From: Geothermobacter ehrlichii
Lineage (GTDB): Bacteria; Desulfobacterota; Desulfuromonadia; Desulfuromonadales; Geothermobacteraceae
Assembly (NCBI RefSeq): GCF_008124615.1
Contig: NZ_VNIB01000001.1
Location: forward strand, 124,001-188,000
Reading direction: 5' to 3'
DNA length: 64,000 nucleotides
The stretch's first letter is position 1; each line of letters starts with the position of its first letter. The notes under the pieces were generated by a model. It did no database searches, had not been told where the DNA came from, and saw only the letters and a program-made list of their open reading frames with translations. The translations under genes and the position numbers were made by a program. Positions 1 to 64,000 of the stretch are shown here, piece after piece.

Positions 1-1
1 G

Positions 2-673
2 TTCTATTTCGGATCGCTGATCGAGCAGTGGCAGAACCGGGTTGTCATCCCGCCTGAATACTACAACATGTACCGCATGATCGAGACTGCGATAAGACTC
101 GATCCATACAACATGGATGCCTACTATTTCGCTCAGGCGGCCTTTACCTGGGAGGTTGGACACGCCAGGGATGTCAACCGTCTGCTCGCTTACGGCATGA
201 AATACCGCACCTGGGACTGGTACCTGCCGTTTTTCCGGGCGTTCAATGCCGCTTATTTTCTCAAGGATTATCGGACCGCCGGTGATGACATGAAACGGGC
301 GGCCGAGTTGTCGGGCAGTTCGCTTTTTACCAAACTGGCGGCACGTTATTTTTACGAGGCGGGACACAATGAGCTGGGGATCGTTTTTTTGCGCTCGATG
401 GTCAAAAAGGAGCGGGACCCCAAGGTGAAAAAGGCATTTGCCATGCGGCTGGAGGCCCTGGAGAAGGTTCAGCGACTGGAGGCGGCCGTCGATTCCTTTC
501 GTCAGCGTTTCAGTCGGCTTCCGGGCAATCTGGATGAGCTCGTCACAACCGGTTTGATCGATGCGATTCCGGACGACCCCTATGGTGGCCGGTTCTATCT
601 CGAGCCGAACGGCAAAGTGCGTTCGACCAGTTCCTTTGCTTCCGTCCAAAAGAAGTACGAGCATCAGCCATGA
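2..673 (+). CDS. TPR-like protein, 5' end outside window
   Basis: The reading frame is open from the first complete codon of the window, so the gene begins upstream; 223 residues are visible. The sequence is helical and TPR-like: pairs of helices with aromatic residues around 'AIRLDPYNMDAYYF' and again around 'LAARYFYEAGHNELG'. A last segment (about residues 165-215) reads 'DDPYGGRFYLEPNGKVRSTS', resembling the C-terminal motif seen in some type II/IV pseudopilin-like proteins. That resemblance is weak and no function is assigned. Its stop codon overlaps the ATG of the downstream ABC ATPase by 4 bp (ATGA), so the two are probably co-translated. A matching ABC permease is not in view and may lie upstream of the window. 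Confidence 0.7.
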   Translation, partial: FYFGSLIEQWQNRVVIPPEYYNMYRMIETAIRLDPYNMDAYYFAQAAFTWEVGHARDVNRLLAYGMKYRTWDWYLPFFRAFNAAYFLKDYRTAGDDMKRAAELSGSSLFTKLAARYFYEAGHNELGIVFLRSMVKKERDPKVKKAFAMRLEALEKVQRLEAAVDSFRQRFSRLPGNLDELVTTGLIDAIPDDPYGGRFYLEPNGKVRSTSSFASVQKKYEHQP

Positions 674-1551
674 ACGCCATCGATATCGAACGTCTCTGCA
701 AAACCTATCGCGGCAAGCGTGGGGCCAGGGTTGTCGCTCTCACCGATTTGACGTTGCATGTCGCTGCCGGTGAAGTCTTCGGTTTTCTCGGGCCCAATGG
801 CGCCGGCAAGAGCACCACGATCAAGATTCTCACCGGGCAGATTCGTCCCGGTGCCGGCGATGCGAAAATTTTCGGTGTGCCGGCCGTCTCGCCGGAAGCT
901 CGAGGCCGGGTGGGCTACCTGCCTGAAAACCCGTCTTTTTTTCACTTCATGACCGCCCTTGAATACCTGGATCTTGTTGGCCGCGTCTATGGCATGAACA
1001 AACAGGATATCCGCCGGGAGTCGGAACGGGTTCTTTCATTGCTCGAGCTGGAGCAGGCCGCCAGGCGGCCCATTCGGGGTTACAGCAAGGGCATGGTGCA
1101 GCGTCTCGGACTGGCCCAGGCTTTGTTGCATGACCCCGATCTGTATATTCTCGACGAACCAATGAGCGGCCTCGATCCGGTCGGTCGGGCGCTGGTCAAA
1201 AAAATTATCCGGGAACTGAAAAAGAAAGGGAAAACGGTTTTTTTCAGCACCCACATCACTGCCGATGTCGAGGAAGTCTGTGACCGGTTGGCTGTTCTGG
1301 CCGGGGGGCGTTTGCGGGCCCTGGAATCGGTCGATTCCCTGCTTCACGAGCGGATCGAAGGATATCGCATCCATGGGAGCTCCCCAGGCGACGAACACAG
1401 CCAGCGACTGGTTTCGCCGTCCGAGCTGAAAACGACCCTCGAGACTCTGCTGCAGGCCGATTTTCAGGTCGAGCGCATCGAGCCGGTGCGGCAGAACCTG
1501 GAAGACTTTTTTCTGGAAACGATCAGGGGAGACTCGGATGCGAATAAGTAG
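670..1551 (+). CDS. ABC transporter ATP-binding protein
   Basis: This is a 293-residue nucleotide-binding subunit of an ABC transporter. The Walker A motif GPNGAGKST is at residues 41-49. The signature YSKGMVQRLGLAQ is followed directly by the Walker B ILDEP and a D-loop SGLDP, and the H-loop is in FFSTHI. The architecture is that of CcmA/NatA-type ATPases, which pair with a separate membrane protein. No permease lies between this gene and the window start, and the next gene downstream is a TPR membrane protein rather than a classic permease. The start ATG overlaps the stop of the upstream TPR gene, and its own end overlaps the next gene by 14 bp, indicating one tightly coupled operon. The substrate cannot be told from sequence; the glycan context suggests an envelope component. 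Confidence 0.93.
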   Translation: MNAIDIERLCKTYRGKRGARVVALTDLTLHVAAGEVFGFLGPNGAGKSTTIKILTGQIRPGAGDAKIFGVPAVSPEARGRVGYLPENPSFFHFMTALEYLDLVGRVYGMNKQDIRRESERVLSLLELEQAARRPIRGYSKGMVQRLGLAQALLHDPDLYILDEPMSGLDPVGRALVKKIIRELKKKGKTVFFSTHITADVEEVCDRLAVLAGGRLRALESVDSLLHERIEGYRIHGSSPGDEHSQRLVSPSELKTTLETLLQADFQVERIEPVRQNLEDFFLETIRGDSDANK

Positions 1552-3244
1552 GGGCTTCCAGCTTCTCTTTCTTGTTTTTGTCGTTTGCGGTGTTTTCTAC
1601 CCGGCCATCTTTGCCGGCATCAATTCGGTCGATGACTGGCGCATGTTCTACGATCTCGAGGTGATGGCCGAGAAGAGCCCCTGGGCGCTTTTTTTGCCGA
1701 CGCCGGGGTTTTACTACCGCCCTCTGCTGATGTTGACCTTTGTGGTCGACTACATGTTGTGGGGGCAGGAACCTTCCTTCTATCATCTTGTCAACATCCT
1801 GATTCACGCCGCCAATGCCTGCCTGATTTTTCTTTTGACGGAGTCCTTGCTGAAGGTCGGGGATGAAGAGGGAGAGCCCGGACCCTGGCCGTTGCTCGCC
1901 GGATTGCTGTTTGCCGTTCATCCGATCGTGACCGAGTCGGTCGACTGGATTTCCGGTCGTACCGATCTGCTCGGATGCTTTTTTGTGCTTCTGGCGACCC
2001 TGGCGATTGTGGCTGCTAATCGCCGCCGGAATCTGGGTTTTGTCATCCTGGGGGTGGGGGCCATGATTCTGGCCATCATGTCCAAGGAAATCATGGTTTT
2101 TTTTCTGCCGCCGGGGGCTTTTCTGCTTTGCCGGCTATCTCCGGCAACGCACGGCACTGCTTGGTGTCGGCAGGCGGTGACGGTATTCCTGTCGCCCTTT
2201 GTCTTTGCGGGGTTGCTCTATTTTGGTCTGAGAATCCAGAAATATGGCCTTGGTGCCGGGTTCTCTGCGTTGCTACACCGTTACGACTATGGCCTGTTTG
2301 ACACGGTTCGGGTCTTCTTCAAGGCATTCGGGTTTTACGTCAAGAAAATGTTTTATCCGTTGCCGCTGAATTTCGCCATTGTCAGCGCCTCGGATGCCTA
2401 TGTGTGGGTCGGGATAGCGGCGGTGGCGGCCATGGTGTTCATGCTACGCAGGCGGCTGCTGGGGCTCGATCTGGTAGCCGTCAGCTTTTATCTGGTATTT
2501 CCCGGAGTGTTGATTGCCTTGACCAACATTGCCTGGACGCCGTTGGCGGAGAGATATGTCTATCTGGCGACGGTTTTTCTGGTGACGGGCCTGGCACATC
2601 TGCTGCGGGATATTTCATTGTCAATGCGTCGAGAAACTGTCGTCGTGGGTTGCCTGGCCGTTTTACTCTTGCCCATGACGGTAGCGACCGTCGAACGCAA
2701 TTTCGTCTGGCAGGACAATGCGCGTCTCTATGCCGATACCAAAGTTAAATCACCAGAGTTTGCTGCCATGAATAATGAGCTGGCGATAGCATTGATAAAC
2801 GCAGGTGATTTGAAAGCTGCGGAAAAGGTTTTGGCGGAAGGCAAAAAGAAGGCAACGTCATCTCCGCTGCTTTACATCAATCAAGCACGTATTTATTTGA
2901 AACTAGGTGAATACGACGAGGCACGGAAGGAAATACTTCAAATATGTACTGACAAGTCATCGGCTAATATTGAAGCGCTAAAAATGCTGGCAAGGATCGA
3001 CGAGATAAGGTTTTCTAAATCAGCGGATGACGGTGTTATGAAACAGTTGCTGGATACTTATCGGGTGTTGACCTTTCGCAAGGCCGACCCTTTTTACGAT
3101 TATCGGTATGGACAACTGCTGTTGAAGGCAGGAGACAGGACCAGGGCTCTGGAGCATTTCAAAGCGGCTGCGCTACGGGCTCCAGCTGGCAGCCACTACA
3201 AATTGGCGGCAGCAAAATTGGTGTCTCGATTGCAACAGAACTGA
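1538..3244 (+). CDS. Polytopic membrane protein with C-terminal TPRs (TMTC/PMT-like)
   Basis: The protein has 568 residues: a polytopic N-terminal part (about residues 1-390, roughly ten hydrophobic segments) followed by TPR-like helical repeats (about 395-565). An early 'SVDDWRMF' acidic loop after the first membrane helix, and later 'HPIVTESVDWISGRTDLLG', match TMTC/PMT-like (GT-C fold) proteins that often carry C-terminal TPRs. In GT-C enzymes the first-loop Asp residues bind the lipid-phosphate sugar donor, so a role in transferring sugars to an envelope protein or glycan is plausible, but this is inferred from family resemblance. The C-terminal TPR part, about 2740-3110, is visibly more AT-rich than the membrane part. 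It begins inside the ABC ATPase gene. Confidence 0.7.
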   Translation: MRISRGFQLLFLVFVVCGVFYPAIFAGINSVDDWRMFYDLEVMAEKSPWALFLPTPGFYYRPLLMLTFVVDYMLWGQEPSFYHLVNILIHAANACLIFLLTESLLKVGDEEGEPGPWPLLAGLLFAVHPIVTESVDWISGRTDLLGCFFVLLATLAIVAANRRRNLGFVILGVGAMILAIMSKEIMVFFLPPGAFLLCRLSPATHGTAWCRQAVTVFLSPFVFAGLLYFGLRIQKYGLGAGFSALLHRYDYGLFDTVRVFFKAFGFYVKKMFYPLPLNFAIVSASDAYVWVGIAAVAAMVFMLRRRLLGLDLVAVSFYLVFPGVLIALTNIAWTPLAERYVYLATVFLVTGLAHLLRDISLSMRRETVVVGCLAVLLLPMTVATVERNFVWQDNARLYADTKVKSPEFAAMNNELAIALINAGDLKAAEKVLAEGKKKATSSPLLYINQARIYLKLGEYDEARKEILQICTDKSSANIEALKMLARIDEIRFSKSADDGVMKQLLDTYRVLTFRKADPFYDYRYGQLLLKAGDRTRALEHFKAAALRAPAGSHYKLAAAKLVSRLQQN

Positions 3245-3248
3245 ACAG

Positions 3249-4094
3249 ATGAAAGCCTATTTTCAACTTCTTCGGCCGCACCAGTGGCTCAAGAACCTGA
3301 TGCTGCTGTTTCCGCCTTTTCTGGGGGGGACGCTCTTGGGGGGGCATTACTCGTCAGGACAGTTGCTTTGGCCCCTCGTTGCTTTCTGCCTTGGCTCGAG
3401 TGCCACCTACATTGTCAATGATATCTGCGATGTCGAGCAGGACAGACTTCATGCCCGCAAAAAACACCGCCCCCTGGCGGCGGGGAGGATTGGGGTTCGT
3501 CTGGCTGTGGTTTTGGCGGTTGTTTTTGCGGCAGGGGCGGTTGCCGGCGCCTGGTGGGTGTCTGCCCGGTTTCTGGTGTTTCTGTTGCTGTATCTCGGTG
3601 TTTCACTCGTTTATTCATTATGGCTGAAGGACATGCCGCTGGTCGAGCTCTTTTGCGTGGTCAGCGGTTTTCTTTTGCGACTTCTGGCCGGCGGCGAGGC
3701 CTATGGGGTGGCGATTTCCGACTGGCTGTTCCTCAGCGTTTTTCTGCTGGCGCTTTTTCTGGTCAGTGGCAAAAGACTCAGCGAATTGCGTCATGAGGGT
3801 GGGGAGGCGCCGGAAAGGATCCGTTCGGTTCTGGCCTGTTATCCGCAGGGATTCCTGGAAGGATGCATGTTGCTGTCCGGATCCGCGGTCCTTGTCACCT
3901 ACACGATGTATGTCATCAGTCACCAGAGCACGATCTGGGTCATCCCGCTGAGCTGTTTTGGCCTGCTGGCATTCTGGAGGAGGGTTTTGTCGGGCAGGGG
4001 AGGCGATCCGACCCGGGCTTTGCTCATGGATCCCTGCCTTTTCATCGCTGGCGTCGGGTGGGTTGTTGTTGTTGGATGGAGTGTTTATGGGTAA
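3249..4094 (+). CDS. UbiA-family prenyltransferase, DPPR-synthase-like
   Basis: This 281-residue polytopic membrane protein opens with 'LLRPHQWLKN', characteristic of the UbiA subfamily that includes decaprenyl-phosphate 5-phosphoribosyltransferase. The first aspartate-rich motif is 'NDICDVEQDRLHARK', fitting NDxxDxxxD, where Mg2+ and the polyprenyl (pyro)phosphate bind. About eight hydrophobic segments follow. In the best known relatives the reaction places ribose-5-phosphate on polyprenyl phosphate, the first step to lipid-linked arabinofuranose. Here the gene lies inside a glycosyltransferase/flippase cluster, consistent with making a lipid-linked sugar donor, but the actual acceptor is not determinable. 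It starts 4 bp after the previous stop and overlaps the next gene by 8 bp. Confidence 0.82.
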   Translation: MKAYFQLLRPHQWLKNLMLLFPPFLGGTLLGGHYSSGQLLWPLVAFCLGSSATYIVNDICDVEQDRLHARKKHRPLAAGRIGVRLAVVLAVVFAAGAVAGAWWVSARFLVFLLLYLGVSLVYSLWLKDMPLVELFCVVSGFLLRLLAGGEAYGVAISDWLFLSVFLLALFLVSGKRLSELRHEGGEAPERIRSVLACYPQGFLEGCMLLSGSAVLVTYTMYVISHQSTIWVIPLSCFGLLAFWRRVLSGRGGDPTRALLMDPCLFIAGVGWVVVVGWSVYG

Positions 4095-5151
4095 GTCGCT
4101 CGATATCGCATTTTACCGGTATTCGCTGTTGAATCGCGGTGGTGACCGTATGGTGATCGAATATGCGAACCATCTGGCTGATATCGGGCATAGCGTCACA
4201 CTTTACACATCGGTTGACAAAACTGTATTTCACGTCTCTTCGAAAATCGTCCGCAAAAAGATCCCTTGGCCAGGACGAATTGGTTTTCTTGCCTGGACAT
4301 CTGTTTGCAGATTGCGGCATGCAATTACCATTGTAGACATCATTCATCTGACTCCTTTGTTACGATGTCGTGGCCATCTCGTCTATTTCGCCCAAGCCGA
4401 TGATGTGGAGTACTACGGAAAACCTTTCAATCGATGGATTGTCGATAAGCTCTATCGTCGTTTTTTTCGAAAAGACGGTTTCTGCATCGCGGTCTACAAG
4501 CATTTGACCGAAGCTTTTCGCCAGCGTTATGGCGCCAAAAACTGCTTCACAGTAGTTAATGGGATAGATCTCAGAATCTTCCATCATGAACCGGATAGCG
4601 ATCTATTGGCTGCCAAAGGGAAGAGGCGTGCGATCTTTTTTATGTCACGGGGCGATCATTATCGTAAGGGATACGATTTAGCCTTGCAGGTTTTCGCACG
4701 ACTGTCCGACGAGATTTCCGATCAGATCGAATTGTGGGTCTGTGGTGATTCCTTGCGTGGGGATTTCAGCTTTCCGGTTCGTCAATTCGGTGTGGTTGAT
4801 GATAGCCGCCTGCGACAGATCCTGAGTAGCGTCGATATTTTCTTTTATCCGTCGCGGCACGAAGGGTTTGGTCTTTTCCCGCTGGAGGCGATGGCATGCG
4901 GCAGTGTGGTGGTGACGACCGACGCTGTTCCCTATGCCTGTAACTATGGTTGTATTCACCAAACCGGCATCGGTGACGTTGAAGCCATGGTGAGAGAGAT
5001 TGTCGGGCTGGTGAACGACCCGGAACGGCTGGCCGCCGATCGAAGAGAGGGGTTTGCGGTTGCCGGGCGCTATGATCTGCGGCGGAGCTGCGATGCGTTT
5101 GCTGACGTGCTTGAATCCTTGCCGGGAGGGGCCTGTGCGCATCGGGATTGA
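4087..5151 (+). CDS. Glycosyltransferase family 4 protein (1)
   Basis: This 354-residue GT-B glycosyltransferase has the N-terminal acceptor half 'RYSLLNRGGDRMVIEYANHLADIGH' split around a glycine-rich loop. The C-terminal donor half carries the GT4 signature 'PSRHEGFGLFPLEAMACG', whose EGFGLxxLE motif positions the nucleotide sugar. I chose ATG 4087 because the alignable N-terminus begins there; a longer frame upstream lies inside the prenyltransferase gene, and GTG 4081 is a near alternative. It overlaps the stop of the prenyltransferase gene by 8 bp. Base composition over about 4120-4700 is AT-richer than the flanks, which may reflect separate acquisition, as is common in glycan clusters. 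Donor and acceptor sugars are unknown. Confidence 0.88.
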   Translation: MGKSLDIAFYRYSLLNRGGDRMVIEYANHLADIGHSVTLYTSVDKTVFHVSSKIVRKKIPWPGRIGFLAWTSVCRLRHAITIVDIIHLTPLLRCRGHLVYFAQADDVEYYGKPFNRWIVDKLYRRFFRKDGFCIAVYKHLTEAFRQRYGAKNCFTVVNGIDLRIFHHEPDSDLLAAKGKRRAIFFMSRGDHYRKGYDLALQVFARLSDEISDQIELWVCGDSLRGDFSFPVRQFGVVDDSRLRQILSSVDIFFYPSRHEGFGLFPLEAMACGSVVVTTDAVPYACNYGCIHQTGIGDVEAMVREIVGLVNDPERLAADRREGFAVAGRYDLRRSCDAFADVLESLPGGACAHRD

Positions 5152-6256
5152 CGCGACCACCATCTATACCGCTCGACCGACGGGGCTGGGGATCTACAGC
5201 ATCAACGTCATTAACGAACTGGCAAAAATCCACGACAACATTGTCGTTTGGACGGTCGACGATTCTCGGTTGAATCTGCGCCCGGAGCAGGTGCGCCGGG
5301 TGATGCAGCCGTTCCGATTTCTAGGCAACCAGCTTTTTCAGCTTCGCCCGCTTTGGGTTCAGTGGATTCTTCCCCGCCTGATAAAGAAGGAGGGGGTCGA
5401 TATCCTCTACACGACGATCCCAAACGGTCTCTGTGGTAGCCCGGTGCCGCATATCCTTACCGTACACGACATCATTCCACTGGTTTTTCCGGAAGACGCT
5501 CCTCGAATGGTGCGCTGGAACTTCCGCTACCGCCTGCCGAAAATTTTCGACCAGGCGACAACCGTCATCGCCGTATCTGACTATACGCGGCAGGATCTGC
5601 TCCGACATTACGCGCTCGACCCGGCGAAAGTGGTCGTCGTCAGTGAGGGGTACGACCGTGAGAATTTCCGGCCGCGGAACGATCTTGCGGGGTTGGAAAA
5701 ATATGGTCTGACGCCAGGCGGGTATCTCCTCTATGTTGGCAACAGTAGCCCGCGGAAGAATGTGGCCCGGCTGATCGAGGGGTTTGCGCGGGTCCGCGAT
5801 TCATTCCCCCATGATCTGGTCCTGGCCGGCAGCAAAATACCGACGCAGATCGCACAAATAAAAAGTACGGCGGCACGTTACAAGGTTTCCGACCGGGTCA
5901 AACTTCTCGATTATGTACCCTATGGCGACCTGGGCTTGCTTTATAGCGGTGCGGCCCTGTTTGCCTTCGTTTCGGAATACGAGGGATTCGGCTTGCCGGT
6001 GCTCGAGGCTATGGCCTGCGGCGTGCCGGTGTTGGCGGCTGACTCGACCTCTCTTCCGGAAGTGGTCGGCGATGCCGCCATGCTGGTCAATCCTCGGGAT
6101 GCGAAGGGGATCGGCGATGCGTTGCGCACGATTCTGGGAGATGAATGGCAACGGGCAGAAATGAAGCGTAAATCACTGGCCAGGTGCCGAGAATTTTCCT
6201 GGGAGAAGACCGCCCGGGAGATACTGAGGCTGTGTAAAGCCGGCCTGAGCTCATGA
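5135..6256 (+). CDS. Glycosyltransferase family 4 protein (2)
   Basis: A second GT-B enzyme of 373 residues. The N-terminus 'MRIGIDATTIYTARPTGLG' is typical of mannosyltransferase-like GT4 enzymes with a GxG acceptor loop. The C-terminal half has 'LLYVGNSSPRKNVARLIEGF' and the donor-site motif 'EYEGFGLPVLEAMACGVPV'. The GTG at 5135 is preferred: a purine-rich GGGAGGGG ends a few bases upstream and the protein starts exactly at the family's first beta strand. The longer open frame to 5054 lies within the preceding glycosyltransferase gene. It overlaps that gene by 17 bp and its own stop overlaps the flippase start (ATGA), so the cluster is translated as a chain. Sugar specificity is unknown. 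Confidence 0.9.
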   Translation: MRIGIDATTIYTARPTGLGIYSINVINELAKIHDNIVVWTVDDSRLNLRPEQVRRVMQPFRFLGNQLFQLRPLWVQWILPRLIKKEGVDILYTTIPNGLCGSPVPHILTVHDIIPLVFPEDAPRMVRWNFRYRLPKIFDQATTVIAVSDYTRQDLLRHYALDPAKVVVVSEGYDRENFRPRNDLAGLEKYGLTPGGYLLYVGNSSPRKNVARLIEGFARVRDSFPHDLVLAGSKIPTQIAQIKSTAARYKVSDRVKLLDYVPYGDLGLLYSGAALFAFVSEYEGFGLPVLEAMACGVPVLAADSTSLPEVVGDAAMLVNPRDAKGIGDALRTILGDEWQRAEMKRKSLARCREFSWEKTAREILRLCKAGLSS

Positions 6257-7632
6257 AAGGCAAACTTTCGATCGAAATCTCTGCGCAGGTTGCGAGCCGC
6301 ATCGTCTGCAGCGTACTGGGGCTGGTCCTCATTACCCAACTTTCCCGCTATGTCAGTGTCGAGGATTTTGGCGTTTATACGCTCTCTTTTACAGTCCTTG
6401 CCTTCTTTTCGCCGGTTGTCGAGATCGGATTGAATACCATTGCCATCAGGGAGATCGCGCGCACTCCTGAGAAAGGCCCGGCTATTTTTTCATCGGTTAT
6501 CGCGGTCAAACTGCTGATGGCTGTACTGGCATTTGGCGGGGCAGTGTCTTTCGCTCTGTGGCTGGGGAATGATGCGAGGCAGCAAACGGTCATTATCCTG
6601 ACATCGCTGGGTCTGTTTAATTTAGTTCTCGGTACGCTCGATATTCTGCTCATTGTCAGCCATCGCATGCTGGTATGGGCTGGGATACAGATAGTGGCCG
6701 GCCTTGTCGGTTTGTCGGGTGTCATGGCAATGATCTGGGCTGGGTTGGGGCTGCCGGTTATCGTTCTGGTTCAGGTCGGCTCGCTTTTTGTGGTTTATGC
6801 CCTCGCTTTCCTGTATTTGCGCCGGGAGATGAACCTGGGCTTGCCCGACAGGAGGATGGTCTTCTATCTGGTCAGGGAATCACTCCCTCAGGGAATCTCC
6901 GGGGTCATTACGGCTTACTATTTTAATGTCGATATGGTGATGGTCGCCAAGATGGTTGGCACCGAGGGAGTGGCCTTCTATGGTGCCGCTTACCGGCTGC
7001 TGAACCTGATGTGTTTTGTGCCGCATGCCATCATGATGACTTTCATGCCGATCCTGACCCGTGCTCTGGCCACCGAGAAAGAGGATTTTTCCAAGCTGTT
7101 TCGGTATGTTTTCCACCTGATGCTGTTTCTCGCCCTCCCGATCGCCCTGTGGGTGGGGTGGTTCGCCGAGGACATCATCACCCTGATCTATTCGTCGACC
7201 TATCAACCGGCCGCGGCGGCGTTAAGGATTCTCGTTTGGGCAGGGGTGGGGGTTTTTCTCAGTCATCTTTCCGGCTATGCTCTCGTTATTCTCGGCCGCC
7301 AGAAAACGGGGATGATTATCAGCGCGACAACCTTGGCGCTGAATGTTGCTCTGAATTTCTGGTTAATCAAAACCTGGGGTTTCCTTGGGGCGGCCTGTGC
7401 TACAGTGATCTGCGAAATGTTTGTTATTTTTGCAGGTTATGGCTTCTGTTATCATTACCAGCGTGTCGTTCCGTTTAGCCAAAAGCTTGTCCGCAGTTTC
7501 GTTGCTTCGATTGTCATGTTGGTGGTTCTTGTCGTCGGTAGAGGGCATTTTTACGTGACCTCGATGGTCGCTGTGGTGCTGATCAGCGCTGGTTTTTTTT
7601 GGACACTGCGTGAGAAAGAACGATTATCGTAG
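6253..7632 (+). CDS. Oligosaccharide flippase family protein (Wzx-like)
   Basis: This 459-residue membrane protein has about 12-14 hydrophobic segments and the look of the polysaccharide-transport/MOP superfamily. The N-terminus 'QVASRIVCSVLGLVLITQLS' leads into 'YVSVEDFGVYTLSF', the usual Wzx opening in which the first helix is followed by a 'G-x-Y' element. A second conserved stretch, 'GVAFYGAAYRLLNLMCFVPHA', lies near the middle. Such proteins move undecaprenyl-linked oligosaccharides across the inner membrane. It is the last gene of the overlapping glycan operon; after it lies a 990-bp stretch with only broken genes on the opposite strand. The transported glycan cannot be identified from sequence. 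Confidence 0.9.
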   Translation: MKGKLSIEISAQVASRIVCSVLGLVLITQLSRYVSVEDFGVYTLSFTVLAFFSPVVEIGLNTIAIREIARTPEKGPAIFSSVIAVKLLMAVLAFGGAVSFALWLGNDARQQTVIILTSLGLFNLVLGTLDILLIVSHRMLVWAGIQIVAGLVGLSGVMAMIWAGLGLPVIVLVQVGSLFVVYALAFLYLRREMNLGLPDRRMVFYLVRESLPQGISGVITAYYFNVDMVMVAKMVGTEGVAFYGAAYRLLNLMCFVPHAIMMTFMPILTRALATEKEDFSKLFRYVFHLMLFLALPIALWVGWFAEDIITLIYSSTYQPAAAALRILVWAGVGVFLSHLSGYALVILGRQKTGMIISATTLALNVALNFWLIKTWGFLGAACATVICEMFVIFAGYGFCYHYQRVVPFSQKLVRSFVASIVMLVVLVVGRGHFYVTSMVAVVLISAGFFWTLREKERLS

Positions 7633-7801
7633 TTGCGTGAACTGAAACAGGGCGCTTGAGCCGATTTCTGGGGCAGTTTCCTCCCTTCGGTTTCGATTAT
7701 GGAAAAGTTTTCGAGACCGTTTTTTAGGTGTTACGATGCCGCCCCCTACGCAGCCTGGCAGCGAGGGACGAGCGACTGGTCTGGATGTACAGAGATAGTT
7801 A

Positions 7802-8100
7802 TCACCTGATGCGTAAGTTGTTTTTCCGAAAACTTTTCCAGAATCCCGTTTCGCTGGTAGAAAGTTTGGCGAATTCCTCCGGGGTGTAGACCACAGATCG
7901 AGCGCAAAGGGAAGTTGTTCAAGCAGAGCGCTGAAGTGCTTTGGCCGCTCGACGAAGGGGAGATCGACATTCGCGACAACGAGCAGATCGATGTCCGACC
8001 AGGCGTGAACCTTGCCCCGAACCAGAGAGCCGAAGAGGTAGGCAGCTTCGACTTCGGGAAGTTCGAGGGCTTGCCTGAGTCGGTCGACGATGTCTGTCAT
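7802..8100 (-). pseudogene. Frameshifted MNT-type nucleotidyltransferase (MntA-like antitoxin remnant)
   Basis: Read on the - strand from ATG 8100, the protein starts 'MTDIVDRLRQALELPEVEAA' and contains the minimal nucleotidyltransferase signature 'FGSLVRGKVHAWSDIDLLV' (GSxxRG...SDxD). After 'LPFALDL' the frame is lost. Restoring one base lets it continue 'VYTPEEFAKLSTSETGFWKS' to a stop at 7802, the expected end of a roughly 99-residue MNT protein. A one-base deletion near 7885 therefore inactivates it. It lies 47 bp downstream of a HEPN gene remnant, the standard HEPN-MNT (HepT-MntA) order. In working pairs MntA AMPylates and neutralises the HEPN RNase; this copy probably cannot. Nothing coding is recognised in the 169 bp between its end and the flippase gene. 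Confidence 0.75.
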
Positions 8101-8147
8101 GGAGTAGTCAAGCAGGCTGACGGCCGGTCGGCTCTTGTCGAGGATTT

Positions 8148-8526
8148 TCACGATTCGATACGCCTGCGGATTTCGTCGAAGATGGCTTGTGCCGCGTCCA
8201 GGGCTTGCTGGGCCTGTTCTTTGGTGATGACTTCGAAGGGGGCGCCGGCCGGAATGGCATCGGGATAGCGGTCGGTCAAATAGTACAGGTCGAGCTGACG
8301 GGCGTGTTTTTCCAGTCATCCGTTTTCACCGAGGGTTTTAACGGTTTGAAAGAGGGAATGTGTCCGAATGATGTCATAGCCGAGCTTGAAGCACCAAGCT
8401 TTGAGCGCTTTTTTACTGGCTTGTTGCGCGATGAAGCAAGTTTGAGCAAAAAACTCCCTGAAGACTGTGGCGGGCCCAGTCGAGGTCGTTGCGTGCCTAG
8501 TTGAGCCAGTTGGTATAGCGGTTCAT
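8148..8526 (-). pseudogene. Decayed HEPN-domain toxin gene (HepT-like)
   Basis: On the - strand, ATG 8526 begins 'MNRYTNWLN', then hits TAG where Gln is expected, followed by 'ARNDLDWARHSLQGV'. A frameshift follows; in the new frame come 'FAQTCFIAQQASKKALKAW' and 'GYDIIRTHSLFQTVKTL', a TGA stop, and finally 'QLDLYYLTDRYPDAIPAG' and 'ITKEQAQQALDAAQAIF' to the stop at 8148. These blocks are the HEPN-domain pattern (PF05168-type): an N-terminal 'W...A..D' helix, the AQQA.KALKA helix, and the C-terminal RYPDA element. Two stops plus a frameshift show it is dead. The partner MNT gene downstream is also frameshifted, so the whole toxin-antitoxin locus is decaying. Confidence 0.75.
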
Positions 8527-8622
8527 GGAGGTCCCTCGATTGGTAAATAGGTTACGTAATCGTTCATTCCCAAAGTAAAAGGCGGCCGTCTTTTTGTCGA
8601 TTGACTTGGTCGATGTGATCTG

Positions 8623-9705
8623 GTGCGGATTGATGTCCTGAAAAAAGCTGATGCCTGTGTCGGACGACTGCTGGTCAATCTGTTACCGCAAGTCGACCCG
8701 GAAACCGGCGGGCAGGATCCCGGATCCATCCTTCTTATCCGCCCGGGCGGGATTGGTGATGCCGTGCTGCTGTCTCCGGCCATCCTGGCGCTGAAGGAAA
8801 AGTTTCCCTCCTGTCGTATCGACGTTCTCGCCGAGCGACGCAACGCCCAGGTGTTCGGCCTCTGTCCGGCTGTCGAACGGGTCGACTGCTATGACCGGGG
8901 AGGAACCTTGCTGCGGGTGTTGCGGCGCAGGTACGATGTTGTCATCGACACCGAGCAGTGGCACCGGCTGTCGGCTGTGGTTGTCCGACTGATCCGTTCA
9001 CGACTGAAGATTGGTTTTGGCACCAACGAGCGCCGGCGGATGTTCGGTCATGCTGTCGATTACCGTCACGACCGGTACGAGGCTGACAGTTTTTTCGACC
9101 TGCTGGCGTCGCTGGGCATTTCGCCGGGCCCGGTCGAAATGCCTTTTCTGACGGTGCCTGAGGCTGCCAGGAAAGAGGTCGCGAAGCTTCTTTCCGGACT
9201 GGGCGGCCGCCCCTTTGTGGCGCTCTTTCCCGGCGCCAGTATTGCCGAGCGTCGCTGGGGAGGGGCGAAGTTTCGCGAGCTGGCGGCGGCGATTGTCCAA
9301 CAGGGAAGGGCGGCGGTCGTTGTCGGCGGGCCGGAGGATCGCGAGGTCGGCGATTTCATTGTCGAAGGCCTGGCGCCGGGGCTGAACCTGGCGGGACGGA
9401 CCTCGCTGGCAGGGAGCGCGGCGGTTCTGTCGCAGGCGCAGATGCTGGTTTCGGGCGATTCCGGAGTGTTGCATCTGGCGGTCGGACTCGGGGTGCCTAC
9501 CGTTTCGCTCTTTGGTCCCGGCATCGCCGAGAAGTGGGCGCCGCGGGGAGACAGGCATGTCGTGATTCGGCGGCACCTTGACTGTTCGCCCTGTACCCGC
9601 TTCGGTTACACGCCCGATTGTCCTGTCGGAGCGAGGTGCATTCAGGAGATATCCGTGGAGGAAGTGCTGCGGGGGGTGGCGTCCCTGTCCGGCGGAGGAC
9701 GGTGA
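8623..9705 (+). CDS. Glycosyltransferase family 9 (heptosyltransferase-like)
   Basis: A GT-B enzyme of 360 residues. The N-terminal half has 'ILLIRPGGIGDAVLLSPAI', the GT9 signature loop. The C-terminal half has 'LVSGDSGVLHLAVGLGVPTV' followed by 'SLFGP', which forms the ADP-heptose site. Family members add L-glycero-D-manno-heptose to lipopolysaccharide core. A cysteine-rich tail ('CSPCTRFGYTPDC'), common in this subgroup, is present. The GTG at 8623 is the first usable start after an in-frame stop at 8602-8604, and only a weak ribosome-binding site precedes it. It is isolated from the glycan cluster by the dead HEPN/MNT locus, suggesting that locus inserted between glycan genes. Confidence 0.9.
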   Translation: MRIDVLKKADACVGRLLVNLLPQVDPETGGQDPGSILLIRPGGIGDAVLLSPAILALKEKFPSCRIDVLAERRNAQVFGLCPAVERVDCYDRGGTLLRVLRRRYDVVIDTEQWHRLSAVVVRLIRSRLKIGFGTNERRRMFGHAVDYRHDRYEADSFFDLLASLGISPGPVEMPFLTVPEAARKEVAKLLSGLGGRPFVALFPGASIAERRWGGAKFRELAAAIVQQGRAAVVVGGPEDREVGDFIVEGLAPGLNLAGRTSLAGSAAVLSQAQMLVSGDSGVLHLAVGLGVPTVSLFGPGIAEKWAPRGDRHVVIRRHLDCSPCTRFGYTPDCPVGARCIQEISVEEVLRGVASLSGGGR

Positions 9706-9729
9706 AGGGTAGGCTTTCCGGACGGTTTC

Positions 9730-9759
9730 TTGACACTGCCGTTTCAGTGCTTCTAATGT
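9730..9759 (+). promoter_or_regulatory. Sigma-70 type promoter upstream of pilD
   Basis: TTGACA at 9730-9735 and TAATGT at 9754-9759 are separated by 18 bp. They lie in the 145-bp gap between the GT9 gene and pilD, at a suitable distance before the pilD start. This suggests pilD has its own transcription start rather than relying on read-through. Confidence 0.55.
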
Positions 9760-9850
9760 TCGAAAAAACGATTTGCGGAAAAAGGAGGGGCGGATCTTCG
9801 CGGATCTGCTCTGATCTTGTACAGAACCTGCCATTGTAAGTGAGGCCGCC

Positions 9851-10627
9851 TTGCCCCCTGTCTACTATTTTCTTCTTGCGTCGGCTTTTGTGCTGGGAGC
9901 CTGCATCGGGTCGTTTCTCAATGTCTGCATCCATCGCATCCCGGCGGGCGAGTCGATCGTCTCGCCCGGATCCCGATGTCCGGGCTGCGGTCGTCCGATC
10001 CGCTGGTATGAAAACATCCCCCTGCTCAGCTGGCTGTTGCTGCGAGGGTGCTGCGCCGGCTGCGGCATGCGCATCGCCGTTCGCTATCCGCTGGTCGAGG
10101 CACTGACCGGGGGGCTGTTCCTGCTGGTGCTGAAAAGTTTCGGTTTCAGCTGGGGCACGCCGGTCTACTGGTTTTTCGCCGCTGCCCTGGTCGTCATAAC
10201 CTTTATCGACCTCGATCACCAGATCATTCCCGACGTGATCAGCCTGCCCGGCATCGTGGCCGGATTTGCTGCTTCTTTTCTGCTCCCCTGGCTGTCGTGG
10301 GTCGACTCCCTGCTGGGTGTCCTGGCCGGAGGCGGCAGCCTGCTGCTGGTGGCTGGCGTCTATCGGCTGCTGACCGGCAAGGAGGGGATGGGTGGCGGTG
10401 ATGTGAAGCTTCTGGCCATGATCGGAGCCTTTCTCGGCTGGCAGGCCGTGCTGCCGGTCATCCTTTTTTCTTCCTTTGCCGGATCCGCCGTCGGCATTCC
10501 GCTGATGCTGGCGCAAAAGGCCGACGGCAAGCTGGCTCTGCCTTTCGGCCCCTTCCTTTCCCTTGGGGCGCTCATTCAGCTTTTCTGGGGTGAAAAAATC
10601 TTTCACTGGTACCTTTCTCTCTTCTGA
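9851..10627 (+). CDS. pilD: Prepilin peptidase / N-methyltransferase PilD
   Basis: This 258-residue inner-membrane aspartyl protease cleaves the leader of type IV prepilins and pseudopilins and methylates the new N-terminal Phe. Visible features are the N-terminal 'ASAFVLGACIGSFLNVCIHR' helix, a cytoplasmic zinc-type module with two CxxC pairs (CPGCGRPI and CAGCG), the first catalytic Asp region in 'TFIDLDHQIIPD', and the GxGD motif in 'GMGGGDVKLLAMIGAFLG'. About seven further hydrophobic segments follow. The start is TTG 9851, preceded by a GAGG element with about 6 bp spacing; no ATG gives the complete first helix. Length is normal for the family. It sits before the pilMNOPQ operon, consistent with supplying that apparatus. 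Confidence 0.95.
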   Translation: MPPVYYFLLASAFVLGACIGSFLNVCIHRIPAGESIVSPGSRCPGCGRPIRWYENIPLLSWLLLRGCCAGCGMRIAVRYPLVEALTGGLFLLVLKSFGFSWGTPVYWFFAAALVVITFIDLDHQIIPDVISLPGIVAGFAASFLLPWLSWVDSLLGVLAGGGSLLLVAGVYRLLTGKEGMGGGDVKLLAMIGAFLGWQAVLPVILFSSFAGSAVGIPLMLAQKADGKLALPFGPFLSLGALIQLFWGEKIFHWYLSLF

Positions 10628-10725
10628 ACCTGATCGGTCGAGAACGGTTCGGTATGCCACATGTTGTGATTGTTTCTTTTTGCATGTACAGCATCTGGAG
10701 GTGTGAGCAGGTTCATTTAATTTGC

Positions 10726-10753
10726 TTGACATGATATCTAATTGACCTATAAT
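10726..10753 (+). promoter_or_regulatory. Near-consensus sigma-70 promoter before XRE gene
   Basis: TTGACA (10726-10731) and TATAAT (10748-10753) are perfect hexamers with a 16-bp spacer, unusually strong for this window. They lie 44 bp upstream of ATG 10797 of the small HTH gene and might also feed pilM 300 bp further on. The local sequence is distinctly AT-rich. Confidence 0.8.
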
Positions 10754-10796
10754 TACGCTAAATTTCCCTTATTTTATGTTCACCGGATTCTTTACT

Positions 10797-10994
10797 ATGG
10801 CCAAAAATCGGGTAAAAGAAATTCGAGAGTCCCAGTTGATGAGCAAGGCGGAACTGGCGCGCAAGGCCGGTGTGTCGCCCTTGACCATTGACCGCATCGA
10901 AAAGGGGGCGGCCTGCAGGGTGGCAACCAAGCGCAAGATCATTCTCGCGCTCGGTCTGGATCTGTCCAGCAAGAATGAGGTTTTTCCGGAATAG
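10797..10994 (+). CDS. Small XRE-family HTH regulator
   Basis: A 65-residue protein consisting of a single Cro/CI-type helix-turn-helix: 'LMSKAELARKAGVSPLTIDR' with the following 'IEKG' fits helices 2-4 of the HTH_3 fold, then 'KIILALGLDLSSKNEVFPE'. It carries no effector domain. ATG 10797 is preferred, although an in-frame ATG at 10776 would add seven residues; neither has a strong ribosome-binding site. It lies between pilD and pilM behind a near-consensus promoter. Similar one-domain XRE genes accompany pil loci in related genomes as I recall them, so a role in pilus gene regulation is possible but unproven. Confidence 0.8.
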   Translation: MAKNRVKEIRESQLMSKAELARKAGVSPLTIDRIEKGAACRVATKRKIILALGLDLSSKNEVFPE

Positions 10995-11071
10995 AGACGT
11001 TGGTATGCCGCTTGCTAACCTGACAAGGGTCCAGTGAATCAACGCTTCGCAGGTCGGGATTGGGGAGTCAC

Positions 11072-12127
11072 ATGCTAGGAAAGAAAAAAGAACTCGTCGG
11101 AATCGACATCGGGTCCAGTTCCGTCAAGCTGGTCCAGCTGCGGAACGTCAAGGGAGGATATCAGCTGGTCAATCTCGGGCTGCTGCCCCTGCCTCCCGAG
11201 GCCATCGTCGATAATTCCATCATGGATTCGGGGGCCATTGTCGAGGCCATCCGGAATCTGGTGGAAAGCCACAAGGTCAAGACAAAAAATGTCGCCGCCT
11301 CCGTTTCCGGCCATTCGGTGATCATCCGCAAGATCCAGCTGCCGATCATGACCGAGGATGAAATGGAGGCCTCCATCCAGTGGGAAGCCGAGCAGTATAT
11401 CCCCTTTGAAATTTCCGAAGTCAACCTCGACTTTCAGATTCTCGGACAGGACACCAAGGATCCGTCCCAGATGAACGTTGTGCTGGTGGCGGCCAAGAAG
11501 GATTTTGTCAATGACTACGTGGCTCTGTTTCAGGAGTGCGGCCTGACCCCCATAGTCATGGACATCGACTGTTTCGCCCTGGAAAACGCCTTCGAGATCA
11601 ACTACGGCGAGGATGAAGAGGAGAACATCGCCCTGATCAACATGGGGGCAAGCGCGATGAACGTCAACGTTCTCAAGGATGGCGCCTCGGTATTCACCCG
11701 CGACATCCAGGTTGGCGGCAACAGCTACAACGAAGAGTTGCAGAAGCGGCTCGGCCTGAACAGTGAGGATGCCGAGCGGGTCAAGCTGGGGGGAGAAATC
11801 CACGATGTCGATCCCGCCAGCGTCGAGGACGTGCTCAAGGACGCCCAGGCCAATCTCGTGCAGGAAATTCAGCGCTCCCTCGATTTCTTTACGGCCACGA
11901 CGGCTGACGAGAAGGTGCAGAAGATCTACATAACCGGGGGCGTCTCCCGGTCGCCGGGCATCCGCGCGGCGATCGAGGAGCGGCTCGGGGTTCCGGTCGA
12001 TCTGCTCAACCCCTTCAACCGTATCAGCTATTCGGAGAAGGATTTCGATCCCGAATATATCGAAGCTGTGGCCCCACTGTTCTCTGTGGCCGTCGGGCTT
12101 GGAATGAGGAGGCTGGGCGACAAATGA
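11072..12127 (+). CDS. pilM: Type IV pilus assembly protein PilM
   Basis: An actin/FtsA-fold cytoplasmic ATPase of 351 residues that docks on the N-terminal peptide of PilN. The phosphate-1 loop is 'LVGIDIGSSSVKLVQLR' at the N-terminus. The phosphate-2 and adenosine regions include 'NIALINMGASAMNVNVLKDG' and 'KIYITGGVSRSPGIRAAIEE'. The SHS2-like insert has 'IQWEAEQYIPFEISEVNLDF', a strongly conserved PilM stretch. ATG 11072 follows a GGGGAG element; a TTG at 11060 would add four residues. Its stop overlaps pilN (ATGA), so pilM heads the coupled pilMNOPQ operon. Confidence 0.96.
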   Translation: MLGKKKELVGIDIGSSSVKLVQLRNVKGGYQLVNLGLLPLPPEAIVDNSIMDSGAIVEAIRNLVESHKVKTKNVAASVSGHSVIIRKIQLPIMTEDEMEASIQWEAEQYIPFEISEVNLDFQILGQDTKDPSQMNVVLVAAKKDFVNDYVALFQECGLTPIVMDIDCFALENAFEINYGEDEEENIALINMGASAMNVNVLKDGASVFTRDIQVGGNSYNEELQKRLGLNSEDAERVKLGGEIHDVDPASVEDVLKDAQANLVQEIQRSLDFFTATTADEKVQKIYITGGVSRSPGIRAAIEERLGVPVDLLNPFNRISYSEKDFDPEYIEAVAPLFSVAVGLGMRRLGDK

Positions 12128-12672
12128 TACGCATCAATCTTTTGCCCGTCCGGGCTGTCCAGAAGCGGGAACAGCTGCGAAGCCAGCTTGTCATTCTTGT
12201 CCTGAGCGTCGTTCTGGTCGTCGTGGGGTGTGCCGCGGTCTACATGTCCATGGACGGCAAGATCAGGAACGAACGGGCGGCCATCGACCAGAAAAACCGC
12301 AGGATCGCCCAGTTACGCAAGACCATCGGCGAGGTCGGACGGTTCAAGAAGATGCAGGAGGAGTTGCGCGGCAAGCTGGAGGTGCTGCAGACCCTCAAGA
12401 GGAACCGTAGCGGACCGGTGCACATTCTCGACGAACTCAACCGTAGCCTGCCGCCCAAGCTCTGGCTGACGAAGTTCAGTGAAAACGGGCCCAACGTGCA
12501 GATTTCAGGGGTCGGACTGAACGAGGAAACCGTTGCCAAATTCATGCGCGCGCTGGAGAAGTCGCCCTATTTCAGAAATATCCGTCTCAAGGTGACTGAA
12601 CAGATGACGAAGAATGGATTGAAGCTCCAGCGGTTCGATATCGCTGCCCAGAAAGAACGTCCGAAAGACTGA
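12124..12672 (+). CDS. pilN: Type IV pilus inner-membrane protein PilN
   Basis: A bitopic inner-membrane protein of 182 residues. The short cytoplasmic N-terminus 'MIRINLLPVR' contains the INLLP motif that binds PilM. One transmembrane helix follows ('LVILVLSVVLVVVGCAAVYM'), then a periplasmic coiled coil (about residues 45-95) and a ferredoxin-like domain. It partners PilO to form the alignment complex linking PilM to PilP and the secretin PilQ. The start overlaps the pilM stop. Length and layout are normal. Confidence 0.95.
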   Translation: MIRINLLPVRAVQKREQLRSQLVILVLSVVLVVVGCAAVYMSMDGKIRNERAAIDQKNRRIAQLRKTIGEVGRFKKMQEELRGKLEVLQTLKRNRSGPVHILDELNRSLPPKLWLTKFSENGPNVQISGVGLNEETVAKFMRALEKSPYFRNIRLKVTEQMTKNGLKLQRFDIAAQKERPKD

Positions 12673-12693
12673 CCGGTGGCCGGGAGACCAGAC

Positions 12694-13284
12694 ATGAACC
12701 CAACGGTTGAAAAGATACTCAAGCTGCCTGCTTACCAGCGTGTCCTGCTGCTGTTTCTCGTTCTCGCCCTGATTGTCGGTGCTTTCGTCTGGTTTCTTTT
12801 TCTGCCGCAACAGGATGAACTGAAGCGGTTGCAGGCCGAAAACCAGCGGTTGCAGGTGCGGTTGCAGCAGGATCAGCGCATCGCCAACAACCTGCCCAAA
12901 TTTCGGGCCGAGTACGAAAAGATGAAGAAGCGGCTGGAGGAGGCCCTGACCGAGTTGCCGAACCGGCAGGAAATTCCGTCGCTTCTCACCAGCATCGCGG
13001 CCGTGGCCAAGGACAACGGGCTCGACGTGGTGCGGTTTCAGCCCGGTGGAGAGGTCAACAGGGGATTCTACGCCGAAGTGCCGGTCTCGTTACGCCTGTC
13101 CGGCACCTATCATCAGGTGGCGCTCTTTTCCTACGCCGTCTCCAAGCTGCCCCGCATTGTCAACCTGCACAATCTCAGCCTGAAGCCGGCCAGGGGCAAG
13201 GGGGGGCAGACCATTCTCGACATTTCATGTACTGCGGTGACCTTCAGGTTTGTCGAAAAAGCTCCCAAGGGGAAAAAGAAATGA
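12694..13284 (+). CDS. pilO: Type IV pilus inner-membrane protein PilO
   Basis: A 196-residue partner of PilN. There is one N-terminal membrane helix ('VLLLFLVLALIVGAFVWFLF'), a coiled coil rich in Gln, Leu and Arg (about residues 45-95), and a C-terminal ferredoxin-like domain with 'EVPVSLRLSGTYHQVALFSY', typical of PilO. ATG 12694 is chosen because GGGAGA lies 7-12 bp upstream; the GTG at 12676 lacks such a site. It overlaps pilP by 4 bp. Confidence 0.94.
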   Translation: MNPTVEKILKLPAYQRVLLLFLVLALIVGAFVWFLFLPQQDELKRLQAENQRLQVRLQQDQRIANNLPKFRAEYEKMKKRLEEALTELPNRQEIPSLLTSIAAVAKDNGLDVVRFQPGGEVNRGFYAEVPVSLRLSGTYHQVALFSYAVSKLPRIVNLHNLSLKPARGKGGQTILDISCTAVTFRFVEKAPKGKKK

Positions 13285-13808
13285 AAAGGGTTGCAATGCC
13301 ATCGTTTCTTGTCGCCATCTCCTGCTGTCTGGTGCTGTTGCTGACCGGCTGTCAGGAAGAGTCATCGGCGCCGGCTCCTGTCCGGGTCAGGAAGCCCCGG
13401 CCGAAGCCGAAGGTCGTGGCCAAGGCCCAGGCTGCCGAAACGAAAAAGGCCGAAGCGGAGTATGTCTATTCGCCGGCCGGCATGAGGGATCCCTTCGCTC
13501 CCCTGCTTCAGGTCAAGACGCCTGTGCAGGGCAAGCAGGCGCCGTTGACGCCCCTGCAGAAGTTTGACCTGCCGCAGTTCAGGATTCTCGGCATCATCAT
13601 CGGCAAGGGAGAGCCGACCGCCATGGTGGCCGTTCCCGGCGGCAAGTCCTACATTGTCAGAAAGGGTGTCAAGATCGGCAAGAACAATGGGGTGATCACC
13701 GAGATCACCACCGATGGCATTCATGTCCGTGAGAAGTATTACGATTTTTCCGGGGCGGTACGCGTGAACGAACAGATGATCAAGCTGCCGCCGCGCAGGG
13801 GAGTCTAA
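13281..13808 (+). CDS. pilP: Type IV pilus lipoprotein PilP
   Basis: A 175-residue lipoprotein with a signal peptide ending in the lipobox 'LLLTGC', so Cys is the predicted lipidation site. A basic/proline linker follows ('RVRKPRPKPKVVAKAQA'), then the C-terminal beta-sandwich 'LPQFRILGIIIGKGEPTAMV' characteristic of PilP, which contacts the N0 domain of PilQ. ATG 13281 has a strong AAGGGGAAAA element upstream and overlaps the pilO stop; the longer frame starting at 13227 is inside pilO. It links the PilNO inner-membrane complex to the outer-membrane secretin. Confidence 0.95.
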   Translation: MKRVAMPSFLVAISCCLVLLLTGCQEESSAPAPVRVRKPRPKPKVVAKAQAAETKKAEAEYVYSPAGMRDPFAPLLQVKTPVQGKQAPLTPLQKFDLPQFRILGIIIGKGEPTAMVAVPGGKSYIVRKGVKIGKNNGVITEITTDGIHVREKYYDFSGAVRVNEQMIKLPPRRGV

Positions 13809-13854
13809 GATGATCCGGCAATCTCGGAGAATTTTCAGGTCAGGGGGTCAGGTC

Positions 13855-16575
13855 ATGCGTTTTCGATCCATCTTCGTTCTCGTGGCGGCTTCGGTTCTGC
13901 TGTTTGGACAGGTGTCATTCGCCAGGCAGGAGAACAGTCTGTTGTCCATCGGGATGGATGCCAAGGCTGGCAGCCCGACGGTGGTCATCAGGACCGAACG
14001 GCCCGTCGGCTACAGCTATACGGTCTACGACTCCTTCGATCCGGTGAGGGTCGTCGTCGACTTCCCCGGCATGGATGTGAGCAAGGTTGCCGACAAGGTC
14101 ACCTTTTCGGACGTCAATGTCCAGGGCGTGCGGGTATCCTCGTTCGACCTGGAAAGCGGCAAGCTTGGCCGGGTCGAGATCATGCTGGCCAGGACCACCG
14201 ATTACGATGTCAGGCAGGACGGAACGACGTTTGCCATCAGCTTCAAGAGCGGAAAGGCTGCTACCACCATCGGAGAGAAACTGAAGCAGCCCCAAGCCGG
14301 GGAAAAACAGGAGAAGAAGACGGTTTCAGCTCCCGAAGCGGCGTCAACTGCGAACGTTGTTTCCTCAGCCGGGAAGGCCGGGTCGGTCAAGTCCGCTGCC
14401 GTGACGGCAGCTACGCCGGAGACGGTGGCAAGGCCGAAAGTGGCCGCCGCCGGTACCGTTGACTTTTCGGGAGTTGACGGTACGCGTGCTTCTTTTGTCG
14501 CTCCCGGCATGGAGCGTTATCAGTATTTCCGTCTGGCCGGTCCCCCGCGTCTGGTCGTCGACATCTACGGCGTCAAGCCGGCCTTCAGGAATCGCAATTT
14601 CTCCGCCGGCAACGGTTTCAGCCGGGTGCGGGTCGGGGTGTACAAGGACAAGACTCGCTTTGTTTTCGATGCCGAAAACGGTGGCCTGCCGGCCTACGAT
14701 GTCGCGCAGGTCGGAAATGCGGTTGTTGTCGACTGGAGTGGCAAGGCCATTGACGCCGGGAATGCGAAGGCCGAAACAGCCGCGCCGGCCGGCAAGAGCG
14801 CCGTCAAACCGTCATCGGCAGTGCCGGTGGCCATCGAGGCACTCGATTTCGACAGCAAGGACGGCATTTCGACCTTTACCATCCGCATGTCCGGACCGGG
14901 CGAGCTGATTCCGGCCGTGCAGGATGGTGACATCGTTCGTTTCGGGGTGGCCAATGCCACCATCAGCCGCAGTCTTCGGCGGGTGATCGATGCATCTTCG
15001 TTTCCTTCGGCTGTCAAGCTGATCACTCCCTACATCGTCCAGAACGGAAGTGTTCAGGAAGTCCGTTTCGCCGCCGAGCTGAAGGGCCCGGTCAGTTACC
15101 GGGTCAGGCGGTCCGGCAACGAGATCGTCTTTACGACCGAAGACGGTGCCTTTGCCGAATTTGCTCCACCTGCCGAGGAAAAGGTTGCCGTGCCTGTCGA
15201 ACCGGCGATGGCCAAGACAGAGAAATCTCCCACGGCCAAGCCCGAAACTATCGAGGCTGTCATCGAGCCGGAAGCGAAAAAGGGTGAAGCGGAGGTTGCG
15301 GCCGAGCGTCCGGCAACCATGCGCATCGAGCAGGAAAAACCCAGGTATACCGGCGAAAAGATCTCCCTGGTCTTCGACAATGCCGACATCCGCCAGATTC
15401 TGCAACTGATCGCCGATGTGTCGGGTCTCAACATCATAGCCAGCGACGAGATCAAGGGGAGCATCACCCTGCGTCTTATCGATGTGCCCTGGGATCAGGC
15501 CCTCGACCTGATCATGGACATCAAGGACCTGGGCATGCTCAGGGAAGGGAACATCGCCCGTATTCTGCCCCGGGCCCGTATCCGCTCCATGGAAGAAGCC
15601 AAGCTGACGGCCAGGCGGACCAAGGAGCGTCTGGAAGATCTGGCGACCGAGGTCATCATGGTCAGTCATACCGATTTGGCCAATGTTTCCGGCCCAGCTT
15701 CGGAGCTGCTGACCGAACGGGGCAAGATTACCGAGGACGCCCGCAACAAGCAGATCATCGTCACCGACGTGCCTTCGGTCATCGAGAAGATCAAGCAGCT
15801 GGTCAAGATTCTCGACACGCCGGAGCGGCAGGTGCTGATCGAATCGCGCATTGTCGAGGCAAATTCGAACTTCGCCCGCGATCTCGGTGTCAAATGGGGT
15901 TATTCCTATGACCAGCAGCGCGGCGGGGCTACCGGAGACAAGTTCGCCGCGCTCGACAATGCCAGCCTCGGGCTGGGCGGCAGTTTCCTCCTCGCCCCCG
16001 GAGCGATTTCCGGTGGATCATCTTCGGGCTTGGGAACCAGTTTTACCTTCGGTCGTCTCGGTGTCGACAGCAGTGTTCTCGACTTGCGGATTTCCGCCCT
16101 TGAGACGGCCGGTCATGGCAAGGTGGTCAGCCAGCCTCGCATCGCGACCCTGAACGGGGAACCGGCGATGATCTCCCAGGGAACCAAGATTCCCTACCAG
16201 TCGGTCAGTGACGAAGGGACCGAGACCAAGTTCGAAAATGCCGAGCTGAAGCTCGAGGTGACGCCGGTCATCAACCCGGACGACACCATCATCCTCGAAA
16301 TCGTCGCTTCCAACAGCTCGGTAGGCGCTACCGTGCCGACCGGTGTCGGTGACGCCATCGCCATCGACGAGAAGAAGGCCGAAACCAAGGTGCTGGTCCG
16401 CGACGGGGAAACCACGGTTATCGGCGGTATCTTCGTCGAGGACGAACGTTACAGTGAGTCGGGTGTTCCCGTGCTGATGCATATCCCCTTCGTCGGCGGC
16501 CTCTTCAGGTCGTCGACCAAATCCAACGAGCGGCGTGAACTGCTGATTTTCATCACGCCGAGAATCATGCAGTAG
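13855..16575 (+). CDS. pilQ: Type IV pilus secretin PilQ
   Basis: An outer-membrane secretin of 906 residues from ATG 13855, where a clean signal peptide begins ('SIFVLVAASVLLFGQVSFA'); ATG 13810 would add 15 residues in front of it. Domain order: an AMIN-type domain (about 25-120), an Ala/Lys/Pro-rich linker, a second AMIN domain (about 215-310), a third beta region (about 325-435), a Pro/Glu-rich linker, the STN/N0 domain 'ISLVFDNADIRQILQLIADV' from about 503, an N1 domain, and the secretin core from about 660 to the end 'LLIFITPRIMQ'. Repeated AMIN domains anchor the secretin to peptidoglycan. It ends the pil operon; a hairpin follows. Confidence 0.96.
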   Translation: MRFRSIFVLVAASVLLFGQVSFARQENSLLSIGMDAKAGSPTVVIRTERPVGYSYTVYDSFDPVRVVVDFPGMDVSKVADKVTFSDVNVQGVRVSSFDLESGKLGRVEIMLARTTDYDVRQDGTTFAISFKSGKAATTIGEKLKQPQAGEKQEKKTVSAPEAASTANVVSSAGKAGSVKSAAVTAATPETVARPKVAAAGTVDFSGVDGTRASFVAPGMERYQYFRLAGPPRLVVDIYGVKPAFRNRNFSAGNGFSRVRVGVYKDKTRFVFDAENGGLPAYDVAQVGNAVVVDWSGKAIDAGNAKAETAAPAGKSAVKPSSAVPVAIEALDFDSKDGISTFTIRMSGPGELIPAVQDGDIVRFGVANATISRSLRRVIDASSFPSAVKLITPYIVQNGSVQEVRFAAELKGPVSYRVRRSGNEIVFTTEDGAFAEFAPPAEEKVAVPVEPAMAKTEKSPTAKPETIEAVIEPEAKKGEAEVAAERPATMRIEQEKPRYTGEKISLVFDNADIRQILQLIADVSGLNIIASDEIKGSITLRLIDVPWDQALDLIMDIKDLGMLREGNIARILPRARIRSMEEAKLTARRTKERLEDLATEVIMVSHTDLANVSGPASELLTERGKITEDARNKQIIVTDVPSVIEKIKQLVKILDTPERQVLIESRIVEANSNFARDLGVKWGYSYDQQRGGATGDKFAALDNASLGLGGSFLLAPGAISGGSSSGLGTSFTFGRLGVDSSVLDLRISALETAGHGKVVSQPRIATLNGEPAMISQGTKIPYQSVSDEGTETKFENAELKLEVTPVINPDDTIILEIVASNSSVGATVPTGVGDAIAIDEKKAETKVLVRDGETTVIGGIFVEDERYSESGVPVLMHIPFVGGLFRSSTKSNERRELLIFITPRIMQ

Positions 16576-16600
16576 GACATTCCGGAAATTTCGCAGGTGG

Positions 16601-16626
16601 AAAAGGGCAGGGGTTCCTGCCCTTTT
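16601..16626 (+). terminator. Hairpin between pilQ and aroK
   Basis: A perfect 11-bp stem (AAAAGGGCAGG with CCTGCCCTTTT) closes a GGTT loop. The T residues form the 3' side of the stem rather than a separate tail. It may work as a terminator or attenuator ending the pil operon about 25 bp before the aroK start. Confidence 0.65.
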
Positions 16627-16652
16627 CTGCTTTGCAGGTTGAGGGATGCACG

Positions 16653-17186
16653 TTGGCTGAGACGATGAACATCGTGCTGGTAGGTTTCATGGCTTCGGGC
16701 AAGAGCACCGTCGGCAAGGCGCTGGCCGACAGGCTGGGCTGGCAGTTCGTCGACTGTGACGAGCTCGTTGTCGGCAAGGCCGGTCGAAGCATACCGGAGA
16801 TTTTCGCCGGCGATGGCGAGGAAGTCTTTCGTGATCTCGAAACCGCGGTGCTGGATGAGCTGCAGGGGCGACAGGGAACGGTGATCGCGACCGGCGGCGG
16901 GATCGTGACCCGTGAAGCCAACTGGGAGCTGATGCGTCGGCTCGGACCGGTCGTCTTTTTGCGCACTGCCCCGGAGATTCTGCGCCAGCGCCTGCTGGCG
17001 GCAAGCGGCCGTCCCCTGGCGGACGGGATGGACTGGGAGGCGATTCTCTTGCGCTATCGGCAGCGGCTTCCGGCCTACGAAAGAGCCGATGTCACTGTCG
17101 ATATCGAGGACGAGCCGCCCGCGATGATCGTCGAAAGAATCTGTACATTACTTGCAGGAGAAGTGGATCGTGAGCGTGATGACTGA
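16653..17186 (+). CDS. aroK: Shikimate kinase AroK
   Basis: A P-loop kinase of 177 residues that phosphorylates shikimate at O3 with ATP. Walker A 'GFMASGKST' is at residues 11-19. Shikimate-binding 'DCDELV' with the neighbouring 'GRSIPEIFAGDGEEVFRDLE' and the GGG motif 'VIATGGGIV' are in place, as is the lid Arg region 'ASGRPLADG'. TTG 16653 is chosen because GAGGGA lies six bases upstream; ATG 16665 would remove four residues and is too far from that site. It overlaps aroB by 17 bp under the chosen starts. The aroK-aroB pair directly after pilQ is a conserved neighbourhood in many proteobacteria. Confidence 0.94.
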   Translation: MAETMNIVLVGFMASGKSTVGKALADRLGWQFVDCDELVVGKAGRSIPEIFAGDGEEVFRDLETAVLDELQGRQGTVIATGGGIVTREANWELMRRLGPVVFLRTAPEILRQRLLAASGRPLADGMDWEAILLRYRQRLPAYERADVTVDIEDEPPAMIVERICTLLAGEVDRERDD

Positions 17187-18258
17187 ATTGCAGGTTGGAC
17201 TTGATACGCGCAGCTACCCGATCTGGATCGGCGCCGGGATTCTGGAGCGGCTCGCCGAGCTGCTCGACGGGCGGGATTTTCCCCGGCGCCTGGCCCTGGT
17301 CAGCAACCCGGTCGTTGCCGATCTTTATGCCGAAAGGCTCGGCGCGGGGCTGGAGGCGGCCGGTTACCGGGTCGAGCGCATCATCGTTCCCGAAGGTGAA
17401 GAGCACAAAAATCTCGACACCTACCGGCGAATCATGACCTCACTCATCGAGTCCGGTTTCGACCGTCGGTCGGGACTGATCGCTCTGGGCGGCGGCGTGA
17501 TCGGGGATCTGACCGGATTTGTCGCCGCCACCTATCTGCGCGGCATCCCCTTTCTGCAGGTTCCGACCAGCCTGCTGGCCCAGGTCGACAGCTCGGTCGG
17601 AGGCAAGACCGGCGTCAACCATCCGCTGGGAAAGAACCTGATCGGTGCTTTCTACCAGCCCCGGGGGGTTCTGATCGACGTCGACACGCTGAAGACGCTG
17701 CCGGAGCGGGAGTTTCACGCCGGCATGGCCGAGGTGGTCAAATACGGGGTGATCCGGGACCGGGCTTTTTTCGACTGGCTGGACGATTCCTGGCAGAGGA
17801 TTTTGCGACACGACCGCGAAGCCCTTGTCCACCTGGTTGAGAAGTCTTGCCAAACCAAGGCTAATATTGTAGAAAGTGACGAAAAAGAAAAGGGTTTGCG
17901 GGCCATTCTCAATTACGGACACACCTTCGGTCATGCTGTTGAAACCCTTGCCGGCTACGGCGAGGTCCGGCACGGAGAGGCGGTGGCCATGGGGATGAAG
18001 GTGGCCGCCGAAATTGCACATCGCAAAGGCTGCTGCAGCGCTGACGAGGTGCGGGCTGTCTGCGATCTGCTGCAAAAATTCAGGTTGCCGGTCGCGCCTC
18101 CCGAGTTTGCCCTCGACGAGCTGATGGCGGCCATGTTGCGGGACAAGAAAGTTCAGGATGGCCGTCTGCGCCTGGTGCTGAATGTCGGGATCGGTGATTG
18201 CCGCATCGACGAGATCGACGATCCCCGCTCCCTTTTCGCCGCCGTCCTGTCCCACTGA
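17170..18258 (+). CDS. aroB: 3-dehydroquinate synthase AroB
   Basis: An NAD- and Zn-dependent enzyme of 362 residues converting DAHP to 3-dehydroquinate. The nucleotide-binding part includes 'LIALGGGVIGDLTGFVAATY' and 'VPTSLLAQVDSSVGGKTGVN'. Zn ligands are visible as the Glu in 'HAGMAEVVKYG', the first His in 'LNYGHTFGHAVE' and the His in 'VRHGEAVAMGM'. GTG 17170 has AGGAGA eight bases upstream; ATG 17179 is the alternative. It is co-transcribed with aroK and followed after 19 bp by a TPR gene. Confidence 0.96.
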   Translation: MSVMTELQVGLDTRSYPIWIGAGILERLAELLDGRDFPRRLALVSNPVVADLYAERLGAGLEAAGYRVERIIVPEGEEHKNLDTYRRIMTSLIESGFDRRSGLIALGGGVIGDLTGFVAATYLRGIPFLQVPTSLLAQVDSSVGGKTGVNHPLGKNLIGAFYQPRGVLIDVDTLKTLPEREFHAGMAEVVKYGVIRDRAFFDWLDDSWQRILRHDREALVHLVEKSCQTKANIVESDEKEKGLRAILNYGHTFGHAVETLAGYGEVRHGEAVAMGMKVAAEIAHRKGCCSADEVRAVCDLLQKFRLPVAPPEFALDELMAAMLRDKKVQDGRLRLVLNVGIGDCRIDEIDDPRSLFAAVLSH

Positions 18259-18277
18259 GGAAGGATCAGGAGGATCC

Positions 18278-19174
18278 ATGACCAGCGACACCACCACCCT
18301 GCTTGGCAAGATCGCCGGTTATACGGAAATCCTTGCCAAGGATCCCCAGTCCACCGTTTTCGTTTCCCTTGCCGAAGCCTATCGCCAGATCGGCATGCTC
18401 GACGATGCCCTGGAGATTGCCGAGAAGGGAACGCGGAGCCTGCCGCGTTTCACGCCCGGATTTGTTGCGCTTGGCCGCATTCTGGCGCAAAAGGGGAATC
18501 TGGCTGAGGCGGCACTGGCTTTTGAAAAGGCGCTTTCCATCGAAAAGGACAATCTGCGGGCGATCAAGGGGCTGGCGCGTGTTCGGTTTCGGCAGGGGTA
18601 CCGGGAGAAGGCGAGGGAGCTGTTGCTGCGCGGCCAGGCGATCAAGGCCGACGATCCCGTCATCCGGAAGATGCTGGCATCTCTCGGCCAGGAACAGGCA
18701 CCGGTTGCGGATGCCGGGGCGAATGACCGGGAGCAGCCGGTGGCGAAGGCATCTTTCGGGACCGCGACCGGGGAGTCGTCCGGCGATACCGCGGAACCGG
18801 AGCAGGAACCGCCCTTTCTCACCCCGACCCTGGCCGAACTTTACGTCAAGCAGGGACTGTTGCACGACGCTGCCCGGGTCTATCGGGAGATTCTGCGCCG
18901 GAAACCGGACAACGAGGCGATCCGCAGTCGCCTGGTGGCCCTGAAAAAACGGCTCGAGGCCGAAGGCCAGGTCGGAACCGACGAGCCATCCGCTGGCGAG
19001 CCATCCGCCGGTGAGGAAGTCGACGGTGCGCCGGCCGCCGAAGAGACCGAAGCGGTCGAGCCCGAGTCCAGGGGCGGGGCCGGCGACGCGGTTCAGGATG
19101 AAAAGGAGCGGTTGACGGACATCTACCAGCGCTGGCTGGCTGCAATCGACAAGAGGAGGGCCGATGTTCGCTGA
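18278..19174 (+). CDS. Tetratricopeptide repeat protein
   Basis: A soluble 298-residue protein with no signal peptide. TPR helices cover about residues 10-125 ('VFVSLAEAYRQIGMLDDALE', 'GFVALGRILAQKGNLAEAAL', 'ALSIEKDNLRAIKGLARVRF'), and another repeat ('YVKQGLLHDAARVYREILRR') follows a Gly/Glu-rich linker. An acidic, Pro-poor tail precedes the C-terminal '[19 protein letters not shown]'. ATG 18278 has a strong AGGAGG. It overlaps the next gene, a roadblock/LC7 protein, by 11 bp, so the two products probably act together, perhaps as a scaffold for a small GTPase module; this is inferred from gene order only. Confidence 0.85.
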   Translation: MTSDTTTLLGKIAGYTEILAKDPQSTVFVSLAEAYRQIGMLDDALEIAEKGTRSLPRFTPGFVALGRILAQKGNLAEAALAFEKALSIEKDNLRAIKGLARVRFRQGYREKARELLLRGQAIKADDPVIRKMLASLGQEQAPVADAGANDREQPVAKASFGTATGESSGDTAEPEQEPPFLTPTLAELYVKQGLLHDAARVYREILRRKPDNEAIRSRLVALKKRLEAEGQVGTDEPSAGEPSAGEEVDGAPAAEETEAVEPESRGGAGDAVQDEKERLTDIYQRWLAAIDKRRADVR

Positions 19175-19523
19175 TATTCTGAAGACCATCGTCGAGGAGA
19201 CGCGTGGCGGTGCCGGAGCCGTACTCATGGGCTATGACGGGATCGCCATCGACCAGTACTTCAAGCCGGTCGAAGGGCTCGACCTGCAGCTCGTGGCCGT
19301 CGAATACGCCAACATTCTCAAGGACATCAAGCGGACGGCCGAAATTCTCGACAGCGGAGACATGGAGGAGGTCAGCATCCGGACCGGTCGCTTCTACGTG
19401 CTGATCCGCATTCTCAACGACGACTATTTCGTCGCCCTGACCCTTGATCGCGACGGCAATTTCGGCAAGGGGCGGTACCTGCTCATGCGTGAGGCGCCCA
19501 ACCTGCGGGCGGCCCTGGAATGA
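19164..19523 (+). CDS. Roadblock/LC7 domain protein (MglB-like)
   Basis: A single-domain protein of 119 residues with the roadblock/longin-type fold: '[20 protein letters not shown]' is the diagnostic first helix-strand, then '[20 protein letters not shown]', then two strands ('[20 protein letters not shown]') and a C-terminal helix '[13 protein letters not shown]'. Roadblock proteins such as MglB act as GAPs or scaffolds for Ras-like GTPases in polarity and motility. No MglA-like GTPase lies next to it, although the pil operon is close by. It overlaps the TPR gene upstream and aroQ downstream (ATGA), making it part of the shikimate operon. Confidence 0.9.
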
Positions 19524-19972
19524 TTCACAAGATGAAGATCCTCGTGCTGCATGGCCCCAATCTCAACCTGCTGGGCAGGCGCGAACCGGAAATCTACGGT
19601 ACGCGAACCCTGGAGGAGATCGACGATTCGCTGCGCCGGCTGGCCGGCGAGCTGGGCGTGACGGTCGAAACCTGCCAGTCCAATCATGAAGGTGTGCTGA
19701 TCGACCGGATCCATGACGCCCAGGCCCGGGGCGTCACCGGCCTGATCGTCAATCCGGGGGGGCTGACGCATACCAGCGTCGCCTTGCGGGATGCCATTGC
19801 CGGCGTCGCTCTTCCCTGTATCGAAGTGCATCTGTCCAACATTCATGCCCGGGAGGAATTCCGTCGCCACTCGCTGATCGCGCCGGTTGTCATCGGGCAG
19901 ATCTGCGGGCTTGGCGAGGAAGGCTATCGCCTCGCCCTGCGGGCGTTGGCCGCCCGTCTGGCAGAAGGCTGA
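19520..19972 (+). CDS. aroQ: Type II 3-dehydroquinate dehydratase AroQ
   Basis: A dodecamer-forming dehydratase of 150 residues that performs the third step of the shikimate pathway. Diagnostic features are '[18 protein letters not shown]' (catalytic Tyr and Arg loop), '[15 protein letters not shown]', '[16 protein letters not shown]' and the catalytic His region '[18 protein letters not shown]'. ATG 19520 overlaps the preceding stop; an internal ATG at 19532 would shorten it by four residues. Together with aroK and aroB it gives three shikimate steps in one cluster. Confidence 0.96.
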
Positions 19973-20067
19973 AAAACGGTTGCGGTTGGCGTGTTCTCAG
20001 GCCCGCAGGCTCATGACGTTTTCCGGCTACTGCAAAACCGAATCTCAACAGATATATTTGTAACGCC

Positions 20068-21120
20068 ATGCTGACATCCTTTCTGGCGGAAAACGACCTT
20101 GACGGGGTCGTTTTCTTTCATCTGCCCAACATCCGTTATCTCTGCGGTTTTACCGGTACCGACGGCGCCCTGGTCGCGACACCCGGCCGGACTGTCTTTC
20201 TGACCGATTCCCGCTACACCACCCAGGCCCGCCGGCAGGTGCGGGCCGACGAGGTGAGCGAATACCGGCAGAAAATCGAGGGGGTGGCCGAGTTCCTGCG
20301 GGAAACGGGGGTACGCCGCTGCGGTTTTGAAGCGACCACCCTGGCCTATGGCCTGTGGAGCAAACTGCGGGAGAAAGTCGGCAGTGACTGCGAGCTTGTT
20401 CCCCTCGACGACGCCGTCGACCGCCTGCGACGGATCAAGAGTGACGTCGAGGTCGCTGCCCTGTTACGGGCCGCCGGGCTCCATCGCCGGGCTTTCGACG
20501 AGGTTCGAACGATGATCCGGCCCGGCGTTACGGAACGGCAGATCGCCCTGGAGCTGGAGATCTCCCTCAAGCGTTTCGGAGCGGAGGAGAAGGCCTTCGA
20601 TTTCATCGTCGCTTCCGGAGAACGCGGGGCCATGCCGCACGGTGTCGCCAGCGATCGCGCAATAGGCGAGGGCGAGCTGGTGACCATCGATTTCGGAGTC
20701 CGCCTCGATGGCTATCACAGCGACGAGACGATCACTCTGGCGGTCGGCGAAATCTCTTCGGATTTGCGCCGGATTTATGATATCGTCCTCGCGGCGCACG
20801 ACGCCGCCCTTGAGGCGGTGACTCCCGGCATGAGTCTCCGGGCCCTGGACGCCGTCGCCCGCGACCTGATCGCCGCTGAAGGCTATGGCGACTTTTTCGG
20901 GCATGGTCTCGGGCATGGCGTAGGACTGGAGATTCACGAATATCCGGCCATATCCCCCCGGGCCGAGGGGCTGGTGGAGGCCGGGATGGTACTGACCATC
21001 GAGCCGGGCATCTATGTTCCCGGCCTGGGAGGTGTCCGGATCGAGGACATGGTCAGGGTGACCGATGACGGCTGCGAAATTCTGACCCGGCTTCCCAAGG
21101 CTTTCAACCGGCTGGTCTGA
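20068..21120 (+). CDS. M24 family Xaa-Pro aminopeptidase/dipeptidase
   Basis: A pita-bread-fold metallopeptidase of 350 residues that removes residues before proline. An N-terminal creatinase-type domain ('LANIRYLCGFTGTDGAL'-like, about 1-125) precedes the catalytic domain. The dinuclear metal ligands are visible: Asp in 'TIDFGVRLDGYHSDET' (two Asp), His in 'GHGLGHGVGLEIHE', Glu in 'TIEPGIYVPG' and Glu in 'GVRIEDMV'. Gene order pepQ-accB-accC is widespread in bacteria. ATG 20068 follows a 95-bp gap after aroQ in which I see no clear promoter. Confidence 0.92.
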   Translation: MLTSFLAENDLDGVVFFHLPNIRYLCGFTGTDGALVATPGRTVFLTDSRYTTQARRQVRADEVSEYRQKIEGVAEFLRETGVRRCGFEATTLAYGLWSKLREKVGSDCELVPLDDAVDRLRRIKSDVEVAALLRAAGLHRRAFDEVRTMIRPGVTERQIALELEISLKRFGAEEKAFDFIVASGERGAMPHGVASDRAIGEGELVTIDFGVRLDGYHSDETITLAVGEISSDLRRIYDIVLAAHDAALEAVTPGMSLRALDAVARDLIAAEGYGDFFGHGLGHGVGLEIHEYPAISPRAEGLVEAGMVLTIEPGIYVPGLGGVRIEDMVRVTDDGCEILTRLPKAFNRLV

Positions 21121-21195
21121 GCCGGTTCAATCCAGGATCATCACGTGTCGCGGACTGCCAGAACGGTTCCGGGACAGACACGCAAAGGAGACGGA

Positions 21196-21681
21196 ATGAT
21201 GGATATCAAGGATCTGAAAACGCTGATCAAGCTGGTGACCGACACCGATATTACCGAATTCGAACTGGAAAACGCCGAGGAGAAGATTCTGATCAAGCGC
21301 GGCCCGAGCCAGGAAATCATCCAGGTGCAGGCGCCCCAGGCTCCCGTGGTCACGGCCGTACCGCCCGTGGCCGCCGCGCCGGCGGCTGCGGCGGCTCCCC
21401 AGGCGGCGCCGGCGGAAAGCGCCCCGGCCGAGGACGACAGGTACAAGACCATCAACAGCCCCATCGTCGGCACCTTCTACCGCAAGCCGAGTCCGGACGC
21501 CGATCCCTTCGTCAAGGAGGGGGATATCGTCGAGGCGGGACAGACTGTCTGCCTGGTCGAGGCGATGAAGCTGTTCAACGAGATCGAGGCCGAGTTCAAG
21601 TGTCGCATCGTCGAGGTGCTCAAGGACGATGCCTCGCCCGTCGAGTTTGGAGACGCCCTGTTCCGGGTCGAACCCCTCTGA
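21196..21681 (+). CDS. accB: Biotin carboxyl carrier protein AccB
   Basis: The BCCP subunit of acetyl-CoA carboxylase, 161 residues. An N-terminal '[20 protein letters not shown]' segment, a Pro/Ala-rich linker (about 50-82), and a biotinyl domain carrying the target lysine in '[15 protein letters not shown]' make the usual order. ATG 21196 has AAGGAG upstream; the frame could open earlier at 21145 but without a site. It lies 52 bp before accC, in the standard accBC operon that feeds fatty acid synthesis. Confidence 0.96.
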
Positions 21682-21733
21682 TGCCGTTCGCGGGACGATC
21701 GAGCAGTCAACCCAAACTGAACGGAGAGAGGGC

Positions 21734-23074
<1,341 letters not shown>

Positions 23075-23093
23075 TCCTTTTGCGCATGGATGC

Positions 23094-23131
23094 CGGGGCC
23101 GGGGGAAGACCCCTCGGCCCCGTTCGTTTTT
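23094..23131 (+). terminator. Rho-independent terminator after accC
   Basis: A 13-bp stem with one G-U pair (CGGGGCCG plus GGGGG on the 5' side) closes a short AAGA loop and is followed by TTCGTTTTT. It ends the accBC transcript just upstream of the lipoate/biotin ligase-family gene. Confidence 0.85.
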
Positions 23132-23141
23132 CGGCGAAAAG

Positions 23142-23996
23142 ATGGTGACAGTCTGGCGATTGCTTCGCTCGGGACATCTGAGCGGGGCGGAAAACATGGC
23201 CATTGACCAGGCGCTGCTCGAAAGTGTTGCCGCCGGCAGGTCGGGTCCGGTACTGCGCCTCTACCGCTGGCGGCCGGCGACGGTGACGCTCGGTTACGCC
23301 CAGCGGGGGGAGCGGGTGGTCAACCTGCAGGCCTGCCGGAAACTGGGGCTGGACGTGGTGCGACGCTGTACCGGGGGGCGGGCGGTGCTGCACGACGACG
23401 AGGTGACCTACGCCGTGGTCGCGCCGACGGGGGGCGGCCTGTTCCCCCATTCGGTATTGGAAAGCTATCGCATGATCGCCCGGGCCCTGTGCGGGATCTA
23501 TCATGCCCTGGGACTGGAGGCGCGTCTTGCCCCGGGGCGGCAGCCGGGGGTGCGCGGCGGGGCCGCCGAGCAGAGCGCCTGTTTCACCGCCCCCGGGCAG
23601 TACGAACTGGTCTACCGGGGTTGCAAACTGGCCGGCTGCGCCCAGAAACGGGTTCCGGGGGCCTTCCTGCAGCATGGCAGTCTGCCGGTCAATCTCGATC
23701 TCGCCCGGCTCTATGCCGCTCTCGATACCGAGGGACGCTTCTCTCCGGAAGCCGGTGCCAGAGTGCTGGCCGGTCATGTCGGCTGGATCAACCGCTGGCT
23801 GGACACTCCGGTGAGCGTCTCCCGGGTCGAGGAGATCCTGCTGCAGTCTTTCTCCGCGGTCATGGAGGCCGATCTGGTTCCTTCCCGGCTGACGGCGGCC
23901 GAGGAAGACCGGGCACGGCAGCTGCTGGCGGATTGCTACGCCAGGGACGAATGGAACCTGAAGGGGCTTGTGTGCGAGCCGGCTCCAGAACGTTGA
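23142..23996 (+). CDS. Lipoate-protein ligase A family protein
   Basis: A BPL/LPL catalytic-domain protein of 284 residues. 'LSGAENMAIDQALLESVAAG' and 'RLYRWRPATVTLGYAQRGE' open the fold, and 'DVVRRCTGGRAVLHDDEVTY' is the RRxTGGxAVxHDxE motif that binds the acyl-adenylate. The later 'ELVYRGCKLAGCAQKR' carries the catalytic Lys. It could be a lipoate ligase or an octanoyltransferase (LipM-like); the sequence alone does not decide. ATG 23142 follows the terminator of accC, so expression needs a separate start or leaky termination. mqnA follows after 23 bp. Confidence 0.85.
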   Translation: MVTVWRLLRSGHLSGAENMAIDQALLESVAAGRSGPVLRLYRWRPATVTLGYAQRGERVVNLQACRKLGLDVVRRCTGGRAVLHDDEVTYAVVAPTGGGLFPHSVLESYRMIARALCGIYHALGLEARLAPGRQPGVRGGAAEQSACFTAPGQYELVYRGCKLAGCAQKRVPGAFLQHGSLPVNLDLARLYAALDTEGRFSPEAGARVLAGHVGWINRWLDTPVSVSRVEEILLQSFSAVMEADLVPSRLTAAEEDRARQLLADCYARDEWNLKGLVCEPAPER

Positions 23997-24019
23997 TCGG
24001 GAAGTGGACCACGAACAGG

Positions 24020-24841
24020 ATGAGCCTGCGGGTCGGACATATCTGTTACCTGAACAGCATTCCCTTCTTTCACCATCTGCGGCGGCAGGGGTTTGCCGGC
24101 GAAATCGTTTCCGGCGTTCCGGCACACCTGAACGCCATGCTGGCTCGGGGAGAGATCGACCTCTGCCCCTCATCGTCGTTCGAATATGCCCGCAACTGGC
24201 GTGACTATCTGCTGCTGCCGGAGCAGTCCATCAGCTCCTTCGGACCGGTGCGCAGCGTGCTGCTCTTCAGCCGGAAGAAGCTGTCGGAGCTCGACGGTCA
24301 GGTCATCGCGGTCACCGGCGAGTCGGCCACCTCGATCAACCTGCTCAAAGTTCTGCTGCGGGAGTTCCACGGCTGCCGCGAAGTCTGTTGCCGGGTGCCG
24401 GACGAACCCGTCGAGGCGATTGTCGAGCGGGGGGGGGATGTCCTGATGATCGGTGACCGGGCGCTGAAGGCCGGTCTGGCGACCGACGGCGGCGTCTACG
24501 ATCTCGGCCAGCTCTGGTGGGAGGCGACCGGCCTGCCGTTCGTCTTCGCCCTGTGGATCGTCCGGCGGGAGGTGGCCGAAGAGCGGCCGGGGGAGCTGGC
24601 CGCCTTCAACTGCCAGCTGGCGGCGGCCCGCACCAGCGCCGAGGGGGATCTGCACTCACTGGCGTCGGAAGTCGCCTGTCCGGACTGGCTGACGGAAGAG
24701 GAGCTCGTCGCCTACTGGCAGCGGATGTCCTTCGATCTCGCCGGGGATCACCTGCGCGGGCTCGAGCGGTATTTCTCCCTCTGTCACCGCCATGGACTGC
24801 TGGCCGAAGAACCCGGCATCGCCTTTTTCTCCGCTGCCTGA
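24020..24841 (+). CDS. mqnA: Chorismate dehydratase MqnA (futalosine pathway)
   Basis: A periplasmic-binding-protein-like fold of 273 residues without a signal peptide. It dehydrates chorismate to 3-enolpyruvoylbenzoate, the first step of the futalosine route to menaquinone. Visible family blocks are 'RVGHICYLNSIPFFHHL', 'GVPAHLNAMLARGEIDLCPS', 'SSFEYARN' and 'TGESATSINLLKVLL'. ATG 24020 has only a weak site. Its presence implies menaquinone made from chorismate by the futalosine route, in line with an anaerobic respiring bacterium. The shikimate cluster upstream supplies chorismate, although the other mqn genes are not in this window. Confidence 0.92.
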   Translation: MSLRVGHICYLNSIPFFHHLRRQGFAGEIVSGVPAHLNAMLARGEIDLCPSSSFEYARNWRDYLLLPEQSISSFGPVRSVLLFSRKKLSELDGQVIAVTGESATSINLLKVLLREFHGCREVCCRVPDEPVEAIVERGGDVLMIGDRALKAGLATDGGVYDLGQLWWEATGLPFVFALWIVRREVAEERPGELAAFNCQLAAARTSAEGDLHSLASEVACPDWLTEEELVAYWQRMSFDLAGDHLRGLERYFSLCHRHGLLAEEPGIAFFSAA

Positions 24842-24865
24842 GTCACGGCGAGAGGATTTCTCGGC

Positions 24866-25360
24866 TCAGAGCAGGGGCACCAGCCGGCTGCCGCCGGCGC
24901 CGAAGAGACGTCTGACGTAGTCGGCGAGAATCCGGTCGTGATCGAAGCAGAGGGGGGAGGGAAGCCGGTCGAGGGGAAACCAGCGGGCCTTGCCGGCATC
25001 ATCCCCGGCCACGGGGTCGCCTTCTCCGGTGGCGGTGAACACCACGGACAGGTTGTGTTGGCGCGGGTCACGGTCCGGGTCGGAATAGACGCCGAACAGA
25101 GTCAGATCGTCGATTTCGAGACCCGTCTCTTCGCGAATCTCCCGCACCGCGGCCTGCTCGACCGATTCGCCGTAGTCGACGAAGCCGCCCGGCAGCGCCC
25201 AGCCGTGCGGGGGATTCTTGCGCTCGATCAGCAGCACCGCGTTTTGCTTGCGGATGATGACATCGACGGTCGGAAAGGGATTGCGGCGCCGGGCGATGAC
25301 GCTGCCGCATTCCGGGCAGGTGATCGTCGGGGCGCTGGAGTGTTTTGCGGTTTTTTTCAT
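24866..25360 (-). CDS. NUDIX hydrolase with N-terminal zinc ribbon
   Basis: 164 residues. The Nudix box GGFVDYGESVEQAAVREI continues into REETGLEI, giving the full GX5EX7REUXEEXGU pattern for hydrolysing nucleoside diphosphates linked to another moiety. The N-terminal 'TITCPECGSVIARRRNPFP' looks like half of a zinc ribbon, as in NudC/ADP-ribose pyrophosphatase relatives. The start at 25360 has GGAGGG upstream on this strand; the extra six residues of the longer frame are unlikely. It reads away from tRNA-Leu, and its start region overlaps the likely tRNA promoter. The substrate is not predictable. Confidence 0.9.
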   Translation of the reverse strand: MKKTAKHSSAPTITCPECGSVIARRRNPFPTVDVIIRKQNAVLLIERKNPPHGWALPGGFVDYGESVEQAAVREIREETGLEIDDLTLFGVYSDPDRDPRQHNLSVVFTATGEGDPVAGDDAGKARWFPLDRLPSPLCFDHDRILADYVRRLFGAGGSRLVPLL

Positions 25361-25388
25361 TGACACCCTCCAGGCCATTGACTATTAA
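25360..25388 (+). promoter_or_regulatory. Promoter for tRNA-Leu
   Basis: TTGACA (25360-25365) and TATTAA (25383-25388) with a 17-bp spacer. Transcription would begin near 25395, about 45 nt before the mature tRNA. Confidence 0.6.
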
Positions 25389-25439
25389 CTCACTGATTCA
25401 GGGATCAACTCTTTGATTTCTTGTTGTTTGCAATCTTAT

Positions 25440-25525
25440 GCCCGGGTGGTGGAACTGGTAGACACTGGGGATTTAAAATCCCCTGGACCTGGTCCGTGCG
25501 GGTTCGAGTCCCGCCCCGGGCACCA
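25440..25525 (+). tRNA. tRNA-Leu(UAA)
   Basis: This 86-nt class II tRNA has an encoded CCA end. The acceptor arms GCCCGGG (25440-25446) and CCCGGGC (25515-25521) pair perfectly. The anticodon stem GGGGA/TCCCC (25467-25471, 25479-25483) encloses TTTAAAA, placing TAA at 25474-25476. A T-arm with GGTTCGAGTCC is present, and a long variable arm as expected for Leu. Its 3' 56 nt are repeated at 37665-37720, showing that this gene is the integration site of the island that follows. Confidence 0.95.
25470..25525 (+). repeat. attL: left copy of 56-bp direct repeat
   Basis: The 3' part of tRNA-Leu, from the last G of the anticodon 5' stem to the CCA, is identical over 56 bp to 37665-37720. The flanks diverge at once on both sides. 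This is the signature of site-specific integration into a tRNA 3' end, with the intact tRNA retained at the left junction. Confidence 0.93.
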
Positions 25526-25527
25526 CT

Positions 25528-25572
25528 AATAAAAACGGGTCGTCAGCTTCGTGTTGGCGGCCCGTTTTTATT
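25528..25572 (+). terminator. Strong terminator immediately after tRNA-Leu
   Basis: An 18-bp stem (AATAAAAACGGGTCGTCA with its complement, allowing one G-U pair) closes a 9-nt loop, and the descending arm ends in TTTTTATT. It begins 2 bp after the tRNA CCA, inside the island side of the junction. It would stop the tRNA transcript before the island genes; the tRNA-like remnant at the right end has no such hairpin. Confidence 0.85.
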
Positions 25573-25647
25573 GTCGGTTTTCCGAGACTGCCACGACTTC
25601 CTCCACCGTGTGATGCGTGTGCTTACACACTCTCCTGAAGAGTGGAT

Positions 25648-25862
25648 GTTTGTCAAGGTCGGGACAAGGTCGGCTTTGAGGCGGCTGGAGAAGAAAGGCG
25701 AGATAGTCATGCCGTACAGGGAGGCTGAGTCAGTGTTCCCCCGGAATGCCGAGCCATGGGCTGTCTTCCTCCGAGGCCGTTCATCTCCAGCTCATGGAAC
25801 ATTTGGGAGAGCCGTACTATGCCGGGCTTTTGAGTGCGGCTGAATACCATGGTGCTGCTCAT
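25648..25862 (+). pseudogene. Degenerate AbiEi-like antitoxin fragment
   Basis: Pieces of a second AbiEi can be read by switching frames: 'ALRRLEKKGEIVMPYR', then 'PPECRAMGCL', then 'LQLMEHLGEPYYAGLLSAAE' ending 'YHGAAH'. These parallel the intact AbiEi downstream ('SIKKGHLAMPYRGFYVIVPP', 'GLLSAAEYHGAAH'), with at least two frameshifts and about three-quarters nucleotide identity in the best stretch. Similarity stops exactly after 'GAAH' at 25862, four bases before the left arm of the AbiE operator. It is the amino-terminal half of a paralogous module whose remainder has been deleted or replaced by the present AbiE operon. No other coding content is seen between the terminator and this fragment. 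Confidence 0.7.
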
Positions 25863-25865
25863 ATT

Positions 25866-25924
25866 TGTATGGATTGTTTGCAAAAGTCTGCGATTAGTGC
25901 TATTTTTTGCAAACAATCCATACA
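25866..25924 (+). promoter_or_regulatory. AbiE promoter inside a 20-bp perfect inverted repeat (operator)
   Basis: Arms 25866-25885 and 25905-25924 are perfect 20-bp inverted copies separated by 19 bp. A promoter fits within them: TTGCAA (25878-25883) inside the left arm, a 17-bp spacer, and TATTTT (25901-25906) touching the right arm. The AbiEi ATG follows at 25934. AbiEi antitoxins are known to repress their own operon by binding inverted repeats in the promoter, so this is very probably that operator. Confidence 0.82.
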
Positions 25925-25933
25925 GGTGGCGAC

Positions 25934-26713
25934 ATGTTTTCCGAAATTATTTCACAGTTGGCGTCAGAGGGAAGGACTTGCTTCTGCTTCGATGAGCTGA
26001 AGAAGCGAGTCGACTCGTCTTCGGATGCGCTCAAGTCGGCAATAAGTCGGTCGATCAAAAAAGGTCACCTGGCGATGCCGTATCGGGGGTTCTATGTCAT
26101 CGTGCCCCCGGAATATCGTTCCCTGGGCTGCCGACCGGCAGAACAGTTTATTCCAGATTTGATGCAACACTTGGGAGAGGTTTACTACGTCGGATTGCTG
26201 AGCGCGGCTGAGTATCATGGCGCAGCGCATCACCGCCCCCAGGTGTTTCAGGTCGTGGTCGCCAAGCCACGCAGGACGATTAAATGCGGCAGGGTCAGAG
26301 TCGATTTTATCGTCAAAAAGAATGTCCATGACATGCCGACCCAGTCGCGTAATACCCCCGCCGGTATTCTGAAATTTTCTACTCCGGAATGTACCGCTTT
26401 TGACCTGGTTGGCTACTTTAAACAATGCGGTTGGCTGGACAATGTTGCCACCGTTCTGGCCGAGTTGTCTGAAAAACTGGATGGCCAAAAACTGGTAAAC
26501 ATCGTTGATCGATTGCCGATCGCCTGGGCGCAGCGGTTGGGTTATTTGCTGGAATTGGTCGAGGCATCGAAGGTCGCCGAGCCATTGGCGGAGTTTATAG
26601 AAATGAAGAGGCCGGTTCGCACCCCGCTGCTGTCCTCAGCGGACACCAAGGGAGCCAGATACAACAGTCGCTGGAGACTGTTCGTGAACACCAAGGTCGA
26701 GGCAGAGGTTTGA
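25934..26713 (+). CDS. abiEi: Type IV toxin-antitoxin antitoxin, AbiEi family
   Basis: A 259-residue antitoxin and autorepressor. The N-terminal winged helix-turn-helix covers about residues 1-65 ('CFDELKKRVDSSSDALKSAI', 'KKGHLAMPYRGFYVIVPP'). The C-terminal AbiEi domain has 'GLLSAAEYHGAAHHRPQVFQ', 'KFSTPECTAFDLVGYF' and 'AQRLGYLLELVEASKVAEPL'. ATG 25934 has AGGTGG upstream; a TTG at 25907 would start inside the operator and is rejected. The stop overlaps the TTG start of the toxin gene. In the AbiE model the toxin is held in check without direct binding (type IV) and the pair causes abortive infection. It is intact, unlike the decayed paralogous fragment just upstream. Confidence 0.92.
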   Translation: MFSEIISQLASEGRTCFCFDELKKRVDSSSDALKSAISRSIKKGHLAMPYRGFYVIVPPEYRSLGCRPAEQFIPDLMQHLGEVYYVGLLSAAEYHGAAHHRPQVFQVVVAKPRRTIKCGRVRVDFIVKKNVHDMPTQSRNTPAGILKFSTPECTAFDLVGYFKQCGWLDNVATVLAELSEKLDGQKLVNIVDRLPIAWAQRLGYLLELVEASKVAEPLAEFIEMKRPVRTPLLSSADTKGARYNSRWRLFVNTKVEAEV

Positions 26714-27528
26714 TCCCCAGGGCTTATATCGATGGGTGGAGAAAGCATGCACCCTGGTCCGAAGCCGCACAGGTCGAACAAGACCTGGTGATATGTCGTG
26801 CACTTATCGAGATTTTCAGTCGCCCTCTGTTGGCAAAAAGCCTGGCTTTTCGTGGCGGCACAGCTCTGTTCAAGCTGCACATGCCTGCGGCCCGTTACTC
26901 CGAGGACATCGATCTGGTCCAGGTGGAAGCGGGGCCGATCGGTCCGGTCATGGACGAGTTGAGAGGTTGTCTCGATCCTTGGTTGGGGAACCCGCAGCGC
27001 CGACGCAACGAGGGTCGGGTGACCCTGGTGTACCGCTTTACTTCAGAAGATGATCTCCCCTTGAGGCTCAAGGTGGAAATCAACACCCGAGAGCATTTCG
27101 CCATCCATGGATTTCGGCAATTTCCGTTTGCTGTGGAATCGCTATGGTTTTCTGGAGAGGCGGGAATACTGACTTATGACCTTGCAGAGTTGCTGGGAAC
27201 CAAATTGCGTGCGCTCTACCAGCGTCGCAAGGGGAGGGATCTCTTCGATCTCTGGTACGCGGCCCAAAATGTCAGCCCGCCTCCCGATGAACAACAAATC
27301 GTAGATACTTTCCTTCATTACATGGCCCATGGTGGACATCAGGTCAGCCGAGCGCAATTCGAGCAGAACCTTTTCGGCAAAAAGGAAGACCCGCAGTTTG
27401 TTGGTGATACCGGACCGCTTTTGACCAGCGATAGTGCCTGGGATTTCAATCAGGCGTTTCAATATGTCATGGATCATCTGGTTTCGCGTTTGCCGGGCGA
27501 ACCTTGGCAGGGACGCGAAGGCCAGTGA
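26710..27528 (+). CDS. abiEii: Nucleotidyltransferase toxin, AbiEii/AbiGii family
   Basis: A DNA-polymerase-beta-like nucleotidyltransferase of 272 residues, the toxin half of AbiE. The catalytic motif 'FRGGTALFKLHMPAARYSED' places GGT at residues 49-51 and is followed by 'SEDIDL' at 64-69, with Asp66 and Asp68 as likely metal ligands. The family's later motif 'GTKLRALYQRRKGRDLFDLW' (KGRDLFDL) is also intact. TTG 26710 overlaps the antitoxin stop, giving translational coupling. Relatives transfer nucleotides to RNA or to tRNA ends and stop growth on phage infection. All visible motifs are present, so the pair is probably functional. A terminator lies 134 bp downstream. Confidence 0.92.
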   Translation: MIPRAYIDGWRKHAPWSEAAQVEQDLVICRALIEIFSRPLLAKSLAFRGGTALFKLHMPAARYSEDIDLVQVEAGPIGPVMDELRGCLDPWLGNPQRRRNEGRVTLVYRFTSEDDLPLRLKVEINTREHFAIHGFRQFPFAVESLWFSGEAGILTYDLAELLGTKLRALYQRRKGRDLFDLWYAAQNVSPPPDEQQIVDTFLHYMAHGGHQVSRAQFEQNLFGKKEDPQFVGDTGPLLTSDSAWDFNQAFQYVMDHLVSRLPGEPWQGREGQ

Positions 27529-27661
27529 CTCGGCTCAGGGTAGTGATATCCAGGTGGGGGCGTTGATTTTTCTGAAGAATTCACGTATCTTGCAGTGCGT
27601 TGATTTTGATGTTTTTTGGGGGGGGCAAAATGGGACTCAAAACGGATTGACCGCGTTGAAG

Positions 27662-27698
27662 AGCCGCAGGCTGTGAAAGCAGTTTTGCGGCTTTTTTT
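27662..27698 (+). terminator. Rho-independent terminator after AbiEii
   Basis: AGCCGCA (27662-27668) pairs with TGCGGCT (27686-27692) around an inner CTG/CAG stem, followed by TTTTTT. It separates the AbiE operon from the hsd operon. The 134 bp before it hold a G-run and no recognisable gene. Confidence 0.8.
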
Positions 27699-27770
27699 GT
27701 GTCAGGTAGATTGGTCGGGCTGCAATCGTTGGGACTTGTCTTGAAGTTTTGAATCTGGGAGGGCCTCGGC

Positions 27771-30131
27771 GTGAAGAAAAAATCACTCTCCGAACGCGAT
27801 ATCTGCACCAAATACATTACTCCGGCGATTCAGTCAGCAGGGTGGGACATACACACGCAGGTACGTGAGGAAGTGACCTTCACAGCCGGCCGCATTATCG
27901 TGCGCGGCAAGCTCTATTCAAGAGGCGAGAAAAAGCGAGCCGATTATATCCTCTACCACAAGCCAAACCTGCCAATCGCTGTCATTGAAGCGAAAGACAA
28001 TAACCATACCATCGGACATGGCATGCAGCAGGCACTTGAGTACGCCGAGGCCCTGGATGTGCCATTTGCTTCCAGTTCCAATGGCGACGGTTTCGTTTTT
28101 CACGACCGAACCGGCTTGTCAAATCCGGTCGAGCAGCACTTGTCACTCGATGAATTCCCTTCCCCTGGGGCTCTCTGGCAACGCTACAAGCAGTGGAGAG
28201 GGATTGAGCCACCGGTCGAAGACATCATCAATCAGCCATACTACAGTGACGGCAGCGGACGCGAGCCGCGCTATTATCAGCGTGTAGCCATCAACCGGAC
28301 AGTTGAGGCGATCGCCAAGGGACAGAATCGCATCCTGCTGGTCATGGCGACCGGCACCGGCAAGACCTACACCGCCTTCCAGATTATCTGGCGTTTGTGG
28401 AAGTCACGCATCAAGAAACGCATCCTGTTTCTGGCCGATCGCAACATCCTCGTTGACCAGACCAAGACCAACGACTTCAAGCCGTTTGGTCAGGCGATGA
28501 CCAAAATCGAGAAGCGGCAAGCTGACAAATCCTACGAAATTTATCTTTCTCTTTACCAGGCGGTTACCGGCAGGGAAGAAGAGAAGAACATCTACAAACA
28601 ATTCTCTCCGGATTTTTTCGATCTCGTAGTGATCGACGAGTGTCATCGCGGCAGCGCTGCCGAGGATTCGGCCTGGAGGGAGATCCTCGATTACTTCTCC
28701 AGCGCCACCCATGTCGGCCTGACTGCCACCCCGAAAGAGACCAAGGACGTTTCCAATATTCACTATTTCGGCGAGCCAATTTATACCTACTCCCTCAAGC
28801 AGGGGATCGAAGACGGCTTTCTGGCACCCTACAAGGTGGTGCGGATTGACCTGGACAAGGACTTGACCGGCTGGCGTCCGGAAAAGGGCAAGGTCGACAA
28901 ACAGGGACTTTTGATCGAAGACCGCATCTACAACCAGAAGGACTTCGACCGTACCCTGGTGGCTGAGAAGCGTACTGAACTCGTTGCCCGCAAAGTGACG
29001 GAGTTTCTCAAGGCGAGCGACCGCTACGCCAAAACCATCGTTTTCTGTGAGGATACCGACCACGCCGAGCGGATGCGCCAGGTGTTGGTGAACGAGAATG
29101 CCGATCTCGCCGCCGAGAACAGTAAGTACGTGATGAGGATCACCGGCGATGATCAGGTCGGCAAGATGGAACTGGACAATTTCATCGACCCGGAAAGCCG
29201 CTATCCGGTCATCGCCACAACCTCCCGCCTGATGAATACCGGCGTCGACGCCCAGACCTGCAAGTTGATTGTCCTCGACCAGACCATCCAGTCGATGACC
29301 ACTTTCAAGCAGATTATAGGGCGGGGTACTCGCATCAACGAGGACTACGGCAAGTTCTACTTCACCATCATGGACTTCAAAAAGGCGACCGAACTGTTTG
29401 CTGATCCTGCTTTCGATGGCGACCCGGTACAGATCTACGAGCCGGATGAAAACGATCCGCCGGTCCCGCCCGATCCACCGGAAGATGGTGAGGATGGAGA
29501 AGGCGGACCAGATGGCGAGCTTTCTCCACCGGAACCTCCGGGCGACGGAAAGGGAGAGCCTCGGGTCAAATACATTGTCGACGATGTGCCGTTCTGGGTG
29601 GTTGCTGAGCGGGTGCAGTACTACGGCAAAGACGGCAAGCTGATCACCGAGTCGCTCAAGGACTACACCAAGCGAACTGTCAGACAGAAGTTCAAATCAC
29701 TGGACGATTTTCTTCGGCGCTGGAATGAGGCCGATAAGAAGCAGGCTATTATCCGTGAATTGGAAGAACAGGGCGTGCTGCTCGAGGCGCTGGCCGAAGA
29801 GGTGGGGAAGGAGTTCGGGCCGTTCGATCTTATTTGCCACGTTGCGTTCGACCAGCCGCCACTGACCCGGCGTGAGCGTGCGGAGAATGTCCGTAAACGC
29901 AACTATTTTACAAAATACGGGGAACAGGCAAGGGCAGTTCTAAACGCGCTTCTGGACAAATATGCGGACGAGGGCGTTGAAAACATCGAGGATCTCAAGG
30001 TGCTGCGGATCAACCCCTTCGACAGCATTGGAACTCCGACTGAAATCGTCAACCAGTTCTTTGGCGGCAGGCAGAACTACGAACAGGCTCTCCGCGAGCT
30101 GGAAGAGCAGCTATATGGGGTTGAGATGTGA
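27771..30131 (+). CDS. hsdR: Type I restriction endonuclease subunit R (EcoEI-type)
   Basis: A 786-residue motor/nuclease subunit. The PD-(D/E)xK nuclease is at the N-terminus: Asp58 in 'RADYILY' and 'EAK' at residues 73-75. Helicase motifs follow: Walker A '[12 protein letters not shown]' at about 192-203, DECH at 289-292 in '[11 protein letters not shown]', '[12 protein letters not shown]', and motif VI 'QIIGRGTRI'. The C-terminal region (from about 560), with an acidic/Pro-rich linker and '[20 protein letters not shown]', matches the EcoEI R-protein C-terminal domain. It is shorter than EcoKI-type subunits, as usual for this group. GTG 27771 has GGGAGGG upstream. With HsdM and HsdS it would cut unmodified DNA far from its site. 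Confidence 0.94.
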
Positions 30132-30937
30132 AATCTTTAGAAGAGTTGAAAGCGGATAGTTCCTACAGGGATGTTCGTTTTTATCGAATATTCGGTATTG
30201 AAAGGCTTTTTCAGCTTATCAATGATGAATCACTTGCCCTCCTTGCCCCTAGAAAATGGGAAGATCCTTACGAGAAGGCTCTTCAGGATATGCTGGAGAC
30301 CAAAAATCGTTTTAAGATTTACGGTCTTTGTTGGTCATCTCGCTCCAGATCAGATGCCTTGTGGCGAATATATTCTCCGAATAGTTTAGGTGTTCGCGTT
30401 TCAACAACTGTTGGCCGTGTTATTGACTCGATTAGACCCGGTAAATATTTTTCTGAAAAGCATTTTTTTATCGGAGATGTCTCTTATTTGCCTGAGAAAA
30501 CCAATTATCCTGACCGCCCTTTTGATTTTAGAAAGGGCAAACTCTCATTGAAGCAGAGCGATTTTAATCGTCGGATAACAACGATTTCTGACGCAATCAA
30601 GGACATGGTTGTAGATAAGTCCAAAAACATACCTAGGCAACCAGCCGATATTGCTAAGACATTTTTGGTGAAAAGGAAAGCCTTTGATCACGAGAGTGAA
30701 GTGCGCTTCATCTACGTAGATGGCCGATCTTCTGAAGCTGATGATGGAGTGTTCAAGATACCTATTGATCCAGTAACTCTCATCAGTACTATCGAGTTCG
30801 ATCCACGAATGAATGATGACGTTTATGAATCCCTACGCAAAGCGGTATTGGCCAACCTCCAAGGCCGAGAACATAAAATCAGAGTAACCAAGTCCGATCT
30901 GTACAAGTCTCCGGAAAAACTCATTTACTCAAAATAA
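30128..30937 (+). CDS. DUF2971 family protein inside hsd operon
   Basis: 269 residues, no signal peptide or membrane helix. It fits the DUF2971 layout: an N-terminal '[20 protein letters not shown]' followed by '[12 protein letters not shown]' (the usual p..W.DP.E motif), '[18 protein letters not shown]' (aromatic/Trp core), and '[19 protein letters not shown]', the conserved K.....E.E.R. block. DUF2971 proteins often occur in defence loci, but their activity is not established to my knowledge. The GTG start overlaps the hsdR stop (GTGA), so it is translated with the restriction subunit, and hsdM begins 11 bp after it. Composition is clearly AT-richer than hsdR and hsdM, pointing to insertion into an older RM operon. 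Confidence 0.82.
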
Positions 30938-30948
30938 GAAAGGTGCGA

Positions 30949-32418
30949 ATGTCAGTATCAACTACCATCAAATCCATTCAGGACATCATGCGTAAAGACG
31001 CTGGAGTTGACGGCGACGCGCAGCGCATCGGCCAGCTTGTCTGGATGTTCTTTCTGAAAATCTTCGACGACCAGGAGCAGGAACTCGAACTGCTTCAGGA
31101 CGACTACACTTCACCGATCCCCGAGCGGCTGCGCTGGCGCAACTGGGCCGCTGATGCCGAGGGAATCACCGGCGACGAGCTGCTCGACTTCGTTAACAAC
31201 GACCTGTTCAAGACCCTTAAGGAGCTTGAATTGAACGCCGGGACCAACGGGCGCGGCCTGGTGGTGCGTTCGGTGTTCGAGGATGCCTACAACTACATGA
31301 AGAACGGCACCCTCATTCGCCAGGTGGTCAACAAGATCAACGAGATCGACTTCAACCGCTCCAGCGATCGCCATCTTTTCGGCGATATCTATGAGCAGAT
31401 CCTCAAGGACTTGCAGAGTGCTGGCAATGCAGGGGAGTTTTACACCCCGCGCGCCGTCACCCAATTCATGGTCGATATGGTCGATCCGAAACTGGGTGAG
31501 AAGATTCTCGACCCCGCCTGTGGTACCGGCGGGTTCCTTGCCTGTTCCATTGAGCATGTGCGCGGCAAATACGTCAAGACAGCCGAGGATGAGCAGATAT
31601 TGCAGCAGTCGATCTTTGGTGTAGAGAAAAAGGCACTGCCGCACCTGCTCTGCACTACCAACATGCTGCTGCACGGCATCGAGGTGCCGTCCAACATCCG
31701 CCACGACAACACCCTGTCGCGCCCGCTACGCGACTACGGCCCCAGGGACCGGGTCGATGTGGTGGTCACCAACCCGCCGTTCGGCGGTACCGAGGAGGAC
31801 GGCATCGAAACCAACTTTCCGGCCAGTTTCCGCACCCGCGAAACCGCCGACCTTTTTCTGGTGTTGATCATACACCTGCTTAAGGATGGTGGCCGTGCCG
31901 CTATCGTTTTGCCCGACGGCACCCTGTTCGGCGAGGGCGTCAAGACCCGCATCAAGGAGAAGCTGCTAAAGGAGTGCAACCTGCACACTGTGGTGCGTCT
32001 GCCCAATGGTGTGTTCAACCCCTACACCAGCATCAAGACCAACCTGCTTTTTTTCACCAAGGGAGAGCCGACCAAAGAAGTCTGGTACTACGAGCACCCC
32101 TATCCCGAAGGATACAAGAGCTACTCCAAGACCAAGCCGATGCGCATCGAGGAGTTCGAACCCGAGAAGGCCTGGTGGGAGAACCGGGTGGAGAACGAGC
32201 GGGCCTGGAAGGTCTCCATCGAGCAGATCAAGGCCAATGGCTACAACCTCGACATCAAGAACCCCAATACCGTTGAAGAGGACCACGGTGATCCGGAGGA
32301 GCTGCTGGGCGAGTACAAGGCGCTGCTGGCCAGCGTGGCCGAGGCGCGTGAGGCGCTGAAGCGGGAATTGATGGATGCTCTGGAGCGGGATGCCGATGTA
32401 GCGAGGGAGTCAGCATGA
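30949..32418 (+). CDS. hsdM: Type I DNA methyltransferase subunit M
   Basis: An N6-adenine methyltransferase of 489 residues. The N-terminal HsdM domain has 'IQDIMRKDAGVDGDAQRIGQ', typical of the group. The SAM-binding motif I is 'ILDPACGTGGFL' with Asp188, and the catalytic NPPF is at residues 275-278 in 'VVTNPPFGGTEEDGI'. Other conserved blocks are 'AGEFYTPRAVTQFMVDMVDP' and 'PNGVFNPYTSIKTNLLFF'. ATG 30949 is favoured over GTG 30943 because AAAGG lies six bases upstream. It protects host DNA and, with HsdS, forms the methylase. Its stop overlaps hsdS by 4 bp. Confidence 0.95.
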   Translation: MSVSTTIKSIQDIMRKDAGVDGDAQRIGQLVWMFFLKIFDDQEQELELLQDDYTSPIPERLRWRNWAADAEGITGDELLDFVNNDLFKTLKELELNAGTNGRGLVVRSVFEDAYNYMKNGTLIRQVVNKINEIDFNRSSDRHLFGDIYEQILKDLQSAGNAGEFYTPRAVTQFMVDMVDPKLGEKILDPACGTGGFLACSIEHVRGKYVKTAEDEQILQQSIFGVEKKALPHLLCTTNMLLHGIEVPSNIRHDNTLSRPLRDYGPRDRVDVVVTNPPFGGTEEDGIETNFPASFRTRETADLFLVLIIHLLKDGGRAAIVLPDGTLFGEGVKTRIKEKLLKECNLHTVVRLPNGVFNPYTSIKTNLLFFTKGEPTKEVWYYEHPYPEGYKSYSKTKPMRIEEFEPEKAWWENRVENERAWKVSIEQIKANGYNLDIKNPNTVEEDHGDPEELLGEYKALLASVAEAREALKRELMDALERDADVARESA

Positions 32419-34439
32419 CCGTAGAGACGTTCTTTGCCAATTTCGGACATCTGGCCGATGCGCCCAATGGGGTGCAGAAGTTGCGGGAGTTGATTCTTCA
32501 GCTGGCGGTACAGGGGAAATTGGTGCCGCAGGACCCCAACGATGAGCCTGCTTCGGTTTTGTTGGAGAGAATTGATTGTCATAAAAAAGAATTGCTTGCC
32601 AAAAAAGTGATTAGGAAATCAGCCACTCTCTTCCCTAAAGAAGAGGCGCCGGCAGTCTATCCTTTACCACTTCAATGGGAATGGGCTTTGCTCGGGCGGA
32701 TTTCTACTCTATTGGTTGATGGATCTCACAACCCTCCCCCGAAGAGACCTGACGGCATTCCAATGCTGAGTGGGCAGAATGTTGAAAATAACAGCATCAA
32801 CTTCCGAGCTTCTCGCTACATTACGGAAGAGGACTATCTAATTGAGCGTGAGCGAAATCCGATTCAAGCTGGCGATGTTTTTTTGACTATTGTTGGCACT
32901 ATTGGACGTTCAGCGGTTGTCCCTGAACAAATGCCCAAGTGTGCTCTTCAACGCAGTATTGCTCAACTTAGGACCGGAATTTTTCCTTACTATCTCAGCT
33001 TTTATTTACAGTCTGTTATTGCTCACGAATACTTCTACTCTCATGCAAAAGGAACGGCTCAGAAAGGGATTTATTTGAACAAGGTAAGCTTGTTGCCTGT
33101 CCCTCTCCCCCCCTTCGAAGAACAAAAACGCATCGTCGCCAAGGTCGACCAACTCATGGCTCTGTGCAACGAACTCGAAGCCCGCCAGCAAAAGCAGCAA
33201 CAGGTGCGGGTGCGCCTCAATAACGCCGCCCTCGACGCACTGCTCACCGCCCGCGAACCCGACGAATTCGCTGACCACTGGCAGCGCATTTGCAACAACT
33301 TTGACCTGATCTACGACCACCCCGAAACCATCGCCAAACTCCGCGCCGCCATCCTTCAACTCGCCGTCCAGGGCAAACTCGTCCCCCAAGACCCCAACGA
33401 TGAGCCTGCTTCGGTTTTGCTGGAGAGGATTAAGGCTGAGAAGGAGAGGTTGGTTAAAGAAGGGAAGATTAAAAAGCAGAAGCCACTCCCAGAGATTGAT
33501 GAAAGTCTAGCTCCATTCGAGATTCCTGCTGGGTGGGCTTGGGCAAGGTTCCCTGAGGTAGGGGAGTTTGGCCGTGGGAAATCAAAACACCGGCCCCGAA
33601 ATGATCCTTCCTTATATTCGGGCGGGAAATACCCAATGGTTCAAACTGGTGATGTTGCTAGGGCCAATGGGGAAGTCAGGACCTATACTGCACTTTACAA
33701 TGATGCTGGGTTAGCACAAAGCAGGCTGTGGCCAAAGGGAACCATGTGTATAACCATTGCCGCAAATATTGCTGATAGCGCGGTTCTCGGTTTTGATGCC
33801 TGTTTCCCGGATAGTGTAGTAGGGCTTATCGCATCACAAGAAATTGGTGATGTTCGTTATTTCGAGTATTTTATTCGTACAGCTAAAGAACGTTTGATGG
33901 ATTTTGCTCCGTCAACTGCTCAGAAGAATATAAATCTCGGAATTCTCGAAACAGTTTACATTCCTTTGCCACCACTAGCGGAAATGAAGCGCATCGTCGC
34001 CAAAGTCGATCAACTCATGTCCCTGTGCGACAAACTCGAAGCCAAACTCAACCAAGCCCAGCAGCACAGCGAAAAACTGATGGAAGCCACCGTTCGACAG
34101 CTGTTGGAGCCCTCGGCCCCACCAAAACCGCAGACAAATGGAGTGACGCTGGTTTCTGACGCCAGTAGTCCGGGTCAACAAGTTCGCCACGCCTATCAGC
34201 TCGCACCGGATATTGCCGAGCCACTGGCAGCTGAGGCCGTAGTTGATTACGGCGGTTCCGTTCCCGAAGCCATCCTCGCCGTCATGCAGTCGGGGCAGGC
34301 ATACTCCCGCGCCGATATCCTCGCTGCCACCGGTATCCGCGAAGCCGATTGGGTGTGGGCAATCAAGCAACTCAAGGAGCAGGGGCGGGTGGTGCAGAAG
34401 GGAGAGAGGCGCGGGGCGCGCTATGTAAAGGCCGATTAG
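32415..34439 (+). CDS. hsdS: Type I specificity subunit S with extra C-terminal winged helix
   Basis: A 674-residue specificity subunit. Two target-recognition domains (about 65-235 and 350-515) are each followed by a conserved spacer helix: 'QKRIVAKVDQLMALCNELEA' and 'MKRIVAKVDQLMSLCDKLEA'. The segment 'ILQLAVQGKLVPQDPNDEPA' occurs before each TRD, giving the half-repeat structure of S subunits. Residues about 600-674 ('EAILAVMQSGQAYSRADILA', 'WAIKQLKEQGRVVQKGERRG') form an additional winged-helix-like domain, found in some but not all HsdS. TRD1 is notably AT-rich next to the conserved spacers, as expected of swapped recognition modules. It overlaps hsdM (ATGA). Confidence 0.93.
   Translation: MTVETFFANFGHLADAPNGVQKLRELILQLAVQGKLVPQDPNDEPASVLLERIDCHKKELLAKKVIRKSATLFPKEEAPAVYPLPLQWEWALLGRISTLLVDGSHNPPPKRPDGIPMLSGQNVENNSINFRASRYITEEDYLIERERNPIQAGDVFLTIVGTIGRSAVVPEQMPKCALQRSIAQLRTGIFPYYLSFYLQSVIAHEYFYSHAKGTAQKGIYLNKVSLLPVPLPPFEEQKRIVAKVDQLMALCNELEARQQKQQQVRVRLNNAALDALLTAREPDEFADHWQRICNNFDLIYDHPETIAKLRAAILQLAVQGKLVPQDPNDEPASVLLERIKAEKERLVKEGKIKKQKPLPEIDESLAPFEIPAGWAWARFPEVGEFGRGKSKHRPRNDPSLYSGGKYPMVQTGDVARANGEVRTYTALYNDAGLAQSRLWPKGTMCITIAANIADSAVLGFDACFPDSVVGLIASQEIGDVRYFEYFIRTAKERLMDFAPSTAQKNINLGILETVYIPLPPLAEMKRIVAKVDQLMSLCDKLEAKLNQAQQHSEKLMEATVRQLLEPSAPPKPQTNGVTLVSDASSPGQQVRHAYQLAPDIAEPLAAEAVVDYGGSVPEAILAVMQSGQAYSRADILAATGIREADWVWAIKQLKEQGRVVQKGERRGARYVKAD
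32532..32561 (+). repeat. Direct repeat in hsdS, copy 1
   Basis: A 30-bp sequence before TRD1 that is identical to 33390-33419 before TRD2; similarity continues less perfectly on both sides. The copies are 858 bp (286 codons) apart and in the same frame, so recombination between them would delete one TRD without a frameshift. Confidence 0.85.
33390..33419 (+). repeat. Direct repeat in hsdS, copy 2
   Basis: The second, in-frame copy of the 30-bp hsdS repeat (see copy 1). The shared codons encode 'DPNDEPASVL'. Confidence 0.85.
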
Positions 34440-34460
34440 GATTGTGATAGAGGAGGGCAA

Positions 34461-35231
34461 TTGAAATATCGCATCTACATTGACGAGGTTGGCAACCCGG
34501 ACCTCGAAAGCTCTGACAACCCGAACCATCGTTTCCTGAGCTTGACCGGTGTCATCATTGAACTTGGGCATGTGCAGGATGTCGTGGCCCCGCAACTGGA
34601 GGCCTTGAAAAGAGAGTATTTCCGTTCACACCCGGACGAGCCGGTTATCCTCCACCGGAAGGAACTCGTGAACATGAAGAATCCCTTCCATGTTCTCAAA
34701 GATCCGGAAGTGAGAGGACGCTTCGATAAACAGCTCCTTCGGCTGCTAACCGATTGGCAATACAGCGTCATTTCGGTCTGCATTGACAAAAAAAATCACA
34801 AGGACACCTACCAGGTCTGGCGATACGAGCCTTATCACTATTGCCTGGCCGTTTTGCTGGAGAGATATTTCTTCTTTCTGAACGAGAAGGGATGCCAAGG
34901 CGACGTTATGGCGGAATCTCGAGGTGGCAAAGAAGACATGCGCCTCAAGAAATCATTTGCCGCTCTTTGGGATGAGGGTACGGAATACATCCCTGCCGAG
35001 AAATTTCATGGCGTCTTGACCAGCAAGCAACTCAAGGTCAAACCGAAGACCAACAACGTCGCTGGACTGCAACTGGCCGACTTGCTGGCGCATCCAAGCC
35101 GCAACGAGATACTCAAGGAAAAGGATCTTTTGGAGAGTGGGTTGAGACCGTTTGGTCAGGAAATTGTGAAAATTCTTCGGGAAAAGTACTATCAGCGGGA
35201 TGGGAGGGTTTTCGGGAAGAAATTTATCTGA
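34461..35231 (+). CDS. DUF3800 domain protein (RNase H-like fold)
   Basis: 256 residues. The N-terminus 'MKYRIYIDEVGNPD' carries the DUF3800 signature (YxDE.G) with Asp8 and Glu9. Further acidic residues in the expected order are the Glu of 'VMAESRGG' near 150 and the Asp of 'VAGLQLADLLAHP' near 208. This is the pattern of an RNase H-like nuclease active site. Many DUF3800 proteins sit in defence islands. TTG 34461 has a strong GAGGAGGG. It lies 21 bp after hsdS, so it is probably the last gene of the hsd operon, although its link to restriction is only positional. Substrate unknown. Confidence 0.85.
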   Translation: MKYRIYIDEVGNPDLESSDNPNHRFLSLTGVIIELGHVQDVVAPQLEALKREYFRSHPDEPVILHRKELVNMKNPFHVLKDPEVRGRFDKQLLRLLTDWQYSVISVCIDKKNHKDTYQVWRYEPYHYCLAVLLERYFFFLNEKGCQGDVMAESRGGKEDMRLKKSFAALWDEGTEYIPAEKFHGVLTSKQLKVKPKTNNVAGLQLADLLAHPSRNEILKEKDLLESGLRPFGQEIVKILREKYYQRDGRVFGKKFI

Positions 35232-35236
35232 GCATT

Positions 35237-35257
35237 AAAAAAGGCCCTTGCGGGCCT
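35237..35257 (-). terminator. Hairpin with T-tract on - strand
   Basis: GGCCC/GGGCC with a TTGC loop lies next to six A residues on the + strand, so it reads as a perfect intrinsic terminator on the - strand. No - strand gene is seen here. A second small IR (ATGGC...GCCAT, 35260-35273) follows. Transcripts of the hsd operon may also fold here. Confidence 0.5.
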
Positions 35258-35373
35258 CGATGGCTTGTGCCATCCACCTCCAGAATTCTGGATTACGCAA
35301 ATTTAAACATTTCAGGAGTTATCTGTCAAATAGTTGATGCAGCTTTTTGAAGGCATTTTTATAGGGGGATCCT

Positions 35374-35653
35374 GTGCAAACTCAAAAATATTCCGTCAAC
35401 CAGCACCTCATCGAAACCATCCTCGCCTAGGTCAATTCCGGCGAGATTGCCATTCCGGGAATCCAGCGTCCCTTTGTGTGGGACGCCACCAAAGTCCGTG
35501 ACCTGATGGACTCCCTCTATAAAGGGTATCCGATTGGCTACCTGATCGCCTGGCGCAATCCCAATGTCAAGTTGAAGGATGGCACGACATCCGAAGGGTA
35601 AGAAGGTTCTGATCGACGGTCAACGACGCGTGATGGCAGAATCAGTTAAATAA
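35374..35653 (+). pseudogene. Truncated DUF262 (GmrSD-type) gene fragment
   Basis: From GTG 35374 (preceded by AGGGGG) the sequence reads 'VNQHLIETILA', then TAG where Trp is expected, then '[20 protein letters not shown]' and '[20 protein letters not shown]', then a frameshift at the Gly-Lys junction. The shifted frame gives '[14 protein letters not shown]' before ending at 35653. These blocks are the N-terminal DUF262 domain of GmrSD-like type IV restriction enzymes: 'IP.IQRPFVW' and the 'LIDGQQR' NTP-site motif. The rest of the usual 500-plus-residue protein is absent. It has a nonsense mutation, a frameshift and a 3' deletion, so it is dead. The remaining part of this 440-bp interval has no other gene. 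Confidence 0.8.
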
Positions 35654-35673
35654 ACGGACGAAGAGGGGGGCGC

Positions 35674-36522
35674 ATGTTTTCACCGAAATTGCCGCATCTG
35701 GAGGATGATGGCCTGATTACACCTGAAGTCGGGTTTTGGGGTGAGACCAAGTATCGCCTGGTACAGAACTATGCCAGCATGTTTACTTCCGCGATGAAAG
35801 GCAAATGGGACCATCTGGTGTATGTGGACCTGTTTGCTGGATCTGGTCGGGCGCTACTTGACGAAAGCAGGGCAATTGTTCCGGCGTCGCCGTTGCTTGC
35901 CATGGAGATAGATCACCCCTTTAGCCGATATATCTTCTGCGAACAGAACGAGGAAAAACTTCATGCTTTGCGGTTGCGGGTTGAAAGAGATTACCCACAG
36001 AATGATGTCTGTTACCTTCTCGGCGACGCCAACCAGCTGGTTGAAGACATCCTTGCTGAAATGCCCGCTTATGGCGGAGGGTCAAAAGTCCTCGGATTCT
36101 GTTTTGCCGATCCTTACAACCTGGAGAGCTTGAAGTTCGATACCCTCAGGAAGCTCGCGCAACGGTTTTTTGATTTTCTGGTTCTGATCCCGACCGGCAT
36201 GGATGCGCAACGCAATATCGATCGTTATGCAGCGAGTCCACGATCAAAACTTGATGATTTTCTCGGGACAATGGAATGGCGTAAGGCTTGGGAAGAGGCT
36301 CGGCGTAAAGGACAAAAGGCGGAAATTTTCCTGACGGAGTTTTTTGGGACACAGATGGGATCAATGACTTATCTTGTCCCACCTGTCGACGAAACTGTTA
36401 AAATACGAAACAGAAAGACGACGATTTATCGCCTGGGCTTCTATAGTCGCCATCCTCTTGCCAGGAAGTTTTTCAAAGAAGCCCGGAAATACAGCGAAGA
36501 TCAGCTGGGATTCGGTTTCTGA
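35674..36522 (+). CDS. tcmP: Three-Cys-motif partner protein TcmP
   Basis: 282 residues. The fold resembles a Rossmann methyltransferase: 'YVDLFAGSGRAL' with Asp52 and the GSG at 56-58 resembles motif I, 'EQNEEKLHALRLRVERDYP' fits motif II, and 'GFCFADPYNLESL' (Asp146-Pro147-Tyr148) fits the DPxx catalytic motif of DNA/RNA methylases. The N-terminal 'WGETKYRLVQNYASMF' and the HPL near the end ('SRHPLARKFFKEA') are typical of the TcmP family, so named because it is found next to a partner with a three-Cys motif. That partner follows here after one base. A GGGGGG site precedes the ATG. Whether it methylates anything has not been shown to my knowledge. Confidence 0.88.
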   Translation: MFSPKLPHLEDDGLITPEVGFWGETKYRLVQNYASMFTSAMKGKWDHLVYVDLFAGSGRALLDESRAIVPASPLLAMEIDHPFSRYIFCEQNEEKLHALRLRVERDYPQNDVCYLLGDANQLVEDILAEMPAYGGGSKVLGFCFADPYNLESLKFDTLRKLAQRFFDFLVLIPTGMDAQRNIDRYAASPRSKLDDFLGTMEWRKAWEEARRKGQKAEIFLTEFFGTQMGSMTYLVPPVDETVKIRNRKTTIYRLGFYSRHPLARKFFKEARKYSEDQLGFGF

Positions 36523-36523
36523 C

Positions 36524-37273
36524 ATGAGTACAAAATCAAAAATCGAATGGACCGAACAGACCTGGAATCCGGCCGTTGGCTGCACCAAGGTTTCACCCGG
36601 TTGTGCGAACTGCTATGCTGAGGTCATGGCCCGTCGTCTGGAAGCGATCGGGGTGAAAGGTTATGAGAACGGGTTTGAGTTGACCCTGCTTCCGGAACGG
36701 CTGGATGAACCACTCAGGCGGAAGAAGCCGACAGTCTATTTCGTCAACTCGATGAGTGACCTTTTTCACGAAGAGATCCCCTTTGACTACATCCGCAAGG
36801 TGTTCGCAACGATAGAGAAAACCCCACAACACACGTACCAGATCCTGACCAAGCGTGCCGAACGCATGATCGGGTTTTTCTCCACCTACAAGCCACCGAA
36901 AAACGCCTGGCTGGGCGTCACGGTCGAAGACCGGAAACATGGTTTGCCCCGCATTGACTGCTTGCGCAAAGTTCCTGCCTTCATTCGCTTTCTCTCGGCG
37001 GAACCCTTGCTGGAAGACCTGGGTGAAATCGACCTGACAGACATTCACTGGGTCATCGTCGGGGGGGAGTCAGGATATCGGGCGCGGCCCATGAAGCCGG
37101 CATGGGCCAGCAACATCCAACGACAGTGTGCCCGGCAAGGGGCCTCTTTTTTCTTCAAACAGTGGGGAGGCTGGGGACCGGATGGCGTGAAGCGCCGGAA
37201 AAAAGAAAACGGCCGTGTTCTTGAAGGGCGCACGTGGGATGAAGTTCCCGACTTGGGTATTTTGAGTGAATGA
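36524..37273 (+). CDS. DUF5131 / phage Gp37-Gp68 family protein, three-Cys motif
   Basis: 249 residues from ATG 36524; the longer frame lies within tcmP. The N-terminus 'EWTEQTWNPAVGCTKVSPGC' continues 'ANCYAEVMARR', giving Cys20, Cys27 and Cys30 as C-x6-C-x2-C, probably an iron-sulfur site of radical-SAM-like type. Later family blocks are 'VYFVNSMSDLFHEEIPFDYI', 'TYQILTKRAERM', 'NAWLGVTVEDRKHGLPRIDC', 'RFLSAEPLLEDLGEIDL' and 'WVIVGGESGYRARPM', ending with 'FFFKQWGGWGPDG'. This alpha/beta-barrel-like pattern resembles radical SAM enzymes such as spore photoproduct lyase. Only one base separates it from tcmP, so they form a two-gene unit. The reaction is unknown. Confidence 0.88.
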   Translation: MSTKSKIEWTEQTWNPAVGCTKVSPGCANCYAEVMARRLEAIGVKGYENGFELTLLPERLDEPLRRKKPTVYFVNSMSDLFHEEIPFDYIRKVFATIEKTPQHTYQILTKRAERMIGFFSTYKPPKNAWLGVTVEDRKHGLPRIDCLRKVPAFIRFLSAEPLLEDLGEIDLTDIHWVIVGGESGYRARPMKPAWASNIQRQCARQGASFFFKQWGGWGPDGVKRRKKENGRVLEGRTWDEVPDLGILSE

Positions 37274-37398
37274 CGTACATCTATTACCTGTGACTAGACC
37301 ATTTATTTTTATAATTTGTTGTTTGATTCACTTTCAAATTTCTAAAGTAGAGCTCCCGTTCGATTTTTCCAGCATAAATTTCAACAGATAGCAAGTTC

Positions 37399-37488
37399 AT
37401 GGCTCGACATCGAAAATCATCAACTGCCGAAGATGTAGTCGATATTGTCAGTCTCTTCCCTTGGTGGGTAGGTTGCGCATGCTTGTGA
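37399..37488 (+). pseudogene. N-terminal stub of Mrr-like restriction endonuclease
   Basis: ATG 37399 opens a 29-codon frame 'MARHRKSSTAEDVVDIVSLF' then 'PWWVGCACL' and stops. As I recall, this closely matches the N-terminus of a family of membrane-anchored Mrr-type endonucleases ('MARRKKSS..EDL..L...LPWWVG') that normally continue with two membrane helices and a nuclease domain. Neither is present: the following 170 bp up to the repeat contain only stops in all three frames. The recognisable part is short, so this call is tentative. Apart from this stub the 391-bp stretch from the DUF5131 stop to the right repeat is AT-rich and holds no gene I can support. Confidence 0.5.
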
Positions 37489-37664
37489 CAAATTTGTGAA
37501 ATGTCTCGCCAACTCGTGGTATCAGCCTGCCGTACTTTGTAACAGTTCACAATAAATTGTGCTGAAACTAAAAGATGTTTAAGTTTTCGATATCACTTGC
37601 TTTTATTTGTTGTTGGGTGTGGTTGTCTGTCGTAGTTTGAGGTGCTGTGGAAATGTACTGGTGT

Positions 37665-37720
37665 GATTTAAAATCCCCTGGACCTGGTCCGTGCGGGTTC
37701 GAGTCCCGCCCCGGGCACCA
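37665..37720 (+). repeat. attR: right copy of 56-bp direct repeat (partial tRNA-Leu)
   Basis: Identical to the last 56 nt of tRNA-Leu(UAA), including the anticodon loop, variable arm, T-arm and CCA, but with no 5' half, so it is not a functional tRNA gene. It marks the right end of the island, 7 bp before the stop of the convergent thioesterase gene. Confidence 0.93.
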
Positions 37721-37727
37721 GTTTGTC

Positions 37728-38153
37728 TCATTTGCTTCCGGTGGTCTGAAATCCCTGCACCGGCGTTCTTCCTTCCTTGCGATAGGCCGTCCCCTGGAAC
37801 AGGGCGACCAGCTCTTCCCCCGCCGTGATCCGTACCTGGTAGGTGGCCAGCCGCCGGTTGGCGGAGACCTCCCTCGCTTCGGCCTCGAGGACTCCCTCGG
37901 AGACTGCCTTCATGAAAGTCAGATGGGTGTCGATGGCCAGTGCCAGGGTGCCGCCGGCGTTGACGGCGACGGCGAAGGCGAAATCGGCCAGGGTGAAGAT
38001 GGCTCCGCCGTGAACCGTGCCGGCGGCGTTGAAATGCCAGGGCTGCAGAGGCATCTTCGCCCGGGCGAAACCGGCGGCGGCTTCGAGCAGCTCGATGCCG
38101 CAGTGTCCGGCGAAGCGGTCGTTTTGCGCAAGGAAGGCCTCGATCTCTTTCAT
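37728..38153 (-). CDS. PaaI-type hotdog thioesterase
   Basis: A 141-residue hotdog-fold acyl-CoA thioesterase. 'PWHFNAAGTVHGGAIFTLAD' contains the HGG..F.LAD signature of PaaI-like enzymes: the Gly-rich turn binds CoA and the Asp is catalytic. 'AIDTHLTFMKAVSEGVLEAE' is the second conserved strand pair. The start at 38153 has AGGAAAA upstream; a Met five codons earlier is less likely. It ends 8 bp from the right end of the tRNA-Leu island and so marks resumed host sequence. It probably hydrolyses aromatic or medium-chain acyl-CoA. Confidence 0.88.
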   Translation of the reverse strand: MKEIEAFLAQNDRFAGHCGIELLEAAAGFARAKMPLQPWHFNAAGTVHGGAIFTLADFAFAVAVNAGGTLALAIDTHLTFMKAVSEGVLEAEAREVSANRRLATYQVRITAGEELVALFQGTAYRKEGRTPVQGFQTTGSK

Positions 38154-38405
38154 GCTTTTTCCTGTCATACGGGTTGTCGCGCCGGTGGCTGGCAGGCTGT
38201 TTTTCGCTTTGTCTCACCTGCCTTTAAGACGTTTTTCAACTCCCTGCCGGGTCGGTCGTGCCTCTTTTTCGCTATCTTTGTTGATACCGCCCCTGCGGCG
38301 GCATGTAAACCACAAATTGTTGTTGCAGCGCGGCGCATGAGACAGTCATTTTCCCTGTCACCGTTTACAATCGGGGTTGGATGGCGTAAAAGGGAGGATA
38401 GACTC

Positions 38406-38717
38406 ATGAGACAGTGTCCGCACGGAGAGCCGATGAAACAGACCGACCTGAGTGCCATCTACCAGGCGACCCTGCAGAAATGGGGGGAAGAAGCACAGTT
38501 CGACCAGGCGATCGAGGAATGCGCCGAACTGATCGCCGGCCTGAAACACTACAAACGCCGCAAGGTAGATGCCGAAGCGGTCATCCAGGAGCTGGCCGAC
38601 GTGACCCTGATGGTGGGACAGCTGACCTGGATGTTCGGCGAAGAGAAGGTGCAGCAGGCGGTCGCCGCCAAGCTCGACAAGCTGCGGCGGCTTCTGGCCG
38701 ACGATGCGGCCCTGTAG
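38406..38717 (+). CDS. Small MazG-like NTP pyrophosphohydrolase
   Basis: 103 residues. The all-alpha NTP-PPase pattern is visible: 'FDQAIEECAELIAGLKHYKR' (EE..E) and 'IQELADVTLMVGQLTWMFGE' (E..D), whose acidic residues bind Mg2+. It is a single domain, shorter than MazG proper. ATG 38406 has GGAGG 8 bp upstream; ATG 38433 is also preceded by GGAG and would give 94 residues. It probably cleans modified or non-canonical nucleotides, but its substrate is unknown. The 252 bp upstream, divergent from the thioesterase, hold no recognisable gene and no clear consensus promoter. Confidence 0.82.
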   Translation: MRQCPHGEPMKQTDLSAIYQATLQKWGEEAQFDQAIEECAELIAGLKHYKRRKVDAEAVIQELADVTLMVGQLTWMFGEEKVQQAVAAKLDKLRRLLADDAAL

Positions 38718-38740
38718 ATTCCACACGAGGAGAAAGAAAC

Positions 38741-39331
38741 ATGGCAATGCTCGACCGATTCAAGCTCGACCCGCACCAGGCCGTACTGCTGGTGGTCGAT
38801 GTCCAGGAAAAACTGGCGCCGACGTTTCCCGAAAAAGACTACCGGAGCATGCTGGCGACCATCGACATGCTGCTTCAGGGCGCGGCCGAACTGAAGATGC
38901 CGGTGGTGACCACCGAGCAGTATCCACAGGGGCTTGGCCCGACCGTCGCCGAGCTCGAACGGGCCTGCGCCGGCGGGGTCATCGAAAAGACGAGCTTCGG
39001 CTGCTGCGGCGAGCCGGCCTTTGGCCGGAAGCTGCGGGAACTGGGTCGCTCCCAGGTGATTGTCACCGGGGTCGAGGCCCACATCTGCGTCTACCAGACG
39101 GTGCTCGGCCTGCTCGAATCGGGCTATCACGTGCACCTGGTGCGGGATGGCATCTGTTCGCGGATTCCCGCCGACAGGCGGACGGCCCTGGGCCTGGCAC
39201 GGGCCGCCGGCGCCACGGTGACCTGCGCCGAGACGGTTCTCTTTCAGCTGGTCGCAGATGCCCGGGCCGACGCTTTCAAGGCGGTCAGCAAGCTGATCCG
39301 GCAACGCTGGGACCTGCTGCGCGGGCTGTGA
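38741..39331 (+). CDS. Isochorismatase-family hydrolase
   Basis: A cysteine hydrolase of 196 residues. The catalytic triad is visible: Asp in 'VLLVVDVQEKLAP', Lys in 'GGVIEKTSFGCCGEP' and Cys in 'VIVTGVEAHICVYQTVLGLL'. The motif 'TTEQYPQGLGPTVAEL' is typical of YcaC-type members, which lack a firmly known substrate. ATG 38741 has GAGGAG upstream. It overlaps the MaoC-like gene by 4 bp and so belongs to a small operon of acyl/hotdog enzymes. Confidence 0.9.
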   Translation: MAMLDRFKLDPHQAVLLVVDVQEKLAPTFPEKDYRSMLATIDMLLQGAAELKMPVVTTEQYPQGLGPTVAELERACAGGVIEKTSFGCCGEPAFGRKLRELGRSQVIVTGVEAHICVYQTVLGLLESGYHVHLVRDGICSRIPADRRTALGLARAAGATVTCAETVLFQLVADARADAFKAVSKLIRQRWDLLRGL

Positions 39332-39816
39332 TCGTGGCGCATGATGCTGTCGGCAGATTGCTGAAGCTTCTCGAGAAGCAGAAGGGACGGGAGGTCGCCG
39401 CCGGCGACTGGCTGCGGATCGACCAGCAGCGCATTGACCGGTTTGCCGAGGTGACCGGCGACATCCAGTGGATTCATGTCGATCCCGAGCGGGCCACGAC
39501 TGAATCGCCCTATGGCACGACGATCGCCCACGGCTTTCTGACCCTGTCGCTGATCCCCTTGCTGACCCGCAGCAACCATCCGGACTTTTTCCAGCGCAAC
39601 TATCCCGGCATGCGCTACCGGGTGAACTGCGGACTCGACAGGGTGCGCTTTCTGACGCCGGTGCGCTGCGGCGACCGGATTCGTGCCCGCATGTTGCTGC
39701 ATAGCGCCGAACAGGTCGCGGACGCGGTGAAGATCGTCTACCAGGTGACCGTCGAGGTTGAGGGCAGCGACCGGCCGGCCTGCGTCTGCGAACAGATCTT
39801 CAGGGTTTATCCATGA
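39328..39816 (+). CDS. MaoC-like (R)-specific hydratase
   Basis: A hotdog-fold hydratase of 162 residues. 'IDRFAEVTGDIQWIHVDPER' supplies the catalytic Asp and His (TGDxxxxH.D) of (R)-enoyl-CoA hydratases, and 'SPYGTTIAHGFLTLSLIPLL' is the following conserved helix. GTG 39328 overlaps the isochorismatase-family stop (GTGA). The product would hydrate short enoyl-CoA. It is followed, again with a 4-bp overlap, by another hotdog protein. Confidence 0.88.
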   Translation: MIVAHDAVGRLLKLLEKQKGREVAAGDWLRIDQQRIDRFAEVTGDIQWIHVDPERATTESPYGTTIAHGFLTLSLIPLLTRSNHPDFFQRNYPGMRYRVNCGLDRVRFLTPVRCGDRIRARMLLHSAEQVADAVKIVYQVTVEVEGSDRPACVCEQIFRVYP

Positions 39817-40211
39817 ACGTTGAAAACGATCGACAGTGTTTCGTCTGCGGCCCGGAGAACGCGACCGGGCTTCAGGTTGCCCCCGTGACCGATCCCGAGC
39901 GGAACGAGGCGACCATCACCCTCGCCATCCCGCAGCGTTTTCAGGGCTGGAGCGGCATTGTCCACGGCGGAATTCTCTCCACCCTGTTCGACGAGGCGGC
40001 CATCTACGCCTGCCTGCATGTCGCTCCGCGGCTGGTGACCGCCGAGATCGGCATGCGGTACCTGAAACCGGTGCCGGTGGAAACGCCGGTCGTGGTCAGG
40101 GCCCGCCTGACCGAGCGCCGGAAAAGGCGGTTGCAGGTCGAAGGGGAGGTGCTGGTCGACGGTGTCGTTCATGCTCGAGGGCAGGCGGTGGTGATGGTGC
40201 TGCCGGGGTGA
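39813..40211 (+). CDS. PaaI-type hotdog thioesterase (2)
   Basis: A 132-residue hotdog protein. 'CFVCGPENATGLQV' is a conserved Cys-containing start common in this subgroup, followed by 'GWSGIVHGGILSTLFDEAAI', giving HGG...LFDEA with the catalytic Asp/Glu. 'AEIGMRYLKPVPVETPVVVR' is the second half. It is the third hotdog protein within 2.5 kb. ATG 39813 overlaps the MaoC stop by 4 bp. A CoA-thioester substrate is likely but unidentified. Confidence 0.87.
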   Translation: MNVENDRQCFVCGPENATGLQVAPVTDPERNEATITLAIPQRFQGWSGIVHGGILSTLFDEAAIYACLHVAPRLVTAEIGMRYLKPVPVETPVVVRARLTERRKRRLQVEGEVLVDGVVHARGQAVVMVLPG

Positions 40212-40216
40212 GGGCG

Positions 40217-40741
40217 ATGGCGACGGTGGTCTTCTGTCACGGCAAGGAGAGCGGGCCGAACGGAACCAAGATCCGGTATCTTGCGCCGCTGGCCGAAAAG
40301 CGGGGCTGGAAGGTGCTGGCGCCCGATTTCAGCGATCTGCCCGATCCCGAGGCGCGGGTCGACAGGCTGCTTGCCGCCTGCGGAGAGCTGGCGCGGCCGC
40401 TTGTGCTGGTCGGCTCGAGCATGGGCGGCTACGTCGCCATTCGGGCTTCCGGCGCGCTGCGGCCGGAGGGCCTGCTGCTGCTGGCGCCGGCGGTAGGTCT
40501 GCCCGGCTACCCGCAGCGGGCGCCACGCCCCCGGGCGGAACAGATCGCGGTGATCCACGGCTGGGGGGACGACGTCATCCCGGCGGATATCGCCATCGAC
40601 TGGGCGCGGAGCCATCGTCTCGAGCTGCATCTGGTCGATGACGTGCATGTCCTGACCGGCCGACTCGAATTTCTCGGCGACCGGTTCGAGGTTCTGCTGA
40701 CAGCGGTCGAGAACAGGCGCCGCGAGGTTGAGTGTCCCTGA
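40217..40741 (+). CDS. YqiA/UPF0227-like alpha/beta hydrolase
   Basis: A small esterase-like protein of 174 residues. The nucleophile elbow is 'LVGSSMGGYVAIRASG' (GSSMG), the Asp is in 'VIHGWGDDVIPAD' and the His in 'HLVDDVHVLTG', giving a complete Ser-Asp-His triad. The N-terminal 'VFCHGKESGPNGTKIRYLAP' is diagnostic for this short hydrolase family. ATG 40217 is preceded by GAGGG. It ends the hotdog operon. Confidence 0.87.
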   Translation: MATVVFCHGKESGPNGTKIRYLAPLAEKRGWKVLAPDFSDLPDPEARVDRLLAACGELARPLVLVGSSMGGYVAIRASGALRPEGLLLLAPAVGLPGYPQRAPRPRAEQIAVIHGWGDDVIPADIAIDWARSHRLELHLVDDVHVLTGRLEFLGDRFEVLLTAVENRRREVECP

Positions 40742-40787
40742 AGGGTGTTGAAAAGACGTACTTGCGGACACGAAACAGGGAGGTTGC

Positions 40788-41498
40788 ATGGCTGAGAGCA
40801 GGAAGCGCCCTCTCATTCTGGTTGTTGACGACATCGAATTCTTCCGCGATGTCATGTGCGCCTACTTAAGGCGCACTCCGGCCGATCTGGTGACGGCGGC
40901 CAACGCCATCGAATGTTTCGACATCGCCGTCCGGAAACGGCCGGACCTGATCTACCTCGACGCCGCCATGCCTGGCATGTCGGGGCTGGAGTGCTGCCGC
41001 AGGCTCAAGGCCGACGCCCGCACCTGCAACATTCCGGTGGTCGTCATCTTCACGCCGGAACGGGATGCGACGCTCGAGGACGTCCAGGACTGCGGTTGTG
41101 ACGGCTATCTGACCAAGCCCTTCGGCAAGGAGGAATTTCTCAACCTCGGCCATCGTTTCATCTTTCATATCGAACGCCGCGAGCGCCGCGTCTCCTGCCA
41201 GATGACGGTCGATTTTTCGATTACCGGCCGGCAGTACCGCGGGCGAGGTTTCGACATCAGCCGGCACGGGATGTACGTCGAGTCGCGGGACGAGCTGCCG
41301 CCCGACCGCCAGATCGAGCTGCGGTTCATGCTGCCGCTGGTCTGTTCGGAAGAGCTAAGCGTGAGCGGGAGAGTGGCCTGGGTCAACCAGGGATTTCCGC
41401 GCAAGAAACTGAAGCTGCCGCAGGGGTTTGGTGTTGAGTTTCTTTCCATCCCGGCCAAAACCGCGGCGGCCATAGAGAAATACCTGGAAAAGTACTGA
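40788..41498 (+). CDS. Response regulator receiver-PilZ protein
   Basis: 236 residues. The receiver domain covers about 8-125: acidic pair 'VVDDIEFFRD', phospho-acceptor Asp in 'LIYLDAAMPGMSGLECC' and Lys in 'GYLTKPFGKEEF'. A C-terminal PilZ domain covers about 128-236: 'RRERRVSCQM' and 'GRGFDISRHGMYVESRDELP' give the RxxxR...D.S..G c-di-GMP motif, and 'GFGVEFLSIP' closes the barrel. This combines two-component input with c-di-GMP output, as used in gliding, pilus or flagellar control. No histidine kinase is adjacent. A good GGGAGG precedes ATG 40788. Confidence 0.92.
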   Translation: MAESRKRPLILVVDDIEFFRDVMCAYLRRTPADLVTAANAIECFDIAVRKRPDLIYLDAAMPGMSGLECCRRLKADARTCNIPVVVIFTPERDATLEDVQDCGCDGYLTKPFGKEEFLNLGHRFIFHIERRERRVSCQMTVDFSITGRQYRGRGFDISRHGMYVESRDELPPDRQIELRFMLPLVCSEELSVSGRVAWVNQGFPRKKLKLPQGFGVEFLSIPAKTAAAIEKYLEKY

Positions 41499-41529
41499 CC
41501 GGATTCAGACCTGAAACGGGAGGGAGCCG

Positions 41530-42057
41530 ATGCTTGACATTCTCCGCCGCCGGCGCAGCATCCGGCGGTTTGCCGAAAAAGAGATCGAAGCGGAAAAGAT
41601 CGCGGCGCTCAAGGAGGCGATTTTGCGGGCGCCGACCTCGCGCGGACTCAACTCCTGGGAGTTTATTTTTGTCGACGACCGGGAGCTGCTGCATCGCCTG
41701 GCGCAGGCCAGGAGGCACGGTTCCGCCTTTCTCGCCGGGGCGAAGCTGGCCGTGGTGGTGGCGGCCGATCCGGAAAGGTGCGATGTCTGGATCGAGGACT
41801 GCGCCATCGCCGCCATCGTTCTGCAACTGGCGGCGGTTTCTCTCGGGCTGGACAGCTGCTGGGCGCAGATTCGCCTGCGCGAACATGACGAGCGGACCGG
41901 GGCGGGGGACTATGTGCGCCGGCTGCTTGGGCTGCCGGAGCGGTTTCAGGTGGCGTGTGTCATCGGAATCGGCTATGCCGCCGAGCAGAAAGAAAGCCAT
42001 GCCCGGGACAGTCTGCCGTGGGATCGGATCCACGACAACCGCTACCGGGGGGAATGA
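41530..42057 (+). CDS. Nitroreductase family protein
   Basis: A 175-residue FMN-dependent fold: 'ILRRRRSIRRFAEKEIEAEK' with the RRS.R.F start that binds FMN phosphate, 'AILRAPTSRGLNSWEFIFVD' (aPts...W.f), and 'AAIVLQLAAVSLGLDSCWAQ', typical of the family. It is a short member and probably reduces flavin-dependent substrates with NAD(P)H. It follows the receiver-PilZ gene by 31 bp and precedes the dehydrogenase by 20 bp, so the three may share a transcript. Confidence 0.9.
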   Translation: MLDILRRRRSIRRFAEKEIEAEKIAALKEAILRAPTSRGLNSWEFIFVDDRELLHRLAQARRHGSAFLAGAKLAVVVAADPERCDVWIEDCAIAAIVLQLAAVSLGLDSCWAQIRLREHDERTGAGDYVRRLLGLPERFQVACVIGIGYAAEQKESHARDSLPWDRIHDNRYRGE

Positions 42058-42077
42058 GAACCGGCAGGGAGGAGAAA

Positions 42078-42941
42078 ATGAAGCGCATCGGATTTCTCGG
42101 TCTGGGAATCATGGGGCGGGCCATGGCGGCCAATCTGGTCCGGGCCGGGTTTCAGGTGACGGTCTGGAACCGCACCTCGGCGGCCTGTGCGCCTCTGGTT
42201 GAACTGGGGGCCCGACAGGCAGGGAGCATCCAGGAGGCGGTTCGGGCCAGCGAAGTGACCCTTGCCATGCTGGCCGACCCCGAGGCGAGCCACGAGGTCG
42301 CCCTGGGCGCCGACGGTGTCGTTTCCTGTCTGCAGCCGGGCCAGGCCTATGTCGACATGTCGACCGTCGATCCCGATACCGCCCGTGCGATCGGTGACGC
42401 CGTGACCCGGGTCGGCGGACGCTTTCTCGAAGCGCCGGTATCGGGCAGCAGGAAACCGGCGGAGGAAGGGAGCCTGGTCATTCTGGCCGCCGGCGACGAA
42501 GCGCTGTACCGGGAGATGGCGGCCGTTTTCGATTGTCTCGGCAAGAAGAGCTTCTTTCTTGGCGAGGTCGGGCAGGGGGCGTGCCTGAAGCTGATCGTCA
42601 ACATGACCATGGGTGGCATGATGACCCTGCTGGCCGAAGCCCTGGCGCTGGCCGACAGGTGCGGGCTCGATGCCCGGCAGGTACTCGAGGCTCTCGATTC
42701 CGGCGCGATCGCCAATCCGATGTTTCGTCTCAAGGGGGACCGGATCGTCGAGGACGACCATCCGCCCCATTTCCCTCTCCGGCACATGCAGAAAGATCTG
42801 CGTCTGGCCGTCAGCCTCGGCGACCGGCTGGGGCAGGCGCTTCACGGCGTGGCCACGGCCAACGAAACCTTCAAGCGGGCCCTGGGCGCCGGACTGGGGG
42901 ACGAGGATTTCGCCGCAGTGGCCCGGATCATCTCCGGCTGA
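42078..42941 (+). CDS. NAD(P)-dependent beta-hydroxyacid dehydrogenase
   Basis: 287 residues. The Rossmann fingerprint 'IGFLGLGIMGRAMAANLVRA' is at the N-terminus, the substrate motif 'FLEAPVSGSRKPAEEGSLVI' and the catalytic Lys in 'GQGACLKLIVNMTMGGMM' are intact, and the C-terminal helical domain has 'FPLRHMQKDLRLAVSLGDRL'. It belongs to the 3-hydroxyisobutyrate dehydrogenase/GLYR1 group, in which a Geobacter member reduces succinic semialdehyde and glyoxylate; the present protein could do likewise. ATG 42078 has AGGGAGGAG. Confidence 0.92.
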   Translation: MKRIGFLGLGIMGRAMAANLVRAGFQVTVWNRTSAACAPLVELGARQAGSIQEAVRASEVTLAMLADPEASHEVALGADGVVSCLQPGQAYVDMSTVDPDTARAIGDAVTRVGGRFLEAPVSGSRKPAEEGSLVILAAGDEALYREMAAVFDCLGKKSFFLGEVGQGACLKLIVNMTMGGMMTLLAEALALADRCGLDARQVLEALDSGAIANPMFRLKGDRIVEDDHPPHFPLRHMQKDLRLAVSLGDRLGQALHGVATANETFKRALGAGLGDEDFAAVARIISG

Positions 42942-42965
42942 GCGGAAGAAGAAAAGGAGGCTGTC

Positions 42966-43424
42966 GTGCGCGGATTCCTCGAGGACTGCCGGCAGATCGA
43001 ACTGACCGTAAGCCGGATCTACCAACACCTGGCCGGGCGGCAGGGTTTTCCCGCAACCTACCGGCAGATGTTTTTGACCCTGGCCAAGGACGAGGGAGAC
43101 CATGCCCGGCAGTTTGACCTGGCCCTTCAGTTGCCCGACGGAATGTTGGGGGAGAGGCGCCGGCTTTCAGGAGAGAAGGCCTGCGAGGGGTTGCTGACGG
43201 TCCGCCGGCGGCTGCAGGATCTGCTGCAGACCGAATGCAGCCTGAGGCAGGCGCTGGAACTGGCCGTCGAACTTGAACGCCGGTTCATTCGGGTGCACAT
43301 CGACACCAGCCTTGTCATCGACGACCCGAAGATCTCCGATCTCTTTCGCAAATTGGCCCGCAGCGAGCAAGAGCACCTGGCCACCTTGCGGCGGCATGTC
43401 GAACTCTGGAACAGCGAGCACTGA
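42966..43424 (+). CDS. Rubrerythrin/ferritin-like domain protein
   Basis: 152 residues forming a four-helix bundle. Diiron-type ligands appear as Glu in 'CRQIELTVSRIYQHLA', 'KDEGDHARQF' (ExxH), Glu in 'LAVELERRFIRVHID' and 'SEQEHLATL' (ExxH), the spacing of rubrerythrin-like domains. There is no C-terminal rubredoxin. It may scavenge peroxide or store iron. GTG 42966 has AAGGAGG. It is convergent with the AMMECR1 gene, with 12 bp between the stops. Confidence 0.85.
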   Translation: MRGFLEDCRQIELTVSRIYQHLAGRQGFPATYRQMFLTLAKDEGDHARQFDLALQLPDGMLGERRRLSGEKACEGLLTVRRRLQDLLQTECSLRQALELAVELERRFIRVHIDTSLVIDDPKISDLFRKLARSEQEHLATLRRHVELWNSEH

Positions 43425-43436
43425 AGACGGAGACGG

Positions 43437-43991
43437 TCAGTCGTCTTCGCCGAAGATCCGGGCGGAAAAGATGTAGATGTCAGCGTCCGGGCTCTGCCAG
43501 GCGGTGGTTGGCAGGCCGGCCTTGACGCAGGTCTGCTTCAGAAAGGTCTCCCGGTCCCAGCCGTGTTCCGTCGCTACCTGCGGCAGCAGCACGCCCCGGT
43601 GAAAGCTCTTTTCGATATAGATGCCGTGCCGGCCGACCTCGATCTCCTCGATGGTTTCGATCTTCTGCAGCGGCGACAGGACCGAAATCTCGAGCGAGAA
43701 GTTCTGCAGGTCGCTTTCCTGCATCGGGTAGAAGCGGGGATCCTGGGTGGCGGAGGCGACCGCCATCTTGGCGACCTCGCGGAAGAGGGGAAGTTCGGAC
43801 TGGAAGTTGCCGATGCAGCCGCGAAGCTGTCCGTTCTGCTTGATGGTGACGAAACAGCCGCTGCGCCGGTTGAGAGCCTTTTCCTCGCGCGGTTCCGGTT
43901 CCCAGTCCTCTTTTTTTACGGCGTGTTCGATGGCCTGTCGGGCGATCGCCAGCAGGACGTCCTGCTCCCTGGATGACAGCTCCGTCTCCAT
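43437..43991 (-). CDS. amrA: AMMECR1-domain protein (AmmeMemoRadiSam system protein A)
   Basis: 184 residues with the AMMECR1 core: 'RRSGCFVTIKQNGQLRGCIG' (the invariant LRGCIG hexapeptide), 'ASATQDPRFYPMQESDLQNF' and 'EISVLSPLQKIE'. In many bacteria this domain goes with a MEMO1-like and a radical-SAM protein; neither is in the window. Its function is unknown apart from structure. The start at 43991 follows GGAGGAGA on this strand. It is transcribed separately from typA, 123 bp upstream. Confidence 0.9.
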   Translation of the reverse strand: METELSSREQDVLLAIARQAIEHAVKKEDWEPEPREEKALNRRSGCFVTIKQNGQLRGCIGNFQSELPLFREVAKMAVASATQDPRFYPMQESDLQNFSLEISVLSPLQKIETIEEIEVGRHGIYIEKSFHRGVLLPQVATEHGWDRETFLKQTCVKAGLPTTAWQSPDADIYIFSARIFGEDD

Positions 43992-44114
43992 CGTCTCCTC
44001 CCTATCGCAAACCATGTCACGTAAAACAGGCCTGTGCGGCCGGAATCAGGACCATGGTAATGATGGGACAGCGCGATTTCAAGCTCTTTTCGGGTGCGGT
44101 GGCCGATTTTGTCC

Positions 44115-45935
<1,821 letters not shown>

Positions 45936-46149
45936 GTGAAGTCTGCCCCCTGAAATCGGTGGTGCGAAGCCAAACCGCGCAAGGTTATAGGAAGTCGTGG
46001 GACTTGACCAGCAAAAAATGATGATGGTCACTTCATGAAGCCCGAAGCCCGCTCTTGCGTCAGGAATCGAATCCGCCTATTCTTGATTTTCGGTTCCGGT
46101 TCGGGCCGGCAATCCGCAGCGAAGAATCAACGAGGTTGGACAGATTCCC

Positions 46150-47457
46150 ATGTGGCGCTTTTACCTTCTTCTGGTCCTGCTGCCGTCATTTCTGACCCTT
46201 GCCGGTTGTGCCGTCAATCCGGTGACCGGCCGCAGCGAGCTGGCCCTGATGTCGATCTCGCCCAGCCAGGAGGTCGAGATCGGTCGCAAGACCTTTCCCG
46301 AGGTTCTGCAGCGCATGGGCGGCGTCTATCCCGATCCGGAGTTGGAGGCCTACGTCAACGAGGTCGGCCGCCGGCTCGGCCGGGTCAGCCACCGGCCGGA
46401 GCTGGACTACCGGTTCAAGGTGGTGAATGACTCGGTGCCCAACGCCTTCGCCCTGCCGGGCGGCTTTATTGCGGTCAGCCGAGGGCTGCTGACCGGCCTT
46501 GAAAACGAGGCGCAGCTGGCGGCCGTGCTCGGACATGAAATCGGTCATGTCACCGCTCGGCACGCGGTGCAGGGGATGCAGCGCGGCACCCTGCTCGGTC
46601 TGGGCGTGGCCCTTCTCGATGCCGCGACCCGGACGACATCCTACGGTGCCCTGGCGCATCCGGCCGGTCAGCTGGCGGCCGGCCTGATCAACAACCGCTA
46701 CAGCCGGGAGCAGGAGGGTGAGTCGGACCGGCTCGGCATCGATTACATGGTTCGGGCCGGCTATGACCCCGAGGGTTCGGTGCAGGTGATGGAGTACTTC
46801 TACCGCAAGGTGGAGAAGGGGGCCGATCCCGACTGGCTGGCGGGGCTTTTCCGCTCGCATCCCTTCTCCATTGAGCGGATGCGGGCCAACCGCAGCTATA
46901 TCGAAACCCATTACGCTGCCCGGCGGAAGGACCCGGCCATGCGGATCGGCGTCGACGCCTATCTTGCCGCCACCCGGCGCCTGCGTGCGGTCGCGCCCGC
47001 CTACGCCCTCTACGACAAGGCGAAGAAGCTGGAAAAGGCGGGGAAGATCCGCCAGGCGATCAGCACCTATCTTGCGGCAGCGGAGAAAGGCCCGGACGAA
47101 GCCCTGATTCTAACCGGGCTGGGCATGGCCTACCTGCGGGCGGACGATCCGGTGGCCGCCCGACAGCATCTGCAGCGGGCGTTGCGGCTCGACGACGGTT
47201 ACTACCTGACGTTGCTCGGCATGGGCTATATCGAATTGCAGCAGGGGCAGGCGGAAAAGGCACTGACCCATCTCGAGCGGAGCATGGAGCTGCTGGCCAC
47301 GGTCCAGGGCGCTTTTCTGCAGGCCGAGGCCTGCGAGAAGACCGGACGCCGGCAGAAGGCTCTGCGGCTGTACCAGGCGGTGGCCAAGGCCGATCCCGGC
47401 GGCAAGCTAGGCCGGACGGCCGCGCGCCGGGCGGCCCGTCTGGGAGGTGTGAGATGA
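46150..47457 (+). CDS. M48-family metalloprotease lipoprotein with TPRs (BepA-like)
   Basis: A 435-residue protein. A lipoprotein signal ends in 'LTLAGC', then 'NPVTGRSELALMS', common to this subfamily. The zinc motif HExxH is in 'LAAVLGHEIGHVTARHA', and the third ligand Glu in 'SREQEGESDRLGIDYMVRAG'. The C-terminal TPR repeats are 'AYLRADDPVAARQHLQRALR' and 'GYIELQQGQAEKALTHLERS'. BepA-type proteins cut and help assemble outer-membrane beta-barrels, such as LptD, in the periplasm. The ATG overlaps nothing upstream; a 214-bp gap separates it from divergent typA. It overlaps the next gene by 4 bp. Confidence 0.9.
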   Translation: MWRFYLLLVLLPSFLTLAGCAVNPVTGRSELALMSISPSQEVEIGRKTFPEVLQRMGGVYPDPELEAYVNEVGRRLGRVSHRPELDYRFKVVNDSVPNAFALPGGFIAVSRGLLTGLENEAQLAAVLGHEIGHVTARHAVQGMQRGTLLGLGVALLDAATRTTSYGALAHPAGQLAAGLINNRYSREQEGESDRLGIDYMVRAGYDPEGSVQVMEYFYRKVEKGADPDWLAGLFRSHPFSIERMRANRSYIETHYAARRKDPAMRIGVDAYLAATRRLRAVAPAYALYDKAKKLEKAGKIRQAISTYLAAAEKGPDEALILTGLGMAYLRADDPVAARQHLQRALRLDDGYYLTLLGMGYIELQQGQAEKALTHLERSMELLATVQGAFLQAEACEKTGRRQKALRLYQAVAKADPGGKLGRTAARRAARLGGVR

Positions 47458-47999
47458 TCTGGTCGGATCAGCTCGAGGCGGGCGAAAGCATCCGCTGGGA
47501 GGCGACGCCGGCGCCGCGCTGTTACACCTTCCGTCACTGGAAGGTCTCCCTTTTCGGGCTGTTGCTTGTTCTGCTCGCCTCCTGGTGGGAGGTGCTGGCC
47601 TGGCAGATGGCGGCGGTCTACCAGCTCGCCTGGCTGCCGTTGATTCCCCTGCCGGTCTGGCTGTTCGGCCTCTACCTGGCGATCGGCAAGCCCTTGCTCG
47701 CCCGGCGGGAGTGGGAGACGGTCCGCTACGCGGTGACAGGCCGTCGGCTGCTGGCCCGGCGCGGCCGGAAGAGGCTCGCTCTGCCGCTGGACAGAATCGG
47801 CTATTTCTGCCTCGAACCGCACGGAGAGAACCTCGGTTCGGTGCGCGTCGAGTCGAAGGACGGCCAGATTCGTCTGTGTCTGTGCTGCATCGAGTATCCG
47901 CGGCAGCTGACCGACCTGCTGGAAGAGGCGATGCGGCGAAGCGGCACCCTTTGCGAAAGGGAGGCGACCGCGATTGACAGCGCCTCCCGGGGCGGCTAG
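47454..47999 (+). CDS. Membrane protein with PH-like domain
   Basis: 181 residues. Two hydrophobic segments occur at about 32-50 ('KVSLFGLLLVLLASWWEVLA') and 58-78. The C-terminal region 'REWETVRYAVTGRRLLARRG' and 'LPLDRIGYFCLEPHGENLG' resembles a bacterial PH domain. ATG 47454 overlaps the protease gene (ATGA), suggesting joint action in the envelope, but no precise role is known. The downstream gene miaB begins 72 bp later. Confidence 0.68.
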   Translation: MIWSDQLEAGESIRWEATPAPRCYTFRHWKVSLFGLLLVLLASWWEVLAWQMAAVYQLAWLPLIPLPVWLFGLYLAIGKPLLARREWETVRYAVTGRRLLARRGRKRLALPLDRIGYFCLEPHGENLGSVRVESKDGQIRLCLCCIEYPRQLTDLLEEAMRRSGTLCEREATAIDSASRGG

Positions 48000-48071
48000 T
48001 ATCGCCCGATTGCGCCGATTCGGCACGAAAAAATACGCAGACTGGCGCTATCGCCAGAGAAATCGGAACCA

Positions 48072-49427
48072 ATGAAACAGTTCTATCTCGAAACCTTCGG
48101 CTGCCAGATGAACGTGGTCGATTCGGAGCGCATCGTCGCTCTGCTCGAAGAGATCGGCTACCGGCAGACCGACAGCGCCGAACAGGCCGACCTGATCCTG
48201 CTCAACACCTGCTCGGTGCGCGACAAGGCCGAACGCAAGGTGATCGGCCATCTCGGCCGCTTCAAGCCGCTCAAGGATGCCCGTCCCGAGCTGATCATCG
48301 GCGTCGGCGGCTGCGTGGCCCAGCAGGAAGGGGCCGCCTTTCTCGACCGCATTCCCTACCTCGACCTGGTTTTCGGCACCCACAACATCCATCGGCTGCC
48401 GGAGATGGTGGCGAAGGTCGAGCGGGATCGCCAGCGCTGTCATGCCGTCGATTTTCTCGACCGCGAGACCCGGCTGCGCCTCTTTCCGAAGCGCAGCGAC
48501 ACCGACAGCGTCACCCGCTTCGTCACCGTCATGCAGGGCTGCGACAACTTCTGCTCCTACTGCATTGTTCCCCATGTCCGGGGACGGGAGGTCAGCCGTC
48601 CGAGCGGCGAGATACTGGCCGAAATCCGTGAGCTGGCGGCCGCCGGCGTACGCGAGGTGACCCTGATCGGGCAGAATGTCAATTCCTACGGTCTCGGGAC
48701 AGAAGGCGAGGTCAGTTTCGCCGGTCTGTTGCGCCAGGTCGCCGCCGTCGAAGGAATCGAGCGGATCCGCTTCACCACTTCGCACCCCAAGGACCTGTCG
48801 GACGAGCTGATCGACTGCTTCGGCGAACTGGACAAGCTCTGCCACCACCTGCAGCTGCCGCTGCAGAGCGGTTCCGACCGCATCCTGCGCCGGATGAACC
48901 GCGGCTACAGCGCCGACGACTATCTGCGCCGGGTCGAGCGGCTGAAGAAGGTCTGCCCGGACATCCGGCTGACCACCGACATCATCGTCGGTTTTCCCGG
49001 CGAGACCGAGGAGGATTTTCGCGCCACGCTCGAAATGGTCGAGCGGGTGCGCTACGCCGATGCCTATACCTTTCTCTACTCGCCGCGGCCGGGGACGGCG
49101 GCGGCCGAGCTCGAGGATGACACCCCGGCCGAGGTCAAGCAGGAGCGTTTCGACCGGCTGCTCGAGGTGCAGAACGCGATCAGCGAGCAGACCTGGCAGG
49201 CCGATGTCGGGCGCGTACTGCCGGTTCTGGTCGAGGGACGCAGCAGGCAGGGGCGGGGCCAGCTTTTCGGCCGCACCACCTGGAACCGGATCGTCAATTT
49301 CGCCGGCGACGAGAGCCTGATCGGCCGCATCGTCGATGTCCGGGTGGTCCGTTCCTTCCGCAACAGCCAGCTGGGGGAACGGGTTGCCGGTGACGGCGAC
49401 GCCGGGGCATCGGTCAGTTTCGGCTGA
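48072..49427 (+). CDS. miaB: tRNA-2-methylthio-N6-dimethylallyladenosine synthase MiaB
   Basis: A radical-SAM methylthiotransferase of 451 residues. The UPF0004 domain has three Cys in 'ETFGCQMN', 'LNTCSVRDKAE' and 'GGCVAQQEGA', binding the auxiliary [4Fe-4S] cluster. The radical-SAM site is 'QGCDNFCSYCIVPHVRGRE' (CxxxCxxC). A TRAM domain ends the protein ('GRTTWNRIVNFAG...'). It adds the methylthio group to i6A37 in tRNAs reading UNN codons. All Cys are present. Confidence 0.96.
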   Translation: MKQFYLETFGCQMNVVDSERIVALLEEIGYRQTDSAEQADLILLNTCSVRDKAERKVIGHLGRFKPLKDARPELIIGVGGCVAQQEGAAFLDRIPYLDLVFGTHNIHRLPEMVAKVERDRQRCHAVDFLDRETRLRLFPKRSDTDSVTRFVTVMQGCDNFCSYCIVPHVRGREVSRPSGEILAEIRELAAAGVREVTLIGQNVNSYGLGTEGEVSFAGLLRQVAAVEGIERIRFTTSHPKDLSDELIDCFGELDKLCHHLQLPLQSGSDRILRRMNRGYSADDYLRRVERLKKVCPDIRLTTDIIVGFPGETEEDFRATLEMVERVRYADAYTFLYSPRPGTAAAELEDDTPAEVKQERFDRLLEVQNAISEQTWQADVGRVLPVLVEGRSRQGRGQLFGRTTWNRIVNFAGDESLIGRIVDVRVVRSFRNSQLGERVAGDGDAGASVSFG

Positions 49428-49452
49428 TTTCTTCTCCCGACAGAGGGACGCC

Positions 49453-51333
49453 ATGGCCAGGGGCCGCATCCTCACCATCGACAGCGAGGACTTCTACCGA
49501 CGCTTCTATCACGATGTCCTTACCGACGAGGGCTACCTGGTCAGCGGTGCGTCCAGCCTTGACGAGGGGCTCGACTGGCTGCGGCGCGAAGAGTTCGATC
49601 TCGTCATCGTCGATCTCGGTCTGGCCGGCGGTGGTGCGGTAGCGGCGGCCATCCGGCAGTTCAATCCCGACCAGGAAATCATGGTCGTCACCGGTCGGGA
49701 GGAGGTTGCCCTGGCGGTCGAGGCGATGAAGCAGGGCGTGTCGGATTATCTGCTCAAGCCGATCAACCCCGAAGAGTTCCTCCTGGTGGTCAACCGCACC
49801 ATGTTCCGTCTCAGTCTGGGGATGGAACACAAGCGGCTGATGAACGAAAACATCGAGTTCGTCTCGATGCTCGCCTGTTACCGCAAGTGCCTTGCCTTTC
49901 TGCGGGTCCACGATCTCGACCGCCTTGGCGATCTCGTCCTCGACACCCTGATGGAACTTCTGCGGGCCGAAGGCGGCCTGCTCTGGCTGGTTGGCTACGC
50001 CGGTCGCAGCTACCGTCTGCGCTGCCGGCGCGGCCTGGTCCGGTTGCAGCCGGGAGAGGAGGTGCTGGAGCCGGATGCCGCCCTGGAAAAGCTGCTGCAC
50101 GGCGGATTGCCAGTGCTGCAGAACCGGGACAAGGCCATCCTGCTGCCGCTGCAGGTGGAGAGGCGGACGGTGGCGCTGGTGCGGCTGGAGGCGCCGACCG
50201 GGCGGGAAAGCTTCAACCGGCACGACCTCAAGGTGGCCGAACTGGTCGCCGAATTCGCGGCCGCGGCCCTGGACAACGTTCTGGCACGGCGCGCCCTGGA
50301 ACACGACAGCCTGCGTCTGCCGGCAAGCCAGGCCTACAAGATGGCCTACTTTCGTGATCACGTCACCCGCGAGCTGTACAAGGCGCGCCGGTACGGCCGC
50401 AACCTCTCCTTCATCAAGCTCGACATCACCAACTATCGGCCGCTGGCCGACCGCGTGCGCGACCGCGACATGCAGGAGGCGGTGAACCGGCTGGTCGGGA
50501 TCGTCAACACCGCCCTGCGCGATGCCGACATCATGGCCCAGGCCGCTCCGGGCAGTTACATCATCATGCTGCCGGAAACCGACTACTGGGGATCGCTGGT
50601 GGCGCAGCAGCGCATCCGGCGGGCGCTTGACGGTACGGTGGCGGTCAGCGACGGCAGGCGCAGCCAGGCCCTGCAGGTTCTCATGCGTTCGGCGTCCTTT
50701 CCGGTCGACGGCGACAGTTTCGACGACCTGGTCGCGGTGGCGGAGCGTCGGCAGGAACGGCTTCGGCAAAGCCTCTACCACCGCGCCGGCATGGAGCGGG
50801 AATCCTTCTGGGCCATCGTCGGCCGTCTGCTCGGAACGGCGGCCGATTACCGGCTCGAGGGGCGGACGCTGCGGGTCAGCGAGCGATTGCGCGGCTTCGA
50901 GGACCGGCGCAGCAGTCGTTATGTGCGCATGCCGGCCAGCCGGCGGGAGGAGTTGCTCACCTCCTTTTGCCGCGATCTGGTCGAATCCCGCAGAATCCGG
51001 GGTATCATCTACCTGGGAAGCGAGGATTTCCAGCGGGAGAGGGACAACCTGCCGCTGCTGGAGGAGATCGAGCACTCGGCCACCAACCTCTTTCTGCTCG
51101 GCGGCCGCCGCCGGGTCGGCTGGGATCTGCAGCGGGTGGTGCCGATCCATATCGATGACGAGCAGTTCCGCCGGCTGACCCTGCTCCTCTACCTGAACGA
51201 GGATTACGCCTACGCCCTGTTCGCCCGGCGCTTCGGGGAGGAACTGGTCGGTTTTCATACCTCCGATTTCTATTTCGTCGAAAACATGATCGCCAAGCTG
51301 CAGCAGCAGTACCGGCTGCAGCCGAAGATCTAG
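49453..51333 (+). CDS. Receiver-GAF-degenerate GGDEF signalling protein
   Basis: 626 residues. The receiver domain (about 1-118) keeps the phospho-acceptor Asp in 'LVIVDLGLAGG' and the Lys in 'YLLKPINPEEF', but its acidic pocket reads 'TIDSEDF'. A GAF-like region covers about 140-280. From about 300 to 430 the sequence follows a GGDEF fold ('FRDHVTRELYKARRYGRNLS', 'IKLDITNYRPLADRVRDRDM'), but the signature is 'AAPGSYIIMLPETD', so cyclase activity is unlikely. The last 190 residues match a DICT-like/sensor pattern ('RGIIYLGSEDFQRERDNLPL'). ATG 49453 is chosen for the receiver start. It lies 8 bp from the next, also receiver-like gene. Confidence 0.8.
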   Translation: MARGRILTIDSEDFYRRFYHDVLTDEGYLVSGASSLDEGLDWLRREEFDLVIVDLGLAGGGAVAAAIRQFNPDQEIMVVTGREEVALAVEAMKQGVSDYLLKPINPEEFLLVVNRTMFRLSLGMEHKRLMNENIEFVSMLACYRKCLAFLRVHDLDRLGDLVLDTLMELLRAEGGLLWLVGYAGRSYRLRCRRGLVRLQPGEEVLEPDAALEKLLHGGLPVLQNRDKAILLPLQVERRTVALVRLEAPTGRESFNRHDLKVAELVAEFAAAALDNVLARRALEHDSLRLPASQAYKMAYFRDHVTRELYKARRYGRNLSFIKLDITNYRPLADRVRDRDMQEAVNRLVGIVNTALRDADIMAQAAPGSYIIMLPETDYWGSLVAQQRIRRALDGTVAVSDGRRSQALQVLMRSASFPVDGDSFDDLVAVAERRQERLRQSLYHRAGMERESFWAIVGRLLGTAADYRLEGRTLRVSERLRGFEDRRSSRYVRMPASRREELLTSFCRDLVESRRIRGIIYLGSEDFQRERDNLPLLEEIEHSATNLFLLGGRRRVGWDLQRVVPIHIDDEQFRRLTLLLYLNEDYAYALFARRFGEELVGFHTSDFYFVENMIAKLQQQYRLQPKI

Positions 51334-51341
51334 GAAGGTCC

Positions 51342-52829
51342 ATGCAGCAGAGGAAGCATCGCATCGTCATCGCCAGCGGCCGGCACGACCTGGCGCAGCT
51401 GGTCCCGGCCCTCGAGGAGGAGGGTTACGAGGTCCTGGTCTGCGACGAGGGGGCGCGGGCCCTGGAACTGGCCCTGGCCAGGCCGCCGGTGATGATGGTT
51501 GTCGAAACCTCGCTCTCGCTGCTGCCGACGGAGAGGCTGGTGCAGATTCTGCGCGCCAATCCCCGGACCGAGAGGATCGCCTTCTGTTTCATCGGCCGCG
51601 AAGGGGAGGAGGTCGAAGGCTTCCGGCGTCATCGCGACCAGTTCTTTGTCCGTCCTTTCAACTGCGAGCAGCTGCTCGGCGACGTGCTCGGCTACCTGCA
51701 CCGGCTCGAGCGAACTCGCCGGGTCGGGCGCCAGGACCGGGAGGTCGAGGGGGCGCTGGACCAGATTTCCCTGGTCGACCTGCTGCAGATCTTCAGTCTC
51801 AACCGCAAGGACGGATTGCTCACCCTGCGTCGCCGCGACGGGCAGACCGGCACCATCACCCTGCTCGGCGGGCTGGTGACCAATGCCCGCCTGGGGCAGA
51901 TGCAGGGCGAAAAGGCCTTTTTCCGGCTGCTCGGCTGGAGCGAAGGGAGCTTCAGCTTCGTGCCCGGAGGCCGCCGGGAGGATGAGGCCCGCATCAGCCT
52001 GCCTACCGATCACCTGATCATGGAAGGGCTGCGCCAGCAGGACGAGCTGGCGGCGCTTTGCGGGCAACTGCCGGCGGCCGATGACGAACTGGTGCTGAGG
52101 GTGCCCCGCGACCATCTGCCGCCGGGGCTGCGTCCCGCCACCCAGGAAATTCTGCTGCTGCTGCAGTATTACCGGCGGGTGCGGGACATCCTCGATCACA
52201 GCAGTAGGCCCGACCTGGAGGTGCTGCAGATCCTGCAGGTGCTGCTCGACAAGGGGATTCTCGAGCTGGCGCCTGCGGCGGCCGAGTCGGCAGAGGGGAA
52301 CGGTTCCCTGCTCGATTCGGAAGAGGTCATCGCCATCAAGGAGGCCTTCGGCGAGGGGGACAGCCTGTTCGAGGCGGCCTCGGTGAAGCTGGTTCTGCTG
52401 CCGGCCTCGCGGGCTGACCTGGATGCCTTCGTCGCCTGCCTGCAGGGGGTGCGCGAGTTCGAACCGGATGCCGGACTGCTGCGGACGGCGGAGGATTTTC
52501 CTCTTGGCGACGTCGGCCGGCTGAAGGTGGCCGACAGCTTTGCCATCCGCCTGTTCTGCCTGCCGACCACGCCGGACGCCGTTCCCCTGTGGCGGCCGTT
52601 CTGCCGCCGCCTGCTCGGCGTGTTGGTCCTGGGCGAGGGGGAGCATCTGGACGCGGCCGAAGAGTTTTTCCGGCTGAACAGCCGGACGCCCATCATTCCG
52701 CTGGCGGGGACCGGAAAACGCCCGGGATGCATCCCGCTGGCCCCCGGCGACCGCCAGGGGCTGAAGCAGCTGCTCAGCGCCCTGGCCGAGCCTTACCGGC
52801 GACCGGCGGAACTTGACCTGGAGACCTGA
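51342..52829 (+). CDS. Pseudo-receiver-DUF4388 protein with GTPase-like C-terminus
   Basis: 495 residues. The N-terminal receiver-like domain (about 1-120) has 'VIASGRHDLAQLVPALEEEG', 'MMVVETSLSLLP' (Glu where Asp is expected) and 'FFVRPFNCEQ' (Arg where Lys is expected), so it is a non-phosphorylatable pseudo-receiver. A DUF4388/PATAN domain covers about 130-225 ('ISLVDLLQIFSLNRKDGLLT'). The C-terminal third ('KLVLLPASRADLDAFVACLQ', 'RLFCLPTTPDAVPLWRPFCR', 'LLGVLVLGEGEHLDAAEEFF') shows a degenerate Ras-like GTPase pattern without a clear P-loop. Such combinations accompany roadblock/MglA-type systems in delta-proteobacteria. It follows the previous signalling gene by 8 bp. Confidence 0.75.
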   Translation: MQQRKHRIVIASGRHDLAQLVPALEEEGYEVLVCDEGARALELALARPPVMMVVETSLSLLPTERLVQILRANPRTERIAFCFIGREGEEVEGFRRHRDQFFVRPFNCEQLLGDVLGYLHRLERTRRVGRQDREVEGALDQISLVDLLQIFSLNRKDGLLTLRRRDGQTGTITLLGGLVTNARLGQMQGEKAFFRLLGWSEGSFSFVPGGRREDEARISLPTDHLIMEGLRQQDELAALCGQLPAADDELVLRVPRDHLPPGLRPATQEILLLLQYYRRVRDILDHSSRPDLEVLQILQVLLDKGILELAPAAAESAEGNGSLLDSEEVIAIKEAFGEGDSLFEAASVKLVLLPASRADLDAFVACLQGVREFEPDAGLLRTAEDFPLGDVGRLKVADSFAIRLFCLPTTPDAVPLWRPFCRRLLGVLVLGEGEHLDAAEEFFRLNSRTPIIPLAGTGKRPGCIPLAPGDRQGLKQLLSALAEPYRRPAELDLET

Positions 52830-52879
52830 ACCGCCATCACGGCCGGTTTGGAAGACCGCAACCGAAAGGTGAAAGAACG

Positions 52880-53538
52880 ATGATCGATCTGCATACCCAC
52901 ACCATTTTCAGCGACGGAGAGCTGATTCCGGCCGAACTGGCCCGACGTGCGGCGGTGGCCGGGTACGAGGCCCTGGCCATGACCGACCATGGCGACCGTT
53001 CCAATCTCGACCTGATCATTCCCCGCCTGGCCCGGGTGGCCGCCGAGCTGGGTGAAGCCTGGGGGCTGACCGTCCTGCCGGGTATCGAGCTGACCCATGT
53101 GCCGCCGGCGCAGATTGCCGCCGCCGCGGCCGAGGCGCGGCAGCTGGGGGCGAAGATCATCATCGTTCACGGCGAGACCCTGGTCGAGCCGGTGGCTGTC
53201 GGCACCAACCGGGCGGCCCTGGAGGCCGATATCGACATTCTGGCCCATCCCGGCCTGATCGGCGAGGACGAGGCACGCCTGGCGGCGGAGCGGGGCATCT
53301 GCCTGGAGCTGACCACCCGCAAGGGACACAGCCTGAGCAACGGTCATGTTGCCCGCATGGCCCTCGTCGCCGGCGCCCGGCTGATCGTCAACAACGACGC
53401 CCATGCGCCGGGGGATCTGCTGTCGCCGGCGCTGATGCGGCAGGTGGTCCGCGGCGCCGGGCTGGACGAGGTGCAGGCCGACGCGGTGCTGGCCAATGCC
53501 AGGCATCTGGTGCAAAAGGCGCTGGCGGGGAGGGGCTG

Positions 53539-53539
<1 letters not shown>
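52880..53539 (+). CDS. PHP-domain phosphoesterase (HisK-like)
   Basis: A 219-residue PHP fold. The metal sites are 'MIDLHTHTIFSDGEL', 'LAMTDHGDRSNLD', 'GIELTHV', 'IIIVHGETL', 'ILAHPGLI' and 'NDAHAPGDL', all present in order. It resembles histidinol-phosphate-type phosphatases of the PHP superfamily, but these are often of broad or unknown specificity. ATG 52880 has AAGGTGAAAG upstream. It overlaps the next gene by one base. Confidence 0.87.
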
Positions 53540-56183
<2,644 letters not shown>

Positions 56184-56186
56184 GTC

Positions 56187-57746
56187 ATGAGCGACATTCA
56201 TCAGGAACGGATACTGATTCTCGATTTCGGTTCCCAGTACACCCAGCTGATCGCCCGCCGGGTGCGGGAGGCGCATGTCTACTGCGAGCTGCACCCCTTC
56301 GACATGGAGCTGGAGGCGATACGTTCCTTTCGCCCCAACGGCATCATCCTGTCGGGCGGTCCCAAGTCGGTCTACGAGGAGGGGGCGCCGTCGATTCCCG
56401 GCGAGCTGTTCGACCTGGGCATCCCGGTTCTCGGCATCTGCTACGGCATGCAGCTGATGTGCGACCATTTCGGCGGCCGGGTCGTGCCGGCCGGCAAGCG
56501 GGAATACGGTCATGCCGAACTGCACGCCAAGGGACGGCCCGGTCCTCTGTTCGAAGGTTTTTTCCTTGATGGCAAAAGCCCGGTCTGGATGAGCCACGGC
56601 GATCACGTCGAGCAGGTGCCGGACGGCTTCGAGGTGGTTGCCGGCACCGACAACGCGCCGGTCTGCGCCATTCAGGACGTGGCGCGAAACCTCTACGGGG
56701 TGCAGTTCCATCCGGAGGTGAACCACACCCCGCGCGGCGAAATCCTGATCGATATCTTCGTCCGTTCCATCTGTGGCTGCACCGGCCAGTGGACCCCCGG
56801 CCAGATCATCGAGGACGCCGTCGCCCGCATCCGGCGCCAGGTCGGCCGCGAGCATGTCATCCTCGGTCTTTCCGGCGGCGTCGATTCCTCCGTCGCCGCC
56901 AGCCTGATCCATCGCGCCATCGGCGACCAGCTGACCTGCGTCTTCGTCAACAACGGCCTGCTGCGCCTGGGCGAGCCGGAGCAGGTTCTTGCCACCTTCG
57001 CCGAGAACATGGGGGTGAAGGTGGTTTACGTCGACGCCGAGGACCGGTTTCTGAAGGCCCTGAAGGGGGTGGCCGATCCGGAACGGAAGCGCAAGATCAT
57101 CGGCAACCTCTTTGTCGATATCTTCGAGGAGGAGGCGACCAAGCTGCCGGACGCCCGCTGGTTGGCCCAAGGGACCATCTACCCCGACGTCATCGAATCG
57201 GCCGGGGCCAAGACCGGCAAGGCGCACACCATCAAGAGCCACCACAATGTCGGCGGGCTGCCCGACTACATGAAGCTGAAGCTGCTTGAGCCGCTGCGCG
57301 AGCTGTTCAAGGACGAGGTGCGCGCCATCGGCGAGGAGTTGGGGCTGCCGCACCAGATGGTCTGGCGGCACCCCTTCCCGGGGCCCGGGCTGGGCGTCCG
57401 CATTCTCGGCGAGGTGAAAAAGGAGTATGCCGACATCTTGCGGCGCGCCGACGCCATCTACATCGAGGAGCTCTACAAGAGCGGCCATTACGACAAGATC
57501 AGCCAGGCTTTCGCCGTCTTTCTGCCGGTGAAGTCGGTCGGAGTCATGGGCGACGGCCGTACCTACGAGTACGTGATCGCCCTGCGGGCGGTCGAGACCC
57601 GCGATTTCATGACCGCCAGCTGGTATCCCATGCCCTACGAGGATCTGGCCCGCATCTCCAACCGCATCATCAACGAGGTGAAAGGCGTCAACCGGGTCAC
57701 CTACGACATTTCGAGCAAGCCGCCCGCCACCATCGAGTGGGAGTAG
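56187..57746 (+). CDS. guaA: GMP synthase GuaA (glutamine-hydrolysing)
   Basis: A bifunctional enzyme of 519 residues. A class I glutamine amidotransferase domain (about 8-200) carries the Cys of '[16 protein letters not shown]' and the His-x-Glu of '[12 protein letters not shown]'. The ATP-pyrophosphatase domain has the PP-loop '[20 protein letters not shown]'. The C-terminal dimerisation domain ends '[10 protein letters not shown]', the canonical terminus of GuaA. It converts XMP to GMP. It shares the guaB transcript and ends at a strong bidirectional terminator. Confidence 0.97.
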
Positions 57747-57767
57747 ATTCTACGGGCTGCAAGTGAT

Positions 57768-57813
57768 CCAAACAGAAACGCCGCCGGTATTTTCCGGCGG
57801 CGTTTCTGTTTGG
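57768..57813. terminator. Bidirectional terminator between guaA and efflux operon
   Basis: A perfect 20-bp stem (arms 57768-57787 and 57794-57813) with a TATTTT loop. Its outer end is T-rich on both strands (AAACAG...CTGTTT), so it can stop both guaBA (+) and the emrB gene (-), which ends 6 bp beyond it. Confidence 0.9.
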
Positions 57814-57818
57814 CGAAG

Positions 57819-59366
57819 TCAGCTTCTCTCTCTGCGCATGACCCAGAAGATGGCGGCCAGAAAGGATGAGCCGAGAAGGGCGAAGATGAAGCCGTGACGG
57901 AAGGTGTCCTGGAAGGCGTAGCTGGTGGCGTAGAGACGCTGCAGCCCGGTCAGCAGCAGCTGCGCCTTGACCTCGGCCGTTGCCGCGTCGGCGCCGATGC
58001 GCCCGGCCAGCTCCGGCAGCCGGTTCTGCAGATGGATGACATTCTGCATCACCCCGATCCCCTCATAGTGCACCGCCGCCGATTTCTCCAGGGTGTTGGT
58101 GGCGATCGCCGTGCCCAGGCTGCCGCCGACGAAGCGCAGATAGTGCATCAGGCTCACACCGAGGGCGGTATAGGGTCCCAGGTGACGCAGGGCCAGGGCC
58201 GACAGCGGCGCGAAGAAGGAGCCGAGGCTGATGCCGAGGGGGATGGTCAACAGGGCGGCGCGGGTCGCCGGCGTGAAATAGTTGAGGGACGGCAGCAGGA
58301 AATAGCTGGTCAGCAGGTAGGTCAGGGTGCTGACCACCAGCACCTTCTGCGCGCCTAAGCGGTCGCTGAGAATGCCTGCCAGCGGTGAGAAGATGGCGAT
58401 GAAGATGGCGAAGACGAGCATGTGCAGGCCGGTGTCGAAGGTGCTCAGTTGCTTCAGGTTCTCATAGTAGAGGGGGAGCAGGTAGAAGACCTGGTAGATG
58501 GAAAGGCCCAGGACCAGAAAGTAGAATCCCATCGACAGGGTGTAGACCTTGTCCCGGAAGATCCGGGGGTCGATGAGCGGCCTGTCGCTGTACAGCTCGC
58601 TCAGCAGGTAGAGAACGAGGAGCAGCGCCGCGCCGTAGCCGAGCACGCCGATGAGAGTCGACTGCCCCCAGCCGAGCTGCTGCCCCTTGGAGAGCAGGAC
58701 CAGCAGGCTGACGGTGAAGCCGCCGAGCAGCAGGTAGCTGCGGAAATTGAAGTGCAGCTTTCGGCTGCCGCCCGGCATTTTCGGCAGGTAGAAGGCAGCG
58801 GCGACCAGGTTGAGAACGCCGATCGGCAGGTTGATGTAGAAAACCCAGCGCCAGTCGAGGTGCTCGGTGATCCAGCCGCCGATGGTTGGTCCCAGCGAGG
58901 GGGCGAAACTGACGCCCATGGCGTAGATGCCCATGGCCAGGCCGCGTTTTTCCGGCGGATAGATCAGAAAGAGAATGGTCTGGGCGCTGGCCATGATGAA
59001 GGCCTCACCCGCCCCCTGCACCACCCGGGAGACGATCATCTGCGGCAGGGTGGCCGCCATGCCGCAGAAGGCGCTGGCGAGAGTGAAGACCGTCAGGCCG
59101 ATGAGAAAAAGCCGTTTCAGACCGAGAACGGTGCCCAGGCTGTGGGTCAGCAGCAGGGCGACCGCCGCCGCCGTCATGTAGGCGGTGATCACCCATTGCA
59201 CCCCGTACAGGTCGGTGGCCAGCGGCCCCATCATCTTGGGGACGATGACGTCGACCACGGTGGTGTCGAGGATGGCCATGAAGGAGCCGACCATCACCAC
59301 CACCGTCAGCAGGGTGCGAAAGCCGACCGAGATGCTCGCGGCGATATCCTGCGGCTGCTGCGTCAT
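57819..59366 (-). CDS. DHA2-family drug efflux MFS (EmrB/QacA type)
   Basis: A proton-driven exporter of 515 residues with 14 hydrophobic segments. Motif D1 'VGSFMAILDTTVVDVIVPKM' is near the N-terminus ('LDTTVVDVA' in drug pumps), and 'QWVITAYMTAAAVALLLTHS' forms helix 2. Motif C 'GVSFAPSLGPTIGGWITEHL' is present in helix 5. It overlaps the EmrA-like gene by 4 bp and would form an inner-membrane pump with it and the TolC-like protein of the same operon. The drug is unknown. Confidence 0.93.
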   Translation of the reverse strand: MTQQPQDIAASISVGFRTLLTVVVMVGSFMAILDTTVVDVIVPKMMGPLATDLYGVQWVITAYMTAAAVALLLTHSLGTVLGLKRLFLIGLTVFTLASAFCGMAATLPQMIVSRVVQGAGEAFIMASAQTILFLIYPPEKRGLAMGIYAMGVSFAPSLGPTIGGWITEHLDWRWVFYINLPIGVLNLVAAAFYLPKMPGGSRKLHFNFRSYLLLGGFTVSLLVLLSKGQQLGWGQSTLIGVLGYGAALLLVLYLLSELYSDRPLIDPRIFRDKVYTLSMGFYFLVLGLSIYQVFYLLPLYYENLKQLSTFDTGLHMLVFAIFIAIFSPLAGILSDRLGAQKVLVVSTLTYLLTSYFLLPSLNYFTPATRAALLTIPLGISLGSFFAPLSALALRHLGPYTALGVSLMHYLRFVGGSLGTAIATNTLEKSAAVHYEGIGVMQNVIHLQNRLPELAGRIGADAATAEVKAQLLLTGLQRLYATSYAFQDTFRHGFIFALLGSSFLAAIFWVMRRERS

Positions 59367-60526
59367 GACTTTTTGCGCCTGATTTCCACCTCGCCGCCGA
59401 GACCGACCCGCAGCGGAGCGAGATCGCCTTCGTCGATGCGGATCCGCACCGGGATGCGCTGTGAGACCTTGGTGAACTCGCCGGCCGAGATGTCCCGGGG
59501 GGCCAGAGCGAAGGTGGCGGCGGAAGCGGGAAGGACCTGTTCCACCGTGCCGCGCCAGCTGCGTCCCGGGAAGGCGTCGATGCGAATGATGGCCTCGGCA
59601 CCCGAGCCGACCCCGTCGAGCTTGTTCTCTTCGAGCAGGGCGATGATGTAGAGATCGGCGGGATCGACCAGGGCGAGCACGGGCCGACCGGGAGCGACGC
59701 TGGCGCCGGCGCTGACGAACTTTTTCGCTACCCGGCCATCGATGGGACTGGTCAGGGTGGTGCTGGCCAGATCCTTGCGGGCCTTGTCGAGACTGGCCTG
59801 CAGCCGGTCGACCTCGGCCTGGGCCGCTGCCAGGTTCTTTTGCAGTTCGAGTAGCTGATCCTGGCGGGTGGCGGCCAGGGTCCGCTGCAGCCGAGCCGCC
59901 TCCAGGGCCGCCTCCAGGGCCTGTCGCCGGCGCACCAGGGCATCCTGTTCAGCGCTGGCGGCGTCGAGTTCGGCGGTGAGTTTTTCCAGCCGCTGCCGGG
60001 GAACGACCTGCTGTTCGAACAGGCGCAGAACGCGGTCGCGATCGCGCCGCAGCTGGTCGATACGGGCCTGCAGGGCGGCGATGCGGGCGGCCAGGGCCTC
60101 CTTTTCCTGTCGGACCCGCCTGATCTCCTGTTCCGCCTGTGCCGTGGCCAGTGGAAGTTCCCTGGACAGGCGCCGGTAGCCGAGCTTAAGGCCGGCCTTT
60201 TTCTCCTTCGCCTTGCGCAGGGCGGCCTCGGCCTTTTCGACCTCGATGCGGTAGCGGTCGGTATCGAGCCGGGCGAGAATCTGCCCCTTGTGTACCGTCT
60301 CGCCCTCCCTGACTGTCAGTTCGGCGAGGACGCCGCCGACGCGATCGAAACCGACTTCGGTCAGGCTGTCGCTGGCGACGAAGACGGCGTTGGTGACGGC
60401 GTAGGCCAGGCGATGGCTGACGAAACGCACCAGGCCGACTGCCAGGACGACGATCAGCAGCAACAGGATGACAGTTGCCAGTTTGCGCTTGTTCACGGGA
60501 CGTTTGCCGTTCTTTTCTGAACTCAT
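59363..60526 (-). CDS. HlyD/EmrA-family membrane fusion protein
   Basis: A 387-residue periplasmic adaptor. A single N-terminal membrane helix is 'LATVILLLLIVVLAVGLVRF'. The lipoyl domain is split: 'DRVGGVLAELTVREGETVHK' before and 'LTSPIDGRVAKKFVSAGASV' after a long alpha-helical hairpin (about 115-240). A beta-barrel segment with 'ISAGEFTKVSQRIPVRIRID' closes it. It bridges the MFS pump and TolC. It overlaps both neighbours (tetR and emrB-like) by 4 bp. Confidence 0.92.
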   Translation of the reverse strand: MSSEKNGKRPVNKRKLATVILLLLIVVLAVGLVRFVSHRLAYAVTNAVFVASDSLTEVGFDRVGGVLAELTVREGETVHKGQILARLDTDRYRIEVEKAEAALRKAKEKKAGLKLGYRRLSRELPLATAQAEQEIRRVRQEKEALAARIAALQARIDQLRRDRDRVLRLFEQQVVPRQRLEKLTAELDAASAEQDALVRRRQALEAALEAARLQRTLAATRQDQLLELQKNLAAAQAEVDRLQASLDKARKDLASTTLTSPIDGRVAKKFVSAGASVAPGRPVLALVDPADLYIIALLEENKLDGVGSGAEAIIRIDAFPGRSWRGTVEQVLPASAATFALAPRDISAGEFTKVSQRIPVRIRIDEGDLAPLRVGLGGEVEIRRKKS

Positions 60527-61128
60527 GGGCGCTCAACCTCTTCGGTGAAAATCGGGCCTCGCTCCAGCATGGCCTGGAGATGACGGCTCAGGGTTTCGGG
60601 GTCGTCGTGTTCCGGCCGGTAGCCGGGCAGAAAGCGGCGCAGCGGCGCGGACTGGAACAGGTGCAGGGTCATGCCGATGATCGATCCTGCCAGCAGGGCC
60701 GGATCGTGTCCGGGGCTGAGCCGGGCACAGAGCCGGTTCAGTGCCTCGGTCACTTCGGCGAAGACGGTTTGCGCCAGCTGCTGCAACCGCCGTTCGTCGC
60801 CGTCGAGCAGTTCGCGCTGGATCAGGCGACAGAAGGTCTGGTCTTCGGCCAGCTGCCGGCAGAGCAGATCGACCGTGTCGAGCAGCCGCCGCCTGTCCGG
60901 CCGATCGCTGTTCAGCACGGCCAGCAGGCGTTCGGCGCGGCCGGAAAAGGCCTGCTGCATGGCCGCCAGGTAGAGCTCATCCTTGTCGCGGAAATGATGG
61001 TAGATGCTGCCGACGTTCAGCCCGCAGAAACGGGCGATGTCGCGCATGCTGACGCCGGCGTATCCGGCGTCGGCGAACAGGCCGATGGCGACCTCGAGTA
61101 TCTCCTGTCGGCTGCTCTGCCTGGGCAT
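60523..61128 (-). CDS. TetR-family transcriptional regulator of efflux operon
   Basis: 201 residues. The N-terminal TetR HTH has 'EILEVAIGLFADAGYAGVSM' and 'RDIARFCGLNVGSIYHHFRD' (helices 1-4). The C-terminal effector part resembles the CecR group ('LLAGSIIGMTLHLFQSAPLR'). The start at 61128 has AGGTGA upstream; the longer frame upstream is the reverse strand of tolC sequence. It is the second gene of the operon, between tolC and emrA, so it would repress its own expression at the palindrome near 62475-62486. Confidence 0.92.
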   Translation of the reverse strand: MPRQSSRQEILEVAIGLFADAGYAGVSMRDIARFCGLNVGSIYHHFRDKDELYLAAMQQAFSGRAERLLAVLNSDRPDRRRLLDTVDLLCRQLAEDQTFCRLIQRELLDGDERRLQQLAQTVFAEVTEALNRLCARLSPGHDPALLAGSIIGMTLHLFQSAPLRRFLPGYRPEHDDPETLSRHLQAMLERGPIFTEEVERP

Positions 61129-61139
61129 GGCGCTCACCT

Positions 61140-62453
61140 TCACCTGCTTCTTGCCGGCTGCCGGCCGAGGGCGTAGTCGAGTTGCGCCGCAGCCAGAAGC
61201 TGGCCGTAACGGGCCGCCTGCAGGTTCGATTCGGCCCGGGTGAGGGTGGTGCGGGCCTCGATCAGGTCGCTGATCGAAATCAGGTTTTCGCGGAACTGCA
61301 GCACCGACATGCGGTGATTTTCCCGTGCCTGCTGCAAGGCTTTTTCGGCTGTTTCCCGGTTCTGCCGCGCCGTCTGCAGACGGCGCAGGGCCTGTTCCAC
61401 CTGCAGACCGATCATGTCGCGCAGCTCTTTCAGCGCCTGGCGCTTTTCCTGCAGCCGGTGCCGCTCGGCGTTGAGCCGGGCCCGGTCGGCGCCGCCGGCG
61501 AACAGGTTCCATTGCAGGCGCAGGCCGATGGCGCTGTTTTCGTTATTGCGATAGATGTTGCGCGACGCGTTCAGGTTGTCGCCGTCGCGCCAGTAGCCGG
61601 CCACCAGGGCCAGCTCCGGATAGAAGGCGCTGCCGGCCAGTCGCAGCTTTTGCCGTGCCGCCTCCAGGGCGAGGGTGGCGGCATGCAGCTCCGGCCGCTT
61701 CGCCAGGGCTTCGTCGATCAGGCTGTCCAGTTCGCCGTCGCCTGCCGGCAACGACGGTTCGATCAGGTCGATGGCCGCCTGGCGCGGCCGCCCGAGCAGC
61801 AGGTTGAGTCGGCTGCGGGCCACCAGCACCCGGCTTTCGGCCGTCGCCAGCTGCTGTTCGGCCGCCGCCAGCGCCACTTCGGCCTTGAGCACATCGTTGC
61901 CCGCAATCATCCCCTGGGCGTTGAGGGCGCGCGCGTCCTGCAGGTGACGGTCGAACTGCTGCCTCTGCTCCGCGGCCAGACGGCGGTCAGCGCGGGCCAG
62001 CAGCAGTTCGATAGCGGCGGCGCGGACATCGAACGCCAGCTTGCGGCGGGCGGCCTCCAGATCCCAGGCGGCCAGGTCGGCGCCGATCGCGGCCAGCTTC
62101 TGCCGGGCACTAAGGGCAAAACCGGTGAACAGGGGCTGGGTCAGGGAGAGCTGGTAGTGCACCAGATCTTCGTCGTTGACGGTGAACGACAGGCCGTTGA
62201 AGCGCTCGAAAGGACGCTCGTCAAGCCGGTCGTAGCTGTAGGCGGCATCGATGCGGAACAAGCGCTCGGCTTTGGCCGCCCGTGCCTCCGCCCGGGCGGC
62301 CGCCAGGCGTTCCTTGGCCTGTTCGATCCTCTCGTGACTGGACAGGGCGATGCTCACCGCCTGGTCGATGTCGAGCCGGGCGGGGGCCTCCGCCCGGCCC
62401 CGGACGGGGAGCAGGCAGAGTATCAACAGTACGACAACGGGCAATCGGCTCAT
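61140..62453 (-). CDS. TolC-family outer-membrane efflux protein
   Basis: A 437-residue protein with a signal peptide ('LPVVVLLILCLLPVRGRAEA') and two OEP halves, each with long coiled-coil helices: 'HERIEQAKERLAAARAEARA' and 'RKLAFDVRAAAIELLLARAD' in the first half, and 'LRLQWNLFAGGADRARLNAE' in the second. This is the TolC trimer channel. The start has GGAGG on its strand. It is the first gene of the operon tolC-tetR-emrA-emrB. Confidence 0.92.
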   Translation of the reverse strand: MSRLPVVVLLILCLLPVRGRAEAPARLDIDQAVSIALSSHERIEQAKERLAAARAEARAAKAERLFRIDAAYSYDRLDERPFERFNGLSFTVNDEDLVHYQLSLTQPLFTGFALSARQKLAAIGADLAAWDLEAARRKLAFDVRAAAIELLLARADRRLAAEQRQQFDRHLQDARALNAQGMIAGNDVLKAEVALAAAEQQLATAESRVLVARSRLNLLLGRPRQAAIDLIEPSLPAGDGELDSLIDEALAKRPELHAATLALEAARQKLRLAGSAFYPELALVAGYWRDGDNLNASRNIYRNNENSAIGLRLQWNLFAGGADRARLNAERHRLQEKRQALKELRDMIGLQVEQALRRLQTARQNRETAEKALQQARENHRMSVLQFRENLISISDLIEARTTLTRAESNLQAARYGQLLAAAQLDYALGRQPARSR

Positions 62454-62474
62454 GGTCGGCCTCCGGATGGATTA

Positions 62475-62518
62475 AAACGAACGTTTGATACTATAGGAAG
62501 GTGCCGGCCCGGTGTCAA
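62475..62518 (-). promoter_or_regulatory. Efflux-operon promoter with TetR-type operator
   Basis: On the - strand, TTGACA (62513-62518) and TATAGT (62490-62495) are 17 bp apart. The palindrome AAACG-TT-CGTTT (62475-62486) lies just downstream of the -10, over the expected start of transcription. This is the layout of a TetR-repressed promoter. Confidence 0.8.
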
Positions 62519-62529
62519 GGAGGCAGGTG

Positions 62530-63117
62530 ATGTTTTTCCCTGTTGGCACGGTGCGGCTTGCGTCCGGCGTCCGAATTCTCTACCCTTGCTTCATGCGTAA
62601 CCTGCTGGGATCCATCCTTGTTGTCATTCTGCTGCTCTGGCCGCTGGCATCCGCCGGCCCGGCGGCGATCAGCGCCTTTCAGTTCCAGTCCTTTGCCGAG
62701 CAGTGTTTCCGTCTGCTGAAGGCGGGCCGTTTCGAACAGCTGGCGCGGCTCTATCATCTTCCCGCCGGTTATCCGCCGGAACGGATCCGGCGGGAGCGAA
62801 GGGAAATCACTGCAGGGCTCGAGCGGTTGACGGAGGTATTTGGCGCGCCAGACGGCTGTGCCGAGGTGGAAGGGGAGGCGGCGATGCAACTTTTCGAACT
62901 GGAAGGGCTGGATGCCGGCTACTGGCGTGACCGGCCGCGTTCGAACCGGGTGGCCTGTCGGACCACCTTCGACCGCATGGGGTCGGGCCGCGTCGTCTTC
63001 CGCATCGTGGTCTACGACCGGCGGCTGCAGTTGCGCTCTGTCGGTTTTGCCCTGCCCGGTGGCAGCAAGCGGGCACAAAGGGCCGGGCGGGAGCTGGGGC
63101 GGCAGCCGACGGAATGA
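62530..63117 (+). CDS. Hypothetical secreted/membrane-anchored protein
   Basis: 195 residues from ATG 62530, which has AAGGAGG at ideal spacing. A conventional signal peptide begins only at ATG 62593 ('RNLLGSILVVILLLWPLASA'), which lacks a ribosome-binding site, so the true start is unresolved. The mature part (alpha-beta, with 'QFQSFAEQCFRLLKAGRFEQ' at its start) looks like a DUF4864/NTF2-like periplasmic protein, but I do not recognise a definite family. Its start region overlaps the -35 of the divergent efflux promoter. A MazG-like gene follows after 10 bp. Confidence 0.6.
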   Translation: MFFPVGTVRLASGVRILYPCFMRNLLGSILVVILLLWPLASAGPAAISAFQFQSFAEQCFRLLKAGRFEQLARLYHLPAGYPPERIRRERREITAGLERLTEVFGAPDGCAEVEGEAAMQLFELEGLDAGYWRDRPRSNRVACRTTFDRMGSGRVVFRIVVYDRRLQLRSVGFALPGGSKRAQRAGRELGRQPTE

Positions 63118-63127
63118 AGGAGGAAAA

Positions 63128-63496
63128 ATGACCGACAGGGAGACGACCCTGGCCGAGCTGAAGGCGGCCATGGCCCGCTTTGTCGAGGAGCGCAACTGGC
63201 GGCAGTATCACACGCCCAAGAACCTGGCCATGTCCGTCGCCATCGAGGCGGCCGAACTGATGGAGCACTTCCAGTGGGACGGCGACATCGACCCCGGTGC
63301 GCTCGACGAGCGGCAGCGTCGCGAGATCGGCGCGGAGATGGCCGATGTCCTGCTCTATCTCTGCTCCCTGAGCACCTGTCTCGACATCGACCTGGCGGCG
63401 GCGACCGCCGACAAACTGGCCTGTAACCGGCGGCGATTCCCCGTCGAGCGGGTGAAGGGGCGCGCCCATCGTCATCAGTGGAAGGACGGAGGCTGA
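63128..63496 (+). CDS. MazG-like nucleotide pyrophosphohydrolase
   Basis: 122 residues. It belongs to the short dUTPase/MazG (RS21-C6-like) type: 'FVEERNWRQYHTPKNLAMSV', then 'AIEAAELMEHFQWDGDID' (EAAEL.EHFQW) and 'EIGAEMADVLLYLCSLST' (E..D...Y). It hydrolyses (d)NTPs to monophosphates, preferring dCTP or modified forms in known members. ATG 63128 follows AAGGAGGAAAA. It reads directly into the HTH/WYL-type gene. Confidence 0.92.
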   Translation: MTDRETTLAELKAAMARFVEERNWRQYHTPKNLAMSVAIEAAELMEHFQWDGDIDPGALDERQRREIGAEMADVLLYLCSLSTCLDIDLAAATADKLACNRRRFPVERVKGRAHRHQWKDGG

Positions 63497-64000
63497 ATGT
63501 CAGGGGCGAAACGCAGGCCGGGCAAGCCGGCCAAAAAGTACAGCCAGGCGGCGCGGCTGCATGATGTGATCCGCATTCTCGAGGCCCGCTACGGTGCCAC
63601 GGTCGACGAGCTGGCAGAGGAATGCGGCGTTACCCGGCGCACCGTTTATCGCGACCTGCGGGCCATTGCCGACGCCGGCTATCCCCTGGTCAGCGAGCCG
63701 GGCGGGGACGGTCGGGTGGTCTACCGTTTTCTGACCGGCTTCAAGCAGGTACCGCCGGTCACCTTCTCCCTCGAGGAGCTGATGACCCTCTATCTGTGCC
63801 GCAACCAGCTGGCCTTTCTGCGCGGCACTCCCTTCCAGGACGATCTGGACGCCATTTTCGCCCGTATCAGGTCGTCGCTGCCACCGCGCAGCGTCGCCCA
63901 TCTGGAGCGGATCGCCACGGCGATGGCGCCGAAATTTTCCGGCGTGCGCGACTATGCCTCCCGCCGGGAGCAGCTGGTTCTGCTGCGCCGTGCCCTGCTG
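63497..64000 (+). CDS. HTH (WYL-type) transcriptional regulator, 3' end outside window
   Basis: The first 168 residues are visible. The N-terminal winged helix (about 18-75) reads 'VIRILEARYGATVDELAEEC' and 'GVTRRTVYRDLRAIADAGYP', the HTH_11 pattern of DeoR/YafY-like regulators. 'GFKQVPPVTFSLEELMTLYL' begins the linker before the WYL ligand-binding domain, which is outside the window. ATG 63497 begins at the stop of the MazG gene. Members with a WYL domain respond to nucleic acids or nucleotides. Confidence 0.85.
   Translation, partial: MSGAKRRPGKPAKKYSQAARLHDVIRILEARYGATVDELAEECGVTRRTVYRDLRAIADAGYPLVSEPGGDGRVVYRFLTGFKQVPPVTFSLEELMTLYLCRNQLAFLRGTPFQDDLDAIFARIRSSLPPRSVAHLERIATAMAPKFSGVRDYASRREQLVLLRRALL

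Follow-up and report, generated by a model that had tools for sequence, protein, structure and literature searches.

A TcmP-DUF5131 gene pair in a tRNA-bordered island of Geothermobacter ehrlichii: a candidate defence module with a radical-SAM-type component

The window analysed in this work, a stretch of 64,000 nucleotides of Geothermobacter ehrlichii DNA, contains an island of 12.2 kb located between a tRNA-Leu gene and a 56-bp exact repeat of the 3′ part of this tRNA. Two adjacent genes near the right end of the island encode a methyltransferase-like protein of the TcmP family and a protein of the DUF5131 family. The features of the island are given below in window coordinates.

25440..25525, + strand: tRNA-Leu(TAA), where the island begins on the left; its bases 25470-25525 form the left-hand copy of the 56-bp repeat
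25943..26713, + strand: AbiEi-like antitoxin gene (mechanical ORF start at 25907)
26710..27528, + strand: AbiEii-like nucleotidyltransferase toxin gene (family match)
27771..30131, + strand: hsdR, full-length type I restriction subunit (family match)
30128..30937, + strand: DUF2971 gene (PADLOC PDC-S31), between hsdR and hsdM
30943..32418, + strand: hsdM, full-length (family match)
32415..34439, + strand: hsdS, with two specificity-domain matches (family match)
34461..35231, + strand: DUF3800 gene (ORF and Pfam)
35374..35653, + strand: GmrSD_N/DUF262 stub, disrupted by an in-frame stop and a change of frame
35674..36522, + strand: TcmP, methyltransferase-like partner, short form, 282 aa; motif I at residues 52-58, motif IV D146-P147-Y148, K26
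36524..37273, + strand: DUF5131, radical-SAM-type barrel, 249 aa; C20/C27/C30
37399..37488, + strand: weakly supported remnant, possibly from an Mrr-type restriction gene
37665..37720, + strand: right-hand, 100% identical copy of the 56-bp repeat (3′ part of tRNA-Leu), where the island ends on the right

Both genes of the pair are intact, lie on the same strand and are separated by one base between the stop codon of tcmP and the ATG of the DUF5131 gene. The translations contain the motifs reported in the initial annotation: D52-LFAGSG-58 and D146-P-Y148 in TcmP, and the C20-x6-C27-x2-C30 pattern in DUF5131. The immediate neighbours had been described as broken, and this holds for both sides, more firmly for the left one. 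The left stub matches PF03235 (GmrSD_N; E 6e-12) over no more than positions 12-53 of the 199-position profile; an in-frame stop lies ahead of the match and a frame change behind it. The right stub may be a remnant, and its assignment as Mrr-like found little support: no Pfam match over its 29 aa, a hypothetical protein as the best tblastn match (E 5e-4) and two annotated restriction endonucleases at E 0.1 among the best 8 of 10 records. A right-hand tRNA gene called by ARAGORN at 37635-37720 was rejected; it was not accepted by Rfam and its last 56 bases alone match the left copy. In the Rfam scan of positions 25000-39000 no structured RNA was found near the pair and only the left tRNA reached the gathering score. 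The possibility of a self-mobile island was likewise set aside, as no integrase is present among the ORFs between the repeats; the eight PF00589 matches in this genome are all on contigs other than that of the window.

Comparison with related genomes points to the mobility of the island and of the pair itself. A genome of the same family (G003, L322) lacks the island: its homology to the window covers the tRNA-Leu as far as window position 25543 and, after another 132 bp, starts again at window position 38424. Also missing at this site are about 700 bp that follow the right repeat copy in the window and comprise a thioesterase-like ORF (labelled by eye). A second genome (G004) has a type I restriction locus after the tRNA-Leu on contig C40 (L323) and, on contig C71 (L004), the pair with the same right flank as in the window; the two contigs are unjoined in the assembly. 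Nucleotide identity to Geothermobacter hydrogeniphilus HR-1 (NZ_PPFX01000007.1) amounts to 97.5% for the TcmP gene and 92.8% for the DUF5131 gene but only to 75-82% for segments of the right flank, and the dS values of 0.07 (TcmP) and 0.24 (DUF5131) contrast with those of hsdM (0.74), hsdR (1.49) and one gene of the right flank (0.91). Because the pair combines high identity and low dS relative to the flank and the hsd genes, we read these sequence comparisons as indicating that it probably moved laterally or recombined once the species had diverged, and independently even of the hsd genes. A metagenome-assembled genome (L005) has hsdR, hsdM and hsdS sequence, after which come the final 37 TcmP codons and then an intact DUF5131 gene. 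Both genes of the pair are under purifying selection, with dN/dS of 0.17 for TcmP and of 0.16 and 0.07 for DUF5131 in two comparisons; the corresponding values for hsdM and hsdR are 0.05-0.07. These ratios, together with full-length HsdR, HsdM, HsdS, AbiEi and AbiEii, speak against the view that the island as a whole is simply decaying and led us to reject the pair as a decaying relic. The complementary suggestion that the pair had been selectively preserved was also given up, the other island genes being equally intact. The idea that the pair is useful by itself likewise found no support: a complete type I restriction system adjoins it here, and another is located at the same tRNA-Leu in G004, on a contig separate from that of the pair.

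The pair belongs to families that have already been catalogued, as it matches the TcmP family of NCBI, the DUF5131 family of Pfam and the PADLOC candidate PDC-M41. The window TcmP scores 132.6 bits with TIGR04474 (cut-off 53) over positions 2-260 of the 263-position profile, and its neighbour scores 360.1 bits with PF07505 (gathering cut-off 28.9) over the entire profile (1-243 of 243). The NCBI family name stands for "three-Cys-motif partner", where the partner meant is, we assume, DUF5131. Among PADLOC models the window TcmP matches PDC-M41A at E 1.9e-25 and PDC-M30A merely at 1.8e-4, and the window DUF5131 matches PDC-M30B (E 4.6e-111) and PDC-M41B (E 2.9e-109); the A and B components of PDC-M41 are thus both present in adjacent genes. 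The DUF5131 protein falls into phrog_2045 of unknown function and no PHROG was found for TcmP at E 0.001. The window pair is therefore a member of an already listed kind of candidate phage defence system, of the same two-gene content as PDC-M41 and PDC-M30 with no difference in kind, and an ordinary member pair of TIGR04474 and PF07505 (DUF5131/Gp37-Gp68).

The initial annotation had presumed an uncharacterised system, which stands as far as function is concerned and fails as to novelty, given the above listings in NCBI, Pfam and PADLOC. In the full-text literature, exclusive of preprints and most subscription papers, no functional study of TcmP, DUF5131, Gp37/Gp68 or PDC-M41/M30 was recognised among the papers listed, and the records there consist of annotation mentions and PDC tallies. 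In one such report, 100 strains of P. aeruginosa include 32 with a predicted PDC-M30, and 68.8% of these 32 are resistant, a correlation only; the PDC systems are described there as not experimentally validated (PMC10855318). Another PDC pair, PDC-M63AB, reportedly displayed no defence activity when tested (PMC12409345).

The structural model of TcmP (pLDDT 92.4) has the Rossmann methyltransferase fold, and the structure ranked first by both Foldseek (E 4.8e-8) and VIA (Z 14.9, rmsd 3.5, 215 aligned) is that of RlmJ, the 23S rRNA m6A2030 methyltransferase. The VIA lead of RlmJ is small, with many methyltransferases at Z 13-14.5, within 1-2 units of it; among the nearest structures the tRNA enzyme Trm1 comes close behind the rRNA enzyme RlmJ. 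RlmJ was also found with a TcmP profile among PDB sequences (E 1.9e-5), and hhalign of TcmP against E. coli RlmJ gave a probability of 94%, both proteins having a GSPLIA-like stretch. The Pfam profile search with the window TcmP gave no matches, the RlmJ profile included. K26, D52 and D146 are invariant in 64/64 aligned TcmPs, so the motifs are no accident of this one sequence. Motif IV has D in 64/64, P in 61/64 and an aromatic residue (Y/F/W) in 61/64 of them, and glycines of the SAM site are conserved alongside this catalytic-type Asp-Pro. D146 aligns with D164 of RlmJ; the substitutions D164A and K18A are reported to abolish RlmJ activity (PMC3814359). K26 may be the counterpart of K18, but in three MAFFT runs K18 of RlmJ was placed at Y27 or Q31 of TcmP, one or five residues off K26. 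In comparison with the DPPY of RlmJ, motif IV of TcmP has one proline fewer, the second Pro being absent in the alignment, and TcmP also lacks the RlmJ insert after motif I; unlike RlmJ, it is mobile and has a radical-SAM-type partner. Judged by its profile and modelled fold, TcmP is a predicted remote homologue of the rRNA adenine-N6 methyltransferase RlmJ in which the putative catalytic Asp-Pro has been kept. A winged-helix domain, GMT-like, was detected in 24 of 36 TcmPs, mostly long forms.

The DUF5131 model (pLDDT 92.7) is a partial TIM barrel of the kind that defines the radical SAM superfamily. Spore photoproduct lyase (SPL) is its best VIA match (Z 13.8, rmsd 2.8, 197 aligned), followed by viperins (Z 11.7 and 11.5) and then mostly by other radical-SAM enzymes, with lipoyl synthase and RlmN also among the best rows; the five Foldseek matches under 0.001 are all SPL. 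C20, C27 and C30 are invariant in 59/59 aligned DUF5131s, which provides the three-Cys site expected of radical SAM proteins. Further invariant residues are D79, T109-K110-R111, E135, E160-P161, GGESG at 180-184, R188 and K212, and C202, a possible counterpart of the hydrogen-donating catalytic Cys of SPL, is invariant in 21/21 rows of a second alignment (A2). In the alignment and model the invariant residues sit at or just past predicted strands, clustered as those of an active site would be. The earlier notion of a methyltransferase-like protein beside a radical-SAM-like one agrees with the models and the alignment, in which a methyltransferase fold adjoins a radical-SAM-type barrel whose three-Cys site is invariant. 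We use the term "radical-SAM-type" rather than superfamily member because the Cys spacing is 6,2 instead of the canonical CxxxCxxC and because the window DUF5131 has no match to PF04055 at E<=0.1. It has no Pfam match to PF20903 (SPL) either. A search by sequence for a relative with a solved structure gave a sole match at E 0.87, dismissed as chance level. The proteins of TIGR04471 (radical SAM mobile pair protein A) are related to DUF5131 (E 2e-28), which is not a member of that family (99 bits, cut-off 355). As far as the model can tell, DUF5131 is a predicted radical-SAM-type barrel closest to SPL, from which it differs in Cys spacing (3,2 in SPL) and with which it shares 12-14% identity. 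Viperins have the same barrel and are antiviral, but they are the weaker fold match and come without the logic of a methyltransferase-like partner.

The association of the two proteins was followed across genomes. TcmP matches occur in 26/277 genomes of the class (23 over the cut-off) and in 60/395 genomes across the phylum (51 over the cut-off); DUF5131 occurs in 40/277 genomes of the class (35 over the cut-off). Partners were counted at 73 genome loci from the class and phylum searches, where an intact TcmP was defined as one of >=260 aa and 60 bits (64 loci, 66 genes) and a partner as a radical-SAM-type gene within 300 bp or fused. Such a partner was present at 64/64 intact-TcmP loci: DUF5131 at 53, another protein at 8 and a fused domain at 3. 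Chance adjacency would be rare, given that the genome of the window has 37 PF04055 matches in 3.24 Mb. Pfam searches with six of the eight other partners identified the SPL domain PF20903 in four (L329, L330, L344 and L347) and Radical_SAM PF04055 in two (L328 and L337), and the remaining two (L345 and L346) were recognised by phmmer alone. The queries for these other partners were partly taken from the same loci after Cys motifs had been spotted next door, the six above being confirmed by Pfam. At L344 a short-type TcmP of 279 aa, like that of the window, is paired with an SPL-domain protein instead of DUF5131. The fusions join TcmP to PF20903 in L326 and to PF04055 in L324 and L325; the latter type recurs in G677 (residues 6-574 of 585 aligned at 52% identity) and the former was found in 1/10 genomes of its class searched.

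The remaining nine of the 73 loci were set aside, eight with a fragmentary TcmP and one with none at the threshold. No radical-SAM partner was seen for the shortened TcmPs of L348 and L351. In G017 the contig-cut TcmP exceeds the NCBI cut-off, but the 4.6-kb contig that carries it is free of radical-SAM genes, and there are no PF07505 matches in that genome; two further contig-cut or fragmentary TcmP matches have DUF5131 next door. Weak matches below the cut-off (G260, G267:C61, G336, G347, G370 and G441) are outside the partner count.

Among 101 TcmP hits on viral contigs the two genes are convergent in 56, with TcmP first in 17 and DUF5131 first in 15, and the loci of the other 13 are devoid of DUF5131 (some contigs being counted twice and some loci being short); the gene ends overlap, stop codons counted, in 55 of the 56 convergent pairs. 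In a tree of 194 DUF5131s, a quick one with many weak branches, order or orientation changed at least 13 times among 143 paired rows, and the paired or solo state changed 15 times, with 39 rows solo. Linkage that outlasts rearrangement argues for a joint function. Strict dependence is argued against by the frequency of solo DUF5131s, seen in these 39 rows and in 50,697 phage records, where the window DUF5131 finds 161 matches and the window TcmP, a divergent query, finds 2. DUF5131 matches are also found in 410/72,556 plasmid records. The partner found at every examined intact-TcmP locus, the predicted SPL-like barrel of DUF5131 and the predicted homology of TcmP to RlmJ are new in this work, as is the richness of the neighbourhood in defence families described next.

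An enrichment of defence genes near the pair, as anticipated by the initial annotation, was observed. At E<=1e-20, 175 PADLOC models were matched in 146 neighbour ORFs versus 12 in 142 control ORFs, numbers that overstate the effect and give its direction, not a fold-change, because models rather than proteins were counted and the models overlap. The neighbour set came from 22 loci of the class chosen for DUF5131, 18 of them with intact TcmP. The control set came from 18 arbitrary fixed regions, 14 in genomes also represented among the neighbour loci and 4 in further genomes of the class, leaving out two 1-kb regions and one ORF over the residue limit. ORF calling on both sides followed a simple rule that takes the longest ORF, and ORFs >1300 aa were excluded. 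A Pfam tally of the neighbours, restricted to the best 25 of 218 and 212 families, was uninformative. Of nine annotated plasmid loci, five have evident defence genes nearby (a DNA methyltransferase-helicase-GIY-YIG-PIN set, DUF262, BREX, DUF1837-helicase, presumably Hachiman-like, and two Abi proteins) and four have none evident; a tenth plasmid locus carries no annotation. One of these four lies about 4 kb from a toxin-antitoxin pair. Large methylases of the Eco57I/TaqI_C type adjoin TcmP in L324, L326 and L329.

The observations presented support the partnership of the two genes with its fused forms, the folds and their conserved sites, the action of purifying selection, the lateral movement and the defence neighbourhood. 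From them we infer a nucleic acid substrate, a catalytic activity for each protein, an order of steps and a role in defence, the substrate class being suggested by the closest fold relatives, SPL and RlmJ, which both act on nucleic acids. The best single account, which we hold tentatively and with somewhat less than even confidence, is that of a mobile two-enzyme module of defence islands whose components act jointly on one nucleic acid base. TcmP and DUF5131 would most likely share one pathway or complex on a DNA (possibly RNA) base. TcmP, as the usual partner and a putative relative of adenine-N6-type base methyltransferases, would flip the base and methylate or hold it; DUF5131, of the SPL fold group, would abstract a hydrogen and rearrange or elaborate the base, and the outcome would be nucleic acid that is labelled or inactivated as a defence against phage. 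A precedent for such a sequence of steps exists in tRNA, where Trm5 acts first and the radical-SAM enzyme TYW1 then builds on m1G. The non-canonical Cys spacing of DUF5131 and its failure to match PF04055 or PF20903, the missing second Pro of DPPY, the lack of any Pfam match for TcmP, the offset between K26 and K18 of RlmJ and the small lead of RlmJ count against this account, as do the TcmP of G017 with no partner on its contig, the shortened TcmPs of L348 and L351, the solo DUF5131s, the TcmP remnant of L005 and the plasmid loci devoid of evident defence neighbours.

We favour methylation followed by radical functionalisation over repair, RNA modification and viperin-like chemistry. The best placed of these alternatives, although unlikely in our estimate, is that the pair serves to undo or remove a lesion in DNA or a foreign base modification, TcmP recognising or flipping the base and DUF5131 serving as an SPL-like lyase. 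The closest fold of DUF5131 is indeed that of a DNA repair lyase, SPL-domain proteins stand in for it beside TcmP, phages carry it and a Burkholderia plasmid copy of the pair adjoins error-prone polymerase genes; however, the conserved SAM-site glycines and the catalytic-type Asp-Pro of TcmP exceed the needs of a recognition subunit and the neighbourhood is rich in defence models. Ranked below repair, and unlikely as well, is a modification of tRNA or rRNA that tunes or blocks translation, perhaps on infection. This would suit RlmJ and then Trm1 as the nearest structures of TcmP, yet it fits poorly with the patchy and mobile occurrence of TcmP, with the winged-helix domain of mostly long TcmPs and with the frequency of DNA restriction genes as neighbours. 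A selfish unit resembling a toxin-antitoxin pair and retained because it maintains itself, or one that regulates the adjacent restriction system, in either case with no enzymatic product, could account for the tight coupling, the mobility and the often overlapping gene ends, but it is improbable in view of the catalytic-type residues invariant in both proteins and of the several unrelated systems beside which the pair is found. Synthesis by DUF5131 of a modified nucleotide that poisons phage synthesis, suggested by the antiviral viperins as the next fold group, is about equally improbable, since viperins score about 2 Z units under SPL and no higher than other radical-SAM enzymes typically do, and such chemistry leaves the nucleic-acid-methyltransferase-like partner unexplained.

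A bolder version of the favoured two-enzyme module, which we regard as doubtful, is that TcmP and an SPL-type radical-SAM enzyme constitute a general, previously undescribed machine for the hypermodification of nucleic acid bases. The methyl group would be placed and then activated by the radical enzyme, the product would mark self or poison phage DNA, and DUF5131, SPL-domain and other radical-SAM proteins would be interchangeable effectors on one methyltransferase platform. The TcmP and DUF5131 families are widespread, yet no tested function was found for them in the literature searched, and the partner swaps and fusions connect a methyltransferase-like orphan family with radical chemistry of the SPL type. 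They raise the question of what the pair does to a nucleic acid base; if the module acts as proposed, radical modification or repair of nucleic acid would join the repertoire of bacterial immunity. In an expression table for NolR of S. meliloti (PMC12445080), TcmP is listed with the Hna defence gene.

Convergent arrangement of the two genes is accompanied by an overlap of their 3′ ends in 55 of the 56 TcmP-DUF5131 pairs of this kind found among viral contigs (for example L137), in a survey in which some contigs count twice and some loci are short. Such a convergent overlap is odd for genes whose co-transcription would be expected.

Some loci (L063, L064, L278, L279, L281 and L284) combine one DUF5131 with two TcmPs, which suggests a three-protein variant; often one TcmP is of a short form and the other of a longer one. 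In another locus, L342, a second radical-SAM gene (PF04055, 8453-9475) directly adjoins a TcmP-DUF5131 pair, and L327 carries an ORF (8058-9350) in which an N-terminal piece of TcmP runs into a phage-integrase domain.

At the pair locus of G. hydrogeniphilus HR-1 (L004), TcmP and DUF5131 lie about 100 bp apart, and the spacer contains a short duplication; an additional fragment of the TcmP/DUF5131 junction is located downstream. Both are recombination scars.
L004 2553-2652, spacer
L004 4904-5011, junction fragment

The island of the window holds two further features: a degraded partial duplicate of the AbiEi coding region ahead of the AbiEi gene, and a DUF2971 gene located among the hsd genes.
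Window 25729-25862 and 26096-26230, AbiEi partial copy (two stretches, 77% and 75% identical)
Window 30128-30937, DUF2971 gene between hsdR and hsdM, matching PADLOC PDC-S31
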